64,000 bases of DNA from positions 1-64,000 of the forward strand of contig NZ_AUAR01000002.1 of assembly GCF_000428825.1 (NCBI RefSeq), read 5' to 3'. The notes below the pieces were generated by a model. That model saw nothing but the letters and a program-made list of their open reading frames with translations, made no database searches and was not told where the DNA came from. The position numbers were made by a program, and so were the translations under genes. The DNA comes from Desulfomicrobium escambiense DSM 10707. GTDB lineage: Bacteria; Desulfobacterota; Desulfovibrionia; Desulfovibrionales; Desulfomicrobiaceae. Each line of letters opens with the position of its first letter. Positions within the stretch are counted from its first letter, which is position 1. Shown here in pieces: positions 1 through 64,000 of this stretch.

Positions 1-96
1 GACCAGCTGCCCCGCTTCTTCCAGACCGAACTCCTGCCGCCCCACAACGTCGGTTGGGATTACACCGCGGAAGAACTGCAGGCCGCAAAGGTCTAG
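1..96 (+). CDS. C-terminal tail of an aldehyde ferredoxin oxidoreductase-like protein (5' truncated)
   Basis: The first 31 codons read open in frame 1 from the window edge to a TAG. The peptide contains LPRFFQTELLPPHNVGWDY followed by an acidic, helical end. A short terminal segment of the form 'LP..F..E.LPPHN...D...EEL' is what I remember from the C-terminus of many tungsten aldehyde ferredoxin oxidoreductases in sulfate reducers. The assignment rests on this short match alone, since the catalytic part lies outside the window. A strong terminator follows 26 nt downstream, so this is the last gene of its transcript. Another oxidoreductase with a similar tail is possible. Confidence 0.4.
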   Translation, partial: DQLPRFFQTELLPPHNVGWDYTAEELQAAKV

Positions 97-122
97 CCCT
101 CGGTTCAAGGACCTACCAACGA

Positions 123-156
123 CGAATCCCCGCTCACAAGGCGGGGATTCGTTTTT
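123..156 (+). terminator. Rho-independent terminator
   Basis: Perfect 11-bp stem (CGAATCCCCGC at 123-133 pairing with 141-151) with a 7-nt loop, followed by five T on the plus strand. It ends the transcript of the truncated gene at the left edge and separates it from the convergent CLC gene. Confidence 0.9.
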
Positions 157-199
157 CCGGCCACAGGCCCGAACCGAGGCGGCTGACGCCCTGGCAGTT

Positions 200-2017
200 T
201 CAGGCCTGCGCCTTCATTGCCTTGAGCGTCACGGCGTAGGCCGTGAAGACATCCTCCCTGGCCAGCATCCCCAAGACCTTTGTCGGGTCCTCGCTGTCCA
301 CGACAGGCAACTGCGCCAGGTCGGACTCCACGAACTTCAGCAGAGCCGTGTACAGGTCCTCGTCGGGGCGCAACAGCACGGCCTTGCGCGCGACGTCGCC
401 GGCCACCAGCAGCTCGCACAGGCTCTCCTCGTACAGGACCTTGCGCAGGTCCTGTACCGCCAGAATGCCCGTTATCCTGTCGTCAGCGCCGCGCACCGGG
501 AAGCAGAGCTCGCTCGCGTTGACGATGATGTCCGTCAGGGCCCCGAAGTGCGTGCCCTCCTCCACGATGCTGACCCGGCCGGGCTTGTAGTGGTCCCGGA
601 CCTGCTCCCGCTCCAGAATGTTTATGGTCGCGTCGCTGACGTGGGCCGGGGACTCGAACTTGTTGTCCACCTGATTCTCGTAGAGCGACACGTTGCGCCC
701 CAGGACCAGGGTCACGGCCGAGGCCAGCATGAGGGGCGCCAGCAGCCCGTAGCCCTGGGTCAGCTCGCAGACCATGACCAGGGGCCCGATGGGCGCGTTG
801 GCCACGCCGGAAAAGAAGGCGGCCATGCCCACCAGCACGTAACCGCCCGGCTCCGTGACCACGCCGGGAAAAAAGCGCTGTCCGAGAGTGCCGACCACGC
901 CGCCGCTCATGCCGCCGACGAAGAGGGCCGGGGCGAACATGCCGCCGCTCATGCCCGAGCCTATGACCAACGAGGTGGCCAGGGTCTTGCCGACTACCAT
1001 TCCAATCATCATGGCTACGGAGAGCTTGCCGAGCATGGCCAGCTCAAGCCAGCCGGTGCCGCCGCCCAGCAATTCGGGGAAGGCGACTCCCAGTGCGGCC
1101 ATGCCGAATCCCCCCAGCGTCATGGCCGGGATGAAGCCGAAGCGGTCCGTCAGAGGCCAGAACACCCTGTATTTGATGGCCCGGAAGGTGCTCACATAGA
1201 ACCAGCCCGAAACCGCGCAAACCAGTCCCAGCAAGGCGTAAACGGGCAGCTCGCGGATATCCGAGAACTCGAATTTGGGGATCCCGAAAATGGGCTCGGA
1301 TCCGAATATCAGGGTAAAGATGGAGTAGGAGACCACCGAAGACAGAATGGAGGGCAGCAGGGCTTCGGCCTCGAAGTCCTCGCGATAGATGACCTCCACG
1401 GCCGTGAGCGCCCCCCCGAGGGGCGCGCGGAAAATGGCCCCGAGCCCGCCTGCGGCGCCGGCCAGAAGCATGATGCGACGTTCCTTGACCGAAAGCCGGA
1501 GTTTCCCGGCCAGCCAGGAACCGAAGCCCGCCCCGAGCAGGGAAATGGGTCCCTCTCGACCGGCGCTGCCCCCGGCGGCGATGGTCAGCACGGACGTCCC
1601 GACCCGGATGAGGGGCACCACCGGGGCAAGATGCCCTTCCTGGCGATGGAAGCACTTGATCATGGAGTCCGTGCCGTCGGTGCCGCCATGGCGGGTCTGG
1701 GGCACGAAACGGTGGACCAGCCACCCGGTCAGAAGGCCCACGCCGCCCAGAAAGAGAAAGAGCAGCCAGGGCTTGTAGGTGCCGGGATCACCGGACATGA
1801 GCTGCTCGCCGGCGGGAACGGGCAGAGAGAAGCCCGCCAAGTGGCGCAGCAGCAGGTGGCCCAGGGCTTCGACGCCGACGTAGAACGCCACGGCGCCAAG
1901 ACCCGTCAGGGCCCCGACGACCACGCCCAGGGCCAGCCACTTGAAGCTCAGGATGGAATGATAGCTGCGGACCAGGTCCGTATAGGGCCGGAAGAGGATG
2001 CGGAGAAACGCGCGCAT
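200..2017 (-). CDS. CLC-family chloride channel/transporter with C-terminal CBS pair
   Basis: A 605-residue membrane protein of the CLC family, which moves chloride or related anions across the inner membrane. The N-terminal ~440 residues are a multi-helix CLC core and the last ~150 are two CBS domains, probably nucleotide-sensing. The gating-glutamate motif GREGP is at 153-157, a GMSGGMFAP segment matches the GxFxP filter element, and SLYENQ fits the central tyrosine. The first filter element is not GSGIP but a GGTDGTD stretch near 111-117. By alignment to CLC-ec1, the internal proton glutamate (E203) is Val209 here (FRAPLGGALTAVEV), which favours channel-like rather than H+-coupled behaviour. 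It lies 8 nt downstream of ribF on the same strand, probably co-transcribed. Confidence 0.9.
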   Translation of the reverse strand: MRAFLRILFRPYTDLVRSYHSILSFKWLALGVVVGALTGLGAVAFYVGVEALGHLLLRHLAGFSLPVPAGEQLMSGDPGTYKPWLLFLFLGGVGLLTGWLVHRFVPQTRHGGTDGTDSMIKCFHRQEGHLAPVVPLIRVGTSVLTIAAGGSAGREGPISLLGAGFGSWLAGKLRLSVKERRIMLLAGAAGGLGAIFRAPLGGALTAVEVIYREDFEAEALLPSILSSVVSYSIFTLIFGSEPIFGIPKFEFSDIRELPVYALLGLVCAVSGWFYVSTFRAIKYRVFWPLTDRFGFIPAMTLGGFGMAALGVAFPELLGGGTGWLELAMLGKLSVAMMIGMVVGKTLATSLVIGSGMSGGMFAPALFVGGMSGGVVGTLGQRFFPGVVTEPGGYVLVGMAAFFSGVANAPIGPLVMVCELTQGYGLLAPLMLASAVTLVLGRNVSLYENQVDNKFESPAHVSDATINILEREQVRDHYKPGRVSIVEEGTHFGALTDIIVNASELCFPVRGADDRITGILAVQDLRKVLYEESLCELLVAGDVARKAVLLRPDEDLYTALLKFVESDLAQLPVVDSEDPTKVLGMLAREDVFTAYAVTLKAMKAQA

Positions 2018-2025
2018 GAAAACCC

Positions 2026-2970
2026 TCAGACCAGGCGGGCTTCGGGCAGGGCCAGGATGGTCCGCCCCAAGGCAACGTCCTTGCCTATCTGGGATTTGAG
2101 TTCGTCGAGGCTGGAAAACTTGCGCTCCCCGCGCAGACGCTGCACGAAATGAACCTTGAGGGTCTTGCCGTAGAGGTCCCGGTCCAGATCGAGGACATGC
2201 ACCTCGACCGAGAGCACATCATTGCCGAAGGTGGGGTTGTACCCGATATTGGCCACGGCCTGATGGACCTGACCGTCAAGCTCGGCCCAGCAGCAGTAAA
2301 CGCCCGTCTTGGGGAACAACTCGTCCACAAGATGGACGTTGGCCGTGGGAAAGCCCAGCAGCCTGCCGCCGCGGTTCTGACCGTGCACGACGGCGCCGGA
2401 AACGCGATAGAACCGACCCAGAAGCGGCTTGGCCGCCCAGACGTCGCCGGCCTCGACCAGATCGCGGATGCGCGTCGAACTGACGATGGCCTGGTCGACC
2501 ATAACCGGCTCCAACTGCTCCACGCCGAAACCCCACTGCTTCCCGAGCACCGTCAGCAGCCCGTAGTTCCCGGCGCGGCCTTTGCCGAAGGCGTAGTCGT
2601 AGCCGATGACAAGCTCCCTGACCTGGAGTCCCTCCACCAGGATGCGACGCACGAACTCCGCAGGATCCATGCTCGCCAGCTCCTGGTTGAACTCCAGACA
2701 AAGCAGGTGATCGATGCCCAGGGCCTTGATCAGCTCGGCCCGCTGCTCGTAGAGCGTGATGAACGGGGGCGTCTTCTTGCCCGTGAAAAAACGCAGGGGG
2801 TGCGGTTCGAAGGTGATGACCACGGACGGAACGCCAAGGCCGGCGGCCAGGTCCCGCACGCGGGCAATCAGTCGCTGGTGTCCGATGTGGACCCCGTCGA
2901 AATTGCCGATAGTGACGCAGGACCCCTTTTCCAGGCCGCCGATCTGGTCCGGCCATGTGACGCAATGCAT
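2026..2970 (-). CDS. ribF: Bifunctional riboflavin kinase / FMN adenylyltransferase
   Basis: A 314-residue enzyme that converts riboflavin to FMN and then FAD in the cytoplasm. The N-terminal nucleotidyltransferase half carries GNFDGVHIGH (22-31, the HIGH-type motif) and SSTRIRDLVEAGD. The C-terminal flavokinase half has RGGRLLGFPTAN and a conserved NPTFG segment. The length is usual for RibF. The ATG at 2970 is preceded by GGGAGGGAG. It is the first gene of a two-gene unit with the CLC channel and is separated from the plus-strand tRNA-Leu by an AT-rich stretch that must hold divergent promoters. Confidence 0.96.
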   Translation of the reverse strand: MHCVTWPDQIGGLEKGSCVTIGNFDGVHIGHQRLIARVRDLAAGLGVPSVVITFEPHPLRFFTGKKTPPFITLYEQRAELIKALGIDHLLCLEFNQELASMDPAEFVRRILVEGLQVRELVIGYDYAFGKGRAGNYGLLTVLGKQWGFGVEQLEPVMVDQAIVSSTRIRDLVEAGDVWAAKPLLGRFYRVSGAVVHGQNRGGRLLGFPTANVHLVDELFPKTGVYCCWAELDGQVHQAVANIGYNPTFGNDVLSVEVHVLDLDRDLYGKTLKVHFVQRLRGERKFSSLDELKSQIGKDVALGRTILALPEARLV

Positions 2971-3127
2971 GTAATGTCTCCCTCCCGAAAACAGGCTGCC
3001 TCGCCTCTATACCAAAAGAACCCAGGCTTCAACAAAGGTCGTCCCGAAGGAAAATCTCGACGCTCCATTCATAATAATATGAAATAATGAGTAAAATAAT
3101 TTTATTAAAAAAATCTGAACAAAACGC

Positions 3128-3156
3128 TTGCCAAAGGTAGGCCTCTCACATAAACA
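3128..3156 (+). promoter_or_regulatory. Possible sigma70-type promoter for tRNA-Leu
   Basis: TTGCCA at 3128-3133 and an A/T-rich CATAAACA at 3149-3156 lie just upstream of the tRNA in an unusually AT-rich segment. The -10 match is weak and the spacer ambiguous (15 or 17 nt), so this is a position-based guess. Confidence 0.3.
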
Positions 3157-3171
3157 CGCTTCTCACGTCAC

Positions 3172-3258
3172 GCCGAAGTGGTGGAATTGGTAGACACGCT
3201 AGGTTCAGGGTCTAGTCGGGGTTCCCCGGTGGAGGTTCGAGTCCTCTCTTCGGCACCA
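3172..3258 (+). tRNA. tRNA-Leu (anticodon CAG)
   Basis: An 87-nt tRNA including an encoded CCA end. The acceptor GCCGAAG (3172-3178) pairs with CTTCGGC (3248-3254), followed by A73 and CCA. The anticodon stem CTAGG/TCTAG encloses loop TTCAGGG, giving anticodon CAG, which reads CUG leucine codons. A long variable arm (CGGGG TT CCCCG) is typical of class II leucine tRNAs. The GGTTCGAGTCC T-arm is intact. Confidence 0.97.
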
Positions 3259-3265
3259 GAAAGTC

Positions 3266-3307
3266 AAAGGGTTGCAGCAGAAATGCCGCAACCCTTTTTC
3301 TTTTTTT
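3266..3307 (+). terminator. Rho-independent terminator of tRNA-Leu
   Basis: Stem AAAGGGTTGC (3266-3275) pairs with GCAACCCTTT (3288-3297), 12-nt loop, followed by TTC and seven more T. It starts only 8 nt after the tRNA CCA, so the tRNA is a single-gene transcript. Confidence 0.92.
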
Positions 3308-3468
3308 CCGGACGTGGCCACTGTCCGAGAAGTACGCCGGGGCCGGGCATGATTACGATTGAACCTAAGGCCTGCCCCCCCGAAACGGTTGCTGAAGGCG
3401 AGGGGAATTTCGTAGATGTATGACGACACCGACGAGGACGACAACCCCGATCATTTCAGGAGCCTATA

Positions 3469-4230
3469 ATGCGCCCGAGTCTTTGGAAAAACATGTTCCG
3501 GCTTCTTGCAGCCATGCTCGTGCTGCCTTCCGTCTCGTCGGCGCAGCCGCTGGAAGTCCTCTACTTTGAATACCCGCCCTACTACCACGCTCTGCCGGAC
3601 GGACGGGCGGCGGGACTGATTGTCGATCTGGCCGGCAGGGTGTTCGCCAAGGCGGGTGTCGAGGCCGAATTCCACTTCGTACCGGCCAAGCGGATCCTGC
3701 TCGACATCCAAACCGGCCAGCCCGTCGCGTCCCTGGGTTGGTTCAAAACGCCGGAGCGCGAAGAATTCGCCCGCTTCTCCCTGCCCATTTACATCAACCG
3801 ACCCGTCGGCGTGTTCTTTTTGCGCGAAAAGGAGGACCTGTTCCGTCCCTACAAGACCCTTGAAGCGCTGATGGCGGACGGAAAGCTCTTGATGGGCAGG
3901 GTCGCCGGCTTGTCTGACGGGCCGCAGATCGACGCCATTCTGGCCAAATACCCCGACAGAATCGTCCACGTCACGGCAGATTCGGTACGCCTGACCAAAA
4001 TGCTCGAATCCGGCCGGTTCGATTTCTTCCTGCTCCCGCCGGAAGAGATCGACGCCCTGCTGCACGAAGCGCAGGCCTCGCCTGAAAATTTCGCCCTCAA
4101 GGCCATGAGCGACATCCCCCAGGGCAACAGCAGGCACATCATGTACGCAAAGACCGTCGACGACGCCCTGATCCGCAAGGTTGACCAGGCCATCCTCACC
4201 GAGATCGGGGATATCGCCCCGAAGCCGTAA
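3469..4230 (+). CDS. Periplasmic solute-binding protein (SBP_bac_3-like)
   Basis: A 253-residue exported protein resembling the substrate-binding domain of polar amino acid ABC transporters. The signal peptide has a basic start (MRPSLWKNMFR), a hydrophobic core and a likely cleavage after SVSSA. The mature part contains the usual EYPPYYHALPDGRAAGL-type opening and a LGWFKTPEREEFARFS segment ('T.ERE..f.FS'), characteristic of this fold. No permease or ATPase gene is adjacent, so it is an orphan, as is common in Desulfovibrionales. It may act as a sensory or scavenging binding protein. AGGAG precedes the ATG. The ligand cannot be predicted. Confidence 0.8.
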   Translation: MRPSLWKNMFRLLAAMLVLPSVSSAQPLEVLYFEYPPYYHALPDGRAAGLIVDLAGRVFAKAGVEAEFHFVPAKRILLDIQTGQPVASLGWFKTPEREEFARFSLPIYINRPVGVFFLREKEDLFRPYKTLEALMADGKLLMGRVAGLSDGPQIDAILAKYPDRIVHVTADSVRLTKMLESGRFDFFLLPPEEIDALLHEAQASPENFALKAMSDIPQGNSRHIMYAKTVDDALIRKVDQAILTEIGDIAPKP

Positions 4231-4258
4231 TCCGCCGATGCGGCTGAGTCCGGGACGT

Positions 4259-5116
4259 TTACCGCAGGGCCCGTTCGAGAGCCTTGGGCAGGAAAGGAAG
4301 GAGTTCGGCCACGCCGCAGGCCGGCGTGGGGTCGGCCAAAAGGCCCAACAGCCGATTGGTCAGCGCCGCGATCCGGCACGACTCGGGGACATCCATGCCG
4401 GAAGCCAGAAGTGCGGTGACAAGCCCCGTCAGGGTATCCCCCGTGCCGCCGATGTGCTCCATGGCGGGAGTGTCGGGTTCGTTCAGCGTCGCCACGACCC
4501 GCCCGCAGGCGACCACATAGTCCGTTTGGCCCTTGACCAGCAGATGCCGTGCGGCGTTCTCGCCTGCGTGGGCCGCCGCGATCAGCTCCGGAACCCGCTC
4601 GTCCTCCTGGAGCAGGAACCCCCGCGTGTAGAACGGATGAGGGGCCGCCTCGTCGGCCAGGAAGGCCATTTCACCGACATCGGGAGTGAACAGGTCGTAG
4701 TGCGAGGCGTAGCCGCTCATCTTGGCAGCGTACATGAACCCTGCGTCGGCGACCAGCAGCGGGCGGTGGGCAAGCCCCTCCAGTCCCCAGAGAATCCTGT
4801 TGTGCCAGACGACATCCGGCATGAGATAATGAAAGGTCACCCCGGCATGACGGACCAGGCCAACGTCCCCGACAAGTCGCGCGTACAGGGCGCGACTGCC
4901 CTCGCCCGTCCCGGTGTCGCCGACGAGCAGGGCCTCGGGCGGCTCGACGCCCAGCACCAGGGCCGCCGCATGGGCCGTGGCCATAAGGGCCGGCGTCCCC
5001 CTGGCCACACCCACGGAAACGCCGCCCATGTCGATCTCCCGACCCCGGACGGCATACGCCCCCCAGGCCAGGCCAAAATCCTGTCTGGGCACGGTGCCGA
5101 CGATCAGCCACGACAT
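4259..5116 (-). CDS. Carbohydrate kinase-fold protein (NAD(P)H-hydrate dehydratase/ribokinase-like) of a selenium-type locus
   Basis: A 285-residue protein related to the ribokinase-like superfamily, closest in style to ADP/ATP-dependent NAD(P)HX dehydratases. Near the C-terminus it has GGTGDTLTGL, the anion-hole motif with the catalytic Asp, and before it a DLFTPDVGEMAFL segment of the 'TPn.gE...L' type. I chose the start MSWLIVGTV at 5116 because GAGGAGGCGAG precedes it; an ATG at 5161 would extend 45 nt into the upstream gene. It is the last gene of the operon with the DUF3343 protein, TusA/YedF and YedE. The substrate is not known. A role in repairing or charging a small metabolite for selenium/sulfur handling is inference from context. 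Confidence 0.7.
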   Translation of the reverse strand: MSWLIVGTVPRQDFGLAWGAYAVRGREIDMGGVSVGVARGTPALMATAHAAALVLGVEPPEALLVGDTGTGEGSRALYARLVGDVGLVRHAGVTFHYLMPDVVWHNRILWGLEGLAHRPLLVADAGFMYAAKMSGYASHYDLFTPDVGEMAFLADEAAPHPFYTRGFLLQEDERVPELIAAAHAGENAARHLLVKGQTDYVVACGRVVATLNEPDTPAMEHIGGTGDTLTGLVTALLASGMDVPESCRIAALTNRLLGLLADPTPACGVAELLPFLPKALERALR

Positions 5117-5652
5117 ACGCGTCTCGCCTCCTCGAAGGCCAGCTGCAGGGCATAGCCGCACAGAGTCTGTCCCAGACTGCGGGGCTCGGGCGCGTCGTCA
5201 AGGGTCTTGCCGACGAGCGCTTCCGCCAGAAAGGGCACATCCGGGCATCCGCCGCCGGACACGTTGACGATGCGCTGGTCCCGCCGGTCCACGGTGACCT
5301 TCATGTTGGCGGCGCGAACCATCAGGTAGGGCCCCAGCTCCTTGATGCGGTACAGCGAGACCGCCTCGAGCAGATGGTCCTGGGCCACGGCCACGCGCAG
5401 CGGCTGGAGGTTGCCATCCGCCAGCGCCTCCCGCACCCGCATCTCCTCCACCAGCAGGAATTCGACAACCATGTCGCACCCCTGGCGCAAATCCGGCGGC
5501 GGCCCCTTGACCGCCACCTCCAGCCCGGCCCGGCGCAGGACCGCCTCGGCCTTGATGACCTCGCCGGTGCTCGGGAACAGGAGCATCCCCTTGTCCGAAA
5601 GCCCCTGGACGGGCCGGGGCCTGCGGGCAAGGAGATTGCGCAGCCACGTCAT
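5104..5652 (-). CDS. DUF3343 (putative Se/S carrier-like) protein with extra C-terminal domain
   Basis: A 182-residue protein. Residues ~20-70 (LLFPSTGEVIKAEAVLRRAG then KGPPPDLRQGCDMVVEF) match DUF3343, a small ferredoxin-like family found with selenium genes and proposed as a Se/S carrier. The conserved Cys is in RQGCDMVVEF. The second ~100 residues are an additional domain with VNVSGGGCPDVPFLAEAL and a Cys-containing tail, which I do not recognise. Typical DUF3343 proteins are ~75-90 residues, so this is a roughly doubled version. The 3' end overlaps the kinase-like gene by 13 nt and the 5' end overlaps tusA/yedF by 4 nt (ATGA), implying translational coupling. Confidence 0.75.
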   Translation of the reverse strand: MTWLRNLLARRPRPVQGLSDKGMLLFPSTGEVIKAEAVLRRAGLEVAVKGPPPDLRQGCDMVVEFLLVEEMRVREALADGNLQPLRVAVAQDHLLEAVSLYRIKELGPYLMVRAANMKVTVDRRDQRIVNVSGGGCPDVPFLAEALVGKTLDDAPEPRSLGQTLCGYALQLAFEEARRVCRG

Positions 5653-5867
5653 GATTTGACCAGCGCCAGCCTGAACTCCCCGCCGGCGAGCTCGTCGACG
5701 GCCACCTCCCAGCCCTGGCTCCGCGCAGCCCGGGAAACGTTTTCCCGACTGGCGTCATTGTCCACAAGGACCTCGAGTTCCCCGGCCCCTGCCGCACGCA
5801 TGGCCTGTACGGCCATGAGCACCGGCTGGGGGCAGGACAATCCCCTGGCGTCCACTGTCTGTTTCAT
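5649..5867 (-). CDS. yedF: TusA/SirA-family sulfurtransferase-like protein (YedF type)
   Basis: A 72-residue TusA-fold protein. The active-site motif DARGLSCPQPVL holds the conserved Cys12 followed by the CPxP signature, which in TusA carries a persulfide. Next to YedE this paralog is normally called YedF and is tied to selenium metabolism. Length is typical of the TusA domain alone; the longer YedF C-terminal domain is absent, but DUF3343 is supplied by the next gene. GGGGAGG precedes the ATG. It sits 12 nt after yedE and overlaps the following gene by 4 nt. Confidence 0.85.
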   Translation of the reverse strand: MKQTVDARGLSCPQPVLMAVQAMRAAGAGELEVLVDNDASRENVSRAARSQGWEVAVDELAGGEFRLALVKS

Positions 5868-5879
5868 CGCCGACCTCCC

Positions 5880-6968
5880 CTATTTCCGATTCGTGAATCC
5901 GATGAAGATCAACACGGCCATGCCGATGACGACCCCGGCCAGGCCGTGGGGGCCAAGCCCCTGAGGCGAACTGGCCAGGCCGAAATTATGCGCCACGCCG
6001 GCGCCCACGAGGGAGCCCAGCACGAACACCCCGGCGTCGCTGTTCCCCTCCCCGGACATGAAGAGTTGTCTGCCGGGGCATCCGCCGGCCAGGGCAAAGG
6101 CCAACCCGGCCATGAGCATACCGGCGAAATTCCAGAACCACATGGTGTGCGCCACGGGTTGGCCTTCAAATCCGGGCTTGAACTGGCCAAGGAGGACGTT
6201 GGTCGCCAATGCCGCGACCAGCAGGGCCAGAAAACCGAACATGAGGTACCATTGCCTGAAAAGCAGGACGTCACGGATGGCGCCCATGGTGCAGAACCTG
6301 CTGCGCTGGGCCAGAAATCCGATGCCCAGGCCCGCGACGAGGGAAATCGCAAGCGGGGCGTACGCCGCACCGGGCCCTTGCAGGGAGTACCAGAGAACGC
6401 CGCTTTGGGCTTCGCCGGCAACGGGCGGGAACACCACCCTCAAGGCCAGCAGACCGAGCATCAGCAGAGGCATGAGCACTCCGGCGCTGGTCGATTGCGC
6501 CTGGCTGCGCCCCAGGTTGAAACCGGCCTTGAAGAACAGGGTTCCGATCCAGACGCCGGTCACCAGGCCCAGCAGCCCGAACAGCGCGTTGCCGTCGCCG
6601 CCGGCCAGTCGGAGAATCACGCGCCAAGGACAGCCCAGGAAGACCAACGCCCCGATCATGGCGATCATGCCGAGGAAAAAACGCGTCAGCGGCGCGGACC
6701 CGCCTGTCGGCCGGAACTCCTTGAACGCCAGGGCCGCCGCGAAGGAGCCCAGCACGAAGCCGATGATTTCCGGGCGCATGTACTGCACCACCGCGGCCCG
6801 GTGCAGCCCGAGGGCGCCCGCGATGTCGCGGCCAAAGCAGGCCACGCAGATGGCCATGTTCGCCGGGTTTCCGGATTTCTGCAAAAATGCGGCAACCACC
6901 CCGATCACGGCACCCACGCACAGAATCCCTGCGGTTGTGGCAAAAACATTCTTCACCTCACGCGCCAT
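5880..6968 (-). CDS. yedE: YedE-family (FdhT-type) selenium/sulfur membrane transporter
   Basis: A 362-residue integral membrane protein of the YeeE/YedE (DUF395) family with ~10 hydrophobic helices in two related halves. Characteristic Cys motifs are present: the start region ICVACFGRDIAGALG, FLGCPWR, SRFCTMGAIRD and AGGCPGRQLF, matching the YeeE pattern of Cys residues lining a thiosulfate or selenium-species path. The version next to YedF and DUF3343 is the one annotated as a selenium metabolism transporter. I chose the ATG at 6968 because AGGAGGAG precedes it and the longer frame lacks a ribosome site; this ATG overlaps the upstream stop by 1 nt (TGATG). Confidence 0.88.
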   Translation of the reverse strand: MAREVKNVFATTAGILCVGAVIGVVAAFLQKSGNPANMAICVACFGRDIAGALGLHRAAVVQYMRPEIIGFVLGSFAAALAFKEFRPTGGSAPLTRFFLGMIAMIGALVFLGCPWRVILRLAGGDGNALFGLLGLVTGVWIGTLFFKAGFNLGRSQAQSTSAGVLMPLLMLGLLALRVVFPPVAGEAQSGVLWYSLQGPGAAYAPLAISLVAGLGIGFLAQRSRFCTMGAIRDVLLFRQWYLMFGFLALLVAALATNVLLGQFKPGFEGQPVAHTMWFWNFAGMLMAGLAFALAGGCPGRQLFMSGEGNSDAGVFVLGSLVGAGVAHNFGLASSPQGLGPHGLAGVVIGMAVLIFIGFTNRK

Positions 6969-7210
6969 CACTCTCCTCCTTTGATGTTGCCCATCCCGTC
7001 GAAGCCGGTCTCGCGAAAACTCAACGGACACGCCAGTTCGTCAGGATCGTACACGTGCTCTCCGCCACACAGCGGGCACGCCGCACGAACCTTTCCACGC
7101 AACCTCTTGCCGCCGTCCCGATCCGTTTCCAACTCCAGAGAGCCGCAAATCTCCCAACTGGCTGAAAGAAAGGACGCGGAGACGACTGGACAGAAAAAAC
7201 AAAGCTCCAT
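6968..7210 (-). CDS. Small Cys-rich (zinc-ribbon-like) protein, first gene of the yedE operon
   Basis: An 80-residue ORF starting MELCFFCPVV, with CFFC near the N-terminus and CPLCGGEHVYDPDELAC in the second half, six cysteines in all. The CxxC pairs suggest a zinc ribbon or metal/redox site. It is supported as a real gene by a GGAG site before the ATG at 7210, GC-rich codon use, and a 1-nt stop/start overlap with yedE (TGATG). I do not recognise the family. Position suggests a partner or regulator of selenium/sulfur transport, which is inference only. Confidence 0.6.
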   Translation of the reverse strand: MELCFFCPVVSASFLSASWEICGSLELETDRDGGKRLRGKVRAACPLCGGEHVYDPDELACPLSFRETGFDGMGNIKGGE

Positions 7211-7626
7211 TGACACTCCGTGTACGGACGTCGGTATGCTCAAAAAAGTACGCTTGAAAACAACAATATGTCCAATAGACATCATCAATGAATAAGTCTT
7301 GCACGCATCATGAACATAACTTCATCATGCGTCGCTTATGCCGACTGAATCGCGATGAAATTAATACACCAATTCAGACAAATATGATCCGATATACAAG
7401 CATCACTCGCGCATAATATCCTAATTTCAGTCGCTGATACAAAGCATAATGCCTTAAAAATGAGAAAGAATGCCCCGTGTCCCAGATTTGCGTCTCCAGT
7501 AACTCAAAAAAACGAAAATTGTGCATTGACAGAATCATGCCGGCCTCCCAATCTCAAGGCGGTCGCTCGCCGCGGGCAACCGGCCCCGCCTGCGACCGCC
7601 CCTGCACCCATCACAGGAATCGCGCC
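7211..7626. other. AT-rich divergent intergenic region
   Basis: About 415 nt between the minus-strand selenium operon and the plus-strand ABC exporter. Roughly 7220-7470 is strikingly AT-rich against the GC-rich surroundings and has no convincing coding frame. It must contain promoters for both directions, but no clear sigma70 or sigma54 pair stands out. An open frame can be extended upstream of the ABC ATPase to 7477, but it lacks a ribosome site and family similarity. Confidence 0.6.
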
Positions 7627-8598
7627 ATGACCAAGGCCATCCACGCTCACGGACTCAAAAAATCCTTCGGGACAGTCCATGCCGTATCCGACATCTCCTT
7701 CACCGTTGAACAGGGCGAGGTCTTCGGCCTGCTCGGTCCCAACGGAGCGGGCAAGACCACGACCATCAACATGCTCACGGGACTGGCCCGGCCCGACGCC
7801 GGGTCCATCGTCATTCAGGGCATGGACTGCGTGGCCCGACCCCGTTCGGCCCAGCACCTCATCGGCGTGGTGCCGGACGAGAGCAACCTCTACCCGGAGC
7901 TGACGGGCTTCGAGAACCTCTGCTTCTGTGCGGCCCTCTACGGCCTGCCCAAGGCGGAACGGATCCTGCGAGCCAGGACGCTGCTGACCTCCTTCGGACT
8001 GGAGGCGGCGGCGGACCGCCCCTTCGCCGGGTACTCCAAGGGCATGAAGCGCAAGTTGACCATCGCCGCCGGCATCATCCACAACCCCGACATCCTGTTC
8101 CTCGACGAACCGACCACGGGCGTGGATGTGGCCAGCGCGCGCCAGCTGCGACAGATCGTCCAGGGCCTCAAGACCCGCACCACGGTCTTTCTGACCACCC
8201 ATTACATAGAAGGGGCCGAACGGCTCTGCGACCGCATCGCCTTTCTGGTGGCCGGGCGCATCGTGCACACGGACACGGTCGAGAACCTGCTCCAGCCGGT
8301 CCAGTCCCGGCACATCATGATCGTCAGCTGCTGCGGAATGCCTGGGGACATTCTGGACAGGCTCCAGGCCGAGTTCCTGAACCTTGAGTTCACCCGCCCC
8401 GAACCGGCGCTGCTGCGGGTGGAGTCGGACGCCCCGGTCCGCGTCGGCCCGCTGGTGCGCTTCCTGGAGGACAATGGCGGGGAGGTGGCCGAGGCGCGAC
8501 GGCTGCGTCCGTCCCTGGAGGACGTATTTGTGCGCGTCACCGGCCTGGAGGCGGCGTCCCTGCGCAAGGAAAAGGAGAAAAAGGGAGGCGGGCAATGA
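7627..8598 (+). CDS. ABC-2 type exporter ATP-binding protein
   Basis: A 323-residue ATPase that would power the membrane partner encoded next. Walker A is GPNGAGKTTTINML, the signature region is YSKGMKRKLTIAAG (an LSGGQ variant usual in NatA/DrrA-type ATPases), Walker B is ILFLDEPTTGVD, and a switch His lies in LTTHYIEGAERLCDR. The C-terminal ~80 residues are the extra domain common in DrrA-like exporters. I placed the start at MTKAIHAHGL, preceded by AGGAA; the upstream extension looks non-coding. It overlaps the permease gene by 4 nt (ATGA). Substrate unknown: drug, lipid or polysaccharide export are all possible. Confidence 0.9.
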   Translation: MTKAIHAHGLKKSFGTVHAVSDISFTVEQGEVFGLLGPNGAGKTTTINMLTGLARPDAGSIVIQGMDCVARPRSAQHLIGVVPDESNLYPELTGFENLCFCAALYGLPKAERILRARTLLTSFGLEAAADRPFAGYSKGMKRKLTIAAGIIHNPDILFLDEPTTGVDVASARQLRQIVQGLKTRTTVFLTTHYIEGAERLCDRIAFLVAGRIVHTDTVENLLQPVQSRHIMIVSCCGMPGDILDRLQAEFLNLEFTRPEPALLRVESDAPVRVGPLVRFLEDNGGEVAEARRLRPSLEDVFVRVTGLEAASLRKEKEKKGGGQ

Positions 8599-9332
8599 AG
8601 ACGTGGATCGCGTTCTGGAACATCATGCTCAAGGATGTGCGGACCTACTATCTCAAGCCGCCGAACCTGAGCTGGGGCCTCATCTTCCCCCTGGCCTGGA
8701 CCGGCATGTTCTTCATCAAGTCCGGACGCGGGATGGAGAGCCTGGCCGGCGTGCTGCCCGGCGTGGTGGCCGTGTCCATTCTTTTCGGCACCACGTCCAT
8801 GCTGGCCGTGACCGTAACCTTTGAAAAGAAGACCAGATCCTTCGAGCGCCTGCTCTTGGCACCCATGCCCCTGGAACTGATCATGCTGGCCAAGACCGGC
8901 GGCGCCATCGTCTTCGAGACGCTGAACGCGTTCGTTCCGGTCCTGCTGGCCGCATGGCTGACGGACCTGCAACAGGTCGTCTGGGGGATGTTCACCCTGG
9001 CCACGGTCATGATCGCCGTGGCCTCGACCTTCCAGGGCCTGTTCATCGCCGTGGCCGTGAGCGAGGTGTTCGAGGCCCAGACTTTCTCGAACTTCTTCCG
9101 CTTCCCGATGATCTTCCTCTGCGGTCTGTTCGTGCCCGTTGCCAGCCTGCCGTGGATGCTGCGCCCCCTGTCCTACGCCCTGCCCCTGACCTATGGCGCG
9201 GACATCCTCCACGGAGCCGTGAACGGGGTCCACGCCATGCCCCTGACCCTGGACTTCCTTGCGCTCGGCGCGTTCTGCGCGGCCCTGTTCATGGGCAGCC
9301 TGTGGAACGTCAAGCGCAAATGGATTGCATAA
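8595..9332 (+). CDS. ABC-2 type exporter permease
   Basis: A 245-residue inner-membrane permease with about six hydrophobic helices and the ABC-2 family pattern FEKKTRSFERLLLAPMP ('E+..gT.e.L...P'). A late FFRFPMIFLCGLFVPVASLP segment corresponds to the conserved ABC-2 signature before the last helix. It overlaps the ATPase gene by 4 nt, so the two form one exporter (likely 2+2 subunits). No regulator or biosynthetic cluster is adjacent to indicate the cargo. Confidence 0.88.
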   Translation: MKTWIAFWNIMLKDVRTYYLKPPNLSWGLIFPLAWTGMFFIKSGRGMESLAGVLPGVVAVSILFGTTSMLAVTVTFEKKTRSFERLLLAPMPLELIMLAKTGGAIVFETLNAFVPVLLAAWLTDLQQVVWGMFTLATVMIAVASTFQGLFIAVAVSEVFEAQTFSNFFRFPMIFLCGLFVPVASLPWMLRPLSYALPLTYGADILHGAVNGVHAMPLTLDFLALGAFCAALFMGSLWNVKRKWIA

Positions 9333-9421
9333 CCGCCTGATGCGGGGCATGGTCACTGTCTGGGACCGCCGCAGACGCGGTCTGGTATTCCCCCTGGGCA
9401 CCAACCCCTCGCCAAGACGCC

Positions 9422-9768
9422 ATGCAGAAACTCTTCCTCGTCGCCCTGGCCAAAGCCGCCGACACACTAGGCTACCGGCTCTCGGGCGCCGTCCACGCAG
9501 CACCGGGCCGTGGGCACCCTCGACTCTTTCCTCTTCGGCCTATGGATGCTGTCCGCGGAACGCGGTCTCATCTCCTCCCTGGCCCGGATTCTCATCCTGA
9601 CCGGGTTCATGGGTGCCTTCCCGACATTTTCGACCTTCATCTTCAAGCGGAGAACTGCTGCGCGGCGCGCAACGGCAGCGCCTGGCCCTCAGTCTCGGAG
9701 GACAGAACGCCGTCGCGCGGCCTTGTTCCCGGGCTCGGACCGGGGCAGAATCCTCTCAGGGAGGCGAC
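9422..9768 (+). pseudogene. crcB: Degraded crcB (fluoride channel) remnant with frameshifts
   Basis: Three frames must be joined to see a CrcB-like protein. MQKLFLVALAKAADTLGYRLSG (frame from 9422) resembles the CrcB start 'MxKLLLVALGGalGalxRYxLSG' but has lost the RY arginine. The frame of 9510 gives GTLDSFLFGLW and then LTGFMGAFPTFSTFIFK, a clear match to the CrcB 'lLtGFlGgfTTFSTF' core. From ~9650 the frame that runs into the next gene gives GELLRGAQRQRLALSLGGQN, like the CrcB tail. The V-N-x-x-G segment is missing after GTL. Total span (~115 codons) fits the family length. At least two frameshifts plus a small deletion make this non-functional. CrcB genes often precede DUF190 genes, exactly the arrangement here. 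Confidence 0.72.
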
Positions 9769-11007
9769 ATGCTCAAATCGATCGACGTGAAAATTCTCAA
9801 GGTGTTCGTGGGCGAGGCCGCACGCCACAAGGGCCGGCCGCTCCACGAAGCCATCGTCGAGGAAGCCAGACAGCGCGGCATGGCCGGAGCTTCGGTCTGC
9901 CGGGGTTTCATGGGCTTCGGGGCTGGCAGTCTGCTGCACACGGCCAAGATCCTGCGCCTGGCCGAAGACCTGCCGGTCATCGTCGAGATCGTGGACACGC
10001 CGTCGCGCGTCGAATCCTTCCTGCCCGTGGTCGACGCCATGGTCGAGGAAGGCAGCATCGTCATGCAGGACGGGCAGGCCGTCTTCCATCTGCCCCTGCG
10101 CATCCGCGACGTGATGACTGAGCATGTCGCCACCGTGGACATCCGTACGCCCCTGCCCGCAGTGGTCGACCTGCTTCTGCGCCGGGAGGTCAAGGCCGTG
10201 CCGGTCATGGACGGCAGAAACATCGCGGGGATCGTCACCGGCGGCGACCTGCTCACCCGCGCCCGGATGCCCCTGCGCCTGGACATGCAGGGGCAGCTGC
10301 CCTTCGAGCAGCGCTGCGAACAGGGCGCGGCGTCCGGGTTCGCGGGCCTCGTCGCCCAGGACATCATGTCCTCCCCGGCCCGGACCCTGAACATCAAGAC
10401 CGATGTGGTCGACGCCCTGAAAATCATGGCCGGCAAGAACATCAAGCGTCTGCCCGTCACGGCCGACGACGGCACGCTCCTGGGCATCGTCAGCCGCACC
10501 GACGTGCTGGCGACCATCGCCAAAGCCTCGTCCGTGGCCGGGCATCTCGAAATCCTGCCTCCGGGACTGCACTCCACGGCCCGAGACGCCCTGTTCACAG
10601 ACGTGCCCACAGCCGGGCCCGACACCCCCCTGGCCGACATCCTGGATCAGCTCGTCCGCTCTCCCCTGCGGCGAGTGGTCATCGTGGACGCGGAGCGCAA
10701 GGTCCTCGGTCTGGTCCACGACTGGGACCTGCTGCGCAGCTTCGTGCAAAAGGAATCTCCAGGCCTGGTGGCCCGGCTGGTGCGGGCCCTGACCAGTCAG
10801 GAGCCAGGCCTTCCCGCCCTGGAAGGCACTGCCCGGGACGTCATGACCACACGCGTCGTCACCGCACGGCCCGACGCCCCCCTGGCCCACGTCATCGGGA
10901 CGCTGATCGAGAAAAAGATCAAGCGCGTCGTCGTCACGGACGACGACGGCCGACTGCTCGGCATCGTCGACCGCGACGCCGTGCTCAAGGCCCTGGCCAG
11001 GCAGTGA
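9769..11007 (+). CDS. DUF190 (PII-like) protein fused to four CBS domains
   Basis: A 412-residue cytosolic protein. Residues ~1-105 are DUF190 (COG1993), a PII-like fold: KILKVFVGEAARHKGRPLHEAI, GASVCRGFMGFGAGSLLHTA and PVIVEIVDTPSRVESFLP are the typical blocks. Four CBS modules follow in two pairs, recognisable as 'DVMT....TV....P......L....vk..PVmD....GIVT..DLL' repeats beginning near IRDVMTEHVATVD, AQDIMSSPARTLN, ARDALFTDVPTAG and ARDVMTTRVVTAR. CBS pairs usually bind AMP, ATP or SAM. GGGAGG precedes the ATG at 9769. The sigma54 activator starts 37 nt downstream, suggesting one transcript. A nucleotide-sensing signalling role is inferred. Confidence 0.85.
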   Translation: MLKSIDVKILKVFVGEAARHKGRPLHEAIVEEARQRGMAGASVCRGFMGFGAGSLLHTAKILRLAEDLPVIVEIVDTPSRVESFLPVVDAMVEEGSIVMQDGQAVFHLPLRIRDVMTEHVATVDIRTPLPAVVDLLLRREVKAVPVMDGRNIAGIVTGGDLLTRARMPLRLDMQGQLPFEQRCEQGAASGFAGLVAQDIMSSPARTLNIKTDVVDALKIMAGKNIKRLPVTADDGTLLGIVSRTDVLATIAKASSVAGHLEILPPGLHSTARDALFTDVPTAGPDTPLADILDQLVRSPLRRVVIVDAERKVLGLVHDWDLLRSFVQKESPGLVARLVRALTSQEPGLPALEGTARDVMTTRVVTARPDAPLAHVIGTLIEKKIKRVVVTDDDGRLLGIVDRDAVLKALARQ

Positions 11008-11044
11008 ACCAAAGAACCCGACAACCGATACCGCCGAGTACGCC

Positions 11045-13159
11045 ATGAAAGTTCGCGACATCATGCAGACGCCTGTCAAAACCCTGCGGGAGGGCACGTC
11101 ATTGCGAGAGGCCGCCGGCTTCTTCCGCCGGGAAACGGTGCGCGGGGCGCAGGTGGTGAACGAACACGGGTTCTCAACCGGCGTCTTTTCCTACGAGGAA
11201 CTCCTCAAGGCTCTGGCCGCCGGCGCGGAGCTTTCCGATCCCATTTCCCTCCATGTCCGCCCCATGATGTGCTCGGTCCATCCCGACACCGCTGTGGAGG
11301 AACTCAAGCGGTACGGCAGCTCATTCCTGACGGTGGTGGACGGCGCGCAGATCCTGGGCGGCATCGATATGATGGCCGTCGACGACATCATCAAGGGCGG
11401 CAGGATATCCAGCAAGATTCCTGCGTACGCCGCGCTTCAGGATCTGCCGGAGGCGGCCTTCCTTGTGGACGAAGACTGGATCGTGCGCTGGTTCAACGCC
11501 ACCGCGGCCGTGTCCTGCACGGCCGAAACGGCGGACGTACTGGGCAAGCCCCTGTCGCAGGTCCTGACCGAGGCGGGCTTCGGGATCGAAACGGAGCCCC
11601 TGGACAGCCAATCCATTATCATCGCCTGGCGCGACGAGACGCGCTTCCTGCCGATCACCTGGCCGGCGAGCTTCCCGAACGGCACATCGGATCGCATGGT
11701 GCTGCTGCGCAACGTCCAGGAGGAGATGCTGCGCGCCAGGGAACTGACCAAGCTGCGCAGCCTGTCCAAGGAACTCGACGCCATCATCGACTCCTCCTTC
11801 GACGGAATCTTCATCACCGACGGCAAGGGACGGGCCTTGCGCATCAACCGCGCCTACGAACGCATCACCGGCATCCGCGCCCGGGAAGTCCTGGGCAAGA
11901 CCATGTCGGAACTCGTCCACGAGGGATTCTACGACGAATCCGTGACCATGAAGGTGCTGCAGAGCAGGAGGATCGAAACCATCATTCAGAAGGTAAGGGA
12001 CTCCAAGACCATCGTCGTCACAGGCAACCCCATCTTCGACGATGACGGCGGGATCTGGCGCGTCGTCACCAACGTCCGTGACGTGACGGAACTGCGCAGG
12101 CTGCAGCTCGAACTGGAACGACTGGCCGAGCTGCAGAACCATTACCGCAGGGAACTGGACTCGCTCAGACGCAACATCAACACCAGTCCCGAGATCATCA
12201 TCCGCTCCAAAAAAATGCAGGAGGTTCACGATCAGGCCATGCGGCTGGCGCAGGTCGATTCGTCGGTGCTGATCACGGGAGAGTCGGGGGTGGGCAAAGA
12301 GGTTGTGGCGGGCCTGATCCACGCCAACAGCCACCGGCACGCCGGCCCTTTCATCAAGATCAGCTGCGCGGCCATCCCCGAACAGCTTCTGGAGTCGGAA
12401 CTCTTCGGCTACAAGGCCGGGGCCTTCACCGGGGCCCTGCGCAGCGGCAAGCAGGGGGTCTTCGAAACCGCGAACGGAGGCACACTTTTCCTGGACGAAA
12501 TCGGCGAGATGCCCCTCGCCCTCCAAGCCAAGCTCCTGCGCGTGCTGCAGGAGCGGACCATCGTGCAGGTCGGAGGAGTGAGCGAAACCCCGATCGACGT
12601 GCGCATCATCGCCGCCACCAACAGGGACCTGGAAGAGATGGTTCAAACTCGCCAGTTTCGCAGCGACCTTTTCTACCGCCTGAACGTCGTTCCCCTTTTC
12701 ATCCCGCCGCTGCGGGAACGACAGGATGCCGTCATCGACTTCATCTATCACTTCCTCGGGCGCTACAATCAAAAGTACGGACTGAACAAGCAGATCGAAC
12801 CGGAAGCCATGGATCTGCTCATAACCGCCCAATGGCCGGGCAATGTTCGCCAGTTGGGCAACACCATGGAACGGCTGGTGGTCATGGCCAAGGGGGAGGT
12901 CATCACCAGGGCGGACGTGTACAAAACCATGGGCACGTCGGACGCCGCGCAAACGGCCTGCCAGGAGCCGTTGTCCGGGACACTGCGGGACGCGGTCGAG
13001 CGTGCGGAAAAACAGGCCCTGGCCCTGGCCCTGCGCAACAACCCCGGCAGCAGAGCCGCAGCCCGCGCCTTGGGGGTGAACCAATCCACCGTGGTGCGCA
13101 AGGCCCGCCGCTATGGCCTGCACATGCACGAAAATTCCGATGCGCCAACGCATCAGTGA
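11045..13159 (+). CDS. Sigma54-dependent activator with CBS and PAS input domains
   Basis: A 704-residue bacterial enhancer-binding protein. Domain order: a CBS pair (~5-120), a PAS-like region (~130-225), a second clearer PAS (~245-355, with ITDGKGRALRINRAYERITG), then a short coiled linker. The AAA+ domain has Walker A GESGVGKE (412-419), the sigma54-contact loop GAFTGA (459-464) and Walker [11 protein letters not shown]. The C-terminal helix-turn-helix includes NPGSRAAARALGVNQSTVVRKA and resembles the TyrR type rather than a plain Fis domain. It follows the DUF190-CBS gene and precedes the permease-adh-aor genes, which have a palindrome array and -24/-12-like promoter, so it is the probable regulator of that operon. 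No receiver domain is present. Confidence 0.9.
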   Translation: MKVRDIMQTPVKTLREGTSLREAAGFFRRETVRGAQVVNEHGFSTGVFSYEELLKALAAGAELSDPISLHVRPMMCSVHPDTAVEELKRYGSSFLTVVDGAQILGGIDMMAVDDIIKGGRISSKIPAYAALQDLPEAAFLVDEDWIVRWFNATAAVSCTAETADVLGKPLSQVLTEAGFGIETEPLDSQSIIIAWRDETRFLPITWPASFPNGTSDRMVLLRNVQEEMLRARELTKLRSLSKELDAIIDSSFDGIFITDGKGRALRINRAYERITGIRAREVLGKTMSELVHEGFYDESVTMKVLQSRRIETIIQKVRDSKTIVVTGNPIFDDDGGIWRVVTNVRDVTELRRLQLELERLAELQNHYRRELDSLRRNINTSPEIIIRSKKMQEVHDQAMRLAQVDSSVLITGESGVGKEVVAGLIHANSHRHAGPFIKISCAAIPEQLLESELFGYKAGAFTGALRSGKQGVFETANGGTLFLDEIGEMPLALQAKLLRVLQERTIVQVGGVSETPIDVRIIAATNRDLEEMVQTRQFRSDLFYRLNVVPLFIPPLRERQDAVIDFIYHFLGRYNQKYGLNKQIEPEAMDLLITAQWPGNVRQLGNTMERLVVMAKGEVITRADVYKTMGTSDAAQTACQEPLSGTLRDAVERAEKQALALALRNNPGSRAAARALGVNQSTVVRKARRYGLHMHENSDAPTHQ

Positions 13160-13173
13160 TGCGCCAGCGCATC
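13139..13173. promoter_or_regulatory. Twin palindromes, candidate activator binding sites
   Basis: Two adjacent near-identical palindromes, GATGCG-CCAA-CGCATC (13139-13154) and GATGCG-CCAG-CGCATC (13158-13173), centres 19 nt apart. The first overlaps the last codons of the activator gene. They share the GATGC/GCATC half-site with the palindrome at 13236. Spacing near two helical turns and position upstream of a sigma54-like promoter suggest an upstream activating sequence; the binding protein is inferred. Confidence 0.6.
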
Positions 13174-13235
13174 GATGCCTTTTTGCCTCTCTTCACAGGG
13201 TATTCCCCGTTTTTCCGGAATGTTGCCTATTTATA

Positions 13236-13255
13236 GCGATGCAGTACTGCATCGC
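13236..13255. promoter_or_regulatory. Third palindrome of the same half-site
   Basis: A perfect 20-nt palindrome, GCGATGCAGT followed by ACTGCATCGC. It contains the GATGC...GCATC arms of the upstream pair and lies about 100 nt before the candidate -24/-12 promoter, a normal distance for an enhancer-binding site. Confidence 0.55.
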
Positions 13256-13356
13256 CATGGCCGGGCCTGGACAACGACACGCACCCGGCTCAATGCCAAC
13301 AATCTGAAATCATGGACTAAAAAGCTTTTCCCTACCATTTCCCGCACACACGGTTT

Positions 13357-13374
13357 CCGGCACTCTTCTTGTAA
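13357..13374 (+). promoter_or_regulatory. Candidate sigma54 (-24/-12) promoter
   Basis: CGGCACTCTTCTTGTA resembles TGGCAC-N5-TTGCA, with GG at 13359-13360. The -12 dinucleotide is GT at 13371-13372 instead of the usual GC, and the first base is C instead of T. It is the only good match in the 378-nt gap and would give a leader of ~150 nt before the permease gene. Confidence 0.5.
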
Positions 13375-13537
13375 ATAGCGGACACGTTCCTCGACCACGA
13401 CCCGGGAGCGCTTGCGGACCGCAGGCTGCACCGGGATATGGCGCACGTCTCGAAGCGCCCGTGATATGTGTCTGGAGAAGGCGCCGCGCGACACGCGGCC
13501 ACGCATCGCAATTCACCCTTTTCACGCGGAGATGAGC

Positions 13538-14944
13538 ATGGCGAACTGGACAGAACGACGGCAGCACGGACAGGAACCACCCTACATCCCATTGGGAAAA
13601 TTGAAGTTCCGCATCCCGGGAATCCACTACCGATGGGAATGGGCAGACTACTTACAAGGCCTCATCATGTGTGCCGTCTGCCTGTCCATCATTCCCGTCC
13701 TGCAAGACACCCTGGGCATGCCCTTCGAGGTCGCCCTGGCCATCGTCATCCTGAACGGATTCCTCTACCTGTGGCATTCCCTTTTCGGCGACCCCGTCGT
13801 CCCGGGCTGGGTCACACCGGCCATCCCGCTCCTCATCGCCTACTGCTCGGCGTTTCCGGCCGGCCCCGAACGCATGCACGCCCTCATCGCCTTTGAACTG
13901 ACCCTGGGCCTGTGGTGCATCTTCCTCGGTGCCACAGGGCTCGCCCAGCGGGTCATCAACCTCATCCCCCGGGCCATCAAGGCCGGAGTCATCCTCGGCG
14001 CGGGCGTGGCCGCCATCCAGCTCATCTTCAAGGAAGGCGGGCGGTTCTACAGCATGCCGATCACCATCAGCGTCTGCGCCCTGGTGGCCCTGTTCATGAT
14101 GTACAACCCCCTGTTCCGGCGTTGGTCCACCGACCATCCCCTGTTCCGCAAGATCTCGAACCTCGGCATCCTGCCGGCCATCATCGCGGCCATCATCATC
14201 GCGCCCCTGGTCGGCGAAGCGCCCTTCAACATGGAATGGGGCTTCTCGAAGCCCGATTTCGTCGCCCTGTGGACCGACTGGGTGCCGTGGGGCACCTTGG
14301 GCTGGCCTCCCCTGGCCCTGTTCTTCAAATCCTTCCCCATGGTCCTGGCGGCCTACATCGTCATCTTCGGCGACGCGGTCCAGGCCCAGGGCATCATCCA
14401 CGACGCCGACCCGATCCGTCCGGACGAGCCCGTCGACTACAATCCCGACCGGGCCCACATCATCGTCGGCGCACGCAACTCCGTCATGTCCATCCTCGGG
14501 CCCGACATCTCCATGTGCGGCCCCATCTGGGCGGCCATGACCGTCGTCACCTACGAACGCTGGAAAAAAGGCCGCGACTCCATGGACTCCATCTTCGGCG
14601 GCGTGGGCTCCTTCCGCTGGGGGACGTTCACCGGCTACTGGCTCATGCCCATCGTGACCGTGACCAAGCCCATCCTGCCCGCAGCCCTGTCCCTGACCAT
14701 GATCATCCAAGGTTTCGTGTCCGTGTACATCGGCGCCCGCGAAGCCAAGAGCCTCAAGGATCTCGGCATCGCCGGCATCGTGGCCGGCATCCTGGTTTCC
14801 AAGGGCGCGGCCTGGGCCTTCGGCGCCGGCGTCATCGCCTGCCTGGTCCTTTACGGAGCCGACTTCTTCAAGGGCGACACGCAGTCCGGACCGCTCTGGG
14901 CCGACGACCTCAAGTCCAAAAAAGTCTGCGAAGAATCCGCCTGA
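13538..14944 (+). CDS. Multi-spanning permease of UraA/SulP/BenE-like type
   Basis: A 468-residue inner-membrane protein with roughly 11-13 hydrophobic helices. The block LIPRAIKAGVILGAGVAAIQ resembles the 'iP.av..Gi..GiGl' segment of the nucleobase/benzoate/sulfate transporter superfamily, and PGWVTPAIPLLIAYCSAF fits an early half-helix of that fold. The substrate is not evident. Being the first gene ahead of an alcohol dehydrogenase and an aldehyde oxidoreductase, it may import or export an alcohol-derived or aromatic carboxylate. The start at 13538 has GGAG six nt upstream; ATG 13532 is an alternative. A GC-rich hairpin follows before the adh gene. Confidence 0.65.
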   Translation: MANWTERRQHGQEPPYIPLGKLKFRIPGIHYRWEWADYLQGLIMCAVCLSIIPVLQDTLGMPFEVALAIVILNGFLYLWHSLFGDPVVPGWVTPAIPLLIAYCSAFPAGPERMHALIAFELTLGLWCIFLGATGLAQRVINLIPRAIKAGVILGAGVAAIQLIFKEGGRFYSMPITISVCALVALFMMYNPLFRRWSTDHPLFRKISNLGILPAIIAAIIIAPLVGEAPFNMEWGFSKPDFVALWTDWVPWGTLGWPPLALFFKSFPMVLAAYIVIFGDAVQAQGIIHDADPIRPDEPVDYNPDRAHIIVGARNSVMSILGPDISMCGPIWAAMTVVTYERWKKGRDSMDSIFGGVGSFRWGTFTGYWLMPIVTVTKPILPAALSLTMIIQGFVSVYIGAREAKSLKDLGIAGIVAGILVSKGAAWAFGAGVIACLVLYGADFFKGDTQSGPLWADDLKSKKVCEESA

Positions 14945-14968
14945 TCCGCATACCTCACCACAACGTAC

Positions 14969-14986
14969 GCCCGGCTTCGGCCGGGC
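14969..14986. other. TTCG-loop hairpin between permease and adh genes
   Basis: GCCCGGC-TTCG-GCCGGGC, a perfect 7-bp stem with a stable tetraloop and no following T-run. It is not a terminator, so it may tune mRNA stability or relative expression within the operon. Confidence 0.6.
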
Positions 14987-15007
14987 GCACCGTTCAAAGG
15001 AGTCAGC

Positions 15008-16165
15008 ATGAAACAGCGAGAGATATTCACCACAACCCCCCGCCTCGTCATGGGTCCCGGATCCCTCACGACAATCACCGAAGAAATCGCCCGGTTGGGC
15101 GCGTCCTCGGCGCTTGTCATCACGGACCCAGGCCTCAAGGCCACGGGCATCGTGACCAGGCTGGCAGACATTCTCCATGAAGGCGGCGTCGCCACGACAC
15201 TCTTCGACCAGGTGGAGGCCGATCCGCCCTTCGAACTGGCCGACGCGGCCCTCGCCAGACTGCGCGAAGCCGGGGCCCAGGCCGTCATCGGCATCGGCGG
15301 CGGTTCGTCCCTGGACATCGCCAAGGTGGTCAGCGTCATGGCCACAAATGAAACCCCGGTGACGGCCATGTTCGGCATCGACCTCATCCAGAAACCCGGC
15401 CTGCCCCTGATCCTCATCCCGACGACGGCCGGCACGGGCAGCGAGGTCACGCCCATCGTCATCCTCTCAGACCATCACGAGAAGCTCAAGAAAGGCATCG
15501 TCAGCCCCTTCCTCTACCCCTCCTGCGCCCTGCTGGACCCCGAACTGACCATCGGGCTGCCGCCCAAGGTCACGGCTGCGACTGGCATGGACGCCCTGAT
15601 CCACGCCGTGGAGGCCTACACGTCGAGAAACGCCACGGCCATGTCCGACATCCTGGCCACGGAGGCCATCCGCATCATCTACGGCAACATCCGGACCGCG
15701 TTCTCAGATGGGGAAAACATCACGGCCCGCTCCAACATGCTGCGCGGCAGCATGCTGGCCGGGATGGCCTTCGCCAACGCCGGCGTGACCGCGGTGCATG
15801 CCTTCGCCTATCCCATCGGCGCGGAATTCCACATCCCGCACGGCATCGCCAACACCATCATGCTGGTCCCGGTCATGCAGTTCAACATGATCGGCAATCT
15901 GGAGCGCTTCGCCGCCATCGCAGGAATGTTCGGCCGCCCCACCGCAGGCCTGAGCACCAGGCAGGCGGCCCAGGTCGCCATAGACGCCCTGAGCGAACTG
16001 TCCGACGATCTCCGCGTGCCGCGGCATCTGGGCGAGTTCGGCGTCAAGGACAAGGATGTGCCGGAACTTGCGGCTGGCGTCATGAAGGTCACGAGACTCC
16101 TGGCCAACAACCCGCGCAAGCTTCAACTGGCCGATGCCGAGGCCATCTACCGCGCGGTCCTGTAA
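15008..16165 (+). CDS. Iron-containing alcohol dehydrogenase
   Basis: A 385-residue group III alcohol dehydrogenase interconverting primary alcohols and aldehydes with NAD(P)H. The nucleotide-binding motif GGGSSLDIAK starts at ~97. PTTAGTGSEVTP and the metal-site signatures TGMDALIHAVEAYTS and HAFAYPIGAEFHIPHG provide the Asp and His ligands of the active-site iron. The length is standard. AAGGAG lies just before the ATG. It sits between the permease and the aldehyde ferredoxin oxidoreductase, which starts 14 nt after its stop, so the pair can run alcohol to aldehyde to acid (or reverse) with electrons going to NAD(P) and ferredoxin. Confidence 0.95.
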   Translation: MKQREIFTTTPRLVMGPGSLTTITEEIARLGASSALVITDPGLKATGIVTRLADILHEGGVATTLFDQVEADPPFELADAALARLREAGAQAVIGIGGGSSLDIAKVVSVMATNETPVTAMFGIDLIQKPGLPLILIPTTAGTGSEVTPIVILSDHHEKLKKGIVSPFLYPSCALLDPELTIGLPPKVTAATGMDALIHAVEAYTSRNATAMSDILATEAIRIIYGNIRTAFSDGENITARSNMLRGSMLAGMAFANAGVTAVHAFAYPIGAEFHIPHGIANTIMLVPVMQFNMIGNLERFAAIAGMFGRPTAGLSTRQAAQVAIDALSELSDDLRVPRHLGEFGVKDKDVPELAAGVMKVTRLLANNPRKLQLADAEAIYRAVL

Positions 16166-16178
16166 ACGGGAGGAGCAC

Positions 16179-17939
16179 ATGCACGGGTTTTACAATCGCG
16201 GCCTGCGGATCAACCTCGGCACGGGAAGGCACGACGTCTTCGCCATCGATGACGTCCTGCTCGCCCGGACTCTCGGCGGGAAGGGCCTCGCCACCCACTA
16301 TCTGCTGGAAGAAACGGCTCCTGGCTGCGACCCTCTGGGTCCCGACAACGCCATCATCTTCGCCACGGGGCCGATCACGGGGAGCGCGATCTGGGGGTCT
16401 TCACGCTACGGCGTGTACACCAAATCCCCCCAGACCGGCCTGTACTCCGAGTCCTACAGCGGAGGCCACACCCCGGAATTCATGGACGCGGCCGGCTACG
16501 ACATCGTCATCATCAAAGGCGCGGCGCAATCGCCCGTCTGGATCGACATCAGCGATACGGACGTGCGCGTCCTCCCCGCCGACGACCTCTGGGGACTCGA
16601 CACATTCGCCACGGAAGACGCCGTCAGGACAAAAGTCATGGAGGCCTGCGCGGAAAAATGCGGCCCGGTGGTCATCGGCCCGGCGGCCGAAAATCTGGTG
16701 CGCTTCGCGGTCGTCGAAAACGATTACTGGCGCAGCGCCGGGCGAACCGGGGTCGGCACGGTTCTCGGCGCCAAGATGGTCAAGGCCGTCGCCTTCCACG
16801 GCCGGGCACGCAGGAGTGTCGCCGATTCGGTGCTGCTCAAGGAATTCTCCCGCTCCATCACGGCAAGGGCCAAGGAGGACAAGGGGGTGCAGGTTTACAG
16901 GAAGGTCGGCACCACCGGCCTGGTCGACCTGCTGAACGAGGCCGGCGCCTTTCCGTCCAGATATTGGCAGCGCGGGCGCGTTGACCATCGGGACGGCATC
17001 AACAGCACGGCGCTGCACACCCGCTGCGACGTTACCCCCAAGGCCTGCGCCAAGTGCCTGATGGCCTGCGGCAGGCTCTCGACCGTCAAGGAGGGGCCGC
17101 GCGCCGGGCTGACCGTGGAGGGGCCCGAGTACGAAACCATCTATGCCTTCGGCGGACTCTGCGAAATCAGGGACATCGAAGACATCATCTACCTCAACGA
17201 CCTCTGCGACCGGCTGGGGATGGACACCATCACTTCCGGCAACCTTGCCGGCCTGGCCATCGAGGCCTCGCGCCGGGGACGTATCGACCTGAAACTCGAC
17301 TACGGGGATGTCGAAGGCGTGGCGGGACTGCTCCGGGACATCGCTGCCGGACGGGGAATCGGGGCGACGCTGGGTCAGGGCATCCGCCATGCGGCCCAAG
17401 TCTGGGGCATGGAGGACGTGAGCGTCCATGTCAAAGGGCTCGAACCGGCCGGGTACGACCCGCGCGCCCTGAAAGGCATGGGACTGGCCTACGCCACCTC
17501 GGACCGCGGCGCCTGCCACCTGCGGGCGACGTTCTACAAGCCGGAGCTCTCAGGCATGGTCGATCCCCAAACAACCACGGGCAAGGCGGGTGTTTTCAAG
17601 GTATGGGAGGATCGCCTGACCTACTTTGACATGCTGATCCTCTGCCGGTTCTACAGGGATTTGTACCAGTGGGGGGAACTGGCAACCATCACGAAGTGCC
17701 TGACGGGGCTGGATCTGGACGAAGCGGAAATGGTCCGCATGGCCTCGGCCGTGGCCGATGACACCAGGCGGTTCAACATCCGCGAAGGGCTGACCCGCAA
17801 GGACGACGAACTCCCGCTCTTCCTCACCGAGCACCCGCTGCCCGAAACGGGGGCGGCCATCACCAGGCGGGAGGTGTCGGACATGGTCGAAGAATACTAC
17901 CAGGCCCGAGGATGGAAGGACGGCGCACCTGGCACGTGA
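16179..17939 (+). CDS. Tungsten-type aldehyde ferredoxin oxidoreductase
   Basis: A 586-residue cytosolic enzyme oxidising aldehydes to acids with ferredoxin, using a tungstopterin and one 4Fe-4S cluster. Cluster ligands are C290, C293 and C297 (CAKCLMAC), and a later Cys at ~489 (MLILCRFYRD) fits the fourth. GPEYET (~316-321) and the GDxxxR-like N-terminal domain patterns (ATGPITGSAIWGSSRYGVY, SYSGGHTPEFMDAAGYD) are typical of the family. The start at 16179 follows GGGAGGAG; a longer in-frame ATG inside adh is unlikely. The length matches monomeric AORs. A second AOR-like tail is at the left edge of the window. Family members differ in substrate range, so the true aldehyde is open. Confidence 0.93.
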   Translation: MHGFYNRGLRINLGTGRHDVFAIDDVLLARTLGGKGLATHYLLEETAPGCDPLGPDNAIIFATGPITGSAIWGSSRYGVYTKSPQTGLYSESYSGGHTPEFMDAAGYDIVIIKGAAQSPVWIDISDTDVRVLPADDLWGLDTFATEDAVRTKVMEACAEKCGPVVIGPAAENLVRFAVVENDYWRSAGRTGVGTVLGAKMVKAVAFHGRARRSVADSVLLKEFSRSITARAKEDKGVQVYRKVGTTGLVDLLNEAGAFPSRYWQRGRVDHRDGINSTALHTRCDVTPKACAKCLMACGRLSTVKEGPRAGLTVEGPEYETIYAFGGLCEIRDIEDIIYLNDLCDRLGMDTITSGNLAGLAIEASRRGRIDLKLDYGDVEGVAGLLRDIAAGRGIGATLGQGIRHAAQVWGMEDVSVHVKGLEPAGYDPRALKGMGLAYATSDRGACHLRATFYKPELSGMVDPQTTTGKAGVFKVWEDRLTYFDMLILCRFYRDLYQWGELATITKCLTGLDLDEAEMVRMASAVADDTRRFNIREGLTRKDDELPLFLTEHPLPETGAAITRREVSDMVEEYYQARGWKDGAPGT

Positions 17940-18011
17940 CGCCTGGACATCCCGAGGCGGCTCAAGCCGGACAGGGCGGAGGCGGGAATGTTTCCGTTTC
18001 CGCCCTTCCGC

Positions 18012-18869
18012 TTACAACGCCACCCCGATCTCCTCGGGTGTCGGCATGGCGGGCATGTCCTCCACCCGGTCCTCGATCTGGAAACGCTCCTTGATGCGCG
18101 CCAGGGACACGAGCTGGCCCTGGCGGGCGGCGGGGGTGAGGAAGGACTTGAGCTTGACCTCGAGCACCCGCGGGTTCAGCTCGCTCTGGATGGCGCGTAC
18201 GCCTTCGACGATGATCTTCTGCAGCAGCAGCTCGTGGTCCGTGACCTCACGGATGCGCGCCGCCATGGGCAGGAAGACGAAATTGGCCAGGAGCACGCCG
18301 TAGAGGGTCGAGGTCAGGGCGATGGGTATGGTCGACAGGACGACGCTCGTGTCGTTTACGCCCGAGAGCATGCCGATGAGGCCGACCACGCTCCCGGCCA
18401 GGCCGATGGCCGGGCAGACCTCGGCCAGCACCCGCAGCACGCGCTCGGATTCGTCGCGGCGCTGCTTGAAGAAGAACATTTCCGTGTTCAGGATGTCCGC
18501 GGTCTGCTCCCGGGAGTAGTTGTCCACGACGAAACCCAAGGCGCGGCGCAGGAACATGATGGACGTCTCGCGCTCGTCTTCGGCCAGGGTGTGCAGGCCC
18601 CGGATGCGGCTCTTGACCGAAAGGTCCACGAGAATCTCGACGATCTCCGCCGGCTCCTTCATCCGCGCCCGGTACGAGTTGCGCAGCACCCTGGCGACAT
18701 ACTGCAGCCGCTGCATGCGAAAGCTGGCGATGGCCACGCCAAGCGTCCCCCCGGCCACCACGAAGATGGCGGCCAGGTTGAAGTATTGGGCCACATTCCC
18801 GCTGATGGCGAATCCGGCGACGAAAACCGCACCACAGAGCACAAGACCAAAAAAGGATTTCCGATCCAT
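18012..18869 (-). CDS. motA: Flagellar motor stator protein MotA
   Basis: A 285-residue inner-membrane stator subunit. Four hydrophobic helices are visible: two near the N-terminus (~6-50), and two around VCPAIGLAGSVVGLIGML and IPIALTSTLYGVLLANFVFLP, which hold the conserved prolines of MotA helices 3 and 4. The cytoplasmic loop between helices 2 and 3 is rich in Arg/Glu (ESERVLRVLAEVCPA). The ATG at 18869 overlaps the motB... order is motB first, so motA is second in the pair, with a 1-nt TGATG overlap. Placing motB upstream of motA is the reverse of the common order. No other flagellar genes are nearby. Confidence 0.88.
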   Translation of the reverse strand: MDRKSFFGLVLCGAVFVAGFAISGNVAQYFNLAAIFVVAGGTLGVAIASFRMQRLQYVARVLRNSYRARMKEPAEIVEILVDLSVKSRIRGLHTLAEDERETSIMFLRRALGFVVDNYSREQTADILNTEMFFFKQRRDESERVLRVLAEVCPAIGLAGSVVGLIGMLSGVNDTSVVLSTIPIALTSTLYGVLLANFVFLPMAARIREVTDHELLLQKIIVEGVRAIQSELNPRVLEVKLKSFLTPAARQGQLVSLARIKERFQIEDRVEDMPAMPTPEEIGVAL

Positions 18870-19720
18870 CACCGCCCTCCCCCGGATGACGCCACCCAGC
18901 GCCGGAAACCGCCTTCGCCGCCTTCCACGGCCGAAGGCAGCGGGTCCGTCGGGATCTCGGCGCTGAGCACCAACTCGACCCGCCGACTGCGCTGCGCAGC
19001 GTCGCCTGCCTGCACAGGACGCTGGTCCCCGTAGGCGGTCACGAGAAGCCGTTCCGGAGGAAAGCCGGCGTCCGTGACCAGAAACATTGCCACCTCCATG
19101 GCCCTGGCCGAAGAAAGCCGCCACGGCGCGGCGAAGTCGCCGCCCGCTTCCCCCGGCGCGGCATGGCCGACCACGGCCATGGCGTGGGGCGCACTGCGCA
19201 AGATGGCGGCAAGTTCGAGCAGCGCACTTTTGACGTCGGGCCGCAGCGCAGCGCCGCCGGGTCCGAAGAGGAAATCCCCGGCCAGGGTCACGTGCAGGGA
19301 CTTTTCGGGCACGAGCTGCACGGTCACGGCCCCGTCCAAGCGGGAGCGCTCGATCATGTCGCGGACGCGGTCATGGATGCGGCCCAACATGGACTCGACC
19401 GGCGGCGCGGGCAGGGGCAACTCCCCGCCCCCTTCGACCCGGACGGGCAGGTCCGTTACCGACTTAAACTGGATTTTCGGCGTCTGGAAGGCGTAGAGCG
19501 CGGCGAACATGATGAACATGGTCATCATCAGGTCCGACCAGCAGACGACCCATGCGGCCGCTTTGGGCCGGGGCTCGCGGGCAAAGATGTCAAACTGTTG
19601 ACCAGCCAGGCTCCCGTCGCCCAAGCGCGGCTCCCAGCCTCCACCGGGCTGCCGCTCCGACTCGGGCCGCGCCAGCCGTGCCGAGATGTCTCGAATGTTC
19701 TCTGGTGTTGGTTCTCGCAT
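18869..19720 (-). CDS. motB: Flagellar motor stator protein MotB (OmpA-like)
   Basis: A 283-residue protein. After a ~50-residue cytoplasmic N-terminus, the single membrane helix starts WVVCWSDLMMTMFIMFAAL, with Asp63 at the position of the ion-binding aspartate. The periplasmic part ends in an OmpA/peptidoglycan-binding domain (LLELAAILRSAPHAMAVVGH, LSSARAMEVAMFL, QRSRRVELVL). The start at 19720 follows GGAGGAATCC; the upstream in-frame ATGs lack a site. It is translationally coupled to motA. The N-terminal tail is long and Pro/Arg-rich compared with E. coli MotB. A non-flagellar MotAB-like energiser is an alternative because no flagellar genes are adjacent. Confidence 0.85.
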   Translation of the reverse strand: MREPTPENIRDISARLARPESERQPGGGWEPRLGDGSLAGQQFDIFAREPRPKAAAWVVCWSDLMMTMFIMFAALYAFQTPKIQFKSVTDLPVRVEGGGELPLPAPPVESMLGRIHDRVRDMIERSRLDGAVTVQLVPEKSLHVTLAGDFLFGPGGAALRPDVKSALLELAAILRSAPHAMAVVGHAAPGEAGGDFAAPWRLSSARAMEVAMFLVTDAGFPPERLLVTAYGDQRPVQAGDAAQRSRRVELVLSAEIPTDPLPSAVEGGEGGFRRWVASSGGGR

Positions 19721-19797
19721 GGATTCCTCCGCCCGGGACTGAGCCAAATCCATGCCAAACCTTCTCACCGAGAAAGACCCGCGAAATACGTTCCGGC

Positions 19798-19826
19798 TTG
19801 CGGGGACAGTTCAAAGCCTGTATGAA
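19798..19826 (+). promoter_or_regulatory. Possible promoter of the ferredoxin gene
   Basis: TTGCGG (19798-19803), 17-nt spacer, TATGAA (19821-19826), about 35 nt before the ferredoxin start. Only a weak consensus match. Confidence 0.3.
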
Positions 19827-19860
19827 TTGAACTAAACGTCAACCCCAACCTGGAGGAAAC

Positions 19861-20043
19861 ATGGCTATTGTTATCGATCACGATGAATGCATCGGCTGCG
19901 AAACCTGTGTCGAGCTTTGCCCGGAAGTCTTCGCCATGATGGACGGCGAGGAAAAGGCCATGGTCAAGGCCCCGGATTCCAACGCCGACTGCGTGCAGGA
20001 CGCCATCGACGGTTGCCCGGTTTCGGCCATCAGCAAGGAATAA
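19861..20043 (+). CDS. Small 4Fe-4S ferredoxin
   Basis: A 60-residue cytosolic electron carrier. The cluster motif CIGCETC (C10, C13, C16) with remote CP near residue 51 gives one 4Fe-4S site. Two further cysteines (C20 in CVELCP and C43 in NADCVQ) remain from an ancestral second site and may form a disulfide, as in single-cluster ferredoxins of Desulfovibrio. The protein is strongly acidic and length is usual. GGAGG precedes the ATG. It is monocistronic: a terminator starts 23 nt after the stop. It can accept electrons from the aldehyde ferredoxin oxidoreductase encoded ~2 kb away, but that pairing is inference. Confidence 0.95.
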
Positions 20044-20065
20044 CCCGGCTTTTCCTTCTCAAGGC

Positions 20066-20090
20066 AAAGGGGAGCGAGGCTCCCCTTTTT
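20066..20090 (+). terminator. Rho-independent terminator of ferredoxin gene
   Basis: AAAGGGGAGC (20066-20075), GAG loop, GCTCCCCTTT (20079-20088), then further T. Ten-bp perfect stem directly after the ferredoxin stop. Confidence 0.93.
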
Positions 20091-20246
20091 CATGTCCGCA
20101 ACACATGCTTGCGCTTTATGCGGGTGAAATACCTGCAGACTGCGGGCCACTCAGGCCTTGAAAACTCTCCGCATGGCACAGGCCGTCCCGAACTGCGGCG
20201 ACATTTCCGACACGCGCGTCCGCGCGGTCTTCCTGCCGCAAGCCGG

Positions 20247-21785
20247 CTAGTGCACGCCTTCGGGCATGTGCCCGCCGTGATCGGGACGGCGCAAGATCCA
20301 CATGAAGACGGCCAGGCCGAAGAAGAGCATGGCCTGGACATGAAAGACGTCGACGTAGGCCATATAACCGGCCTGCTGCTGCATGGAACGGTAGATGAGA
20401 CCCGCGGCCTCGATGGGGTCGAGGCCCATGTAGTGTTGCAGCGCGTCGCGGGCTTGGGTGAAGGCGGGGTCGTAGGGGGTGAGGTGCTCCACGAGATGGC
20501 TCTGGTGAATCTGGGCCCGCCTGGCCAGGAGCGTGGTCACGAAGGCCGTGCCGAAAGAGCCGCCGAGGTTGCGCAGCAGACTGAAGAGGGCCGAGGCGTT
20601 ATTCATGCTCGCCCGCGAAAGGGAGGACATGGTCAGGAAGGACAGGGGCACGAAGAAGAAGGCGATGCCGATGGCCTGAATGTTGCGCCCCAAAATGGCC
20701 GTGCCGATGTCGATCTGCAGCGTGAAGTGCGACATGAAGACGAGCGACAGGCCCGAGACCGTCAACCCGAAGCAGAGCAAGAACCTGGCGTCGATCCGCT
20801 CCGTCATCTTGCCGACGAAAGGCAGCAGGACAAGCATGATGGCTCCGCTGGGGCCCAGCACCAGCCCCGCCAGATAGGACGTGTAGCCCATGAGATTCTG
20901 CAGGAACATGGGCAGCAGCACGATGGACCCGAAAAAGGCGAAAAACCCGAAGAACATGACCACGTTGCCCGCGGCGAAGTTGCGCTGGCGGAAGATGCGC
21001 AGGTCGACGATGGGGTTCGGGTGCCGCAATTCCCACCACACCAGGCTGATCAGGCAGACCGCGGCCACGACGCTCATGACGACGATGTGGTTCGAGGCGA
21101 ACCAGTCGTCGCCCTGCCCCTTGTCCAGCACCACCTGCAGACAGCCCAGGCCCACGGACAACAGCGCCAGGCCCATGAAATCGACCGTTTCCCCCGATTC
21201 CCGGCGCTGCAGGTACGGCGGGTCGAAAATGAAGGCCCAGCACATCATCAGCGCGACGATGCCCAGGGGCACGTTGATGTAGAAAATCCAGATCCAGGAA
21301 TAGTTGTCCGTGATGTATCCGCCCAGAAGCGGCCCGAGGATGGGGCCCAGGACCGCGCCCATGGCGAAGATGGCCATGGCCAGACCGCGTTGGCGCGGCG
21401 GGAAGGTTTCGAGCAGGATGGCCTGAGACATGGGCTGCAGCCCGCCGCCGCCGAGACCCTGGACGATGCGGAAGAAGACCAGGGCCTCCAGGCTCCTGGC
21501 CAGGCCGCACAACATGGACGCCACGGTGAAGACCGTGACCGAGGCCATGAGGTAGTTCTTGCGCCCCATGACCCTGGACAGCCAGCCGCTCATGGGGATG
21601 ACCACGGCGTTGGCCACGAGATACGAGGTCAGGACCCACGTCACCTCGTCCTGCCCGGCGGACAGGGAGCCCTGGATATGCCCCAGGGCCACGTTGGCGA
21701 TGGACGTGTCGAGGATCTCCAGGAGCGTCGGGATCATGACGCTCAGGGTCACCAGCCACTTGCCCGTGACGCGTTCGTCGGCCAT
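20247..21785 (-). CDS. emrB: EmrB/QacA-family (DHA2) multidrug efflux permease
   Basis: A 512-residue inner-membrane MFS protein with ~14 hydrophobic helices. Family signatures: LDTSIANVALGHI in helix 1 (motif D1 of DHA2), a WLSRVMGRKNYL loop (motif A) and GAVLGPILGPLLGGYI (motif C, antiporter). It should expel hydrophobic compounds using the proton gradient, linked by the adjacent EmrA-like adaptor to an outer-membrane channel not encoded here. Its ATG lies 3 nt after the emrA stop, so the two are co-translated. No terminator is obvious downstream. Substrates are not predictable. Confidence 0.93.
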   Translation of the reverse strand: MADERVTGKWLVTLSVMIPTLLEILDTSIANVALGHIQGSLSAGQDEVTWVLTSYLVANAVVIPMSGWLSRVMGRKNYLMASVTVFTVASMLCGLARSLEALVFFRIVQGLGGGGLQPMSQAILLETFPPRQRGLAMAIFAMGAVLGPILGPLLGGYITDNYSWIWIFYINVPLGIVALMMCWAFIFDPPYLQRRESGETVDFMGLALLSVGLGCLQVVLDKGQGDDWFASNHIVVMSVVAAVCLISLVWWELRHPNPIVDLRIFRQRNFAAGNVVMFFGFFAFFGSIVLLPMFLQNLMGYTSYLAGLVLGPSGAIMLVLLPFVGKMTERIDARFLLCFGLTVSGLSLVFMSHFTLQIDIGTAILGRNIQAIGIAFFFVPLSFLTMSSLSRASMNNASALFSLLRNLGGSFGTAFVTTLLARRAQIHQSHLVEHLTPYDPAFTQARDALQHYMGLDPIEAAGLIYRSMQQQAGYMAYVDVFHVQAMLFFGLAVFMWILRRPDHGGHMPEGVH

Positions 21786-21788
21786 GGC

Positions 21789-22991
21789 CTAATCCAGGTG
21801 GATGGTCGGGACGACGCTCATGCCCAGGCGCAACTGCTGCGTCCCGTTGACCGGGTCCAGGGCGATCTTGACCGGAATGCGCTGCACGACCTTGACGTAG
21901 TTGCCCATGGCGTTCTCGGGCGGGAACAGGGAGAAGACGGCGCCCGTGCCGGCCATGACCGATTCGACGCGCCCCGTGAACTCCCTTCCGGGAAAGGTGT
22001 CGACCTCCAGGTCGACCTTCTGTCCCGGACGCACCCTGGCCAACTGGGTCTCCTTGAAATTGGCCGTGACCCAAAGTTCGCCCGGGTCCAGAGGGACAAG
22101 GGCCATGAGGGGCTGGCCGGCGTCCACCAGCTGGCCGGCCTGGATCTTCTTTTTGGTGACGTGGCCCTTGGCCGGGGCCAGGATGCGGGTGTAGCCCAGA
22201 TCGAGCTCCGCCTTGCGCACCCTCTCCCGGGCCAGTTCCACGCGGGCCTGCTGGGCCGCCACTTCGAGGTCCTTGATGTCGGCCACGTCATGCCCAGTCC
22301 GGGCCAGATCGATGTTGGCCTGCAGGCGGGCCACATTCTCGCCCAGGGACGCCAGGTTGCGCCCCGCGGCCTGGGCCCTGTCGCGGGCGGCTCCGGTCCG
22401 GGCGCGGGCGGCGTCGAGAGCCGTCTGCGCCTCATCCAGGGCCGATTGGGCGATGATCCCGCCGGCCCGCAATTCGGACAGGCGGGTAAAATTCAGTTCC
22501 GCGTTGCGCAGTTCGGCCTCGGCCTGCAACACCAGCTGTCCGGCCGCGGCCTCCTCCAGCCTTGCCTGGTCCAGGCTCTTCATCAGGCTTTCCAGCTGGG
22601 CCCGGGCTCCGGCGACCTGAAATTCCGTCTGGTTCTTCTGTAGGGGCACGCCCTTGCGCAAGGACGCCAGCTGCGCCTCGGCCGCGGCCAGATCGGCCCG
22701 GGCCTGGGCCACGGCCACCTCGTAGCCGACGGGGTCGAGGGTCAGCAGCGGCTGTCCCTCCTCCACCAGTTGGTTGTCCTCTACCAGGTCCTGCACGATG
22801 TAGCCGGCGACTCGCGGGGTGATCTGGTAGATGCGGCCGTCGACAAAGGCGTCGTCCGTGGACACCTTGCCCATGCCGCGAACGTACTGCACGAGCCCGA
22901 ACCCGGCCACGAGGGCCAGGACGGCCAGAAGGATCATTCTCTTGCGGCCCGGCCTGGCGTTGGCCGGGCCCGCGTCATTGGCGGTGGTCAT
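21789..22991 (-). CDS. emrA: EmrA/HlyD-family membrane fusion protein
   Basis: A 400-residue periplasmic adaptor anchored by one N-terminal helix (~19-38, MILLAVLALVAGFGLVQY). It shows the HlyD arrangement: STDDAFVDGRIYQITPRVAGYI half-lipoyl block, a long Ala/Arg/Gln-rich coiled coil (~95-250), the second lipoyl half (RILAPAKGHVTKK) and a beta-barrel (DPGELWVTANFKETQLA). It bridges the EmrB permease to an outer-membrane factor. The start at 22991 follows GGGAGGAG. The longer upstream frame overlaps the helicase gene on the same strand and is not credible. No MarR/TetR regulator is adjacent. Confidence 0.93.
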   Translation of the reverse strand: MTTANDAGPANARPGRKRMILLAVLALVAGFGLVQYVRGMGKVSTDDAFVDGRIYQITPRVAGYIVQDLVEDNQLVEEGQPLLTLDPVGYEVAVAQARADLAAAEAQLASLRKGVPLQKNQTEFQVAGARAQLESLMKSLDQARLEEAAAGQLVLQAEAELRNAELNFTRLSELRAGGIIAQSALDEAQTALDAARARTGAARDRAQAAGRNLASLGENVARLQANIDLARTGHDVADIKDLEVAAQQARVELARERVRKAELDLGYTRILAPAKGHVTKKKIQAGQLVDAGQPLMALVPLDPGELWVTANFKETQLARVRPGQKVDLEVDTFPGREFTGRVESVMAGTGAVFSLFPPENAMGNYVKVVQRIPVKIALDPVNGTQQLRLGMSVVPTIHLD

Positions 22992-23062
22992 GGATTTCTC
23001 CTCCCGAAATTTGGAGCACAAGCGCGGTAAACCGTCCCGGCCGCCTTTGGCAAGCCCCCGCA

Positions 23063-25990
23063 TCAACGGCCAGCGAGCCGACCCCAGTCCACCGGCACGC
23101 GCACGGTCTTTTCGGCCTTGTTGCGAAACAGCAGATGACCGTGGCGCAGCCCGTAGAGGAACAGGTCTCGGGTCACGGCCACGTCCTGGCGGCAGTAGGC
23201 GACGATGTCGTCGATGCGTCCCTCCTTCCACCAGGTCAGGGCCTGGGTGCCGCTGGCGCTCTTGGCCGCGCCGAGGGTCTCGCGGGAGAGGTGGTCCAAG
23301 GACAGGCGGTAGCCGAGGGTGGCGTGAATGTCCCCCAGGATGTCCAGGGTGGGCAGGGAGGCGAAGTCGAAACGGCTCAAGCCCCGCAGGACCGCGTAGT
23401 CGAAGCGCGCGATGTTGAAGCCGACCACCAGGTCGAACTCGACCAGATCGCCCACCAGCCGCGGCACGTCCTCCTGCAGGTAATCCCGGAAGGACTCCGT
23501 GCCGGAATCGTACACGACCACGCAGCTCACGCCCATGAGGTCCGCCCGGTGCCATCCCCCGACCTCCTGGGCCGATCTCCTGGTCTCCAGATCCAGCACC
23601 GCAAACCGAAACCCCTCCGGCAGCCTAGCCCCCTGCACACGCACATCCCCGCTATCTTCATCCCCCAACCCTACTGGGGGGGTCCGGGGGGCATCATGCC
23701 CCCCGGCCGCCGGAGGCATCTCCCCCACCCCGCCCACCGGCGCCGGACCGGCCATCACCCCCTCCAGCACCCGCAAGGCCGCGCCCTTGGCGATGGGCCT
23801 GTTCCCGGAGCCGCACTTGGGCGAGTGCACGCAGGAGGGACAGCCGTTTTCGCACCCGCAGTCGCGGATGACCTGCAAGGTCCTGTGCAGCAGGGTCTCG
23901 AAGGCGGCGTAGGCCTGGTCGGCCAGGCCGCAGCCGCCGGGCAACCCGTCGTAGATGAACACGGCCGCGCTGCCGACCTGGGGGTGAAAGGGGATGGAGA
24001 TGCCGCCGAGGTCGCTGCGGTCGGTCATGACCAGAAGCGGCATCATGCCGATGGCGGCGTGCTCCAGGGCGTGGATGCCGCCCATGAAGTGGGCCATCTC
24101 CGCCTCGACCTGTCGCCGCACGGTCTCCGGGATGGCGATCCACACGCCGCGCGTGACGAAGACGAGGGGGTCCATGTCCAAGGGCACGGTGCCGAGGTTA
24201 CGACCGCCGCGCACGCCGATGCGGTCGTAGCCCGTGACCTGGTCCGTGACCCGGAGCTCCCCGAGATAAACCATGGCCCCGAACACGGGTCGTGAGGCGT
24301 CGATGCGGATGATCTCCGTGGACTTCTCGTGCCGCACCCGCGTGTACCAGGAGACCTTGACCCGTCGGGCCCGGGCCATGCCGGTCTGCAGATCCAGGTC
24401 GGCGACGACGTAGGTCGCGCCGCGGTGCAGGTAGACGGCGCCGGGGTGGGTCTCGAACACGGCCCGGAAGCGGTCCACCAGGCCGATGCGCTCGCCGCTG
24501 TCCATGTCCAGGATGGCCAGGGTCGAGCCAGTGCCGCGCAGGGCCACGCCGCGGTGGGGCTGTCTGGCCGCGGAGAAGTACTCCTGGCCGTCGCGGCTCT
24601 GCAGCAGTTCACCTCTGCGAACGAGGCCGGCGACCAGAGCCGGGTTCTCCAGGGCCAGGGGATCGCTCTGGTGCAGGGACGCCTCGGCCGCGGCGCATTG
24701 GAGATGGCGGGCGGCGATGACGGGGTTGCCGGGGTTGATGACGGCCCGCTCGGGCGTCATGGCGAAGAACTCGTCGGGGTGGTGCATGAAATACTGGTCC
24801 AGGGCGTCCTCGTGGCCGATGAGGAAGGTCGCGGCTTCGCGCCCGCCGCGGCCGACACGTCCCGAACGCTGCAGGGTGGCCATGATGGAGCCGGGATAGC
24901 CGACCAGAATGCAGACATCGAGGCCGCCGATGTCGATGCCCAGTTCCAGGGCGCTGGTCGAGACCACGGCCAGCAGGTCGCCCGAGGAGAGCCGGGCCTC
25001 GATCTCGCGGCGTTCCTCGGGAAGAAAGCCGGCGCGGTAGGCGGAAATACGTTCCTGCTCGCCCGCCTCACGCTGGGACGTCCACAGGGCGATGAGTTCG
25101 GTCATGCGCCGGGACTTGCAGTAGACGATGGTCCGCAAGCCCAGGCGCATGGACTCCTGCAGCAGGCCGATGGCCTTGCGGGCGGCGCCGTCCACGCCGT
25201 TGATCAGGAGCATGTGCCTGGGCGGGGCTGCGGCCGTGCCCTCCAGGACGGCGGTCATGGGCAGGCCCGTCAGGCTTGCGGCCAGTTCCTCTGGGTTGGC
25301 GATGGTAGCGGACGAGCAGACGAAGGTCGGCGCGGCGCCATACAGACGGCAGATGCGCACCAGGCGGCGGAAGACCCAGGCCATGTGCGAGCCCATGACG
25401 CCGCGGTAGGTGTGCACCTCGTCCACGACCACGAAGCGGAGGTTCGCGAAGAACCCGGCCCAGCGCTCGTGACTCGGCAGGATGCCCAGATGGAGCATGT
25501 CCGGGTTGGTGAAGAGGATGTTCGGCGGGTTCTGCCGGATGCGGGTGCGCTGGGAGGACGGGGTGTCGCCGTCGTAGATGGCCGAGGTCGGCGTGGGGAA
25601 GAGGCTCGCGGCCAGGGCGTCCAGGGCCCGGCGCTGGTCCTGGGCCAGGGCCTTGAGGGGGAAGAGGTACAGCGCCCGCGCCGAGCGGTCGGCGTGACAG
25701 GCCTCGAGCACGGGCAGGTTGTAGATCAGGGACTTGCCGCTGGCCGTGGGCGTGGCCACCACGGCGTGGCGGCCCGAGCGCACCAGATCCGTGGCCCGGA
25801 CCTGGTGCTCGTAGAGTTCGCCCACGCCCATGAGGTCGAGCCCCCGGCGCAGCGGGGCTGGCCAGGGACGCCCGGGCGTGCCGAAGCGCGGCTCTCGGCC
25901 CGGAAAGAAGCGCCGCCCGGCGATGTCCACGGACAGCCAGGGCGTCTGCTCCACCAGGGCCAGGAGATCCGCGACGGTGGCCTCGGTCAT
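23063..25990 (-). CDS. Single-chain MrfA-MrfB (YprA-YprB) DNA helicase-exonuclease
   Basis: A 975-residue protein combining two functions that are separate genes in Bacillus. Residues ~50-600 are an SF2 helicase: Walker A TPTASGKS (80-87), DEVH (190-193), CSSATIANP, then QRSGRVGRGGR in the second RecA domain. Residues ~600-730 match the DUF1998 region with a four-Cys cluster (CGCENGCPSCVHSPKCG). After a Pro/Gly-rich linker, residues ~790-975 are an RNase H-like 3'-5' exonuclease with exo I DLET, exo II GFNIARFD and exo III YCRQDVAVT (DEDD type). MrfAB excises mitomycin-type DNA lesions in B. subtilis; a similar repair role is inferred. The linker overlaps a palindromic repeat at 23675-23721. 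Confidence 0.9.
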   Translation of the reverse strand: MTEATVADLLALVEQTPWLSVDIAGRRFFPGREPRFGTPGRPWPAPLRRGLDLMGVGELYEHQVRATDLVRSGRHAVVATPTASGKSLIYNLPVLEACHADRSARALYLFPLKALAQDQRRALDALAASLFPTPTSAIYDGDTPSSQRTRIRQNPPNILFTNPDMLHLGILPSHERWAGFFANLRFVVVDEVHTYRGVMGSHMAWVFRRLVRICRLYGAAPTFVCSSATIANPEELAASLTGLPMTAVLEGTAAAPPRHMLLINGVDGAARKAIGLLQESMRLGLRTIVYCKSRRMTELIALWTSQREAGEQERISAYRAGFLPEERREIEARLSSGDLLAVVSTSALELGIDIGGLDVCILVGYPGSIMATLQRSGRVGRGGREAATFLIGHEDALDQYFMHHPDEFFAMTPERAVINPGNPVIAARHLQCAAAEASLHQSDPLALENPALVAGLVRRGELLQSRDGQEYFSAARQPHRGVALRGTGSTLAILDMDSGERIGLVDRFRAVFETHPGAVYLHRGATYVVADLDLQTGMARARRVKVSWYTRVRHEKSTEIIRIDASRPVFGAMVYLGELRVTDQVTGYDRIGVRGGRNLGTVPLDMDPLVFVTRGVWIAIPETVRRQVEAEMAHFMGGIHALEHAAIGMMPLLVMTDRSDLGGISIPFHPQVGSAAVFIYDGLPGGCGLADQAYAAFETLLHRTLQVIRDCGCENGCPSCVHSPKCGSGNRPIAKGAALRVLEGVMAGPAPVGGVGEMPPAAGGHDAPRTPPVGLGDEDSGDVRVQGARLPEGFRFAVLDLETRRSAQEVGGWHRADLMGVSCVVVYDSGTESFRDYLQEDVPRLVGDLVEFDLVVGFNIARFDYAVLRGLSRFDFASLPTLDILGDIHATLGYRLSLDHLSRETLGAAKSASGTQALTWWKEGRIDDIVAYCRQDVAVTRDLFLYGLRHGHLLFRNKAEKTVRVPVDWGRLAGR
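23675..23721. repeat. Palindromic repeat inside the helicase-exonuclease linker
   Basis: CCGGGGGGCAT-C-ATGCCCCCCGG (23684-23706) is a perfect palindrome. It is followed by GGCCGCCGGAGGCATC. On the minus strand this has the same layout as the arms of the repeat at 61643-61794: TGCCTCCGGCGG, then a G-run/C-run hairpin, then ACCCC. It sits exactly between the helicase and nuclease domains of the gene and is translated as a Pro/Gly linker. Confidence 0.65.
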
Positions 25991-26077
25991 GCTCGCTCCG
26001 ATGAGGACATCGGAAACCCTGGTTGGTGGAAAATTTCCTTCACCGTGGCATCACTTGCGTTCATCGAGGATAAAAGA

Positions 26078-26203
26078 TGGATTCCCGCCTGCGCGGAAAT
26101 GACGCATCGACAGGGCGACACGACGAGACATCATCCAGGGCTCGAGGAATAAAGCCGGATGGCCGCCCTGCCTCGGGGTCATTCCCGCGCAGGCGGGAAT
26201 CCA
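26078..26203. repeat. REPIN-like inverted repeat pair
   Basis: Two 26-nt copies in opposite orientation, 26078-26103 and 26178-26203, identical at 25 of 26 positions, each built on TGGATTCCCGC...GCGGGAATGAC. They are 74 nt apart, with additional inner complementarity (CAGGGCG/CGCCCTG). The 'ATTCCCGC-x-GCGGGAAT' core is a widespread proteobacterial REP-type palindrome. The 281-nt gap between the helicase gene and the response regulator holds this element and no gene. Confidence 0.75.
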
Positions 26204-26271
26204 GGCCTTTCGAGCCACGACCGCCCTTCTGTCCATACCGCGCCAGCATACTTCGAAACCTACAAGGCATC

Positions 26272-27648
26272 TCAGTTCTTGGCTGCGATCTTGTACTTCT
26301 TGAGCTTGTACTGCAGCAGGCTCTTGGACACGTCGAGCATCTCCGCCGTCTTGACCTGCACGAAGCCCGAATGGACCATGGCCCGGCGGATGAGCGCGGC
26401 CTCGATCTTCTCCAGGGTCTCGGACAGGTTGATCTTCAGCGGCAGGAGGTCCACGGCGCTCTTGAACTGCGTCTCCTCGTCACGCAGTTCCGGCGGCAGG
26501 TCCTCGACGTCGATGACGTCGCGGCTGGACAGGACCACGCACCGTTCGATGACGTTCTCCAGTTGGCGCACGTTGCCCGGCCACTCGTAGGCCGAGAGAT
26601 AGTCGACGGCCCCAGGGGTGAAGCCGTGCACCACGCGGTTGTTCTCCAGGGAGAACTTGCGCAGGAAATGGCTGGCCAGGATGGGGATGTCCTCGCGCCG
26701 CTCGCGCAGGGGCGGCAGGTGGATGTTGACCACGTTCAGTCGGTAGAAAAGGTCCTCGCGAAACTTGCCGGCCGCGATCTCGTCCTGCAGGTTCTTGTTG
26801 GTGGCGGCCACCAGGCGGAAATCGACGGCGATGGTCTCGGTGCCGCCGACGCGCTCGATGACCCGCTCCTGCAGCACGCGCAGGAGCTTGACCTGCATCT
26901 CCAGGGAGAGTTCGCCGATTTCGTCCAGGAACAGGGTTCCACCCTGTGCCAGCTCGAAACGGCCGCGCTTCAGGGCCATGGCGCCGGTGAAGGAGCCCTT
27001 CTCGTGGCCGAAGAGCTCGCTTTCCAGCACGCCGGGGTTCAGGGACATGCAGTTGACGGACACGAAGGGCATGTCCTTGCGGTCCGAGGCGATGTGGATG
27101 GCGCGGGCCACCAGCTCCTTGCCCGTGCCGGACTCGCCGGTGATGAGCACGGTGCTGCGCGTCGGCGCCACCTTGCCGGCCAGGGCCAGCACGTCCTGGA
27201 TGGCCTTGGAGTTGCCGATGATGGTCTCCTTGCCGAACTTCTCGGCCAGGCTCTCGCGCAACAGCCGGTTCTGGCGCTCGGCGTGGGACAGCTTCAGGGC
27301 CTTGCGCACCGAAAGCAGGATCTCGTCGTTGGCGAAGGGCTTGGTGATGTAGTCGAAAGCCCCGCTCTTCATGGCTTCCACGGCCCGGTCGATGGTGCCG
27401 AAGGCCGTCATGATCATGACCGGGATGTGCGAGTGGCGCTTGCGCACGGACTCCAGGACCTCCTGGCCGGTCATGCCGGGCATCTTCATGTCCGTGATGA
27501 CCACGTCCACCTCGGACTCGTCGAGATAGGTCATGGCCATGACCGGATCGGACAGGGCCGTGACGGTGTAGCCCTCCTCCTGCAGGATGGCCTCCAGGAT
27601 GAGCAGATAGTTCTTTTCGTCGTCGATGATGAGGATGTGATTACCCAT
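26272..27648 (-). CDS. NtrC-family sigma54 response regulator
   Basis: A 458-residue cytosolic regulator. Receiver domain ~1-115 with acidic pocket DD (9-10), phosphoacceptor D53 and K103. AAA+ domain with Walker A GESGTGKE (171-178), sigma54 loop GSFTGA (218-223, the less common Ser variant of GAFTGA) and [10 protein letters not shown]. The C-terminal Fis-like helix-turn-helix ends [21 protein letters not shown]. The start [11 protein letters not shown] at 27648 is preferred; an ATG six codons earlier overlaps the kinase stop. It is 11 nt after the kinase gene and forms a two-component system with it. Targets are unknown. Confidence 0.93.
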
Positions 27649-27659
27649 GGGAATGTGTC

Positions 27660-29096
27660 CTAGCACGGCTCGGAAAAGACCACGAGGGCTTCCGCGCCTC
27701 CGTTCTCGCCGTTGCGCAGGGTCAGCTCCGCGCCGTGAATCTGGAATATGGAGTTGGTGATGGCCAGTCCCAGGCCTGTCCCCGTCTCCTTGGTCGTGAA
27801 GAAGGGTTCGATGTAGCGTTCGAGCTGCTTGGCGTCAAAGCCGGGCCCCGTGTCCCGGATCAGCACGCCGGTCTGGCCGTCGTGGCACACGGGCGCGATG
27901 CCGACCCGCCCGCCCCCGTCGCAGGCCTGAATGGCGTTGCTGATGAGATTGTAGAAGCCCCGGTACAAAAGGTCCCGGTCCCCCTGGACCATGTAGCCCG
28001 GAGGCAGCGTGCTCTCCACGCTGACGCCGTGCTCCTGCCCTTCCTGGGTCAGGAAGCCCACGGCATGGCGGATGACCTTCTCCAGATCCACGTCCTCCAG
28101 GGACGGCTGCCTGGGCCGCGCGTAGTCGAGGAAGTCGTTGACCGTCTGGCTCAGGCGCTTGGACTCGTGGAAGATGGCCTCCAGAATGCTCGCGTTGCCT
28201 CCGCCCTGGGCCTTTTCGCGCTTGAGGAGCAGCTCCGCGCTGCTGCGGATGATGCCTAGGGGGTTGCGGATCTCGTGGGCGATGCTGGCGACCATGCGTC
28301 CCATGGACGCGAGCTTCTCGTTCTGCTGCAGCTCCTTCTCCAGACGTTCCTTGTCCCGCAGGCGCTCGTCGAGCACGCGGTCGGCCTTGCGGATGAGAAA
28401 GAAGATCAGGGCGTAGAGGGCCGCCGAACCGAGGAAGGTGGTCAGGATGATGAGGCGCTGCAGGTGCAGGACGGTCTCGTAGTCGCTGGTGATGTCCTGG
28501 GTGAACTCGAGCACGCCCAGGAGCGGCCCGGGCTGGTCGCGAAAGCGCAGGTCCCGCTCGGCGCGCAGGGGATGGACCGTGCGCAGGACCACGTCCCCGG
28601 GCTGCAGGTCGAAGGCGAAAACGACATCCCATACGTTCAGGTTGTTCTGCAGCACGAAGCTGCGCTCGCCCTTCTCGATGGCCTCGCGCACCTCCTTGCC
28701 GCCCATGTCGGTATTGCCGATCTGGTTCGCGTCGGTGCTGTAGGCCACCTCGCTCTGCTCGTCGAAGATGCGCAGCTCGCGGACGTGGAAGGAATGGATG
28801 GTCGACTCGATGACCTGCTCCAGCCGCTCGTACTGGTCCTTGCGCTTGAGCTCCACCCGGCCGAAGCCGAGCACCACGGGCAGGGTGAAGCGGCGGTAGA
28901 TCTGGTGGTTCAGGTTTTCGGCCAGGAGTTGGGCAAAGGCCGTGTTCTTCTTCAGCAGCGCCCTCTTGGCGTAGTTGGTCATGAATACCGACATGAGGCT
29001 GCTCGAACCCAGGATCAGCACCAGGGTGCTGATGGACAGGAACTTGACCAACTGAAAGGGATGGGCCGGATCGACGCGAAAGGGGTTGAGCTTCAT
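27660..29096 (-). CDS. Sensor histidine kinase
   Basis: A 478-residue membrane sensor paired with the NtrC-type regulator. Two membrane helices (~17-40 and ~214-236) enclose a ~170-residue periplasmic sensing domain (single-Cache/PAS-like by size). Then comes a short signalling linker. The H-box is SIAHEIRNPLG with His274, the N-box NLISNAIQA, and the G-boxes DTGPGF and GTGLGLAI. Overall layout resembles ZraS/AtoS-type kinases that partner sigma54 regulators. It lies downstream of pgi across an 88-nt gap with a TTCG hairpin. The signal cannot be named from sequence. Confidence 0.92.
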   Translation of the reverse strand: MKLNPFRVDPAHPFQLVKFLSISTLVLILGSSSLMSVFMTNYAKRALLKKNTAFAQLLAENLNHQIYRRFTLPVVLGFGRVELKRKDQYERLEQVIESTIHSFHVRELRIFDEQSEVAYSTDANQIGNTDMGGKEVREAIEKGERSFVLQNNLNVWDVVFAFDLQPGDVVLRTVHPLRAERDLRFRDQPGPLLGVLEFTQDITSDYETVLHLQRLIILTTFLGSAALYALIFFLIRKADRVLDERLRDKERLEKELQQNEKLASMGRMVASIAHEIRNPLGIIRSSAELLLKREKAQGGGNASILEAIFHESKRLSQTVNDFLDYARPRQPSLEDVDLEKVIRHAVGFLTQEGQEHGVSVESTLPPGYMVQGDRDLLYRGFYNLISNAIQACDGGGRVGIAPVCHDGQTGVLIRDTGPGFDAKQLERYIEPFFTTKETGTGLGLAITNSIFQIHGAELTLRNGENGGAEALVVFSEPC

Positions 29097-29145
29097 GCTG
29101 TGGCCGGGTGCAAAATGTGGACGGGCGCGCTGCCCCGCACGGGGA

Positions 29146-29163
29146 GCGGGGCCGAAGCCCCGC
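29146..29163. other. Stable hairpin between pgi and the histidine kinase gene
   Basis: GCGGGGC-CGAA-GCCCCGC on the plus strand, reading as a TTCG tetraloop hairpin on the minus strand, with a 7-bp perfect stem and no T-run. It may be a partial terminator or processing site between the two minus-strand genes. Confidence 0.5.
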
Positions 29164-29184
29164 GTGTTTCACCGACGATAGGGC

Positions 29185-30810
29185 CTAGGCCCTGCGCCGG
29201 TCAAGGCAGTAGCGGAGGAGGCCGCTGGTGGACGAGTCGTGCGTTGCCGCGCCCTTGCCCTGCAGCTCCGGCAGGATGACCCCGGCCAGCTGCTTGCCGA
29301 GTTCCACGCCCATCTGGTCGTAGGAGTTGACGCCCCACACGCTGCCCTGCACAAAGATCTTGTGCTCGTACATGGCGATGAGGCTGCCCAGGGCGCGCGG
29401 GGTCAGGCGGTCGTAGAGGATGGAGTTGGTCGGGCGGTTGCCGGGGAAGACCTTGTGTGGGGCCAGGGCCGCCCGCTTGTCCGGCGGCAGGGAGGACAGC
29501 TCCCTTTCGGCCTCCTCAAGGGTCCGCCCACGCATGAGGGCCTCGGTCTGAGCCAGGAAGTTGGCCAGCAGGATGGTGTGGTGCTCGCCGATGTCGTGCA
29601 GCGGGTTGACCGCGGCCAGGAAGTCGCAGGGCACCACGGTCGTGCCCTGATGCAGGAGCTGGTAGAAGGCGTGCTGGCCGTTGGTGCCGGGCTCGCCCCA
29701 GAGGATGGGACCGGTGGCGCAGGTCACGGGCTGGCCGCTCCGGGTCACGCCCTTGCCGTTACTTTCCATGTCGGCCTGCTGCATATAGGCGGGCAGCCTC
29801 GACAGGTACTGGTCGTAGGGCAGTATGGCGTGGGACTCGAAGCCCAGGAAGTTGCGGTACCACACGCCGAGCATGGCCAGCAGGACCGGGATGTTCCGCT
29901 CGAAGGGGGCCGTACGGAAGTGCTCGTCCATGTCCCGCGCCCCGGCCAGCAGCTCGCGGAAATTGTCCATGCCTACGGCCAGGGCGATGGACAGGCCGAT
30001 GCAGGACCACAGGGAATAGCGCCCGCCGACCCAGTCCCAGAAGGCGAACATGTTGGCCGGGTCGATGCCGAAGGTCGTGACGGCCTTCTCGTTGGTCGAC
30101 AGCGCCACGAAATGCCTGGCCACGTCGCCCTCCCCCGCCCCGGAGTCCAGAAACCAGGCGCGTGCCGTGTGGGCGTTGGTCAGGGTTTCCTGGGTGGTGA
30201 AGGTCTTGGAGGCGATGATGAAGAGGGTCGATTCCGGCCGCACCGACTCGAGCACGCGGGCGATGTGCGTGCCGTCGATGTTGGACACGAAATGAAAACG
30301 CATGTCCTTGTGCCGGTAGAAGCCCAGGGCCTCGGTGACCATGCAGGGGCCCAGGTCCGACCCGCCGATGCCGATGTTGACCACGTCGGTGATGCGCCCG
30401 CCCGTGTACCCCTTCCACTCCCCGGACCGCACGCGCCGCGTGAAGGCGTCCATCTGCCCGAGCACCGCGTGCACCTCGCCGACCACGTCGACGCCGTCAA
30501 GGATGAGGGGTTCATCGGCACGTCTGCGCAGGGCGGTGTGCAGCACGGCCCGGTTCTCGGTCGAGTTGATGCGCTCCCCGGCGAACATGGCCCGCATCCG
30601 TCCGGCCACATCGGCCTCGCGGGCCAGCTCCAGCAGGAGGGAGACGGTCTTCTCGGTGATCAGGTTCTTGGAATAGTCCAGGAAGATTCCGGCGCCAGAA
30701 ACGGAAAACCGCTCGAAGCGCCCCGGGTCCCGATCAAAGAGCTCCCGCAGGTTCGGTACTTCGGACACATGGTCGGCAAGCGCTTTCCAGGGGGCGGTCT
30801 GATCGATCAC
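29185..30810 (-). CDS. pgi: Glucose-6-phosphate isomerase
   Basis: A 541-residue cytosolic enzyme interconverting glucose-6-phosphate and fructose-6-phosphate. Signature blocks: [16 protein letters not shown], the [14 protein letters not shown] region, [14 protein letters not shown], and [18 protein letters not shown] holding the catalytic Glu. The length matches the long bacterial Pgi class. The start is GTG at 30810 with GGAGG seven nt upstream. It lies 13 nt after the aspartate aminotransferase stop, so the two are likely co-transcribed, although no metabolic link is obvious. In a sulfate reducer it likely serves gluconeogenesis or polyglucose turnover. Confidence 0.96.
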
Positions 30811-30823
30811 GGGGCACCTCCGG

Positions 30824-32005
30824 TTATTTCTTCAGGTCGTGGAGCACCTGGCCGACCTTGTCCAGGCAGTCGGACAGGGTCTCGTCGTCCAGGGCGTAGG
30901 AAATGCGGATGCAACGGTCGTCGCCGAAAGCCGCGCCGGGGACTAGGGCCACGCCGGCCCTGTCCAGCAGCAGGCCGCACAGCGCGGTCGAATCCGGCAC
31001 TTCGGGCGTGTAGTAGGCGTCCACCTGCGGGAACAGGTAAAAGGCGCCGGCCGGCTTGGGGCAGATCACGTCGCCCCAGGCCAGGACCTTGGCCAGGCCG
31101 AGGTCGCGGCGGCGCACGAAGGCCGCGAGCATGGGCGTTAGGCATTCCCAGCCGCCCGTCAGCGCGGCCAGGGCGGCCTTCTGGGCGATGGAGCAGATGT
31201 TGGAGGTGGACTGGCCCTGAATCTTGGTCATGGCCTTGATCAGATCGGCGTGGGCCAGGGTGTAGCCCACGCGCCAGCCGGTCATGGCGAAGCTCTTGGC
31301 CAGGCCGTTGACCACGGCGAAACTCTCGGGATGCCGCTGCCACCACGGCGCCAGGGAGGCGGGCTTGGCCGGGGCGTAGACCAGCTGGTCATAGATTTCG
31401 TCGGCGATGACGAAGATGCCCCTGTCCACGGCCCAGGCCGCGATGGCGTCGAGCTGCTCCTGCGTGTAATGGCAGCCCGTGGGGTTGGACGGGGTGTTCA
31501 TGATCAGGCAGCGCGTGCGCGGCGTGCGGGCCGCCTCCAGCTGCTCCACGCTGACCAGGAAGTCGTTCTGCGGCTCCGTGGCGACGAAGACCGGCACGCC
31601 GTCTGCCAGCTGCACCAGGGCCGGATAGCTGACCCAGTAGGGGGCCGGGACGATGACCTCGTCGCCAGGGTCGAGGAGCACCTGGAACAGGTTGTAGAGG
31701 CTCTGCTTGCCGCCGTTGGTCACGACCACGTTGTCCATGGCCGCGTCCACGCCGTAGAATGTGCCGAAATACCCGGCCACGGCCGTGCGCAGTTCGGGGA
31801 TGCCCGGTACCGGGGTATAGCGGGTGAAGCCCTGCTCCATGGCCTGACGCGCCGCTTCGCAGACGTGCTCGGGTGTGCGAAAGTCGGGCTCGCCGACGGC
31901 CAGGCTGACGATCTGCCGACCGGCGGCGCGCAACTCCTGGGCCTTGGTGTTGATGGTCAGGGTCGCGGAAGGCTTGATGCTGGTGATGCGTTGCGCCAGT
32001 TTCAT
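30824..32005 (-). CDS. Class I aspartate aminotransferase (PLP-dependent)
   Basis: A 393-residue fold-type I aminotransferase. The PLP lysine is in [16 protein letters not shown] (~residue 234). [22 protein letters not shown] and the late [11 protein letters not shown] (Arg binding the substrate carboxylate) are the usual AspB/AAT-Ib motifs. It transfers amino groups between aspartate and 2-oxoglutarate, and related enzymes also accept prephenate or aromatic substrates. The ATG at 32005 is followed immediately by a conserved [16 protein letters not shown] start. It is the first of a pair with pgi, 42 nt after the HDOD gene. Confidence 0.92.
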
Positions 32006-32047
32006 GGTCGTCGGGTCTCCTCTTTGAGACGGATGATTGGGTTGGTG

Positions 32048-32893
32048 TTAGATTTCCGTTTTGGCGACGTGGTCTTCCACGGCGATCTCGAGTTCGGCCA
32101 GGGTAATGTCGGTCAGGCCCAGCAGTCCGGCTTCGCTGCACGTCACCAGGATCAGGCCGGGGTCCTGCCGCAGGCCGATGCCGAGCTTCATGCAGACGAG
32201 GTTGGACAGCCTGACAAGGACGAGCAGAAGGTTCGACGTGTCGTAGTCCTGGCGGTGATGGTCGCGGCAGACCACGCAGTAGGGCTCCGGCAGATTCCAT
32301 TTTTCGAGCAGCAGGAAGCCGCATTCGGGGTGCATGGCGTCAACGAACTCATCGGCCGCCGTCCTGGTGATGCGGGGGGCGCCTCGGTCCTTCTCGCCGA
32401 CGGAGACCAGGGCCTTGAGCACCAGGAGTTTTCCCACGTCGTGGATAAGCCCGGCGATGAAGGCTTCGGGCGCGAGGTCCTCGTAGCCGCAGCGCTTGGC
32501 CAGCCACTGGGCGCCGAAGGCGCAGGCCACGGAGTGCCTCCAGAGGGTGCTGGTGTACTGCTGCACGAAGGGATTGCGCGACGCGTAGTTCTTGCGCTGC
32601 GTGGCCATCATGACGCAGTTGACCACCTCCCGCAGGCCGATGCGGACCACGGCGTCCTGGATGCGGCTGATCTTCTTGATGCCGCGGAAAAACGAGGAGT
32701 TGGCGACCTTGAGGACCTCGGCCACCAGCACCTGGTCCTGGATGATGAGGTTCACGACCTTGTCCGTGTCCGGGTCCTCCCTGGACGCCTCCTGATGGAC
32801 GAGCAGCGCCGTGCGATCGAAAACGGGGAGGTCGCTCCCCGGCTCGTCCAGGAATTCCCGGACGCGGTCGTGAATGGATGCTATTTCGAACAT
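32048..32893 (-). CDS. HDOD domain protein
   Basis: A 281-residue cytosolic protein with an HDOD fold (~20-225). VLKVANSSFFRG and IQDAVVRIGLREVVN are the standard HDOD blocks, and GLIHDVGKLLVLKA keeps an HD pair, unlike many family members. HDOD proteins are signalling scaffolds rather than proven hydrolases. Its ATG directly abuts the stop of the secretion/pilus ATPase gene (TAA-ATG), so it is co-translated with that ATPase and likely acts in the same motility or secretion control pathway; the mechanism is inferred. Confidence 0.85.
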   Translation of the reverse strand: MFEIASIHDRVREFLDEPGSDLPVFDRTALLVHQEASREDPDTDKVVNLIIQDQVLVAEVLKVANSSFFRGIKKISRIQDAVVRIGLREVVNCVMMATQRKNYASRNPFVQQYTSTLWRHSVACAFGAQWLAKRCGYEDLAPEAFIAGLIHDVGKLLVLKALVSVGEKDRGAPRITRTAADEFVDAMHPECGFLLLEKWNLPEPYCVVCRDHHRQDYDTSNLLLVLVRLSNLVCMKLGIGLRQDPGLILVTCSEAGLLGLTDITLAELEIAVEDHVAKTEI

Positions 32894-34774
32894 TTACGCT
32901 CCGAGTATGCGGCGCAGCTCGACCAGGGGCCGAGGCTTGTGCACGCGCGGCAGGGTCCGCAGGATTTCGTCCACGGTGGTGATCCCGAGAGCGGCCTTGG
33001 TGATGCCGTCTTCGAGCAGGGAGACCAGGCCGGCCTTCTCCAGGCTGATCTCCCGGAGTTCATGGGTTGTCCTGCGCTGCAGGACCGCGTCGCGGATGAA
33101 TACTTCGGGGATGAGCATTTCGTACACGGCGAGCCGGCCCTTGTAGCCGCTGTGCCGGCAGGCGGCGCACCCCCGGCCCTTGCGGAACTCCGCCCCGGCC
33201 AGGTCGCCGTATGTGCACCCGATGCGCCTGAGCTGGCTCAGGTCGGGCTGATAGGGCACGGCGCAGTGCGGGCAGACCTTGCGCACGAGACGCTGCGCCA
33301 GAACGCAGGACAGGGTCGAGGACACCAGAAATGGCTCGATGTCCATATCAAGCAAGCGCACCAAGGCTCCGATGCTGTCCTCGGTATGGAAGGTCGTCAG
33401 GACCTTGTGGCCGGTCAGGGCGGTCTGGATGCACATGACGGCCGAAAAATGGTCGCGGACCTCGCCGATGACCACGATGTCCGGGTCCTGGCGGACAATG
33501 TGCTTGAGGGTCTCCTCGAAGGTCAGGCCGATGGAGGGCATGATGGAGCACTGGCCGATGCCGCGCACCTTGTACTCCACGGGGTCTTCGGCCGTGATGA
33601 TGCTCACGTCGGGGCGGTTCAGGTAGTTGATGCAGCTGTAGACCGTCGTCGACTTGCCCGAGCCCGTGGGGCCCGTGACCATGATCACGCCCGAAGGCGC
33701 GTCGAGGGCCTCCTCCATGAAACGGTTCAGCATGCCCGGCAGCATGCCCAGCTCGTGCATGGGCAGGAGTTCCTCCTGGCTCTTGAGCAGGCGCATGACG
33801 ATCTGTTCGCCGTAGACCGTGACGTAGAAGGACATGCGCAGGTCGATCTGCACGCCCATATGGTTGAAGATGAGCCGGCCGTCCTGGTGGCGGCGCTTTT
33901 CGGCGATGTCGGCGCCGCACATGATCTTGAAGCGGCTGACCAGGGACGCGACCACGCCGATGGGGTAATCGCGGAAATTGACCATGACCCCGTCGACGCG
34001 GAAGCGCACGCGCAGACGGTCGGACATGGGCTCGACGTGGATGTCGCTGGCTCCGCGCTTGAAGGCGGCCAGCACGATGGTGTTGGCGATTTCGACGACG
34101 TTGAGGCGTCCCTGGTCCGAGGCCGCGCCCAGGCGCAGCTCTTCCTTGCGCTTGGCCAGGATCTCGTCGAGCTGGCTGACCCGGGTGATGCACACGACGA
34201 TGTTCTTGCCGAAATAGTCCCGCGCCGCGTCCAGGCTGCGCGGGTCCAGAGGATCGACAAAGGCGATGCGGATGGAGCCGTCCGTCTGCATGTCGTAGGG
34301 CACGAAGCGGTACTGCTCGTAATACTCCACCGGCCCGCGCCCGAGCAGGCCGGGGTCGGGCTCCTTGGCCGTCAGCTCCAAAACCGGCAGCCCGAGCTGC
34401 AGGGCCAGGATTTCCGTCAGCTTGTCGTCGGCCAGAAATTTATGTTGGATGAGAATGTCGCCGAGCTTCTGCTGGCGCCCCTCCTGGGCCTGCAAGGCCA
34501 AGGCGCGGTCCAGTTCCTCGTCGGTCAGATAGCCGAGCCCGCCCAGCAGGTCGCCGATGCGCAGCTCGCCCTGGTTGCGGCGGATGGTCTGGCGCATCTG
34601 CTCGTCCGTGACATAGCCGAGCTCGAGCACCACTTCGGACAACGGCTTGGCCATATGCAGCCTGGAGGCCACGCGTCGCGCATAGTCCGCCTGTTGCTCG
34701 CTCAGGAACCCTTCGCGGACAAGAAGCGAGATGATGGGGTTGAAAGCCTGTCCGTTGCCGTTATCCAGATTCAT
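32894..34774 (-). CDS. GspE/PilB-family secretion ATPase with MshEN domains
   Basis: A 626-residue cytoplasmic hexameric ATPase for type II secretion or type IV pilus extension. The N-terminal ~170 residues hold MshEN-type repeats. RIGDLLGGLGYLTDEELDRALALQ (here cited by parts: RIGDLLGGLG, then LTDEELDRALALQ) fits the c-di-GMP-binding MshEN motif, and a second QKLGDILIQHKFL copy follows. Core: Walker A GPTGSGKST (~368), Asp box and Walker B HIVRQDPDIVVIGEVRD, plus a zinc site (CPHC...CAAC). It is an orphan: no pilin, platform protein or secretin gene is nearby. HDOD follows directly and a PilZ gene precedes it by 28 nt. Confidence 0.9.
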   Translation of the reverse strand: MNLDNGNGQAFNPIISLLVREGFLSEQQADYARRVASRLHMAKPLSEVVLELGYVTDEQMRQTIRRNQGELRIGDLLGGLGYLTDEELDRALALQAQEGRQQKLGDILIQHKFLADDKLTEILALQLGLPVLELTAKEPDPGLLGRGPVEYYEQYRFVPYDMQTDGSIRIAFVDPLDPRSLDAARDYFGKNIVVCITRVSQLDEILAKRKEELRLGAASDQGRLNVVEIANTIVLAAFKRGASDIHVEPMSDRLRVRFRVDGVMVNFRDYPIGVVASLVSRFKIMCGADIAEKRRHQDGRLIFNHMGVQIDLRMSFYVTVYGEQIVMRLLKSQEELLPMHELGMLPGMLNRFMEEALDAPSGVIMVTGPTGSGKSTTVYSCINYLNRPDVSIITAEDPVEYKVRGIGQCSIMPSIGLTFEETLKHIVRQDPDIVVIGEVRDHFSAVMCIQTALTGHKVLTTFHTEDSIGALVRLLDMDIEPFLVSSTLSCVLAQRLVRKVCPHCAVPYQPDLSQLRRIGCTYGDLAGAEFRKGRGCAACRHSGYKGRLAVYEMLIPEVFIRDAVLQRRTTHELREISLEKAGLVSLLEDGITKAALGITTVDEILRTLPRVHKPRPLVELRRILGA

Positions 34775-34802
34775 GTCCGCCGCCCGTCACGCTCCCGGCG
34801 CT

Positions 34803-35273
34803 TCAGCGTAAAAGGTAGAAACCCAGTTCCTTGTCGTATTCGCTTTTGGAGAATCGCACTCCGACGGCGGTCTCCCTGATATTGCGCACCTCACCACGCC
34901 TCTGTATCAGATCGTGCGGAGGACGGTCCAACCGAAACTGCACCGTGAGGGCGTCGCCGACTTCAAGCTCGGCCGGGCTCTCGCCTGTACCGCCCTCGGC
35001 GGTAAAGGACAGGCCGCTCATGGACAGGTCGTTGACGCGAATCTCCAGAAGCTCCTCGGTCCTGTGCACATGGCACCAGCCGGACAGGGCAACCGGTCGG
35101 CGATAATACGCACGGAATTCGATGAGAACGGGAACACTCACGCCGCAACGGCACTTGATCTTGATGCGGCTGTCTTTCTCGCGGTAGCTGGAAGCATCGA
35201 AGGCCGTTTTGAACCCGCACTCCGGACACTGGAAAACAGCCTTTCCCTGCTTGTCGGCATATACTTTGTCCAT
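34803..35273 (-). CDS. PilZ domain protein with N-terminal zinc-ribbon-like motif
   Basis: A 156-residue protein. The N-terminus has CPECG and CRCG pairs 25-30 residues apart, resembling a zinc ribbon. The rest is a PilZ domain: YYRRPVALSG supplies the RxxxR-type c-di-GMP loop in part (RRPV), and the second motif is DLSMSGLSF (D/NxSxxG). It likely binds c-di-GMP. It is the first gene of the PilZ, MshEN ATPase, HDOD set, which makes the whole group look like a c-di-GMP-controlled secretion or pilus module. Confidence 0.82.
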   Translation of the reverse strand: MDKVYADKQGKAVFQCPECGFKTAFDASSYREKDSRIKIKCRCGVSVPVLIEFRAYYRRPVALSGWCHVHRTEELLEIRVNDLSMSGLSFTAEGGTGESPAELEVGDALTVQFRLDRPPHDLIQRRGEVRNIRETAVGVRFSKSEYDKELGFYLLR

Positions 35274-35388
35274 GGCCTCCCCTTGTTCCCGTCTTCGCAG
35301 TCAACCCGGCCGAAATGTGACAGATATATGAACATGCTACGGTCTGAACTCCAGCATGTAAAGGCCGGCCGCCTTGCGCCCGCATCGC

Positions 35389-35422
35389 AAAAAAACCCCG
35401 ACCTGGCGACAGATCAGGGTTT
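35389..35422 (-). terminator. Rho-independent terminator of the thrS-pheT-merR operon
   Basis: On the minus strand AAACCCTGA pairs with TCGGGGTTT (9-bp stem, one G-U) around a 13-nt loop, followed by seven T. The stem begins at the stop codon of the MerR gene, so the coding region and terminator overlap by 9 nt. Confidence 0.88.
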
Positions 35423-35740
35423 TCGGATGAGCAGGCGCCGGATGTCCTCCAGCTCGCGCCGGATGGCTTCCAGCGGGACATGAACCGCCTCGGCGCCCTC
35501 CAGCTTCTGCCGGGCGCCCTTGATGGTCAGCTTCTCAACGTAGAGCAGGTGGCGGATCTTCTCCAGCAGGCGGACATGCTCCTCGGTGTAATACCGCTGG
35601 CCCTTGGTCGTCCGGGCGGCCTGGAGCTGGGGGAACTCCTCCTCCCAGAAGCGCAGCACATAGGGCTCGACGCCAAGATGTCTGGCGACCTGGCCGATGC
35701 GCAGGCGTTTTTCCGCGGCGGGCGTTACGGGTCTGAGCAC
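35414..35740 (-). CDS. MerR-family transcriptional regulator
   Basis: A 108-residue DNA-binding protein. The winged helix-turn-helix is RIGQVARHLGVEPYVLRFWEEEFP with RYYTEEHVRLLEKIRHLL, followed by a helical dimer segment. There is no C-terminal effector domain or metal-binding Cys, so no inducer is suggested. The start is GTG at 35740 preceded by AGGAGG. It is the last gene of the thrS-infC-rpmI-rplT-pheS-pheT operon, a placement I recall from other deltaproteobacteria. The target is unknown. Confidence 0.9.
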   Translation of the reverse strand: MLRPVTPAAEKRLRIGQVARHLGVEPYVLRFWEEEFPQLQAARTTKGQRYYTEEHVRLLEKIRHLLYVEKLTIKGARQKLEGAEAVHVPLEAIRRELEDIRRLLIRKP

Positions 35741-35764
35741 GTTCCCTCCTGGCCGCAGGGCCTG

Positions 35765-38146
35765 TCAGGAAAAGCGGACAGGCAGCTTTGCGACCAGATG
35801 CTGGCCGATGCGTTGGTTGATTTTCTCCACTTCCTTGTCCTTCAGGGTCCGCTCCGGGTGGCGGAAAACGAACCGATAGGACAGGTTGCGCTCCTCGCTC
35901 CCCGCGGGAGTGAAGATGTCCACAAGGTAGACGTCCTCGAGCAGGGGCTCGTTCATTGCCTTGACCGTATCAACTACCGCGCCGATTGCAAGGCCTGGCG
36001 CCGCGACGAGAGTCATGTCGCGACGCACGACCGGGAATCTCGGGATGGCCCGGAACGCGGCGCTGCGGCGCAGGCTCATGAGCAAATCGAGATCAAGGTC
36101 CGCGAACCAGACCTCGCCCCTGGCCTGATAGGCGTCGGCCAGGTCCTCGCGGATCCGTCCGAGCCGGCCGACGGTCGTTTCGCCCGTCCGGACCAGCACC
36201 TCCGGCGCCAGATAGGGATGCTCGCCGCCGCGCTCGAAGGCGGCCGCGCCCACGCCAAGGCTCATGAGCAGGTGCTCCACCAGGCCCTTCACGTCCTCGT
36301 AGCCCAGGCCCCCTTCGGGATACGGGTAACGGGCCGGGAAACGGCCGCCGTGCAGCAGGATGGCCAGGCGATTGTTCTCGCGGGTCAGGGTGTCGCTGTC
36401 CGGGTCCTGGACAAAGGTGTGGGCCACCTCGAAGATGCGGATGCGCGTATTGTCCTGGCTCATGTTCTGGCGCAGGGAGCCCAGCAGCCCCGGGGCCAGT
36501 TCCGTGCGCAGGACGTTCATCTCCTCGCTCAAGGGGTTGAAGATGTGCACGCGTCCCTCGGCCGGCAAGCCGCAGCGGTCCAGGTCGGCCGTGCCGACGA
36601 AGCTGTAGTTGACGACCTCGGCCAGGCCGATGCCGCGTCCCCACTCCTTGACCTGGTTCAGGAAGGCAAACGTCGGGTCGGCCTTGTCCAGGTCCCGGAG
36701 GCTCTTCTTGACCGTGGGCAGCACGGCTTCGATGCGGTCCATGCCGTAGACGCGGGCCACCTCCTCGATGAGGTCCACCTCACGCTCCAGGTCCAGGCGG
36801 AAGGACGGGGCCGTGACCTTCCACGGTTCGCCCTCGTCGATGGCGCAGCCCAGGCTGGCCAGGGTCTCGCGGCAGAAGCCCGGAGCCATGTCCACGCCCA
36901 GAAGTTTCGTGGCCTTGGCCGGGGAGAAATTGATGACGCGCGCCGCATAGGGACTGGGCTCGGCCTTGGCCACGCCTGGGGCCACGACGCCGCCCGAGAC
37001 CGCGGCCATGAGCGCGGCCGCGCGGTTCATGGCGTGGGTGTTGCCAATCTGGTCCACCCCGCGCTCGAAACGGTAGGAGGCGTCGCTGGACAGGCCCAGC
37101 CTGCGGGCCGTCTTGCGGATGGAGGCCGGGTCGAAGACCGCGCTCTCCAGCAGGACCGTGGTGCTGCCGTCGCCGATCTCGGAGTTGGCCCCGCCCATGA
37201 CCCCGGCCAGCGCCACCGGGCGCTCGTCGTCCCAGATGAGCAGGTCGCGGCCCGTAAGCAGGCGCTCCTGGCCGTCGAGGGTTATCAGGCGCATGCCGTC
37301 CTCGGCCAGGCCGACGCGGATGCGGGCGCCGCGCAGCAGGTCGCGGTCAAAGGCGTGCAGGGGCTGGCCGCACTCCATCATGACGTAGTTGGTCACGTCG
37401 ACGATGTTGTTGATGGGCCGCAGGCCCACGGCGATGAGCCGGTAGCGCAGCCAGGCCGGGCTCGGCCCGATCTTCACGCCGCGGATGAGCCGGGCCTGGT
37501 ACAGGGGGCACAGGGCCGGGTCGGGTTCGATGCGGAAATTCTCGAAGGCGTCGCCGCCCTCGGTCAGCTCCGTCTGCGGCACGGACAGGGGCAGGCCGAA
37601 GGCGGCCGCCACTTCGCGGGCCAGGCCGAGAACCGAGAGGCAGTCGGCGCGGTTGGGCGTGATGCTCACGTCGAGAACGGTCCGGTCCAGGCCCAGGGCC
37701 TCGCAGATGGGCGTGCCCACGGCCAGGTCGGCGTCCAGGACCATGATGCCATCATGGTTCTCGCCCAGGCCCATCTCGCGCTCGGAGCAGATCATGCCGC
37801 ACGAGGTCTGGCCGCGCAGCTTGGCCTTCTTGATCTCCAGGCCGCCGGGCATGATCGTGCCCACGGGCGCAACGGGCACCTTCTGGCCCGCTGCCACGTT
37901 GGGCGCGCCGCAGACGATGTCGAGCAGTTCGCCCGTTCCGATGTCGACCCTGCAGACCGAGAGGTGGTCAGAGGAAGGATGCGCCGCGCACTCGGCGACA
38001 AAGCCGACCACGATCTTCTCCAGGGCGGCGAAGGGGTGGCCGATCTCCTCGACCTCGAGGCCGAGCATGGTCAGCCGGTCGGCCAGCGTTTGGGCGTCGC
38101 CCGTGTAGGGCACGAATTCCCGCAACCAGTTGAGACTCAAAAGCAT
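35765..38146 (-). CDS. pheT: Phenylalanine-tRNA ligase beta subunit
   Basis: A 793-residue subunit of the alpha2-beta2 enzyme that charges tRNA-Phe. Domain order is standard: B1 with the tRNA-binding OB fold (IVVGFVAECAAHPSSDHLSVCRVD), B3/B4 editing domain, B5, the inactive catalytic-like core and a C-terminal anticodon-binding FDX-ACB domain (SYRFVFRHPERTLKDKEV). The start MLLSLNWLREFVPY is the canonical one. It lies 18 nt after pheS and 24 nt before the MerR gene. No frameshift or missing domain was noticed. Confidence 0.97.
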   Translation of the reverse strand: MLLSLNWLREFVPYTGDAQTLADRLTMLGLEVEEIGHPFAALEKIVVGFVAECAAHPSSDHLSVCRVDIGTGELLDIVCGAPNVAAGQKVPVAPVGTIMPGGLEIKKAKLRGQTSCGMICSEREMGLGENHDGIMVLDADLAVGTPICEALGLDRTVLDVSITPNRADCLSVLGLAREVAAAFGLPLSVPQTELTEGGDAFENFRIEPDPALCPLYQARLIRGVKIGPSPAWLRYRLIAVGLRPINNIVDVTNYVMMECGQPLHAFDRDLLRGARIRVGLAEDGMRLITLDGQERLLTGRDLLIWDDERPVALAGVMGGANSEIGDGSTTVLLESAVFDPASIRKTARRLGLSSDASYRFERGVDQIGNTHAMNRAAALMAAVSGGVVAPGVAKAEPSPYAARVINFSPAKATKLLGVDMAPGFCRETLASLGCAIDEGEPWKVTAPSFRLDLEREVDLIEEVARVYGMDRIEAVLPTVKKSLRDLDKADPTFAFLNQVKEWGRGIGLAEVVNYSFVGTADLDRCGLPAEGRVHIFNPLSEEMNVLRTELAPGLLGSLRQNMSQDNTRIRIFEVAHTFVQDPDSDTLTRENNRLAILLHGGRFPARYPYPEGGLGYEDVKGLVEHLLMSLGVGAAAFERGGEHPYLAPEVLVRTGETTVGRLGRIREDLADAYQARGEVWFADLDLDLLMSLRRSAAFRAIPRFPVVRRDMTLVAAPGLAIGAVVDTVKAMNEPLLEDVYLVDIFTPAGSEERNLSYRFVFRHPERTLKDKEVEKINQRIGQHLVAKLPVRFS

Positions 38147-38164
38147 GGTGAAACCCTATGTCGC

Positions 38165-39208
38165 TCAGGCGAATTGCCGGAGGAAGCGCAGATCGTTCTC
38201 GAAAAACATGCGCAGGTCGCCGATGCCGTACTTGAGCATGGCGATGCGCTCCACCCCGAGGCCGAAGGCGAAGCCGGTGTAGACTTCCGGGTCGTACCCG
38301 ACCTTCTCGAACACGGCCGGGTCGACCATGCCGCAGCCCAGGATCTCCACCCAGCCCGTCTCCTTGCACACGCGGCAGGGCTCGCCGTTCACGCGGCCCT
38401 TGCCGCCGCAGATGACGCAGCTGATGTCCACCTCGGCGCTGGGCTCCGTGAAGGGGAAGAAGCTCGGCCGGAAGCGGACCTTGGTGTCATGGCTGAACAC
38501 GGTCTGGACAAAGGCCGTGAGGATGCCGCGCAGGTCGGCCATGGTCACGTTCGTGTCCACGAGCAGCCCTTCGACCTGATGGAACATGGGGGTGTGCGTG
38601 ATGTCCGAGTCGCGGCGGTAGACCTTGCCCGGCGCGACAACGCCCAGAGGCGGTTTGCGGGCCAGCATGGTCCGCACCTGCAGGGGCGAGGTATGGGTGC
38701 GAAGCAGGATGGAGTCGGAAATGTAGAGGGTGTCCTGCATGTCCCGGGCGGGGTGCTCGGGCGGGAGGTTCAGGGCCTCGAAGTTGTTGAAGTCGTTCTC
38801 GACCTCGGGACCGGACACGACCTCGAAACCCAGGCCGGTGAAGACCGCGCAGATCTCGCGGGTCACGCGGGTCACGGGGTGCAGGGAACCCAGGTCCGGC
38901 TGCCAGGACGGGAACGAGGGGTCGAAGGCGCCCAGGGCCTTCTCCTGTTCGCGCGCCTTGAGGGCGGCCAGCCGATCCTCCCACAGGGAGGTCATTGCGG
39001 TCTTGACCTGGTTGGCGGCCTTGCCTGCGGCCGGGCGTTCCTCGGGCGAAAGCGCCGTCAGCCCGGACATGAGGTCGGCCAGGAGGCCCTTGCGGCCAAG
39101 AAAGCGGACGCGCAGTTCCTCCAACTCTTCCAATGAAGAAGCCTGGCCCAGGGCTTCAGTCAGCTCCGGGACCAGGCTTTCCAGCTTGCAAGTGATATCG
39201 TGAGCCAC
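38165..39208 (-). CDS. pheS: Phenylalanine-tRNA ligase alpha subunit
   Basis: A 347-residue catalytic subunit. The N-terminal ~90 residues form the tRNA-binding coiled coil; class II motifs follow: [18 protein letters not shown] (motif 2 region), [13 protein letters not shown] and [15 protein letters not shown]. Motif 3 is [14 protein letters not shown]. The start is GTG at 39208, overlapping the rplT stop by one nt (TAGTG), so its translation is coupled to L20 synthesis. The length is normal for bacterial PheS. Confidence 0.97.
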
Positions 39209-39561
39209 TAGTTCGCCTTGGATTTTACCATTTCACACAGCTTGGCGAAGGCGTCCTTTTCATAGACAGCCATGTCGGCCAGGGCCTTACGGTTGAGATT
39301 GATCTCGGCGAGCTTCAGGCCGTGCATGAAGCGGTTGTAGGTCAGGCCGTACTGGCGCACGCCGGCGTTGATGCGCACGATCCACAGCTTGCGGAAGGCT
39401 CTCTTCTTCTGCTTCCGGTCGCGGTAGGCGAAACATAAGGCGCGCTCGACGGTTTCGCGGGCGGTGCGGTACAGGACTCTGCGGCCTGCGCGGTAGCCCT
39501 TGGCAAGGGTCAGAAACTTCTTGTGCCTTCTGTGGGCTGTTTTTCCTCTTTTGACTCTCAT
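39208..39561 (-). CDS. rplT: 50S ribosomal protein L20
   Basis: A 117-residue very basic rRNA-binding protein needed early in 50S assembly. The N-terminal extension [17 protein letters not shown] and the globular part with [27 protein letters not shown] are canonical. AGGAGA precedes the ATG. In other bacteria L20 represses its own operon by binding the leader or the rpmI-rplT intergenic RNA; the 76-nt gap upstream here contains a perfect hairpin (39584-39605) that could serve this purpose. Confidence 0.98.
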
Positions 39562-39583
39562 GGTGTTCTCCTTTCAATGTCAG

Positions 39584-39605
39584 GCATAGTGGGAAAAGAC
39601 TATGC
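39584..39605 (-). other. Hairpin between rpmI and rplT
   Basis: GCATAGT and ACTATGC form a perfect 7-bp stem with an 8-nt loop in the RNA between the L35 and L20 genes, ending ~23 nt before the rplT start. It is a candidate translational control or L20 binding element; no terminator T-run follows. Confidence 0.45.
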
Positions 39606-39637
39606 GCTGAGCTGAGGCTCCGGCCCGATGCCGGAAA

Positions 39638-39838
39638 CTAGAAAATGTACGGGACCAAGCGGCGAATGGCGGCAACACAGGACTGGGCAGCCGTGGTGGA
39701 CTGACGCAGCTGTCTTTTGCGCTTCGCGGATTTCTTGGTCAGGATGTGGCGCATGTTGGCATGGCTTCTCTTCACCTTGCCGCTGCCCGTGACCTGAAAA
39801 CGCTTGGCTGCACTTCTGTTGGTCTTGACCTTTGACAT
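39638..39838 (-). CDS. rpmI: 50S ribosomal protein L35
   Basis: A 66-residue basic protein of the large subunit. [20 protein letters not shown] and the KRKRQLR tail region are typical. The start at 39838 follows GAGGAGGAACT; an upstream in-frame ATG is not supported. The 102-nt gap to infC contains two hairpins (CCCGCC/GGCGGG at 39895-39911 and GGCCGC/GCGGCC near 39863), possible attenuation or processing structures without T-runs. Confidence 0.96.
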
Positions 39839-39940
39839 AGTTCCTCCTCGGACGACTCGTATGGCCGCGTGAGCGGCCGGCAATACTGCTCCCTCCCGCC
39901 AAAACGGCGGGAAATTTTTCTTTGGGGGCGGGAAGGGAGC

Positions 39941-40445
<505 letters not shown>

Positions 40446-40462
<17 letters not shown>

Positions 40463-42380
40463 ATCTCATTCCTCCATTTTTAAAGGGTTTCTCGCACTCT
40501 TCCCGCAACAGGGCGGCGAAGGCATTGATGGGCATGGCACCCAGATTGGTGCCGCCGAGCGCGCGCACATTGACGCTGGCCTGCTCGACTTCCTGATCAC
40601 CGATGACAAGTGCGTACGGAATCTTCTCCAGCTGGGCCTCGCGCACCTTGTACCCGAGCTTCTCGTTGCGCAGATCCAGTTCCACGCGCACCCCTTCGCG
40701 CCGCAACGCTTCCTGGCACGAACGGGCAAATTCGTTGTGGCTGTCGGTCACGGTCAGGATGCGGGCCTGCACGGGCGCGAGCCAAGCCGGGAAGGCCCCG
40801 GCGAAATGTTCCGTGAGGATGCCGATGAACCGCTCCACCGACCCCATGATGGCGCGGTGCACCATGACAGGCCGGTGCCGTTCGCCATCTTCGCCCACGT
40901 ATACCAAGTCGAAACGATCCGGCAAGGTGAAATCGACCTGGATGGTCGAGCACTGCCACAGGCGGCCCAGGCAGTCGCGCAGCTTGACGTCGATCTTGGG
41001 TCCGTAGAAGGCGCCGTCGCCCTCGTTGATGGCGTAGGGCAGGCCCATTTCGTTCATGGCGTCCATGAGGGCGGCCGTCGCCCGCTCCCAGTCCTCGTCG
41101 GAGCCGATAGACTTCTCGGGGCGGGTGCTAATCTCCATGGTGTATTCGAACCCGAACACGCCCATGAGGTCCTGGATCCAGGCCATGACACCCTTGATCT
41201 CGTCCTGGAGCTGATCCGGACGGCAGATGATGTGGGCGTCGTCCTGGGTGAACTGGCGCACGCGCATGAGGCCGTGCAGCACGCCCGAAAGCTCGTGGCG
41301 GTGCACCACGCCGAACTCGAAGAGGCGCACGGGCAGGTCGCGGTAGCTGCGCTGGCTCGTGTTGTAGATGAGCATGTGCGCCACGCAGTTCATGGGCTTC
41401 ACGCCGTAGGGGACCTCGTCGATCTCCGTGAAGTACATGTTCTCACGGTAGTTGGCGTAGTGCCCGGAGGTCTCCCACAGGTCGCGCTTCAAAATTTGGG
41501 GGGTGCGCACGATGCCGTAGCCGCGGCGGATCATTTCCTTGTTCACGAAATCTTCGAGGATGGTCCGCAACAGGCCGCCCTTGGGGTGCCAGTAGGCCAT
41601 GCCCGCGCCGCCACGTTCGTGGAAGCTGAAAAGGTCGAGCTGGGGGCCGAGCTTGCGGTGGTCGCGCTTCTTGGCCTCCTCGATCATGGCCAGGTGGGCC
41701 TTCAGGTCCTTGGGAGTGGCGAAGGCCGTACCGTAGATGCGCTGCAGCATGGGGCGGGAGGAATCGCCGCGCCAGTAGGCGCCGGCCACGGAGGTCAGCT
41801 TCACGGCCTGCAGGAAACCCGTGGAGGGCAGGTGCGGGCCACGGCAGAGGTCGGCGAAGTCGCCGTGGCGGTACACGGACACGCGGTCCGCGCCGAGGTC
41901 GTCGATGATTTCGAGCTTGTAGGTTTCACCCATGGAGGCGAACAGGGCCTTGGCCTCACTCGCGCTCATCTCCTCGCGGGAGAAGGGGCGGTTGGCGGCC
42001 ACGGACGCGCGCATGCGCTCCTCGATCTGCTCCAGGTCCTCGGGAGTGAAAGGGCGCTCGTAATCGAAATCGTAGTAGAAGCCGTTTTCGATGTCCGGGC
42101 CGATGGTGACCTTGGCGGAAGGGAAAAGCTCCTTCACGGCCTCGGCCATGACGTGGGCGGCGCTGTGGCGCAGGACGGCCAGGCCCTTGGGGGTTTCGAG
42201 GAACACGGGCTCCAGGGTCGCGGTCCCGGCCGGCACGGTCTGCGCCAGATCGACGAGGATTCCGTCGCATTCGCACGCAACCACGGATTTCATCTTCTTG
42301 CCGGAAAGCACGCCGCGCAGCGCGTCGGCGCAGGTCTGCCCCGCCTGGATCTCGATGTCCTGTCCCTGAATCTGAGCCAT
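40446..42380 (-). CDS. thrS: Threonine-tRNA ligase
   Basis: A 644-residue class II synthetase. Domains in order: TGS (~1-62), editing domain with [16 protein letters not shown] (zinc/editing HxxxH), catalytic core with motif 2 [28 protein letters not shown] and motif 3 [17 protein letters not shown], and the C-terminal anticodon-binding domain. The core Cys/His/His zinc ligands are present ([10 protein letters not shown]). I set the start at [11 protein letters not shown] (42380); the frame continues upstream only through the tRNA-Val gene. A hairpin at 42402-42425 lies in the leader. The 3' end overlaps infC by 17 nt. Confidence 0.97.
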
Positions 42381-42401
42381 ATGCCTTGCCTCACAAACAC
42401 G

Positions 42402-42425
42402 ATAGGGAGGCTTGAGCCTCCCTAT
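42402..42425. other. Hairpin between tRNA-Val and thrS
   Basis: ATAGGGAGGC-TTGA-GCCTCCCTAT, a perfect 10-bp stem. On the minus strand it lies in the thrS leader, 22 nt before the start, with no T-run after it. On the plus strand a run of six T (42432-42437) follows at a distance. It could be an attenuator, a tRNA 3'-processing signal or a control element for thrS translation. Confidence 0.5.
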
Positions 42426-42436
42426 GAGTTCTTTTT

Positions 42437-42511
42437 TGGTAGGCGCGAGGAGGGTCGAACTCCTGACCCCTTGCACGTCAAGCAAGTGCTCTCCCACTGA
42501 GCTACGCGCCT
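42437..42511 (-). tRNA. tRNA-Val (anticodon GAC)
   Basis: A 75-nt tRNA with encoded CCA. Acceptor AGGCGCG pairs with CGCGCCT, D-arm GCTC...GAGC, anticodon stem CTTGC/GCAAG around TTGACGT (anticodon GAC, reads GUC/GUU), T-arm with GTTCGACCC. It lies 57 nt upstream of thrS on the same strand and is probably cotranscribed and processed from the thrS leader. Confidence 0.96.
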
Positions 42512-42631
42512 AAATGGAGAGCCGCATATATCCCCGCATTTGCGAGCATGTCAACACTCTTTTTTCACGTCTTGCGATTTTTTTTCGGAACTGCCATCGC
42601 AGGCCCACCGGTCAACATCCACGGAGCCGCA

Positions 42632-43879
42632 ATGAACCCATATCTCATCATCGTCCTCTCCTCCGTCATCCTGGGCGCAGGCTGGAGCCTCTTCCTTGAG
42701 TGGCTCAACCTCCAATCCCTCGCCCCGTCCGCCCCACCTCTGCTCGCCGACGTCCACGACCCGCAGGCCTACCGCCGCTCCCAGGACTACGCCCGCGCCC
42801 GCGGCGCATGGGACATGATCGAGCAGACCGTAGGCACGGCGGCCACCCTGGCCTTCATCCTGGCGGGGGGCTTTCCCCTGGCCGACCGACTGGCCCGCAT
42901 CGGCGACAGCGACATCCTGACAGGACTGGCCTTCTTCTGCCTGCTCTTCGCCGGCTCGGAACTGCTGGGGTTGCCCTTCTCCATATATAGGACCTTTGTG
43001 CTCGAGGCCCGCTTCGGCTTCAACACCACCACGCCAGGCACCTTCATTCTGGACAGGCTCAAGGGGTACCTCCTGGCCGCCGCCCTGGGCCTGACCCTGC
43101 TGGCCGCGGTGCTCTGGCTCTTCTCGTCCTTCGGTCCATGGGCCTGGACGCTGTGCTGGGCGGTCACGACGATCTTCTCCGTTGCCCTGACCTTCCTCGC
43201 GCCTTCCCTGATCATGCCCCTCTTCAACACCTTCACGCCCCTCGAGGACCGCAATCTGCTGGACAGGCTGCGGGACCTGGCCCGGCGCACGGGTTTCGAC
43301 CTCGGCGGCGTCTTCGTCATGGACGGATCAAAGCGGTCCACCAAGGCCAACGCCTTCTTCACGGGCCTGGGACGCACCAAGCGCATCGCCCTCTACGACA
43401 CGCTGCTGGCGGCCCATGAGGCCGACGAGATCGAGGCCATCCTGGCCCACGAAATCGGACACTACCGCCTGGGGCACATCACCAGGGGGCTCGTCCTGTC
43501 CATCCTGCAGACGGGGTTGCTCCTCACCCTGATGGGCCAGGCGATCACCCTGCCGGGACTGTACGAGGCCTTCGGCATGACCGCCATGCCCGTGCACGCG
43601 GGCCTGGTCTTCTTCCTCCTGCTGTATTCCCCGGTGTCGCTGGTGCTGACACCATTCTTCGCCGGGCTCTCGCGCCGCCGCGAATTCGAGGCCGACAGCT
43701 TCGCCGCGGCGCACCTCCCCTCGCCCGAGCCCCTGGTCCGCGCCCTGAAGAAGATATCCAGCCAGAGCCTGGCCAACCTCACCCCGCACCCCTGGTACGT
43801 CTTCTTTCATTACAGCCATCCCCCGCTGGGCGCGAGGATCGCGGCCCTGGCAGACTCCGGCAAATCCGCGCGCAAGTGA
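42632..43879 (+). CDS. M48-family (Ste24/CAAX-type) membrane metallopeptidase
   Basis: A 415-residue integral membrane protease with ~6-7 helices. The zinc motif HEIGHY is at ~273-278 and the third ligand in EFEAD (~352), with the Ste24-type N-terminal segment LPFSIYRTFVLEARFGFN. Bacterial members act in membrane protein quality control. GGAG lies six nt before ATG 42632; an upstream ATG at 42548 has no site. Its TGA overlaps the GTG of the following phosphatase-type response regulator (GTGA), so the four plus-strand genes 42.6-45.9 kb look like one operon. Confidence 0.9.
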   Translation: MNPYLIIVLSSVILGAGWSLFLEWLNLQSLAPSAPPLLADVHDPQAYRRSQDYARARGAWDMIEQTVGTAATLAFILAGGFPLADRLARIGDSDILTGLAFFCLLFAGSELLGLPFSIYRTFVLEARFGFNTTTPGTFILDRLKGYLLAAALGLTLLAAVLWLFSSFGPWAWTLCWAVTTIFSVALTFLAPSLIMPLFNTFTPLEDRNLLDRLRDLARRTGFDLGGVFVMDGSKRSTKANAFFTGLGRTKRIALYDTLLAAHEADEIEAILAHEIGHYRLGHITRGLVLSILQTGLLLTLMGQAITLPGLYEAFGMTAMPVHAGLVFFLLLYSPVSLVLTPFFAGLSRRREFEADSFAAAHLPSPEPLVRALKKISSQSLANLTPHPWYVFFHYSHPPLGARIAALADSGKSARK

Positions 43880-45075
43880 CGGCCGTCTTTGCAATTCCGC
43901 CGATTTCGGCTATCCACGCTGCCATGCACTCCACCCCAAGCCAGGCGCGCACCGTGAATGACACGACACCCTGCATCCTGATCGTCGACGACGAACCGCT
44001 GAACATCAAGCTGCTCGACATCGTGCTTACCAAAGGCGGCTACCGCACCATTTCGGCCACCAGCGGACCGGCCGCGCGCGCCGCGGCCCTGGAGCAGTCG
44101 CCGGACCTCATCCTCCTCGACGTGCTCATGCCCGGCGAGGACGGTTACGTCACCTGCGAACTGCTCAAGCACGACCCCCGGACCTCGGACATCCCCGTCA
44201 TCTTCATCTCGGCCCTGACGGACACTTCCAGCAAGGTCCGCGGCCTGGAAGTCGGCGGCGTGGACTTCGTGTCCAAACCCTTCGAGAAGGCCGAGGTCCT
44301 GGCGCGGGTCAAGGTGCACCTCAAGCTGCGGCTGACCTACAAGGCCCTGATCGAAGCCCAGGCCCAGCGCCTGGCCCAGGTCCAGGACGCCCAGCAGGCC
44401 CTCCTGGTCCAGCCCGGCGACCTGCCCGAGGCGGGTTTCGCCGTGCACTTCGAGCCAGTCCTGGAGGCGGGTGGCGACTTCTACGACGTTCTGCGCGTGG
44501 GCGGCGCGTCCTTCGACTACATCGTGGCCGATGTCAGCGGGCACGACCTGGGCACGTCCTACGTGACCTCGGCCCTGAAGGCCCTCTTCAGCCAGAACTG
44601 CAACGTGGTCACCTCCCCGTCCGAGAGCCTGACCATGATCAACAGCGTCCTGTGCCGCATCCTGACCGGCGGCACCCACATCACGGCGGGGTTCGCCCGC
44701 CTGAACCGCGAACAGCGCACCCTGCACTACGTCAACGCCGCCCACCCCGCCCCGGTCCTGCTGCGCGCCGACGGCGGCGTGGAGACCCTCCAGGCCACGG
44801 GGGACCTGCTCGGCGTGTTCGACTCGGTCCTGTTCGAAGCCCTGTCCATTCCCGTGAACCCGGGCGACCGGCTCTTCATGTACACCGACGGACTCATCGA
44901 GGGCTTCGGCGACGAAAAGATGACCCGGGAGGAAGGCCTGGAACGCCTTACCGCGACCTGCGCCGCCCATCGCGGCCTGCCAATGGCCCGGGCCGTGGAG
45001 GCAATCCACGCCGCCCTCGTTCCCCCCGGCGCGCCGCGCGGGGACGACACCATCCTGCTGGCCCTGGAGGTCTGA
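43876..45075 (+). CDS. RsbU-type response regulator: receiver plus PP2C phosphatase
   Basis: A ~399-residue cytosolic protein. The receiver domain begins CILIVDDEPLNIKLLD, with Asp82 (LDVLMPGEDG) as the phosphoacceptor and Lys in DFVSKPFEKAE. A short coiled linker leads to a PP2C/SpoIIE-type Ser/Thr phosphatase domain with GGDFYDV, VADVSGHD, TAGFARLN, NAAHPAP and RGDDTILLALEV. Activated by a histidine kinase, it would dephosphorylate an anti-sigma-factor antagonist. The start is uncertain: GTG 43876 overlaps the protease stop, while ATG 43924 also lies before the receiver domain and neither has a clear ribosome site. It is coupled with the RsbW-like gene 2 nt downstream. Confidence 0.88.
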   Translation: MTAVFAIPPISAIHAAMHSTPSQARTVNDTTPCILIVDDEPLNIKLLDIVLTKGGYRTISATSGPAARAAALEQSPDLILLDVLMPGEDGYVTCELLKHDPRTSDIPVIFISALTDTSSKVRGLEVGGVDFVSKPFEKAEVLARVKVHLKLRLTYKALIEAQAQRLAQVQDAQQALLVQPGDLPEAGFAVHFEPVLEAGGDFYDVLRVGGASFDYIVADVSGHDLGTSYVTSALKALFSQNCNVVTSPSESLTMINSVLCRILTGGTHITAGFARLNREQRTLHYVNAAHPAPVLLRADGGVETLQATGDLLGVFDSVLFEALSIPVNPGDRLFMYTDGLIEGFGDEKMTREEGLERLTATCAAHRGLPMARAVEAIHAALVPPGAPRGDDTILLALEV

Positions 45076-45077
45076 AC

Positions 45078-45491
45078 ATGTTCGACTTCACGCCCCTGCA
45101 CCACGGCTTCGATCTGGAGATGGACACGGACCTGAGCAACGTCGACCTCTGCGTGGAGCGCATCCGGCTCTTCCTGGAGGAGCGCGGGGAGCAGGGACAC
45201 CTCTTCGCCGTCTCCCTCCTGGCGAGGGAGGCCCTAAACAACGCCATGATCCACGGCAACGGACTGGACCCGGCCAAGCGGGTATCCTTCAGGTTCACCG
45301 CCACGGACGGAGGGTACGATCTGGAAGTGGAGGACCAGGGACCGGGCTTCGACTGGCAGGGACACATGCAGGTCAGCAGCGGCGTCGACGACATCCGCGG
45401 GCGGGGGCACGAAATCTACCGCAACTACGCCCGCGCCGTCAGTTACAACGACCGGGGCAACGCCCTGAGACTTGAATACCGGAGGGAGTGA
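45078..45491 (+). CDS. RsbW-like ATP-binding anti-sigma/serine kinase protein
   Basis: A 137-residue GHKL ATPase-fold protein. The N-box is AREALNNAMIHGNG and the G-box VEDQGPGFDW with the GRGHEIY lid. These are the HATPase_c_2 motifs of RsbW/SpoIIAB-type kinases. GGAGG precedes the ATG. Together with the RsbU-type phosphatase it forms two parts of a partner-switching pathway, but no STAS antagonist or alternative sigma factor is encoded beside it, so the third partner must be elsewhere. Confidence 0.85.
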   Translation: MFDFTPLHHGFDLEMDTDLSNVDLCVERIRLFLEERGEQGHLFAVSLLAREALNNAMIHGNGLDPAKRVSFRFTATDGGYDLEVEDQGPGFDWQGHMQVSSGVDDIRGRGHEIYRNYARAVSYNDRGNALRLEYRRE

Positions 45492-45883
45492 TGCACAGCT
45501 TTCAGGTGGAGACCGACGCCAGGGAGGTGATGATCGACATCACCGGCCGCCTGGAGGAACTGCTGCGGGAGTCCGGCGCGCAGTCCGGGCTCATGACGGT
45601 CTACACGCCGCACACGACAACGGGCCTGACCATCAACGAAGGGGCCGACCCCGACGTTTGCCGGGACATCCTGGCCCATCTGCGGGTCATGGTGCCGAGG
45701 CACGCGGGCTTCCGCCACGCCGAAGGGAACTCCGACGCGCACATCAAGGCCACGCTCCTGGGCTCGTCGGTGCAGATCATCGTCGAGCGGGGGCGACTCG
45801 TGCTCGGGACCTGGCAGCACGTCTTCCTCGGGGAGTTCGACGGGCCCCGCAGGCGCACCCTCCAGGTCACGATCCTGTCCTGA
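45491..45883 (+). CDS. YjbQ/UPF0047 family protein
   Basis: A 130-residue protein of the widespread YjbQ family. TVYTPHTTTGLTINEG and RHAEGNSDAHIKATLLG hold the conserved His/Asn/Asp residues, and WQHVFLGEFDGPRRR closes the fold. Family members are annotated as secondary thiamine-phosphate synthase or unknown; the true role is unsettled. The ATG at 45491 overlaps the RsbW-like stop by 1 nt, and GGAGGGAG sits just before it. It ends 3 nt before the convergent gpsA stop. Confidence 0.9.
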   Translation: MHSFQVETDAREVMIDITGRLEELLRESGAQSGLMTVYTPHTTTGLTINEGADPDVCRDILAHLRVMVPRHAGFRHAEGNSDAHIKATLLGSSVQIIVERGRLVLGTWQHVFLGEFDGPRRRTLQVTILS

Positions 45884-45886
45884 CCC

Positions 45887-46879
45887 TCACTCCTCGCGCA
45901 AAGGTCGCGTCATCAGCTCGCGCACGGCTTCGGCCGGGTTCTTGCCCTCGAAGAGCACCGCATGCACCTGCCCGGTGATGGGCAGCTCGATGCCGAGCTT
46001 GCGGCCCAGGGCGAACACGGCTTCCGTCGTCTTGACCCCTTCGGCCACGTTGTGCATGCCCCCCAGGATCTCGTCGAGGGTCTGCCCGCGGCCGATGGCC
46101 AGACCGACGCGGCGGTTGCGGCTCAGGTCGCCCGTGCAGGTCAGGACCAGGTCACCCATGCCCGAGAGGCCCATGAAGGTGGCGGAGTTGGCGCCCAGGG
46201 CCGCGCCCAGGCGCGACATCTCGGACAGGCCGCGGGTGATGAGGGCCGCGCGCGCGTTCTGGCCGAAGCCCAGGCCATCGGAGATGCCCGAGGCGATGGC
46301 CATGATGTTCTTGACCGCCCCGCCCAGCTCCACGCCCGTGACGTCGGCGTTGACGTAGACGCGGAAGGTCTCGGTGGAAAAGAGGGTCTGCACCCGGTCG
46401 GCCAGATCCGCATCCGCGCAGCCCAGGGTCACGGCCGTGGGCAGGCCCGCCACAACCTCCGTGGCGAAGGACGGTCCCGAAAGCACCGCGTACCGGGGAT
46501 CAAGGCCGGCAAGCTCGGCCGCGACCACCTGGCCCATGGTGCGGAACGTCCCCAGCTCCACGCCCTTGCTGGCGCAGACGAAACCGGCGCCCGCGGGGAA
46601 CAGCGCCCTGTTTTCGCGCAGGAAAGCGCCCAGGTTCTGGCACGGCACGGCCAGCACGACGCACCGGGCGTCCTTGAGCACGGCCGCCAGGTCCGCGCTG
46701 GCCCGCAGGTCCCGGCACAAGGCCTGCCCCGGGAGATAGCGGGAGTTGGTGCCGGACTCGACGATTTCCCGCGCCGCGTCTTCCCTGCGCGTCCACAGGC
46801 ACGCGTCCTCCCCTTTCCGGGCCAGCACGTTGGCCAGGGCCGTGCCCCAGCTTCCTCCTCCAAGCACCGCGACGTTCAC
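45887..46879 (-). CDS. gpsA: NAD(P)+-dependent glycerol-3-phosphate dehydrogenase
   Basis: A 330-residue cytosolic enzyme making sn-glycerol-3-phosphate for phospholipid synthesis. The Rossmann motif GGGSWGTALA is at ~7-16. VLSGPSFATEV, the catalytic-Lys block GAVKNIMAIASGISDGLGFG and the signature SGMGDLVLTCTGDLSRNRR are all present. The start is GTG at 46879, six nt after GGAGG; the frame extends further upstream without similarity. It is a single minus-strand gene, convergent with the yjbQ operon and divergent from the tetrapyrrole genes. Confidence 0.97.
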   Translation of the reverse strand: MNVAVLGGGSWGTALANVLARKGEDACLWTRREDAAREIVESGTNSRYLPGQALCRDLRASADLAAVLKDARCVVLAVPCQNLGAFLRENRALFPAGAGFVCASKGVELGTFRTMGQVVAAELAGLDPRYAVLSGPSFATEVVAGLPTAVTLGCADADLADRVQTLFSTETFRVYVNADVTGVELGGAVKNIMAIASGISDGLGFGQNARAALITRGLSEMSRLGAALGANSATFMGLSGMGDLVLTCTGDLSRNRRVGLAIGRGQTLDEILGGMHNVAEGVKTTEAVFALGRKLGIELPITGQVHAVLFEGKNPAEAVRELMTRPLREE

Positions 46880-47032
46880 GCAACCCTCCAGGTTTCCTCG
46901 ATGTCGGCAAGACGGCACTATCGAGGATGCGCCCGTTTCTGTAAAGGGTCCTCTTGTCAGCATATGGCGAAACGGGTAAGGAGCGACCTCGAAACATGAC
47001 CGGAAGCCTCCGGCGCAACACGAGGAATAGCC

Positions 47033-47503
47033 GTGCATTTCACCCAGACCGAACACGAAATCCTACGCATCGTCCAGGACACCCTGCCCGACAGCGCCAC
47101 CCCCTACGCGGACATCGCCCGCCAGGCCGGCGGCACCGAGGAGGAAGTCCTCGAACTGCTCAAGAAACTGAAGAAAGGCGGCCAGATCCGCCGCTTCGGC
47201 GCCACCCTGCGCCATCAGCAGGCCGGGTACGGCTTCAACGCCATGGTCGCCTGGTACATCGAGGAGGGCTTCGACCCTGACGAGGTGGGCCGCATCATGG
47301 CCCGGCGCCCGGAGATTTCCCACTGCTACCTGCGCCCCAACTGCATGGACTGGCCCTACGACATGTACACCATGATCCACGGCAAGAGCCGCGACGACTG
47401 CATGCAGGTCGTGCGCGAGCTCGTGGAGCAGACCGGCGTGACGCAGTACGAAATGCTCTTCAGCATCAAGGAGCTGAAGAAGACGTCCATGGAATATTTT
47501 TAG
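47033..47503 (+). CDS. Siroheme decarboxylase subunit (AhbA/AhbB-type, Lrp-like fold)
   Basis: A 156-residue protein of the AsnC/Lrp-like group that includes NirD/L/G/H and AhbA/AhbB. The N-terminal helix-turn-helix ([20 protein letters not shown]) is followed by [41 protein letters not shown] and the terminal KKTSMEYF, all characteristic of siroheme decarboxylases rather than regulators. These enzymes convert siroheme to didecarboxysiroheme in the alternative heme pathway of sulfate reducers. I cannot decide between A and B subunits from memory. The start is GTG with GAGGAA upstream. hemL follows 22 nt downstream, supporting a tetrapyrrole role. Confidence 0.85.
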
Positions 47504-47525
47504 CCCCGCATTTGGAGAAAGCCCC

Positions 47526-48794
47526 ATGACCAGATCCCAGGAACTCTTCGAGAAAGCCCAGACCCTCATCCCCGGCGGCGTGAACAGCCCCGTGCGCGCC
47601 TGCCGCAGCGTCAGTTGCGACCCGCTCTTCATCGCCAGGGCCTCGGGCAGCAAACTCGTGACCGAGGACGGACAGGAGCTGATCGACTACGTCATGTCCT
47701 GGGGCCCCATGCTTCTGGGACACAACCATCCCGACGTGGCCGCGGCCATCGCCGCCACGGCCCAGGGCGGCACGAGCTTCGGCGCGCCGTGCCGCCTGGA
47801 GGTCGAACTGGCCCAGGCCGTGGTGGACGCGGTGCCGGGCATCGACATGGTCCGCATGGTCAGCTCGGGCACCGAGGCGACCATGAGCGCCCTGCGCCTG
47901 GCCCGGGGGTACACGGGCCGAAACGGCGTGATAAAATTTCACGGCGGCTATCACGGCCATGCCGACGCCTTCCTGGCCAGCGCCGGCTCGGGCGTGGCCA
48001 CGCAGTCCATCCCCGGTACGCCCGGCGTGCCCCAGGACGTGGTCAAGCACACCCTCCTGGCCCACTACAACGATCTGGACGCCGTCAAAACCCTGTTCGC
48101 GAACCACGGCCACGACATCGCGGCGGTCATCGTCGAGCCCGTAGCCGGCAACATGGGGATGGTCCTGCCCAAGCCCGGATTCCTGGAAGGTCTGCGCGAA
48201 CTGACCCGGGCCTACGGCGCGCTGCTGATCTTCGACGAGGTCATAACGGGCTTCCGCGTGGCCTTCGGCGGCGCCCAGCAGGCCTTCGGCATCGACCCCG
48301 ACCTGACCTGCCTGGGCAAGATCATCGGCGGCGGCCTGCCCGTGGGCGCCTACGGCGGCAAGCGCGAGATCATGAGCCACATCGCGCCCAGCGGCACCGT
48401 CTACCAGGCCGGCACCCTCTCGGGGAACCCGTTGGCCATGGCCGCGGGCCTGGCCACCCTGAAGGCCCTGGCGTCCCGCGACTACGCGGCCCTGGCCGTT
48501 CGCACCGAGGCCTTTTCGCGGGAACTCGAGAACATTTTGCACAGCAAGGGCGTCCCGGTCACGCGCAACCACATCGCCTCCATCTTCACCCTGTTCTTCA
48601 CCGAAACGCCGGTGACGGACTTCCCATCGGCCCAGACGGCCGACAGCGGACTTTTCGTCTCCTACTACCAGCAGATGCGCGCGCAGGGCATCTATCTTGC
48701 ACCGTCCGGTTACGAATGCGCCTTCACGTCCTTCGCCCACAGCGACGAAGACCTGGAACGCACCTTGGACGCCGCGAAGAGGGTCAGGTTCTGA
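47526..48794 (+). CDS. hemL: Glutamate-1-semialdehyde 2,1-aminomutase
   Basis: A 422-residue PLP enzyme that makes 5-aminolevulinate, the first committed tetrapyrrole precursor by the C5 route. [12 protein letters not shown] at the N-terminus, [16 protein letters not shown], the PLP-lysine region [16 protein letters not shown] and [16 protein letters not shown] are diagnostic. The length is standard. It follows the siroheme decarboxylase-type gene, and cytochrome c3 lies ~100 nt further with its own promoter, linking precursor synthesis, heme branch and a tetraheme product. Confidence 0.97.
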
Positions 48795-48819
48795 AGTGGA
48801 ACCCAATTTCTCGGCATCC

Positions 48820-48849
48820 TTGACTGAAGACCAAGACCGTCGATATAAA
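48820..48849 (+). promoter_or_regulatory. Sigma70-type promoter of cytochrome c3 gene
   Basis: TTGACT (48820-48825), an 18-nt spacer and TATAAA (48844-48849), the best -35/-10 pair noticed in this GC-rich window. It lies ~50 nt before the start of the cytochrome c3 gene, consistent with high constitutive expression. Confidence 0.7.
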
Positions 48850-48899
48850 CGTCCCAGCTTGTGCTTTTTGTAACGTTTCTTTCTGGAGGTAGAAAGAGG

Positions 48900-49328
48900 A
48901 TGAAAAAATCACTGTTGTTGAGCCTGATCTGCGCGGCGCTCCTGTCCCTGATCGCCGCCCCGGTCCTGTTCGCCGCCGACGCCCCCAAGGATGACTACGT
49001 CATCAAGGCCCCCGAAGGCATGAAGACCAAGGAAAAGGACGGCAAGCCCGGCGCTCTGCAGAAGTCCGTTGCCTTCCCGCACTCCAAGCACGCCGCCGTG
49101 GAGTGCAAGGAATGTCACCACACCCTTGACGCCGACGGCGGCAAGGTCAAGCAGTGCACGTCCGCCGGCTGTCACGACTCTCTGGAGGCTCGTGGCAAGG
49201 ATAACGCCAAGGACGTCAAGCTGGTTGAGAACGCCTTCCACACTCAGTGCATCGAGTGCCACAAGGCTCTGAAGAAGGAAAACAAGCCCACCGGCCCCAC
49301 CGCCTGTGGCAAGTGTCACACCAAGTAG
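48900..49328 (+). CDS. Periplasmic tetraheme cytochrome c3
   Basis: A 142-residue precursor; the mature ~118-residue protein carries four hemes and is the periplasmic electron partner of hydrogenases. The signal peptide [20 protein letters not shown] ends near VLFA-ADAPK. Heme motifs in order are CKECH, CTSAGCH (CX4CH), CIECH and CGKCH, and the axial-ligand histidines [10 protein letters not shown] and NAFHTQ are present. This motif spacing and the ADAP-DDYVI start closely match Desulfomicrobium cytochrome c3 as I remember it. ATG 48900 has GGAGG and AGAGG upstream. Strong promoter before, terminator after: monocistronic. Confidence 0.97.
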
Positions 49329-49378
49329 GGTAGCACCCGAAATTTCGATCAGCACAAGCAAAGGCCGGCCTTTGGTTC

Positions 49379-49415
49379 GCCCCTGCCGCAGACCCTGCGG
49401 CAGGGGCTTTTTTTT
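49379..49415 (+). terminator. Rho-independent terminator of cytochrome c3 gene
   Basis: GCCCCTGCCGCAG (49379-49391) pairs perfectly with CTGCGGCAGGGGC (49395-49407) around a 3-nt loop, then eight T. A very strong 13-bp stem. Confidence 0.96.
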
Positions 49416-49510
49416 CGGCGGGAAATCGGATAGCCCGCACCGTACATTGCCCTTGCCGACGCTTCCTGCTAGGAAATGCCGATGCCCCAACGTCAAGAAA
49501 GGATCTCGCC

Positions 49511-51223
49511 ATGAACACACCGCACAACCCGACGGACGACATCTTGGAACTCACGGACATCGTGGAGGAAGGAGCGCCCGAGGCGCCGGGCCTCGACTTC
49601 GCCATGGACAGGGCGGTGGACGCCAGAAGCCTGGACGAGGAACTCGACAACCTCCTGCGCGACACGGACTCCACGCTGAAGGCAGTCCATGCGGGCGAAA
49701 CGGACATTCCTTTCGACACGCTCCCTGCCGAAAGCCGGCAGGCCGGCGTGACCAGGGCCGCGCAGTCGGCATCGCCGCAGGCGGACCTCTCCGACCTGGA
49801 TGATCTTTTCGGCTCGCTACAGCTCGACGACGCCAACTCGACTCAGGACTCCCTGGACATGCTCCTGGACGAAAAGTCGCAGGGACAGGCTGTCGCGACG
49901 GATATTCCCGCAACCGAAGAGATCATCGATCTCGACCTCGAGGTCCCCGGACTCGACGCCGACGACTCGGCCCCGGACCTTCTGGAACTGACCGACGAAC
50001 TGCTGGCCGACATCCCCGAAACCGTGCTGGTCCCGCCTGCGGACAGCCAGGCGATCAAGGCCGCGGAAGCGCCCATATTTCCCTCTCCGGAAGGCCTTGA
50101 TCTCGACATCGAAACCGTGACCCCACGATTCGAGACGGCCGTCGAACTTCAGCCCGAGCCGGCGCAACCGACAGCCGCGGCTCCCGAACAGCCGGAGCCG
50201 TCCGTTTCCCAGGCCGAACTCGAAATCCTGAGCGCACGGCTGGACGCCCTGGAGGCCAGGCCCGTGCCCGAGCCGGAAATCAGGCCGGAGCAGGTGCTCG
50301 GCGCCCTGCCCGACTCCCCCGACGACCTGCCCATGACACGGGCCCTGCGCGAAGGCATCATGCAGGCCGTGGACGACAGGCTCGCCGCAGCGGCTTCGAA
50401 CCCGGAACTGGCGAATCTCCGCCAAGCCGCCACGGAGCTCTCGGCACGCATCGCGGCCCTGGAGACCCGGCCGGAACCGAGCGTGAAAATCAGCCCGGAA
50501 CAGGTGCTGGCCGCGCTGCCCGACTCCCCCGATGACCTGCCCATGGCCCGGACCCTGCGCGACGGCATCATGCAGGCCGTGGACGACAGGCTCGCCGCAG
50601 CGGCTTCGAACCCGGAGCTGGCGGATCTCCGCCAAGGCGCCACGGAGCTCTCGGCACGCATCGCGGACCTGGAGACCCGGCCGGAACCGACCGTGGAAAT
50701 CAGCCCGGAGCAGGTGCTGACCGCGCTGCCCGACTCTCCCGATGCCCTGCCCCTGGCCCGGGCCCTGCGCGACGAGATTCTCGCCACCGTTGAGGCGAAG
50801 TCCGCCCTCATGGTGCAGCCCGAAGAAACGGCCAAGCTGCAGCAGGACCTCCTCGCCATGCAGAATCAGATCGACGCCATGCCGGAAATCCTGGCCAAGC
50901 TGGCTTCGACGACCGCACCGGCGCTGCAGGAACTGGAAAGCGGGCTCGGCGCCCTGCGCACCATGGCCCAGGGGCTGGAACAGAGCCTAGCCGGCGTACA
51001 GGCGGCCATAGCCCGCAAGGACGCCGACCTGGCCGACCTGCGCGAAGGCGAGGAGCGGCTGCGTGAGGAGATCGAGGCCCTGGCCGCCAGGCTGGAGGCA
51101 ATGCCCGCCCCGGACGCACTCAAGACCGAGCTTGAAGCGCATGTCCGGCAACAGGTGCCCGCCGTTGTGGGGCGCGTCATCCGTGAGGAGATCCAGGCCC
51201 TGCTCAAGGAACTGGGGGCCTGA
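49511..51223 (+). CDS. Acidic repeat protein with PopZ-like (DUF2497-type) C-terminus
   Basis: A 570-residue cytosolic protein with no enzymatic motif. The N-terminal third is acidic and disordered-looking, with repeated short motifs DILELTDIVEEG, DLDDLFGSL and DLLELTDEL. Residues ~259-430 are ~2.5 tandem copies of a 70-residue Ala/Leu/Glu-rich unit. A coiled coil follows, and the end is HVRQQVPAVVGRVIREEIQALLKEL, resembling the helical C-terminus of PopZ-type polar organisers ('LP.lVe.lVr.EI'). 'ILELT.vVeeg' motifs also occur in that family. An oligomerising scaffold is a reasonable guess. AAGGA precedes the ATG. It is flanked by terminators on both sides and thus monocistronic. Confidence 0.55.
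   Translation: MNTPHNPTDDILELTDIVEEGAPEAPGLDFAMDRAVDARSLDEELDNLLRDTDSTLKAVHAGETDIPFDTLPAESRQAGVTRAAQSASPQADLSDLDDLFGSLQLDDANSTQDSLDMLLDEKSQGQAVATDIPATEEIIDLDLEVPGLDADDSAPDLLELTDELLADIPETVLVPPADSQAIKAAEAPIFPSPEGLDLDIETVTPRFETAVELQPEPAQPTAAAPEQPEPSVSQAELEILSARLDALEARPVPEPEIRPEQVLGALPDSPDDLPMTRALREGIMQAVDDRLAAAASNPELANLRQAATELSARIAALETRPEPSVKISPEQVLAALPDSPDDLPMARTLRDGIMQAVDDRLAAAASNPELADLRQGATELSARIADLETRPEPTVEISPEQVLTALPDSPDALPLARALRDEILATVEAKSALMVQPEETAKLQQDLLAMQNQIDAMPEILAKLASTTAPALQELESGLGALRTMAQGLEQSLAGVQAAIARKDADLADLREGEERLREEIEALAARLEAMPAPDALKTELEAHVRQQVPAVVGRVIREEIQALLKELGA
50285..50800 (+). repeat. Tandem 210-bp repeat within the acidic protein gene
   Basis: Units at 50285-50494, 50495-50704 and a partial third at 50705-50800. 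Each starts PEQVL.ALPDSPD and continues through MQAVDDRLAAAASNPEL and ATELSARIA.LETRPEP. Units 1 and 2 are nearly identical at the DNA level (e.g. ATGCAGGCCGTGGACGACAG in both), indicating recent duplication and likely copy-number variation. Confidence 0.9.
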
Positions 51224-51330
51224 CCCCGTCCGGCCGGGACGCCCCTTCGGCTCTCGACTCCCGAAAAGGGGCGTGCTAGGAATTTTGAAAACAATGAAGG
51301 GAGGGCTCCAGGGTTTTTCCTTCTTTTTTG

Positions 51331-51388
51331 AACCGCCCGGTTTCCCCAAAGCAGGTCGACACCATTCCCCCCGGGCGGTTTTTTTTTG
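51331..51388 (+). terminator. Rho-independent terminator
   Basis: AACCGCCCGG (51331-51340) pairs with CCGGGCGGTT (51371-51380), with a long ~30-nt loop, followed by eight more T. It closes the repeat-protein transcript ahead of the small ORF at 51416. Confidence 0.8.
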
Positions 51389-51415
51389 TTCCCATGTTCA
51401 ACCAGCGAGAAAGCC

Positions 51416-51607
51416 ATGGACCAGATCCAAAAGCAGGCCCTGCAGGTCGCCAAGGAAATCGTCGTCAAGTTCATCGAGGTGGGACGCATCTCCCCCTCCA
51501 ATTTTTCCGAATACTTCGAACCCATTTACGACGACGTGTACCGCACCGTGACCAAGACGGGCCCTGCGCCGACCACAGACAAGGACGCCTCCGTTGAATC
51601 CGAATGA
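51416..51607 (+). CDS. Small uncharacterised protein upstream of ubiE
   Basis: A 63-residue protein: MDQIQKQALQVAKEIVVKFIE then VGRISPSNFSEYFEPIYDDVY and a polar tail. It is predicted all-helical and soluble with no Cys. The ordered core and ribosome site (GCGAGAAAG region, weak) plus overlap with the next gene support coding. Its stop lies 14 nt inside ubiE, suggesting coupling to menaquinone genes. I do not recognise the family. Confidence 0.65.
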   Translation: MDQIQKQALQVAKEIVVKFIEVGRISPSNFSEYFEPIYDDVYRTVTKTGPAPTTDKDASVESE

Positions 51608-52295
51608 CCACGGGAAGCGGGTTTCCGGCCTCTTCGACAACATCGCCGCCTGGTACGATTTCCTCAATCACTTCCTGAGCGTGGGCCAGGACATCTACTG
51701 GCGCCGCCGCCTGGTACGCTGCGTCCGCCCCGGGGACACGCGCACGGCGCTGGACCTGGCCGCCGGCACCCTCGACGTGAGCCGGGAGATCCGCCGGCAG
51801 CACCCGGAACTGCGGGTACTGAGCCTGGACTTCTCGCGGGCCATGCTCTGCAAGGGCAAAAGCAAGATCGTCGGGGAACCGGCCATCCTGCCCGTCCAGG
51901 CCGACGGGCGCGCGCTGCCCCTGCCCGACGGGTGCGTGGACACCGTGACCATCGCCTTCGGCATCCGCAACATCCTGCCCAGGACCGACGCCTACCGCGA
52001 AATCCTGCGCGTGCTGGCCCCCGGCGGCCGCCTGTGCATCCTGGAGTTCGGCACGGGCAAGGCCAGGATCTGGCAGGGCCTGTACAACTTCTACCTGGGC
52101 ACGGTGCTCCCGCGCATCGGCCGCTTCTTCTCCAAGAGCCCAGAGGCCTACCAATACCTGGCCGACACCATCCTGGCCTTTCCTGATGCCCGGGCCCTGG
52201 CCGGCGAACTCGCCGGAGCCGGCTTCGACCAGGTCGGCTATGAGGCCCTCAGCTCCGGGATCGTGTACATCCATGTGGCCAGGAAGCCGGAGTGA
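51594..52295 (+). CDS. ubiE: Demethylmenaquinone methyltransferase (UbiE/MenG family)
   Basis: A 233-residue class I SAM methyltransferase catalysing the last methylation of menaquinone. LFDNIAAWYDFLNHFLSVGQD at the N-terminus, TIAFGIRNILPRTDAYREILRVLAPGG and the C-terminal Y.YLADTI.AFP-type segment are UbiE signatures. The SAM motif I is LDLAAGTLDVS, where the common GTGD is altered to GTLD. The start appears to be TTG at 51594 overlapping the small ORF; no ATG/GTG fits the family N-terminus. Downstream genes mqnB, mqnD and a polyprenyl synthase confirm a menaquinone context. Confidence 0.88.
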   Translation: MNPNDHGKRVSGLFDNIAAWYDFLNHFLSVGQDIYWRRRLVRCVRPGDTRTALDLAAGTLDVSREIRRQHPELRVLSLDFSRAMLCKGKSKIVGEPAILPVQADGRALPLPDGCVDTVTIAFGIRNILPRTDAYREILRVLAPGGRLCILEFGTGKARIWQGLYNFYLGTVLPRIGRFFSKSPEAYQYLADTILAFPDARALAGELAGAGFDQVGYEALSSGIVYIHVARKPE

Positions 52296-52353
52296 ACGCA
52301 CCCCGGAAGGCCTGCCCGCAAACCCCAATAATCCGCTTGAAGCATAAAGAATC

Positions 52354-53664
52354 ATGATCACCTTCGACGACATCGCATCCGGCGCAACCCCCGTTGCCGT
52401 GGTGGGGCTCGGCTATGTGGGCCTGCCCCTGGCCGTGGCCCTTGGAGACCACTTTCGCGTCATCGGCTTCGACATCTCCAGCCGACGCATCGAGGAACTG
52501 CGCAGCGGCCAGGACTCCACCCGCGAGGTGGAACCCGCCCGGCTGACCACGGCCCGGGTCGACTACGCCGACGACCCCGCACGCCTGCGCGAGGCGGGCG
52601 TCGTCGTCGTGGCCGTGCCCACGCCCATCGACGGCAACCGCAAGCCGGACCTGCGGCCCGTTGTCGGGGCCAGCTCCACGGTGGGCGAGAACCTGCGCCC
52701 CGGCAGCATCGTGGTCTACGAGTCCACGGTCTACCCCGGCCTGACCGAGGAGATCTGCGTGCCCCTGCTGGAGCAGAAATCCGGCCTGAAGTGCGGCCGC
52801 GACTTCACCGTGGGATATTCCCCGGAGCGCATCAACCCCGGCGACCGCGTGCACACCCTGGAAAGCATCGTCAAGGTCGTGGCTGGCCAGGACCAGCTCA
52901 CGGCGGACCTCCTGGCCCGCTTCTACGGCACGGTGGTCAAGGCAGGCGTGCACCGCGCGTCGAGCATCAAGGTGGCCGAGGCCGCCAAGGTCATCGAAAA
53001 CACCCAGCGCGACCTGAACATCGCCCTCATGAACGAGCTGGCGCTCATTTTCGACCGCATGGACATCGACACGAACGAGGTCCTGCGGGCCGCGGGCACC
53101 AAATGGAACTTCCTGCCCTTCCGGCCGGGCCTGGTTGGCGGGCACTGCATCGGCGTGGACCCGTACTACCTGACCTTCAAGGCCGAATCCATCGGCTTCC
53201 ACCCCCAGGTCATCCTGGCCGGGCGCCGCATCAACGACGGCATGGGCAAGTTCGTGGCCGAGAAAACCATCAAGGCCATGATCAGCGCCGGCTGCCAGAT
53301 CAAGGGCGCGCGCGTGGGCCTGCTGGGCCTGACCTTCAAGGAGGACGTGCCGGACCTGCGCAACAGCCGCGTGGAGGACATCGTCCACGAACTGTCCGAC
53401 TACCACGTGGAGGTCCTGGTCCACGACCCGTTGGCAGACGCCGCCGAGGCCAAGGACGAGTACGGCGTGGACCTGCTCCCCCTTGACGCCATGAAGGACC
53501 TCGACGCCGTCATCCTCGCGGTCTCCCACGCCCAGTTCGCGTCACTCGACGCCGAACGCCTGGCGGGCATGTTCAGAAACCCTGGCGCCGGGATAATCAT
53601 CGATGTCAAGGGGTTCCTCAACAGGGACGCCCTGTCGCGCCGCTTCACGTACTGGCGGCTGTAG
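52354..53664 (+). CDS. UDP-N-acetyl-hexosamine/UDP-glucose 6-dehydrogenase family enzyme
   Basis: A 436-residue NAD-dependent nucleotide-sugar dehydrogenase, oxidising the C6 hydroxyl to a carboxylate for surface polysaccharide precursors. The Rossmann motif is GLGYVGLPLA (18-27). YESTVYPGLTEE and YSPERINPGD are typical of the WbpO/TviB branch (UDP-GlcNAc or UDP-GalNAc), and the catalytic Cys is in GGHCIGVDPYY (~265). The closing domain has LLGLTFKEDVPDLRNSR. No glycosyltransferase or epimerase is beside it; it is embedded between menaquinone genes without obvious functional connection. Confidence 0.92.
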   Translation: MITFDDIASGATPVAVVGLGYVGLPLAVALGDHFRVIGFDISSRRIEELRSGQDSTREVEPARLTTARVDYADDPARLREAGVVVVAVPTPIDGNRKPDLRPVVGASSTVGENLRPGSIVVYESTVYPGLTEEICVPLLEQKSGLKCGRDFTVGYSPERINPGDRVHTLESIVKVVAGQDQLTADLLARFYGTVVKAGVHRASSIKVAEAAKVIENTQRDLNIALMNELALIFDRMDIDTNEVLRAAGTKWNFLPFRPGLVGGHCIGVDPYYLTFKAESIGFHPQVILAGRRINDGMGKFVAEKTIKAMISAGCQIKGARVGLLGLTFKEDVPDLRNSRVEDIVHELSDYHVEVLVHDPLADAAEAKDEYGVDLLPLDAMKDLDAVILAVSHAQFASLDAERLAGMFRNPGAGIIIDVKGFLNRDALSRRFTYWRL

Positions 53665-53679
53665 GCGGGCGCGGCGACG

Positions 53680-54366
53680 ATGATCATCCTGGCTTGCGCG
53701 ACGGAGCTTGAATGCCGTCACGTCATGACCCGAACGGGACGCAAACCGGACGGGGACACGCGATTCGACTTCGCGGGCCTCGACTTCCTGGCCTGCGTGA
53801 CGGGCGTAGGTCCGGTGGCCGCGGCCCTGCGCGCGGGCGAGCTTCTGGAGCGCCACCCCGCGGCGGCCGGCATCGTCAACCTGGGCATCTGCGGGAGCTT
53901 CGACCCGCGTGCATCTCTGGGCGCTATCTGCGTGGCCAGCGCCGAGATCTGGCCCGAATACGGCGTGCACAGCTCGGACGGGGCCGAGGAGCCCTTCGGT
54001 TTTCAGATGCTTCAGGACCTGCCGCTGCCCCAAGTCAACCGCCTGGAGCTCGACCCGTCGGCCGCAGCCCGCAGCATGGGCCTGCGGCTCCCCGAAAGCT
54101 GGCCGTGCGGCACGAGCCTGACTGTGGCGGGCGTGACGGGCGACCCGCAACGCGCGGCGATCCTCCTGGCCCGCTACGACGCCGCCACGGAGAACATGGA
54201 GGGCTTTGGCCTGGCCCTGGCCGCGCGGCGTAAGGGCATACCCTTTCTTGAAGCGCGGACCGTCTCCAATCCCGTCGGCGTGCGCGACAAGGCGCGCTGG
54301 AACTTCCGCCTGGCCCTGGACTCTCTGGAGTCCGTCCTGCCGACCCTGACCGGAGCTGCCGCATGA
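53680..54366 (+). CDS. mqnB: Futalosine hydrolase
   Basis: A 228-residue nucleoside phosphorylase/hydrolase-fold enzyme that removes the base from futalosine in the alternative menaquinone pathway. VTGVGPVAAALRAGELL, IVNLGICGSFDP and NMEGFGLALAARRKGIPFLEARTVSN (read in parts) fit the MTAN/futalosine hydrolase family, with the Glu of NMEGF in the substrate site and Asp/Asn of the C-terminal block. It overlaps mqnD by 4 nt (ATGA). A 5'-methylthioadenosine nucleosidase is the main alternative, made unlikely by the neighbour. Confidence 0.92.
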   Translation: MIILACATELECRHVMTRTGRKPDGDTRFDFAGLDFLACVTGVGPVAAALRAGELLERHPAAAGIVNLGICGSFDPRASLGAICVASAEIWPEYGVHSSDGAEEPFGFQMLQDLPLPQVNRLELDPSAAARSMGLRLPESWPCGTSLTVAGVTGDPQRAAILLARYDAATENMEGFGLALAARRKGIPFLEARTVSNPVGVRDKARWNFRLALDSLESVLPTLTGAAA

Positions 54367-55154
54367 ACCCGCTTTCCGTGGCCATCTCTCCCTGCCCCAA
54401 CGACACCTTCATTTTCGGAGCATGGGTGCTGGGCCTCTCGCCCGCCCCCGCCGGCCGGGACAGCCGTTTTTTCTGGCACGACGTACAGGAGCTCAACCAG
54501 GGCGCACTGAGCGGCGCGTGGGATGTCGTCAAGGTCAGCGCCGCCGCGGCCCTGCGACTGCAGGACAGGTACGCCATCCTGCCCTGCGGCGGAGCCTTCG
54601 GCCTGGAGCACGGCCCCAAGCTCGTCACCCGTGAGGGTTTCCGCGGCGAGCCCCGCCGGATCGCCGTCCCCGGCCTGGACACCACGGCCATGCGCGTCCT
54701 GAACGCGGCATTGCACGGGAACTTCACGCCGGTGCCCATGATCTTCCACGCCATCGTCGACGCCGTGCAGGCCGGCGAGGTCGATGCGGGGCTGCTGATC
54801 CACGAAACGGCGCTGGTCTACGACCGGTACGGTCTGGCCCTGCACACGGACCTCGGTCAGTGGTGGCGCAAGGAGACCGGGGGCCTGCCCCTGCCCTTGG
54901 GCTGCATCGTGGCGAAACGGGAGCTCGGCGACAGCGTCCACGCGGCCCTGGCCGACGGCATCCGCGCGAGCATCCTGCACGCCCGGTCGGACAGGCCGTC
55001 GGTCATGCCTTTCATCGCAGCCATGGCCAGAGAGCTTGACGAGGCCACGCTCGAACAACATATTGCCGCCTACGTGAACGACTTCAGTCTGGACATGGGG
55101 CCAGACGGCCAGGCCGCCCTCAACTTGCTGCAAACATTCCGGGATCTGTCATGA
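54363..55154 (+). CDS. mqnD: 1,4-dihydroxy-6-naphthoate synthase
   Basis: A 263-residue enzyme converting cyclic dehypoxanthinyl futalosine to 1,4-dihydroxy-6-naphthoate. The diagnostic start VAISPCPNDTFIFGAWVLG, KVSAAAALRLQDRYAILPCG (read in parts) and DAGLLIHETALVY match MqnD, a periplasmic-binding-protein-like fold used as an enzyme. It overlaps both neighbours by 4 nt, so mqnB-mqnD-prenyl synthase form one coupled unit. mqnA and mqnC are not in this window. Confidence 0.95.
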   Translation: MNPLSVAISPCPNDTFIFGAWVLGLSPAPAGRDSRFFWHDVQELNQGALSGAWDVVKVSAAAALRLQDRYAILPCGGAFGLEHGPKLVTREGFRGEPRRIAVPGLDTTAMRVLNAALHGNFTPVPMIFHAIVDAVQAGEVDAGLLIHETALVYDRYGLALHTDLGQWWRKETGGLPLPLGCIVAKRELGDSVHAALADGIRASILHARSDRPSVMPFIAAMARELDEATLEQHIAAYVNDFSLDMGPDGQAALNLLQTFRDLS

Positions 55155-56131
55155 ACGACGCCTTCGCCCAACTCAAGGTCGCCTTCCTCAAGGAGCTTCC
55201 GGCCATCAACGCCGCCATCCTGCGGGAGATAGACGCCCTGCACCCGCTGGTCCGGCCCGTGGCCGCGCACGTCATGGACGCCGGCGGCAAGCGCCTGCGG
55301 CCCATGCTGACCGTCCTCTTCGCCCGCGCCCTGAATTTCAGGGGCGACGACCTGTACACCCTGGCCAGCTCTCTGGAATTCCTGCATTCGGCCACCCTGA
55401 TGCACGACGACATCCTGGACAACGCCGACCTGCGCCGCGGCCGGCAGGCCGCCCACATGCGCTTCGGCGTCACCCCGACCATCCTGGCCGGCGACGCCCT
55501 CCTGGCCCTGGCCAACGAAATCGTGGCCCGCACCGGGAACCCGGCCCTGACATCCTGCATCTCCAAAGCCATCATGGAGACGGCCAGCGGCGAGATCATG
55601 GAGATCGCCGCCGTGCGCAACGCGGGCTTAAGCCGGGCCGAATACCTCGAGATCATCACCGGCAAGACGGCCTACCTGATCCAGTCGGCCTGCGAGTTCG
55701 GCGCCATCGCCGCCGGGGCCTCGCAGCGCCAGTGCGTCGCGGCCAGAGCATTCGGCCTGAACCTCGGCATCGCCTTCCAGCTCGTGGACGACGCCCTGGA
55801 CTACACGTCCGAGGCCGGCACCTCGGGCAAGCCCCTGGGCGGCGACCTGCGCGAGGGCAAGTTCACCCTGCCCCTGCTCCTGTACCTCGAATCCCTACCC
55901 GCAAACGAGCGTAGCATCACGGTCCGGGACCTGACCGCAGCTGACCTGCCCGTTGACAGGCAGGACCGGATCATCGCCGACATCGTGACCGGGGGCTTTG
56001 CCGGACGGACCCGCGACGAGGCCAAAACCTACCTGGCACTAGCCAGCCGGGCCCTGGACGTGCTACCCGTGTGCCTGGAAAAAAACCTCCTCGGAGCCAT
56101 GATCGATTTCGTGCTGAAGCGGGACAAATAG
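55151..56131 (+). CDS. Polyprenyl diphosphate synthase
   Basis: A 326-residue trans-prenyltransferase making the isoprenoid side chain for menaquinone. The first Asp-rich motif is LMHDDILDNADLRRG (~84-97) and the second QLVDDALDYTSEAG, with GKPLGGDLREGKFTLPLL following. The residues before the first motif (LEFLHSATL) suggest a long-chain (C30-C40) product of the IspB/HepT type; exact length cannot be fixed. It overlaps mqnD by 4 nt and ends 1 nt before the HDOD-GGDEF gene. Confidence 0.93.
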   Translation: MNDAFAQLKVAFLKELPAINAAILREIDALHPLVRPVAAHVMDAGGKRLRPMLTVLFARALNFRGDDLYTLASSLEFLHSATLMHDDILDNADLRRGRQAAHMRFGVTPTILAGDALLALANEIVARTGNPALTSCISKAIMETASGEIMEIAAVRNAGLSRAEYLEIITGKTAYLIQSACEFGAIAAGASQRQCVAARAFGLNLGIAFQLVDDALDYTSEAGTSGKPLGGDLREGKFTLPLLLYLESLPANERSITVRDLTAADLPVDRQDRIIADIVTGGFAGRTRDEAKTYLALASRALDVLPVCLEKNLLGAMIDFVLKRDK

Positions 56132-56132
56132 C

Positions 56133-58634
56133 ATGACACAACAGGATCGCCTTCCTCCGCGCAATTTCACGACTTCGTTGCGTGCCAGCCTGAAAGCGAC
56201 CTTTTCCCCCGCCACGGCCGGACTCCTCCAGGAAGCGGTCAAACCCGACCCGAATTTCGGGGTCATCGCTTCCATCCTCAAGGCGGACCCCGCCCTGGCC
56301 ACGGCCATCCTCTCCCTGGTCAACTCACCCTACTACGGCCAGACCAGCAAGATTTCGGACCTCCAGCGCGCGGCCATCATCCTCGGCAACAACGAGATCC
56401 TGCGCATCGCCCTGTCCCTCTCCCTGCAGAAGAACCTGAACGCCTCCCTGGAAAAGCACGGCTTCGACACCTTCGCCAACTGGCGGGTCATCGTCTGGGC
56501 GGCCCTGGGCGCGGAACTCATCGCCCGGCGCCTCTGCCCCAAGGAAGCGGAGACGGCATACATCTGCGCCCTGGTCAAGGACCTGTCCCTGCTCCTCTAC
56601 GCCGCCAGCTACCCGGAAGACCTGCGGCCGCTCCTTTCCCGGCCGGACTTCGTCAACACGGGACCGTCCTTCATGTGCTGGCAGGAGTGCCTGCCGGAGG
56701 ATCACTGCGCCCTGACGGCCGAACTCCTCGCCGAATGGAATTTCCCCGCGCACATGGTCGCGGCCATCACCGCCCACCACGACCTCGAAAACCTCTTCGA
56801 CCACCCGCCCCTGACCCAGGCCGTGATCTTCGGCACCCGCTGGGCCGAGGTGGAGTTCCGCACCGACCCAGCCCCCGACGGCCTCGCGCAGCTGCACTTC
56901 CTGCTGAAGAAGGCCGGCGCGCTGCCCCCCGAGGGTGTCGAAGGCCTGCGGCAGCACTGCTCGTCGCTTTTCGCCGAAATGTGCTCGGCCATGAACATCA
57001 CGGAGCTGCCCCCGGAAAACCGCTACTACGACCACTCCCTGCAGGCCATCCAGGACTTCCACTACCAGGCCAAGGAGATCGAGGGGCTGACCGGCGGCAA
57101 CGCGGCCATCGCGACCTGCATCGGGCGGCACCTGCGCTGGAACTGGAACTGCCGCAAGGGGGAGATCATCCTCGGCGCGCCGACCAACAAGCACTGGGAG
57201 CGCTTCGTCCTGGCCGAGGACGGCGTGAGCGGCCCGACCGTCGCGCAGTCCATCAACGACTTCAAATCACACGGCGAGTTCACCGTTCCCCTGGAGACCG
57301 AGGACGGCGTGGCCGGCGAGTTGCGGCTGTCAGGCCTGCAGGGCCCGGGACAGGCCAGGGCCGAGACGGCCCTCTACGCCAGACTGCTGGCCCGGAGCCT
57401 GTGGCGGCAGATCACCACGGTGGCGCAGCTCGAGATCAAGGCGGAGTTACTCGACATCCTGCCCACCGGAGTCGCCCTGCTCGATACGGACGGCCGCATT
57501 CTGCGCGCCAACCCGACTTTCGCCCGCTTCCTGGGCAGTTCCGCCCAGCTCGAGGACAGGCTGCGCGGGGGCATGCAGCTTGAACAGTTCCAGAGCGCCC
57601 GGCACGGGTGGCGCATGTTCCTCCTCGACCCCACGCAAAGCACCCACTGCGTCATACACGCCCCTCTGGGGCCATCCGATGCGCCTTCGTCGCCCTTCGC
57701 CCTTTCAAGCTACAAGATCCGCCAGGGCTCACGAACCAATGTCCTGACCGTGGTGCAGGATCTCAGCGAAATCCGCATCCACGAAATCGAGGCCCTGCAT
57801 CAGCGAGACTTCCTGAACAACCTGCTGTCCACCATGCAGGATCTGGTCATGACCACCGACCGCAAGGGAGTCATCACCTTCGCCTCGGGACGCCATGGCG
57901 CATTCCTGAAAGGCCGCAACCTCTTCACGCTGACACGGCCCATAAACCTGCAGGAAGAGCCCTGGGATATGGAGTTCCTGGAGCAGAGCCAGAACGCCGT
58001 CGAGGTCCAGATCGTCCTCGATGACGAGCACCTGCAGCTGGAGCTGGTTTTTTCCCGGTTTGCCCACGGCGCCGATTACGGTCTCGTCGTCGGCCGCAAC
58101 ATCTCCGCCATCCGCAGGCTGGAGCGCAAAATCCGGGAGCAGGCCCTGTTCGACTCCCTGACCCAGGTCTTCAACCGCCACCACCTCCAGCCCCTGCTGG
58201 AACGCGAACTGTCGAGATCCCGCCGCACCGATACGTCCTTGGGGCTCATCTTCTTCGACATCGACAAGTTCAAGGTCTTCAACGACACCTACGGACACCA
58301 CGGCGGCGACAAGGCCCTGAAGGAACTCGGGCAGCTGCTGCGCAGCGTGCTGCGCAAGGGCCTCGACTTCCCCTGCCGCTTCGGCGGCGACGAGTTCGTC
58401 ATCATTTCGAGCAACTCCAGCGCGGCGAGCCTGCTGACCGTGGCGGAGCGAATCCAGAACGAATTCAAGACCCTGCACAACGGTTCCGTGACGCTGAGCA
58501 TCGGCATGAGCCTGCTCGAGCCCGAGGACACGGCCCATTCCCTGCTTGAACGCTGCGATAAAGCCAATTATCAGGCCAAGGCGCAGGGCGGAAACGCCAT
58601 TGTGCATCTGCAGACCAACACACCAGTAAACTAA
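56133..58634 (+). CDS. HDOD-PAS-GGDEF signalling protein (probable diguanylate cyclase)
   Basis: An 833-residue soluble protein. Residues ~20-220 are an HDOD domain (LSLVNSPYYGQTSKISDLQRA split by family blocks) lacking an HD pair (ALVKDLSLLL). A middle region with a GAF-like fold (~330-430) and PAS-like modules (~440-560 and ~575-670) follow. The C-terminal GGDEF domain begins DSLTQVFNRHHL and has an intact active site RFGGDEF (~750). The upstream inhibitory RxxD is KGLD, so product inhibition may be weak. No EAL domain. It starts 1 nt after the prenyl synthase stop and is perhaps co-transcribed. Confidence 0.9.
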   Translation: MTQQDRLPPRNFTTSLRASLKATFSPATAGLLQEAVKPDPNFGVIASILKADPALATAILSLVNSPYYGQTSKISDLQRAAIILGNNEILRIALSLSLQKNLNASLEKHGFDTFANWRVIVWAALGAELIARRLCPKEAETAYICALVKDLSLLLYAASYPEDLRPLLSRPDFVNTGPSFMCWQECLPEDHCALTAELLAEWNFPAHMVAAITAHHDLENLFDHPPLTQAVIFGTRWAEVEFRTDPAPDGLAQLHFLLKKAGALPPEGVEGLRQHCSSLFAEMCSAMNITELPPENRYYDHSLQAIQDFHYQAKEIEGLTGGNAAIATCIGRHLRWNWNCRKGEIILGAPTNKHWERFVLAEDGVSGPTVAQSINDFKSHGEFTVPLETEDGVAGELRLSGLQGPGQARAETALYARLLARSLWRQITTVAQLEIKAELLDILPTGVALLDTDGRILRANPTFARFLGSSAQLEDRLRGGMQLEQFQSARHGWRMFLLDPTQSTHCVIHAPLGPSDAPSSPFALSSYKIRQGSRTNVLTVVQDLSEIRIHEIEALHQRDFLNNLLSTMQDLVMTTDRKGVITFASGRHGAFLKGRNLFTLTRPINLQEEPWDMEFLEQSQNAVEVQIVLDDEHLQLELVFSRFAHGADYGLVVGRNISAIRRLERKIREQALFDSLTQVFNRHHLQPLLERELSRSRRTDTSLGLIFFDIDKFKVFNDTYGHHGGDKALKELGQLLRSVLRKGLDFPCRFGGDEFVIISSNSSAASLLTVAERIQNEFKTLHNGSVTLSIGMSLLEPEDTAHSLLERCDKANYQAKAQGGNAIVHLQTNTPVN

Positions 58635-58654
58635 GCACCACCCAGGAGAACAGC

Positions 58655-61639
<2,985 letters not shown>

Positions 61640-61642
61640 GCA

Positions 61643-61794
61643 TGCCTCCGGCGGGCAGGGGGCGCGCCCCCTGCACCCCATTCAACAGGTTGTAAACGCG
61701 AGACGGGCGGCCCAATGGGTCGCCCGTCTCGCGTTTGAAGTTCCATACCCCATGCAAGGGGTGCAGGGGACGAGTCCCCTGCCCGCCGGAGGCA
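61643..61794. repeat. Nested inverted repeat between purL and pyk
   Basis: Outer arms of 37 nt (61643-61679 and 61758-61794) are inverted copies with 34/37 identity, starting TGCCTCCGGCGGGCAGGGG and ending CCCCTGCACCCC. Each arm is itself a hairpin. Inside is a 16-bp perfect stem (61694-61709 with 61721-61736). The element fills the 162-nt gap between convergent genes. Confidence 0.85.
61694..61736. terminator. Bidirectional hairpin terminator candidate
   Basis: AAACGCGAGACGGGCG pairs perfectly with CGCCCGTCTCGCGTTT (16 bp, 11-nt loop), with TTT on both outer edges. Location between convergent purL and pyk suggests transcription termination from both sides, although the T-runs are short. Confidence 0.6.
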
Positions 61795-61801
61795 TCTTCT
61801 A

Positions 61802-63223
61802 CTACTTATAATACACCTTGATCTCGTTGGTCATGACGGTCCCCATGCCCGGGGTGGCCTGGCCGCTGGCGATGATGACGTTTTCGCCGGGCTTGAAGCC
61901 TGCGTATTCCTGGACGAATTTCTCGGCGCGTTTCTGGTGGCTGCGCGGTTCCAGGGGGCTTTCGACGGGGTTGATGCTCCAGAAGAAGTTCATCCAGCGC
62001 AGGATGCGCGCGTCGGTGGTCATGGCGTAGATGGGCTGGGCCGGGCGTCGCGAGCTGATGTAGCGGGCCGTGGCGCCGGTGGTCGAGTGGCAGACCAGGG
62101 CGGCGCTGTCGGCGTTGTCGGCCATGAGGCAGGCCGAGTAGGCCAGGAATTTTGGCGGGTTCTTCTCGGCCTTAGGCATGAAGGGGCCGCCGATGCGTTC
62201 CAGGTAGTAGGGTTCGGCGTACTGGGCGATCTCGTTGATGAAGCGCACGGCCTCCACGGGGTAGCTGCCGATGGCGGTCTCTTCGGAGAGCATGACGCAG
62301 TCGGCGCCGTCGAGCATGGCGTTGGCCACGTCCGTAGACTCGGCCCGCGTGGGGATGGGGTTCTTGACCATGGACAGGAGCATCTGGGTGGCGACGATGG
62401 CCGGCTTCTGGGCGTGGCGGCAGGAGCGCAGGATCTTTTTCTGGATGATGGGCAGTTCGGCCGGGCTGCATTCCAGGCCCAGGTCGCCGCGGGCGACCAT
62501 GATGGCGTCGGCGACCTCGAGGATGGAGTCGAGCTTCTCCACGGCGTTCTTGCGCTCGACCTTGGCCACGACGGGAATCCAGGTGCCGTGGCGGGCGATC
62601 TCGGTCTTGATGTCCTCGATGTCGTCCTTGCTCTGCACGAAGGACAGGGCCACGGCGTCGATGCCGATGTCGAGTCCCTGGTGCAGGTCGCGGCGATCCT
62701 TGTCGGTCATGGCCGCGACCTTGAGGGTCTTGCCGGGGAAGGCGATGCCCTTGTTGGAGGTCAGGATGCCGCCGTTCAGGGCCTCCATCATGACCAGCCG
62801 GTCGGGCACGATGACCTTGACCACGGTGAACTGCAGCATGCCGTCGGACAGGGACACGGGCATGCCTTCGGCCAGGCCTTCGAGGAGTTCGGGCACGTCG
62901 AGGCTGATGAAGATGTCGCTTTCGTTCCTGTCCTCCATGTCAGGCGTGCCCAGGCAGACGTAGGCGCCCTTGCGGATCTGCAGGGGCGAGCCCTTGACCT
63001 CGCCGATGCGGATCTTGGGGCCGCAGAGGTCGCCCATGACGGTCAGGCGGATGCCTGTCTGCTTTTCGACCTCGCGGATCTTCTGGATGACCGGGCCGAA
63101 ATAGGCCGCGTCGGCGTGGGAGAAATTGAGGCGGAAGACCCGCACGCCGAGCTCCACCATCTCCTTCATGACGTTCTGGTCCATGGAGGCCGGGCCCAGC
63201 GTGGCCACTATTTTCGTGCGCAT
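61802..63223 (-). CDS. pyk: Pyruvate kinase
   Basis: A 473-residue glycolytic enzyme making pyruvate and ATP from phosphoenolpyruvate. RTKIVATLGPASMD and FRLNFSHAD at the N-terminus, MGDLCGPKIRIG, VARGDLGLECSPAELPIIQKKI (in parts) and TRAESTDVANAMLDGAD are the standard active-site blocks. VVAKVERKNAVEKLD holds the catalytic lysine-bearing signature region. The C-terminal regulatory domain is complete. The start at 63223 has GAGG eight nt upstream; ATG 63229 is two codons earlier and equally in frame. It is 31 nt after the UbiD-type gene. Confidence 0.96.
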   Translation of the reverse strand: MRTKIVATLGPASMDQNVMKEMVELGVRVFRLNFSHADAAYFGPVIQKIREVEKQTGIRLTVMGDLCGPKIRIGEVKGSPLQIRKGAYVCLGTPDMEDRNESDIFISLDVPELLEGLAEGMPVSLSDGMLQFTVVKVIVPDRLVMMEALNGGILTSNKGIAFPGKTLKVAAMTDKDRRDLHQGLDIGIDAVALSFVQSKDDIEDIKTEIARHGTWIPVVAKVERKNAVEKLDSILEVADAIMVARGDLGLECSPAELPIIQKKILRSCRHAQKPAIVATQMLLSMVKNPIPTRAESTDVANAMLDGADCVMLSEETAIGSYPVEAVRFINEIAQYAEPYYLERIGGPFMPKAEKNPPKFLAYSACLMADNADSAALVCHSTTGATARYISSRRPAQPIYAMTTDARILRWMNFFWSINPVESPLEPRSHQKRAEKFVQEYAGFKPGENVIIASGQATPGMGTVMTNEIKVYYK

Positions 63224-63254
63224 AAGCATATCCTCAGTTCTGTGTGTTGGATGA

Positions 63255-64000
63255 CTAGAGGATTCCATACAGGGGTCCGCCGGGCAGGGCAAGGGCGTCC
63301 ACCTTTTTCTCGATTTCCGTAACGTCCGCCAGCGGCGGCGCGTGGTAGGTCTTGAGACGCGCGTCGACGACCATGGACGAACAGCCCCAGTGCTTGCAGC
63401 GAGTGAAGCCGTTCACGCCGTAGGTGTCCGTGGCCGGGTCCGAGCGGGTGAAGGCCACCCAGAGAAAGTTGTCCCAGTTCGCGGCCGTGAAATCCGCGTC
63501 GTCAGCCACGACAATGAGGGGGAAGCCCTCAAGCCCCCCCTGGGCGGTCAGCGCCCCGGCCAGTTCTTCCATGGCCGGGTCGTGGGTGTCGCGGGGCTGA
63601 CCGTGGGCCGGGCCCGAGAGGACCAGGATGCCAGGAGCGAAGACGCGGGGGCCGTGAAAGCCTTCGGGCAGGTTCAAGGCCGGGACGCTCGTGACCAGGC
63701 TGCGCTTGGGGCCGCCGGCGGCGGTCCACAGGACCTTGGAGCCCTGGTTCAGGCTGATGCCGGAGTAGTCCAGGGTGTCCATGGTCGTGCGGGTGATGAA
63801 GTGCAGGTCCCGCGAGAGGTCCAGGCGTTCCAGCACGTGACGGAAGAATTCGGGCACGTGGTGGCAGGACAGGGACGGCTCGTCCTCGCGGGCGGCGATG
63901 ATGACGTACTTGGACAGGGAGGTCTGGGTCGTGCCGAGGAGCGATAGGCCGTTGGTGATGAGCTCCTGGGGCTGGCGCTCGCCGGCGTAGGGCACGTAGC
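63255..64000 (-). CDS. UbiD-family decarboxylase, C-terminal part (5' end outside window)
   Basis: The last ~248 residues of a UbiD-type prenylated-FMN decarboxylase; the frame stays open through the right edge of the window. NNFLWVAFTRSDPATDTYG-like text (in parts WDNFLWVAFTRSDPATD) and SMVVDARLKTYHAPPL ('iDAr.K..HaPpl') are the diagnostic C-terminal blocks. The catalytic Glu-Arg-Glu set is mostly in the missing half. Given the futalosine menaquinone genes 8 kb away, it may decarboxylate 1,4-dihydroxy-6-naphthoate derivatives, but it could also act on aromatic acids. Probably co-transcribed with pyk. Confidence 0.85.
   Translation of the reverse strand, partial: YVPYAGERQPQELITNGLSLLGTTQTSLSKYVIIAAREDEPSLSCHHVPEFFRHVLERLDLSRDLHFITRTTMDTLDYSGISLNQGSKVLWTAAGGPKRSLVTSVPALNLPEGFHGPRVFAPGILVLSGPAHGQPRDTHDPAMEELAGALTAQGGLEGFPLIVVADDADFTAANWDNFLWVAFTRSDPATDTYGVNGFTRCKHWGCSSMVVDARLKTYHAPPLADVTEIEKKVDALALPGGPLYGIL

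Follow-up and report, generated by a model that had tools for sequence, protein, structure and literature searches.

The window analysed here is a stretch of 64,000 nucleotides of Desulfomicrobium escambiense DSM 10707 (contig NZ_AUAR01000002.1). An open reading frame at positions 49511–51223 of its forward strand had been put forward in an initial annotation as a possible PopZ-like polar scaffold. The frame opens and closes as claimed there and is a real gene, with a product of 570 aa. Upstream lies a class III cytochrome c3 gene (48861–49328; Cytochrom_CIII, 4.2e-20), whose product matches the solved chain 2cy3, a structure presumably from Desulfomicrobium, over 116 residues (1.4e-60). A 63-aa frame (51416–51607) and then ubiE are found downstream; the 63-aa frame shows a weak DUF2680 match that stays below the cut-off (E 0.0021). 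A terminator scan of the region returns 5 sites against 3.3 expected, the strongest being a hairpin at 49379–49407. Because this hairpin follows the cytochrome c3 gene, a separate transcript is suggested for the 570-aa gene. The features of the locus, all on the forward strand, are the following.

49379–49407, forward strand: terminator-like hairpin of 13 pairs followed by a T run, between cytochrome c3 and the 570-aa gene
49511–51223, forward strand: candidate PopZ-like scaffold gene, a single open frame with an ATG start, 570 aa
49538–49573, forward strand: N-terminal ELT box, residues 10–21, DILELTDIVEEG, common to the family in the order, the wider family in the phylum and PopZ
49574–50200, forward strand: acidic region with short conserved stretches such as SLDEELDNLLRD, recognised from composition, aligned N-termini and mostly low AlphaFold2 confidence
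49976–49996, forward strand: second ELT box, residues 156–162, DLLELTD, located by a degenerate DNA pattern search
50277–50486, forward strand: repeat unit 1, 210 bp (70 aa), by TRF
50487–50696, forward strand: repeat unit 2, 210 bp, by TRF
50697–50774, forward strand: unit 3, partial, by TRF
50819–51100, forward strand: long helix predicted by AlphaFold2, residues 437–530, read as a coiled coil
51110–51211, forward strand: last helix predicted by AlphaFold2, residues 534–567, containing VPAVVGRVIREEI (residues 549–561, 51155–51193) and aligned to PopZ C-terminal helices

The protein is strongly acidic (D 9.8%, E 10.7%, K 1.8%, R 5.6%), with a net charge of -75 and, by our reading of the sequence, no obvious signal peptide. 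Its acidic N-terminus bears the DDILELTDIVEEG box and is followed by three 70-aa repeats, the last of them incomplete, an extended coiled coil and, at the C-terminus, the helix VPAVVGRVIREEIQALL. The architecture described in the initial annotation, an acidic N-terminus with ELTD motifs followed by repeats and a C-terminal helix, has therefore been confirmed. The AlphaFold2 model has a low mean pLDDT of 59.2, and a second modelled protein gives low-confidence helices in the same way (mean pLDDT 57.6). Residues 1–230 are mostly of low confidence, with the block 41–50 reaching 75, and the acidic region is probably disordered. Helices are predicted after about residue 230, and the ten-residue blocks from residue 441 onward have pLDDT values of 69–95. 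Direct Pfam and NCBIfam scans of the protein return only generic coiled-coil or septation-type families. The likeness to DivIC, EzrA and other coiled-coil septation proteins consists of weak coiled-coil matches below the cut-off, and we know of no protein of the DivIC/EzrA type with the end motifs described below.

The repeats have been delimited by TRF: positions 50277–50774 contain 2.4 copies of a 210-bp unit, with 92% matches, and the sole other array in the window covers 40 bases with a period of 21. The two complete units are 92.4% identical in the TRF register and 90.5% in the codon register. The repeat itself is confirmed, and its earlier description as almost identical units is slightly too strong. 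In the two nearest species (G008 and G014), unit 1 shares 68% and 76% identity with unit 2, while the copies at equivalent positions in these two species are 89.5% identical. The units in the window are 73–79% identical to their positional counterparts in either species. It follows from these within- and between-species identities that the lineage of the window recently homogenised or re-duplicated its first two units. Counted by one pattern, 1 to 3 repeat cores are present in 14 full-length proteins, 13 from the genus and one from the family (G018). The pattern reports a single core in G001, in which a second, diverged core is visible, and the sequence of G006 contains a masked stretch. Since the single count in G001 misses the diverged core, the range in the genus is 2 or 3, and the number differs between species.

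Relatives of the complete protein have been found in 18 of 61 genomes: every one of the 16 genus members has one, and the other two genomes come from the family and from the order. A profile of the C-terminal region (the last ~60 residues) extends the distribution; at E≤0.01 it matches 144 of the 150 order genomes, covering 35 of 36 genera, with one match each in 142 of the 144. For comparison, 41 order loci have been assembled, 40 neighbourhoods from 31 genera and the protein of the window itself. With start codons picked by hand, the members range from 239 to 1383 aa. All 41 carry an R-x-E-[ILM] motif at most 17 residues from the C-terminus, and Arg558 and Glu560 (window numbering) are invariant. 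At the other end, a strict ELT box occurs within the first 60 residues of 32 of the 41, the protein of the window included (shuffled mean 0.035, maximum 1), and members without it show variants such as DDVLDLA or NVDVSDV. Because both ends are conserved across the genus and the order, these features of the protein are more than chance.

An ELTD motif occurs twice in the gene of the window, as DILELTD (from 49538) and as DLLELTD (from 49976). When the 3.78-Mb genome is searched at the DNA level with a degenerate pattern for [DE]-h-h-[DE]-L-T-[DE], 3 places match, two of them inside this gene, and the same pattern written backwards as a control occurs once. The third place lies in a frame that we read as mutS. 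The ELT box ahead of the linker is a feature found in this analysis and has been taken from no paper.

The neighbourhood is largely shared within the order. Of the 41 loci, 37 have cytochrome c3 upstream of the gene and in the same orientation; hemL occurs on that side in 30, and ubiE on the downstream side in 30. A valS gene is absent from positions 42001–58500 of the window and is present at one of the 41 order loci, 3.8 kb away on the upstream side.

Relatives outside the order have been sought with the 41-row C-terminal profile (A4) in 345 genomes of the phylum, 15 from the order and 330 others. All 15 order members are matched, and 28 of the 330 others give weak matches (E 2.5e-4 to 0.05). 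Fifteen of these 28 were opened, and both end motifs are present in L126 and L135 alone; by our reading, the other 13 are NrdR-like, Lon-like, unrelated or too short to judge. Against the Protein Data Bank, A4 gives one match, at an E of 0.46 that corresponds to chance. A profile built from L126 and L135 matches 84 of the 345 genomes at E≤0.05. It recovers the gene of the window in its own genome at 4.6e-4 and the family gene in none of the other 14 order genomes. Thirty non-order loci, the two seeds included, have been read. Their frames of 81 to 443 aa combine an ELT-like box with LPGIVEKVIREEIEKL-like C-termini. The strict ELT box is found in just 10 of the 30, and a looser form in 25 (shuffled mean 0.005, maximum 1), with variants visible to us in the other five. 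After omission of the near-duplicates L144, L146 and L168, the remaining 27 rows form a wider-family profile (A7) that matches 133 of the 345 genomes at E≤0.001, a figure that is not an orthologue count, as many of the weaker matches are receiver-domain proteins or unopened. At this threshold A7 finds the order family gene in none of the 15 order genomes, and its two places in G065 lie elsewhere. When the profiles are aligned to each other by hhalign, the C-termini of the order family and the wider family match with a probability of 93.9% (E 1.6e-7).

The genomic context of the wider family differs from that of the order. Cytochrome c3, hemL and ubiE are found at none of the 20 non-order loci whose neighbourhoods were read out of the 30, and valS lies directly downstream on the same strand at 11 of them. 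The adjacency follows protein length, being present in 11 of 12 long forms (frames of at least 211 aa) and in none of 8 short forms; at the twelfth long form (L256) the sequence stops about 1.3 kb past the gene. In Magnetospirillum, popZ adjoins the genes for valyl-tRNA synthetase and an efflux protein, an arrangement described as similar to that in Caulobacter (PMC6414705). Among the best 80 of 529 confirmed alphaproteobacterial PopZ loci, with a flank of at most 1.5 kb, valS is on the same strand within 36.

PopZ has been described as an alphaproteobacterial protein (PMC9512792, PMC5182065, PMC6414705). In the Caulobacter protein, the helical C-terminal domain and the expanded acidic disordered region balance attraction against repulsion, and the condensate is tuned through the length of the linker and the valency of the helices (PMC9512792). 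The H3H4 segment is a domain that interacts with itself and is enough to bring a fused bait into PopZ clusters (PMC11025332, PMC10547168), while the sites for ParA, ParB and further clients lie in the first 26 residues (PMC5182065).

A sensitive profile search against DUF2497, proposed in the initial annotation as a check, returned nothing on the protein or at its gene across the order. PF10691 (DUF2497, the Pfam model of PopZ) gives no match to the protein at E≤10. Over 150 order genomes it has no match above the cut-off and 35 weak places, none of which is the family gene when compared by eye, and it is absent among the 25 families listed, of 78, for the 41 order C-termini. For the 27 non-order C-termini, by comparison, PF10691 leads the Pfam matches, with 16 of 27 matched (best E 5.1e-4) against 4 of 27 for the next family.

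Profile-to-profile comparisons were made with 71 PopZ proteins extracted from the best 80 of the 529 loci, a sphingomonad-weighted set from which 9 were dropped. By hhalign, the C-termini of the order family match those of PopZ at 74.2% (E 2.8e-5, score 23.9), and the wider-family C-termini match those of PopZ at 92.6% (E 4.7e-7, score 33.5). As these E-values come from single comparisons, the alignments are judged by their controls. None of 200 column shuffles reaches the observed score in either case (maxima 17.6 and 18.3), reversed profiles score 11.2 and 16.3, 96 windows from seven neighbouring protein families reach 18.0 at most, and 26 internal windows of the order family reach 12.1. The alignment with PopZ spans 33 columns and is clear solely around the P ... 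EI part. With just 4 PopZ sequences, the values are 75% for the wider family, 46% for the order C-terminal family and 8.6% for the full-length genus alignment. Searched by hmmsearch against the best 80 of 529 PopZ loci, A7 matches 19 at E≤1, all 19 in the PopZ frame, and two of the eight matches listed sit on the PopZ N-terminal helix; profile A6 matches 34 of the 80, all within the PopZ frame. The order profile matches one of the 80 (E 0.93) over four residues, which is meaningless. At the N-terminal end, 49 of the 71 PopZ proteins, drawn from the same best 80 of 529 loci, contain the strict ELT box (shuffled mean 0.01, maximum 1). The EPSMEEILASIRRII-type client-binding helix of PopZ is absent from the translation of the gene and from the aligned N-termini of the family. 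Along with its charge and low pLDDT, the protein has an overall proline content of 8.8%, compared with 23–29% in the PopZ disordered region (PMC9512792).

Some of the A7 matches may point to a second known polar protein. Among 20 further A7-matched loci opened, 12 have receiver-like N-termini (L271–L278, L280, L282, L286 and L288); Pfam confirms the receiver domain in L280, the one locus run. These 12 proteins continue with an acidic linker and AWEVVPELAETMIKEEI-like C-terminal helices, and 9 of them carry a W-E-x-x-P motif. RomR, known from Myxococcus and its relatives, has been described as a receiver domain joined by an unstructured linker to a C-terminal helix that is rich in Glu, has an invariant Trp and Pro and localises to the poles on its own; the C-terminal region is described as not homologous to characterized domains (PMC3441718). 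The 12 receiver-fused proteins fit this published description and are putative RomR proteins on that basis (PMC3441718). Aligned by hhalign, they match the wider family at 97.7% (score 56.0, reversed 24.5), the order family at 87.6% and PopZ at 82.6%, and none of 150 shuffles reaches the observed score in any comparison. The comparison with the order family is less clean, since one shuffle scores 25.1 against the observed 27.5. Like RomR, the protein of the window has a linker followed by a C-terminal helix that is rich in Glu and contains Pro; it differs in having no receiver domain (no Pfam match to Response_reg) and no Trp in the helix. On these similarities, the helix by which PopZ oligomerises may be a relative of RomR-C.

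The gene in the window is on balance probably that of a divergent PopZ-type scaffold, with a C-terminal self-association helix, an acidic arm bearing the ELT box and a repeat/coiled-coil spacer. Its likeness to PopZ lies in the ELT box, the acidic linker and a helix at the extreme C-terminus with an [LV]-P ... E-I pattern, and the wider family, not the order family, has a popZ-like valS neighbourhood. The differences are the missing EPSMEEILASIRRII-type helix, the lack of a direct DUF2497 match, the cytochrome c3 neighbour, and a protein about three times longer than Caulobacter PopZ, with coiled-coil repeats. The proposal of the initial annotation is thus partly supported. The architecture, the ELT box, the remote hhalign similarity and the wider-family synteny speak for it; the negative DUF2497 search and the missing N-terminal helix do not. 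It holds as a remote similarity and a shared plan, not as family membership.

We infer common ancestry with PopZ, self-assembly, a polar position and client recruitment for this protein. The C-terminal helix would be a self-association element of the H3–H4 kind, and the acidic N-terminal part an extended arm, repulsive or client-binding, with the ELT box as the obvious candidate for a contact site. The repeats and the coiled coil could serve as a variable spacer that sets spacing or valency, with the coiled-coil repeats lengthening or multimerising this spacer. By analogy with PopZ, the protein would assemble at the pole into a condensate or matrix to which other proteins are tethered, and its clients should differ from those of PopZ because the PopZ N-terminal helix is missing. 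A broader proposal, to which we give somewhat less than even credence, is that the PopZ oligomerisation helix, the pole-targeting helix of RomR-C and the Desulfovibrionales C-terminal helix represent a single ancient polar-assembly module that sits at the extreme C-terminus behind an acidic linker. The protein would then be a Desulfovibrio-type pole organiser in which a repeat-tunable coiled-coil spacer replaces the short linker of PopZ.

Other explanations of the locus have to be weighed against a PopZ-type scaffold. The protein could be a cytoplasmic coiled-coil or filament-forming protein unrelated to PopZ, with a C-terminal helix and an ELT box of independent origin. The generic families returned by the direct scans, the predicted long helix and the shortness of the PopZ-matched stretch fit this explanation, as does the failure of the order family and PopZ to find each other by direct sequence search. 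We nevertheless consider it rather unlikely, since internal windows and unrelated decoys score far below the C-terminus against PopZ, the two motifs follow the same order as in PopZ, and the wider family has popZ-like synteny. The conserved neighbourhood could instead point to a scaffold for the adjacent respiratory machinery (the cytochrome c3, haem and menaquinone genes), organising metabolism and not the cell pole. Cytochrome c3 is a periplasmic protein, however, and the product of the gene has no obvious signal peptide; the terminator-like hairpin separates the two genes, and none of the three neighbours is found at the 20 loci read outside the order. A respiratory scaffold therefore seems highly improbable.

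Another unlikely reading, which overlaps with that of a PopZ-type scaffold, is a RomR-like polarity adaptor, whose C-terminal helix would target the pole in the manner of RomR-C, PopZ being the more distant cousin. The order family indeed scores higher in hhalign against the receiver-fused relatives than against PopZ, the wider family higher still, and these relatives fit the RomR description (PMC3441718). On the other hand, the protein has no receiver domain, one shuffle comes close to the observed score, the likeness is to receiver-fused relatives that are putative RomR proteins, and the valS gene next to wider-family members speaks for PopZ.

A scaffold of the cell pole described from a single bacterial class may thus have a broader distribution. 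A valS-linked relative across the Desulfobacterota, if it is a true one, would mean that the origin of a condensate-forming polar hub predates the Alphaproteobacteria; it would also provide the sulfate reducers with a candidate pole organiser and connect PopZ with RomR. In the part of the open-licence literature that was covered, no paper was found that names a PopZ relative in Desulfovibrio or links RomR-C with PopZ. The natural variation in linker and repeat number would offer a ready series for testing how the material properties of a scaffold are tuned.

Some individual frames deserve mention. The best PF10691 match among the 150 order genomes (E 0.001) is a 259-aa frame on the reverse strand (L105), which contains LVRPLVKAWLGSQLPALMNTV, resembling PopZ H3, and lies beside a gene that we take to be qmoC. 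Weak matches over the same part of the profile occur in G088 and G115. Among the non-order relatives, three frames of 81–96 aa (L262, L265 and L267), which do not adjoin valS, contain little beyond an ELT-like box and the C-terminal helix and could be a minimal scaffold. Two frames of 321 aa (L166 and L168) carry four copies of the C-terminal helix motif behind a single ELT box, and would be a natural high-valency version.
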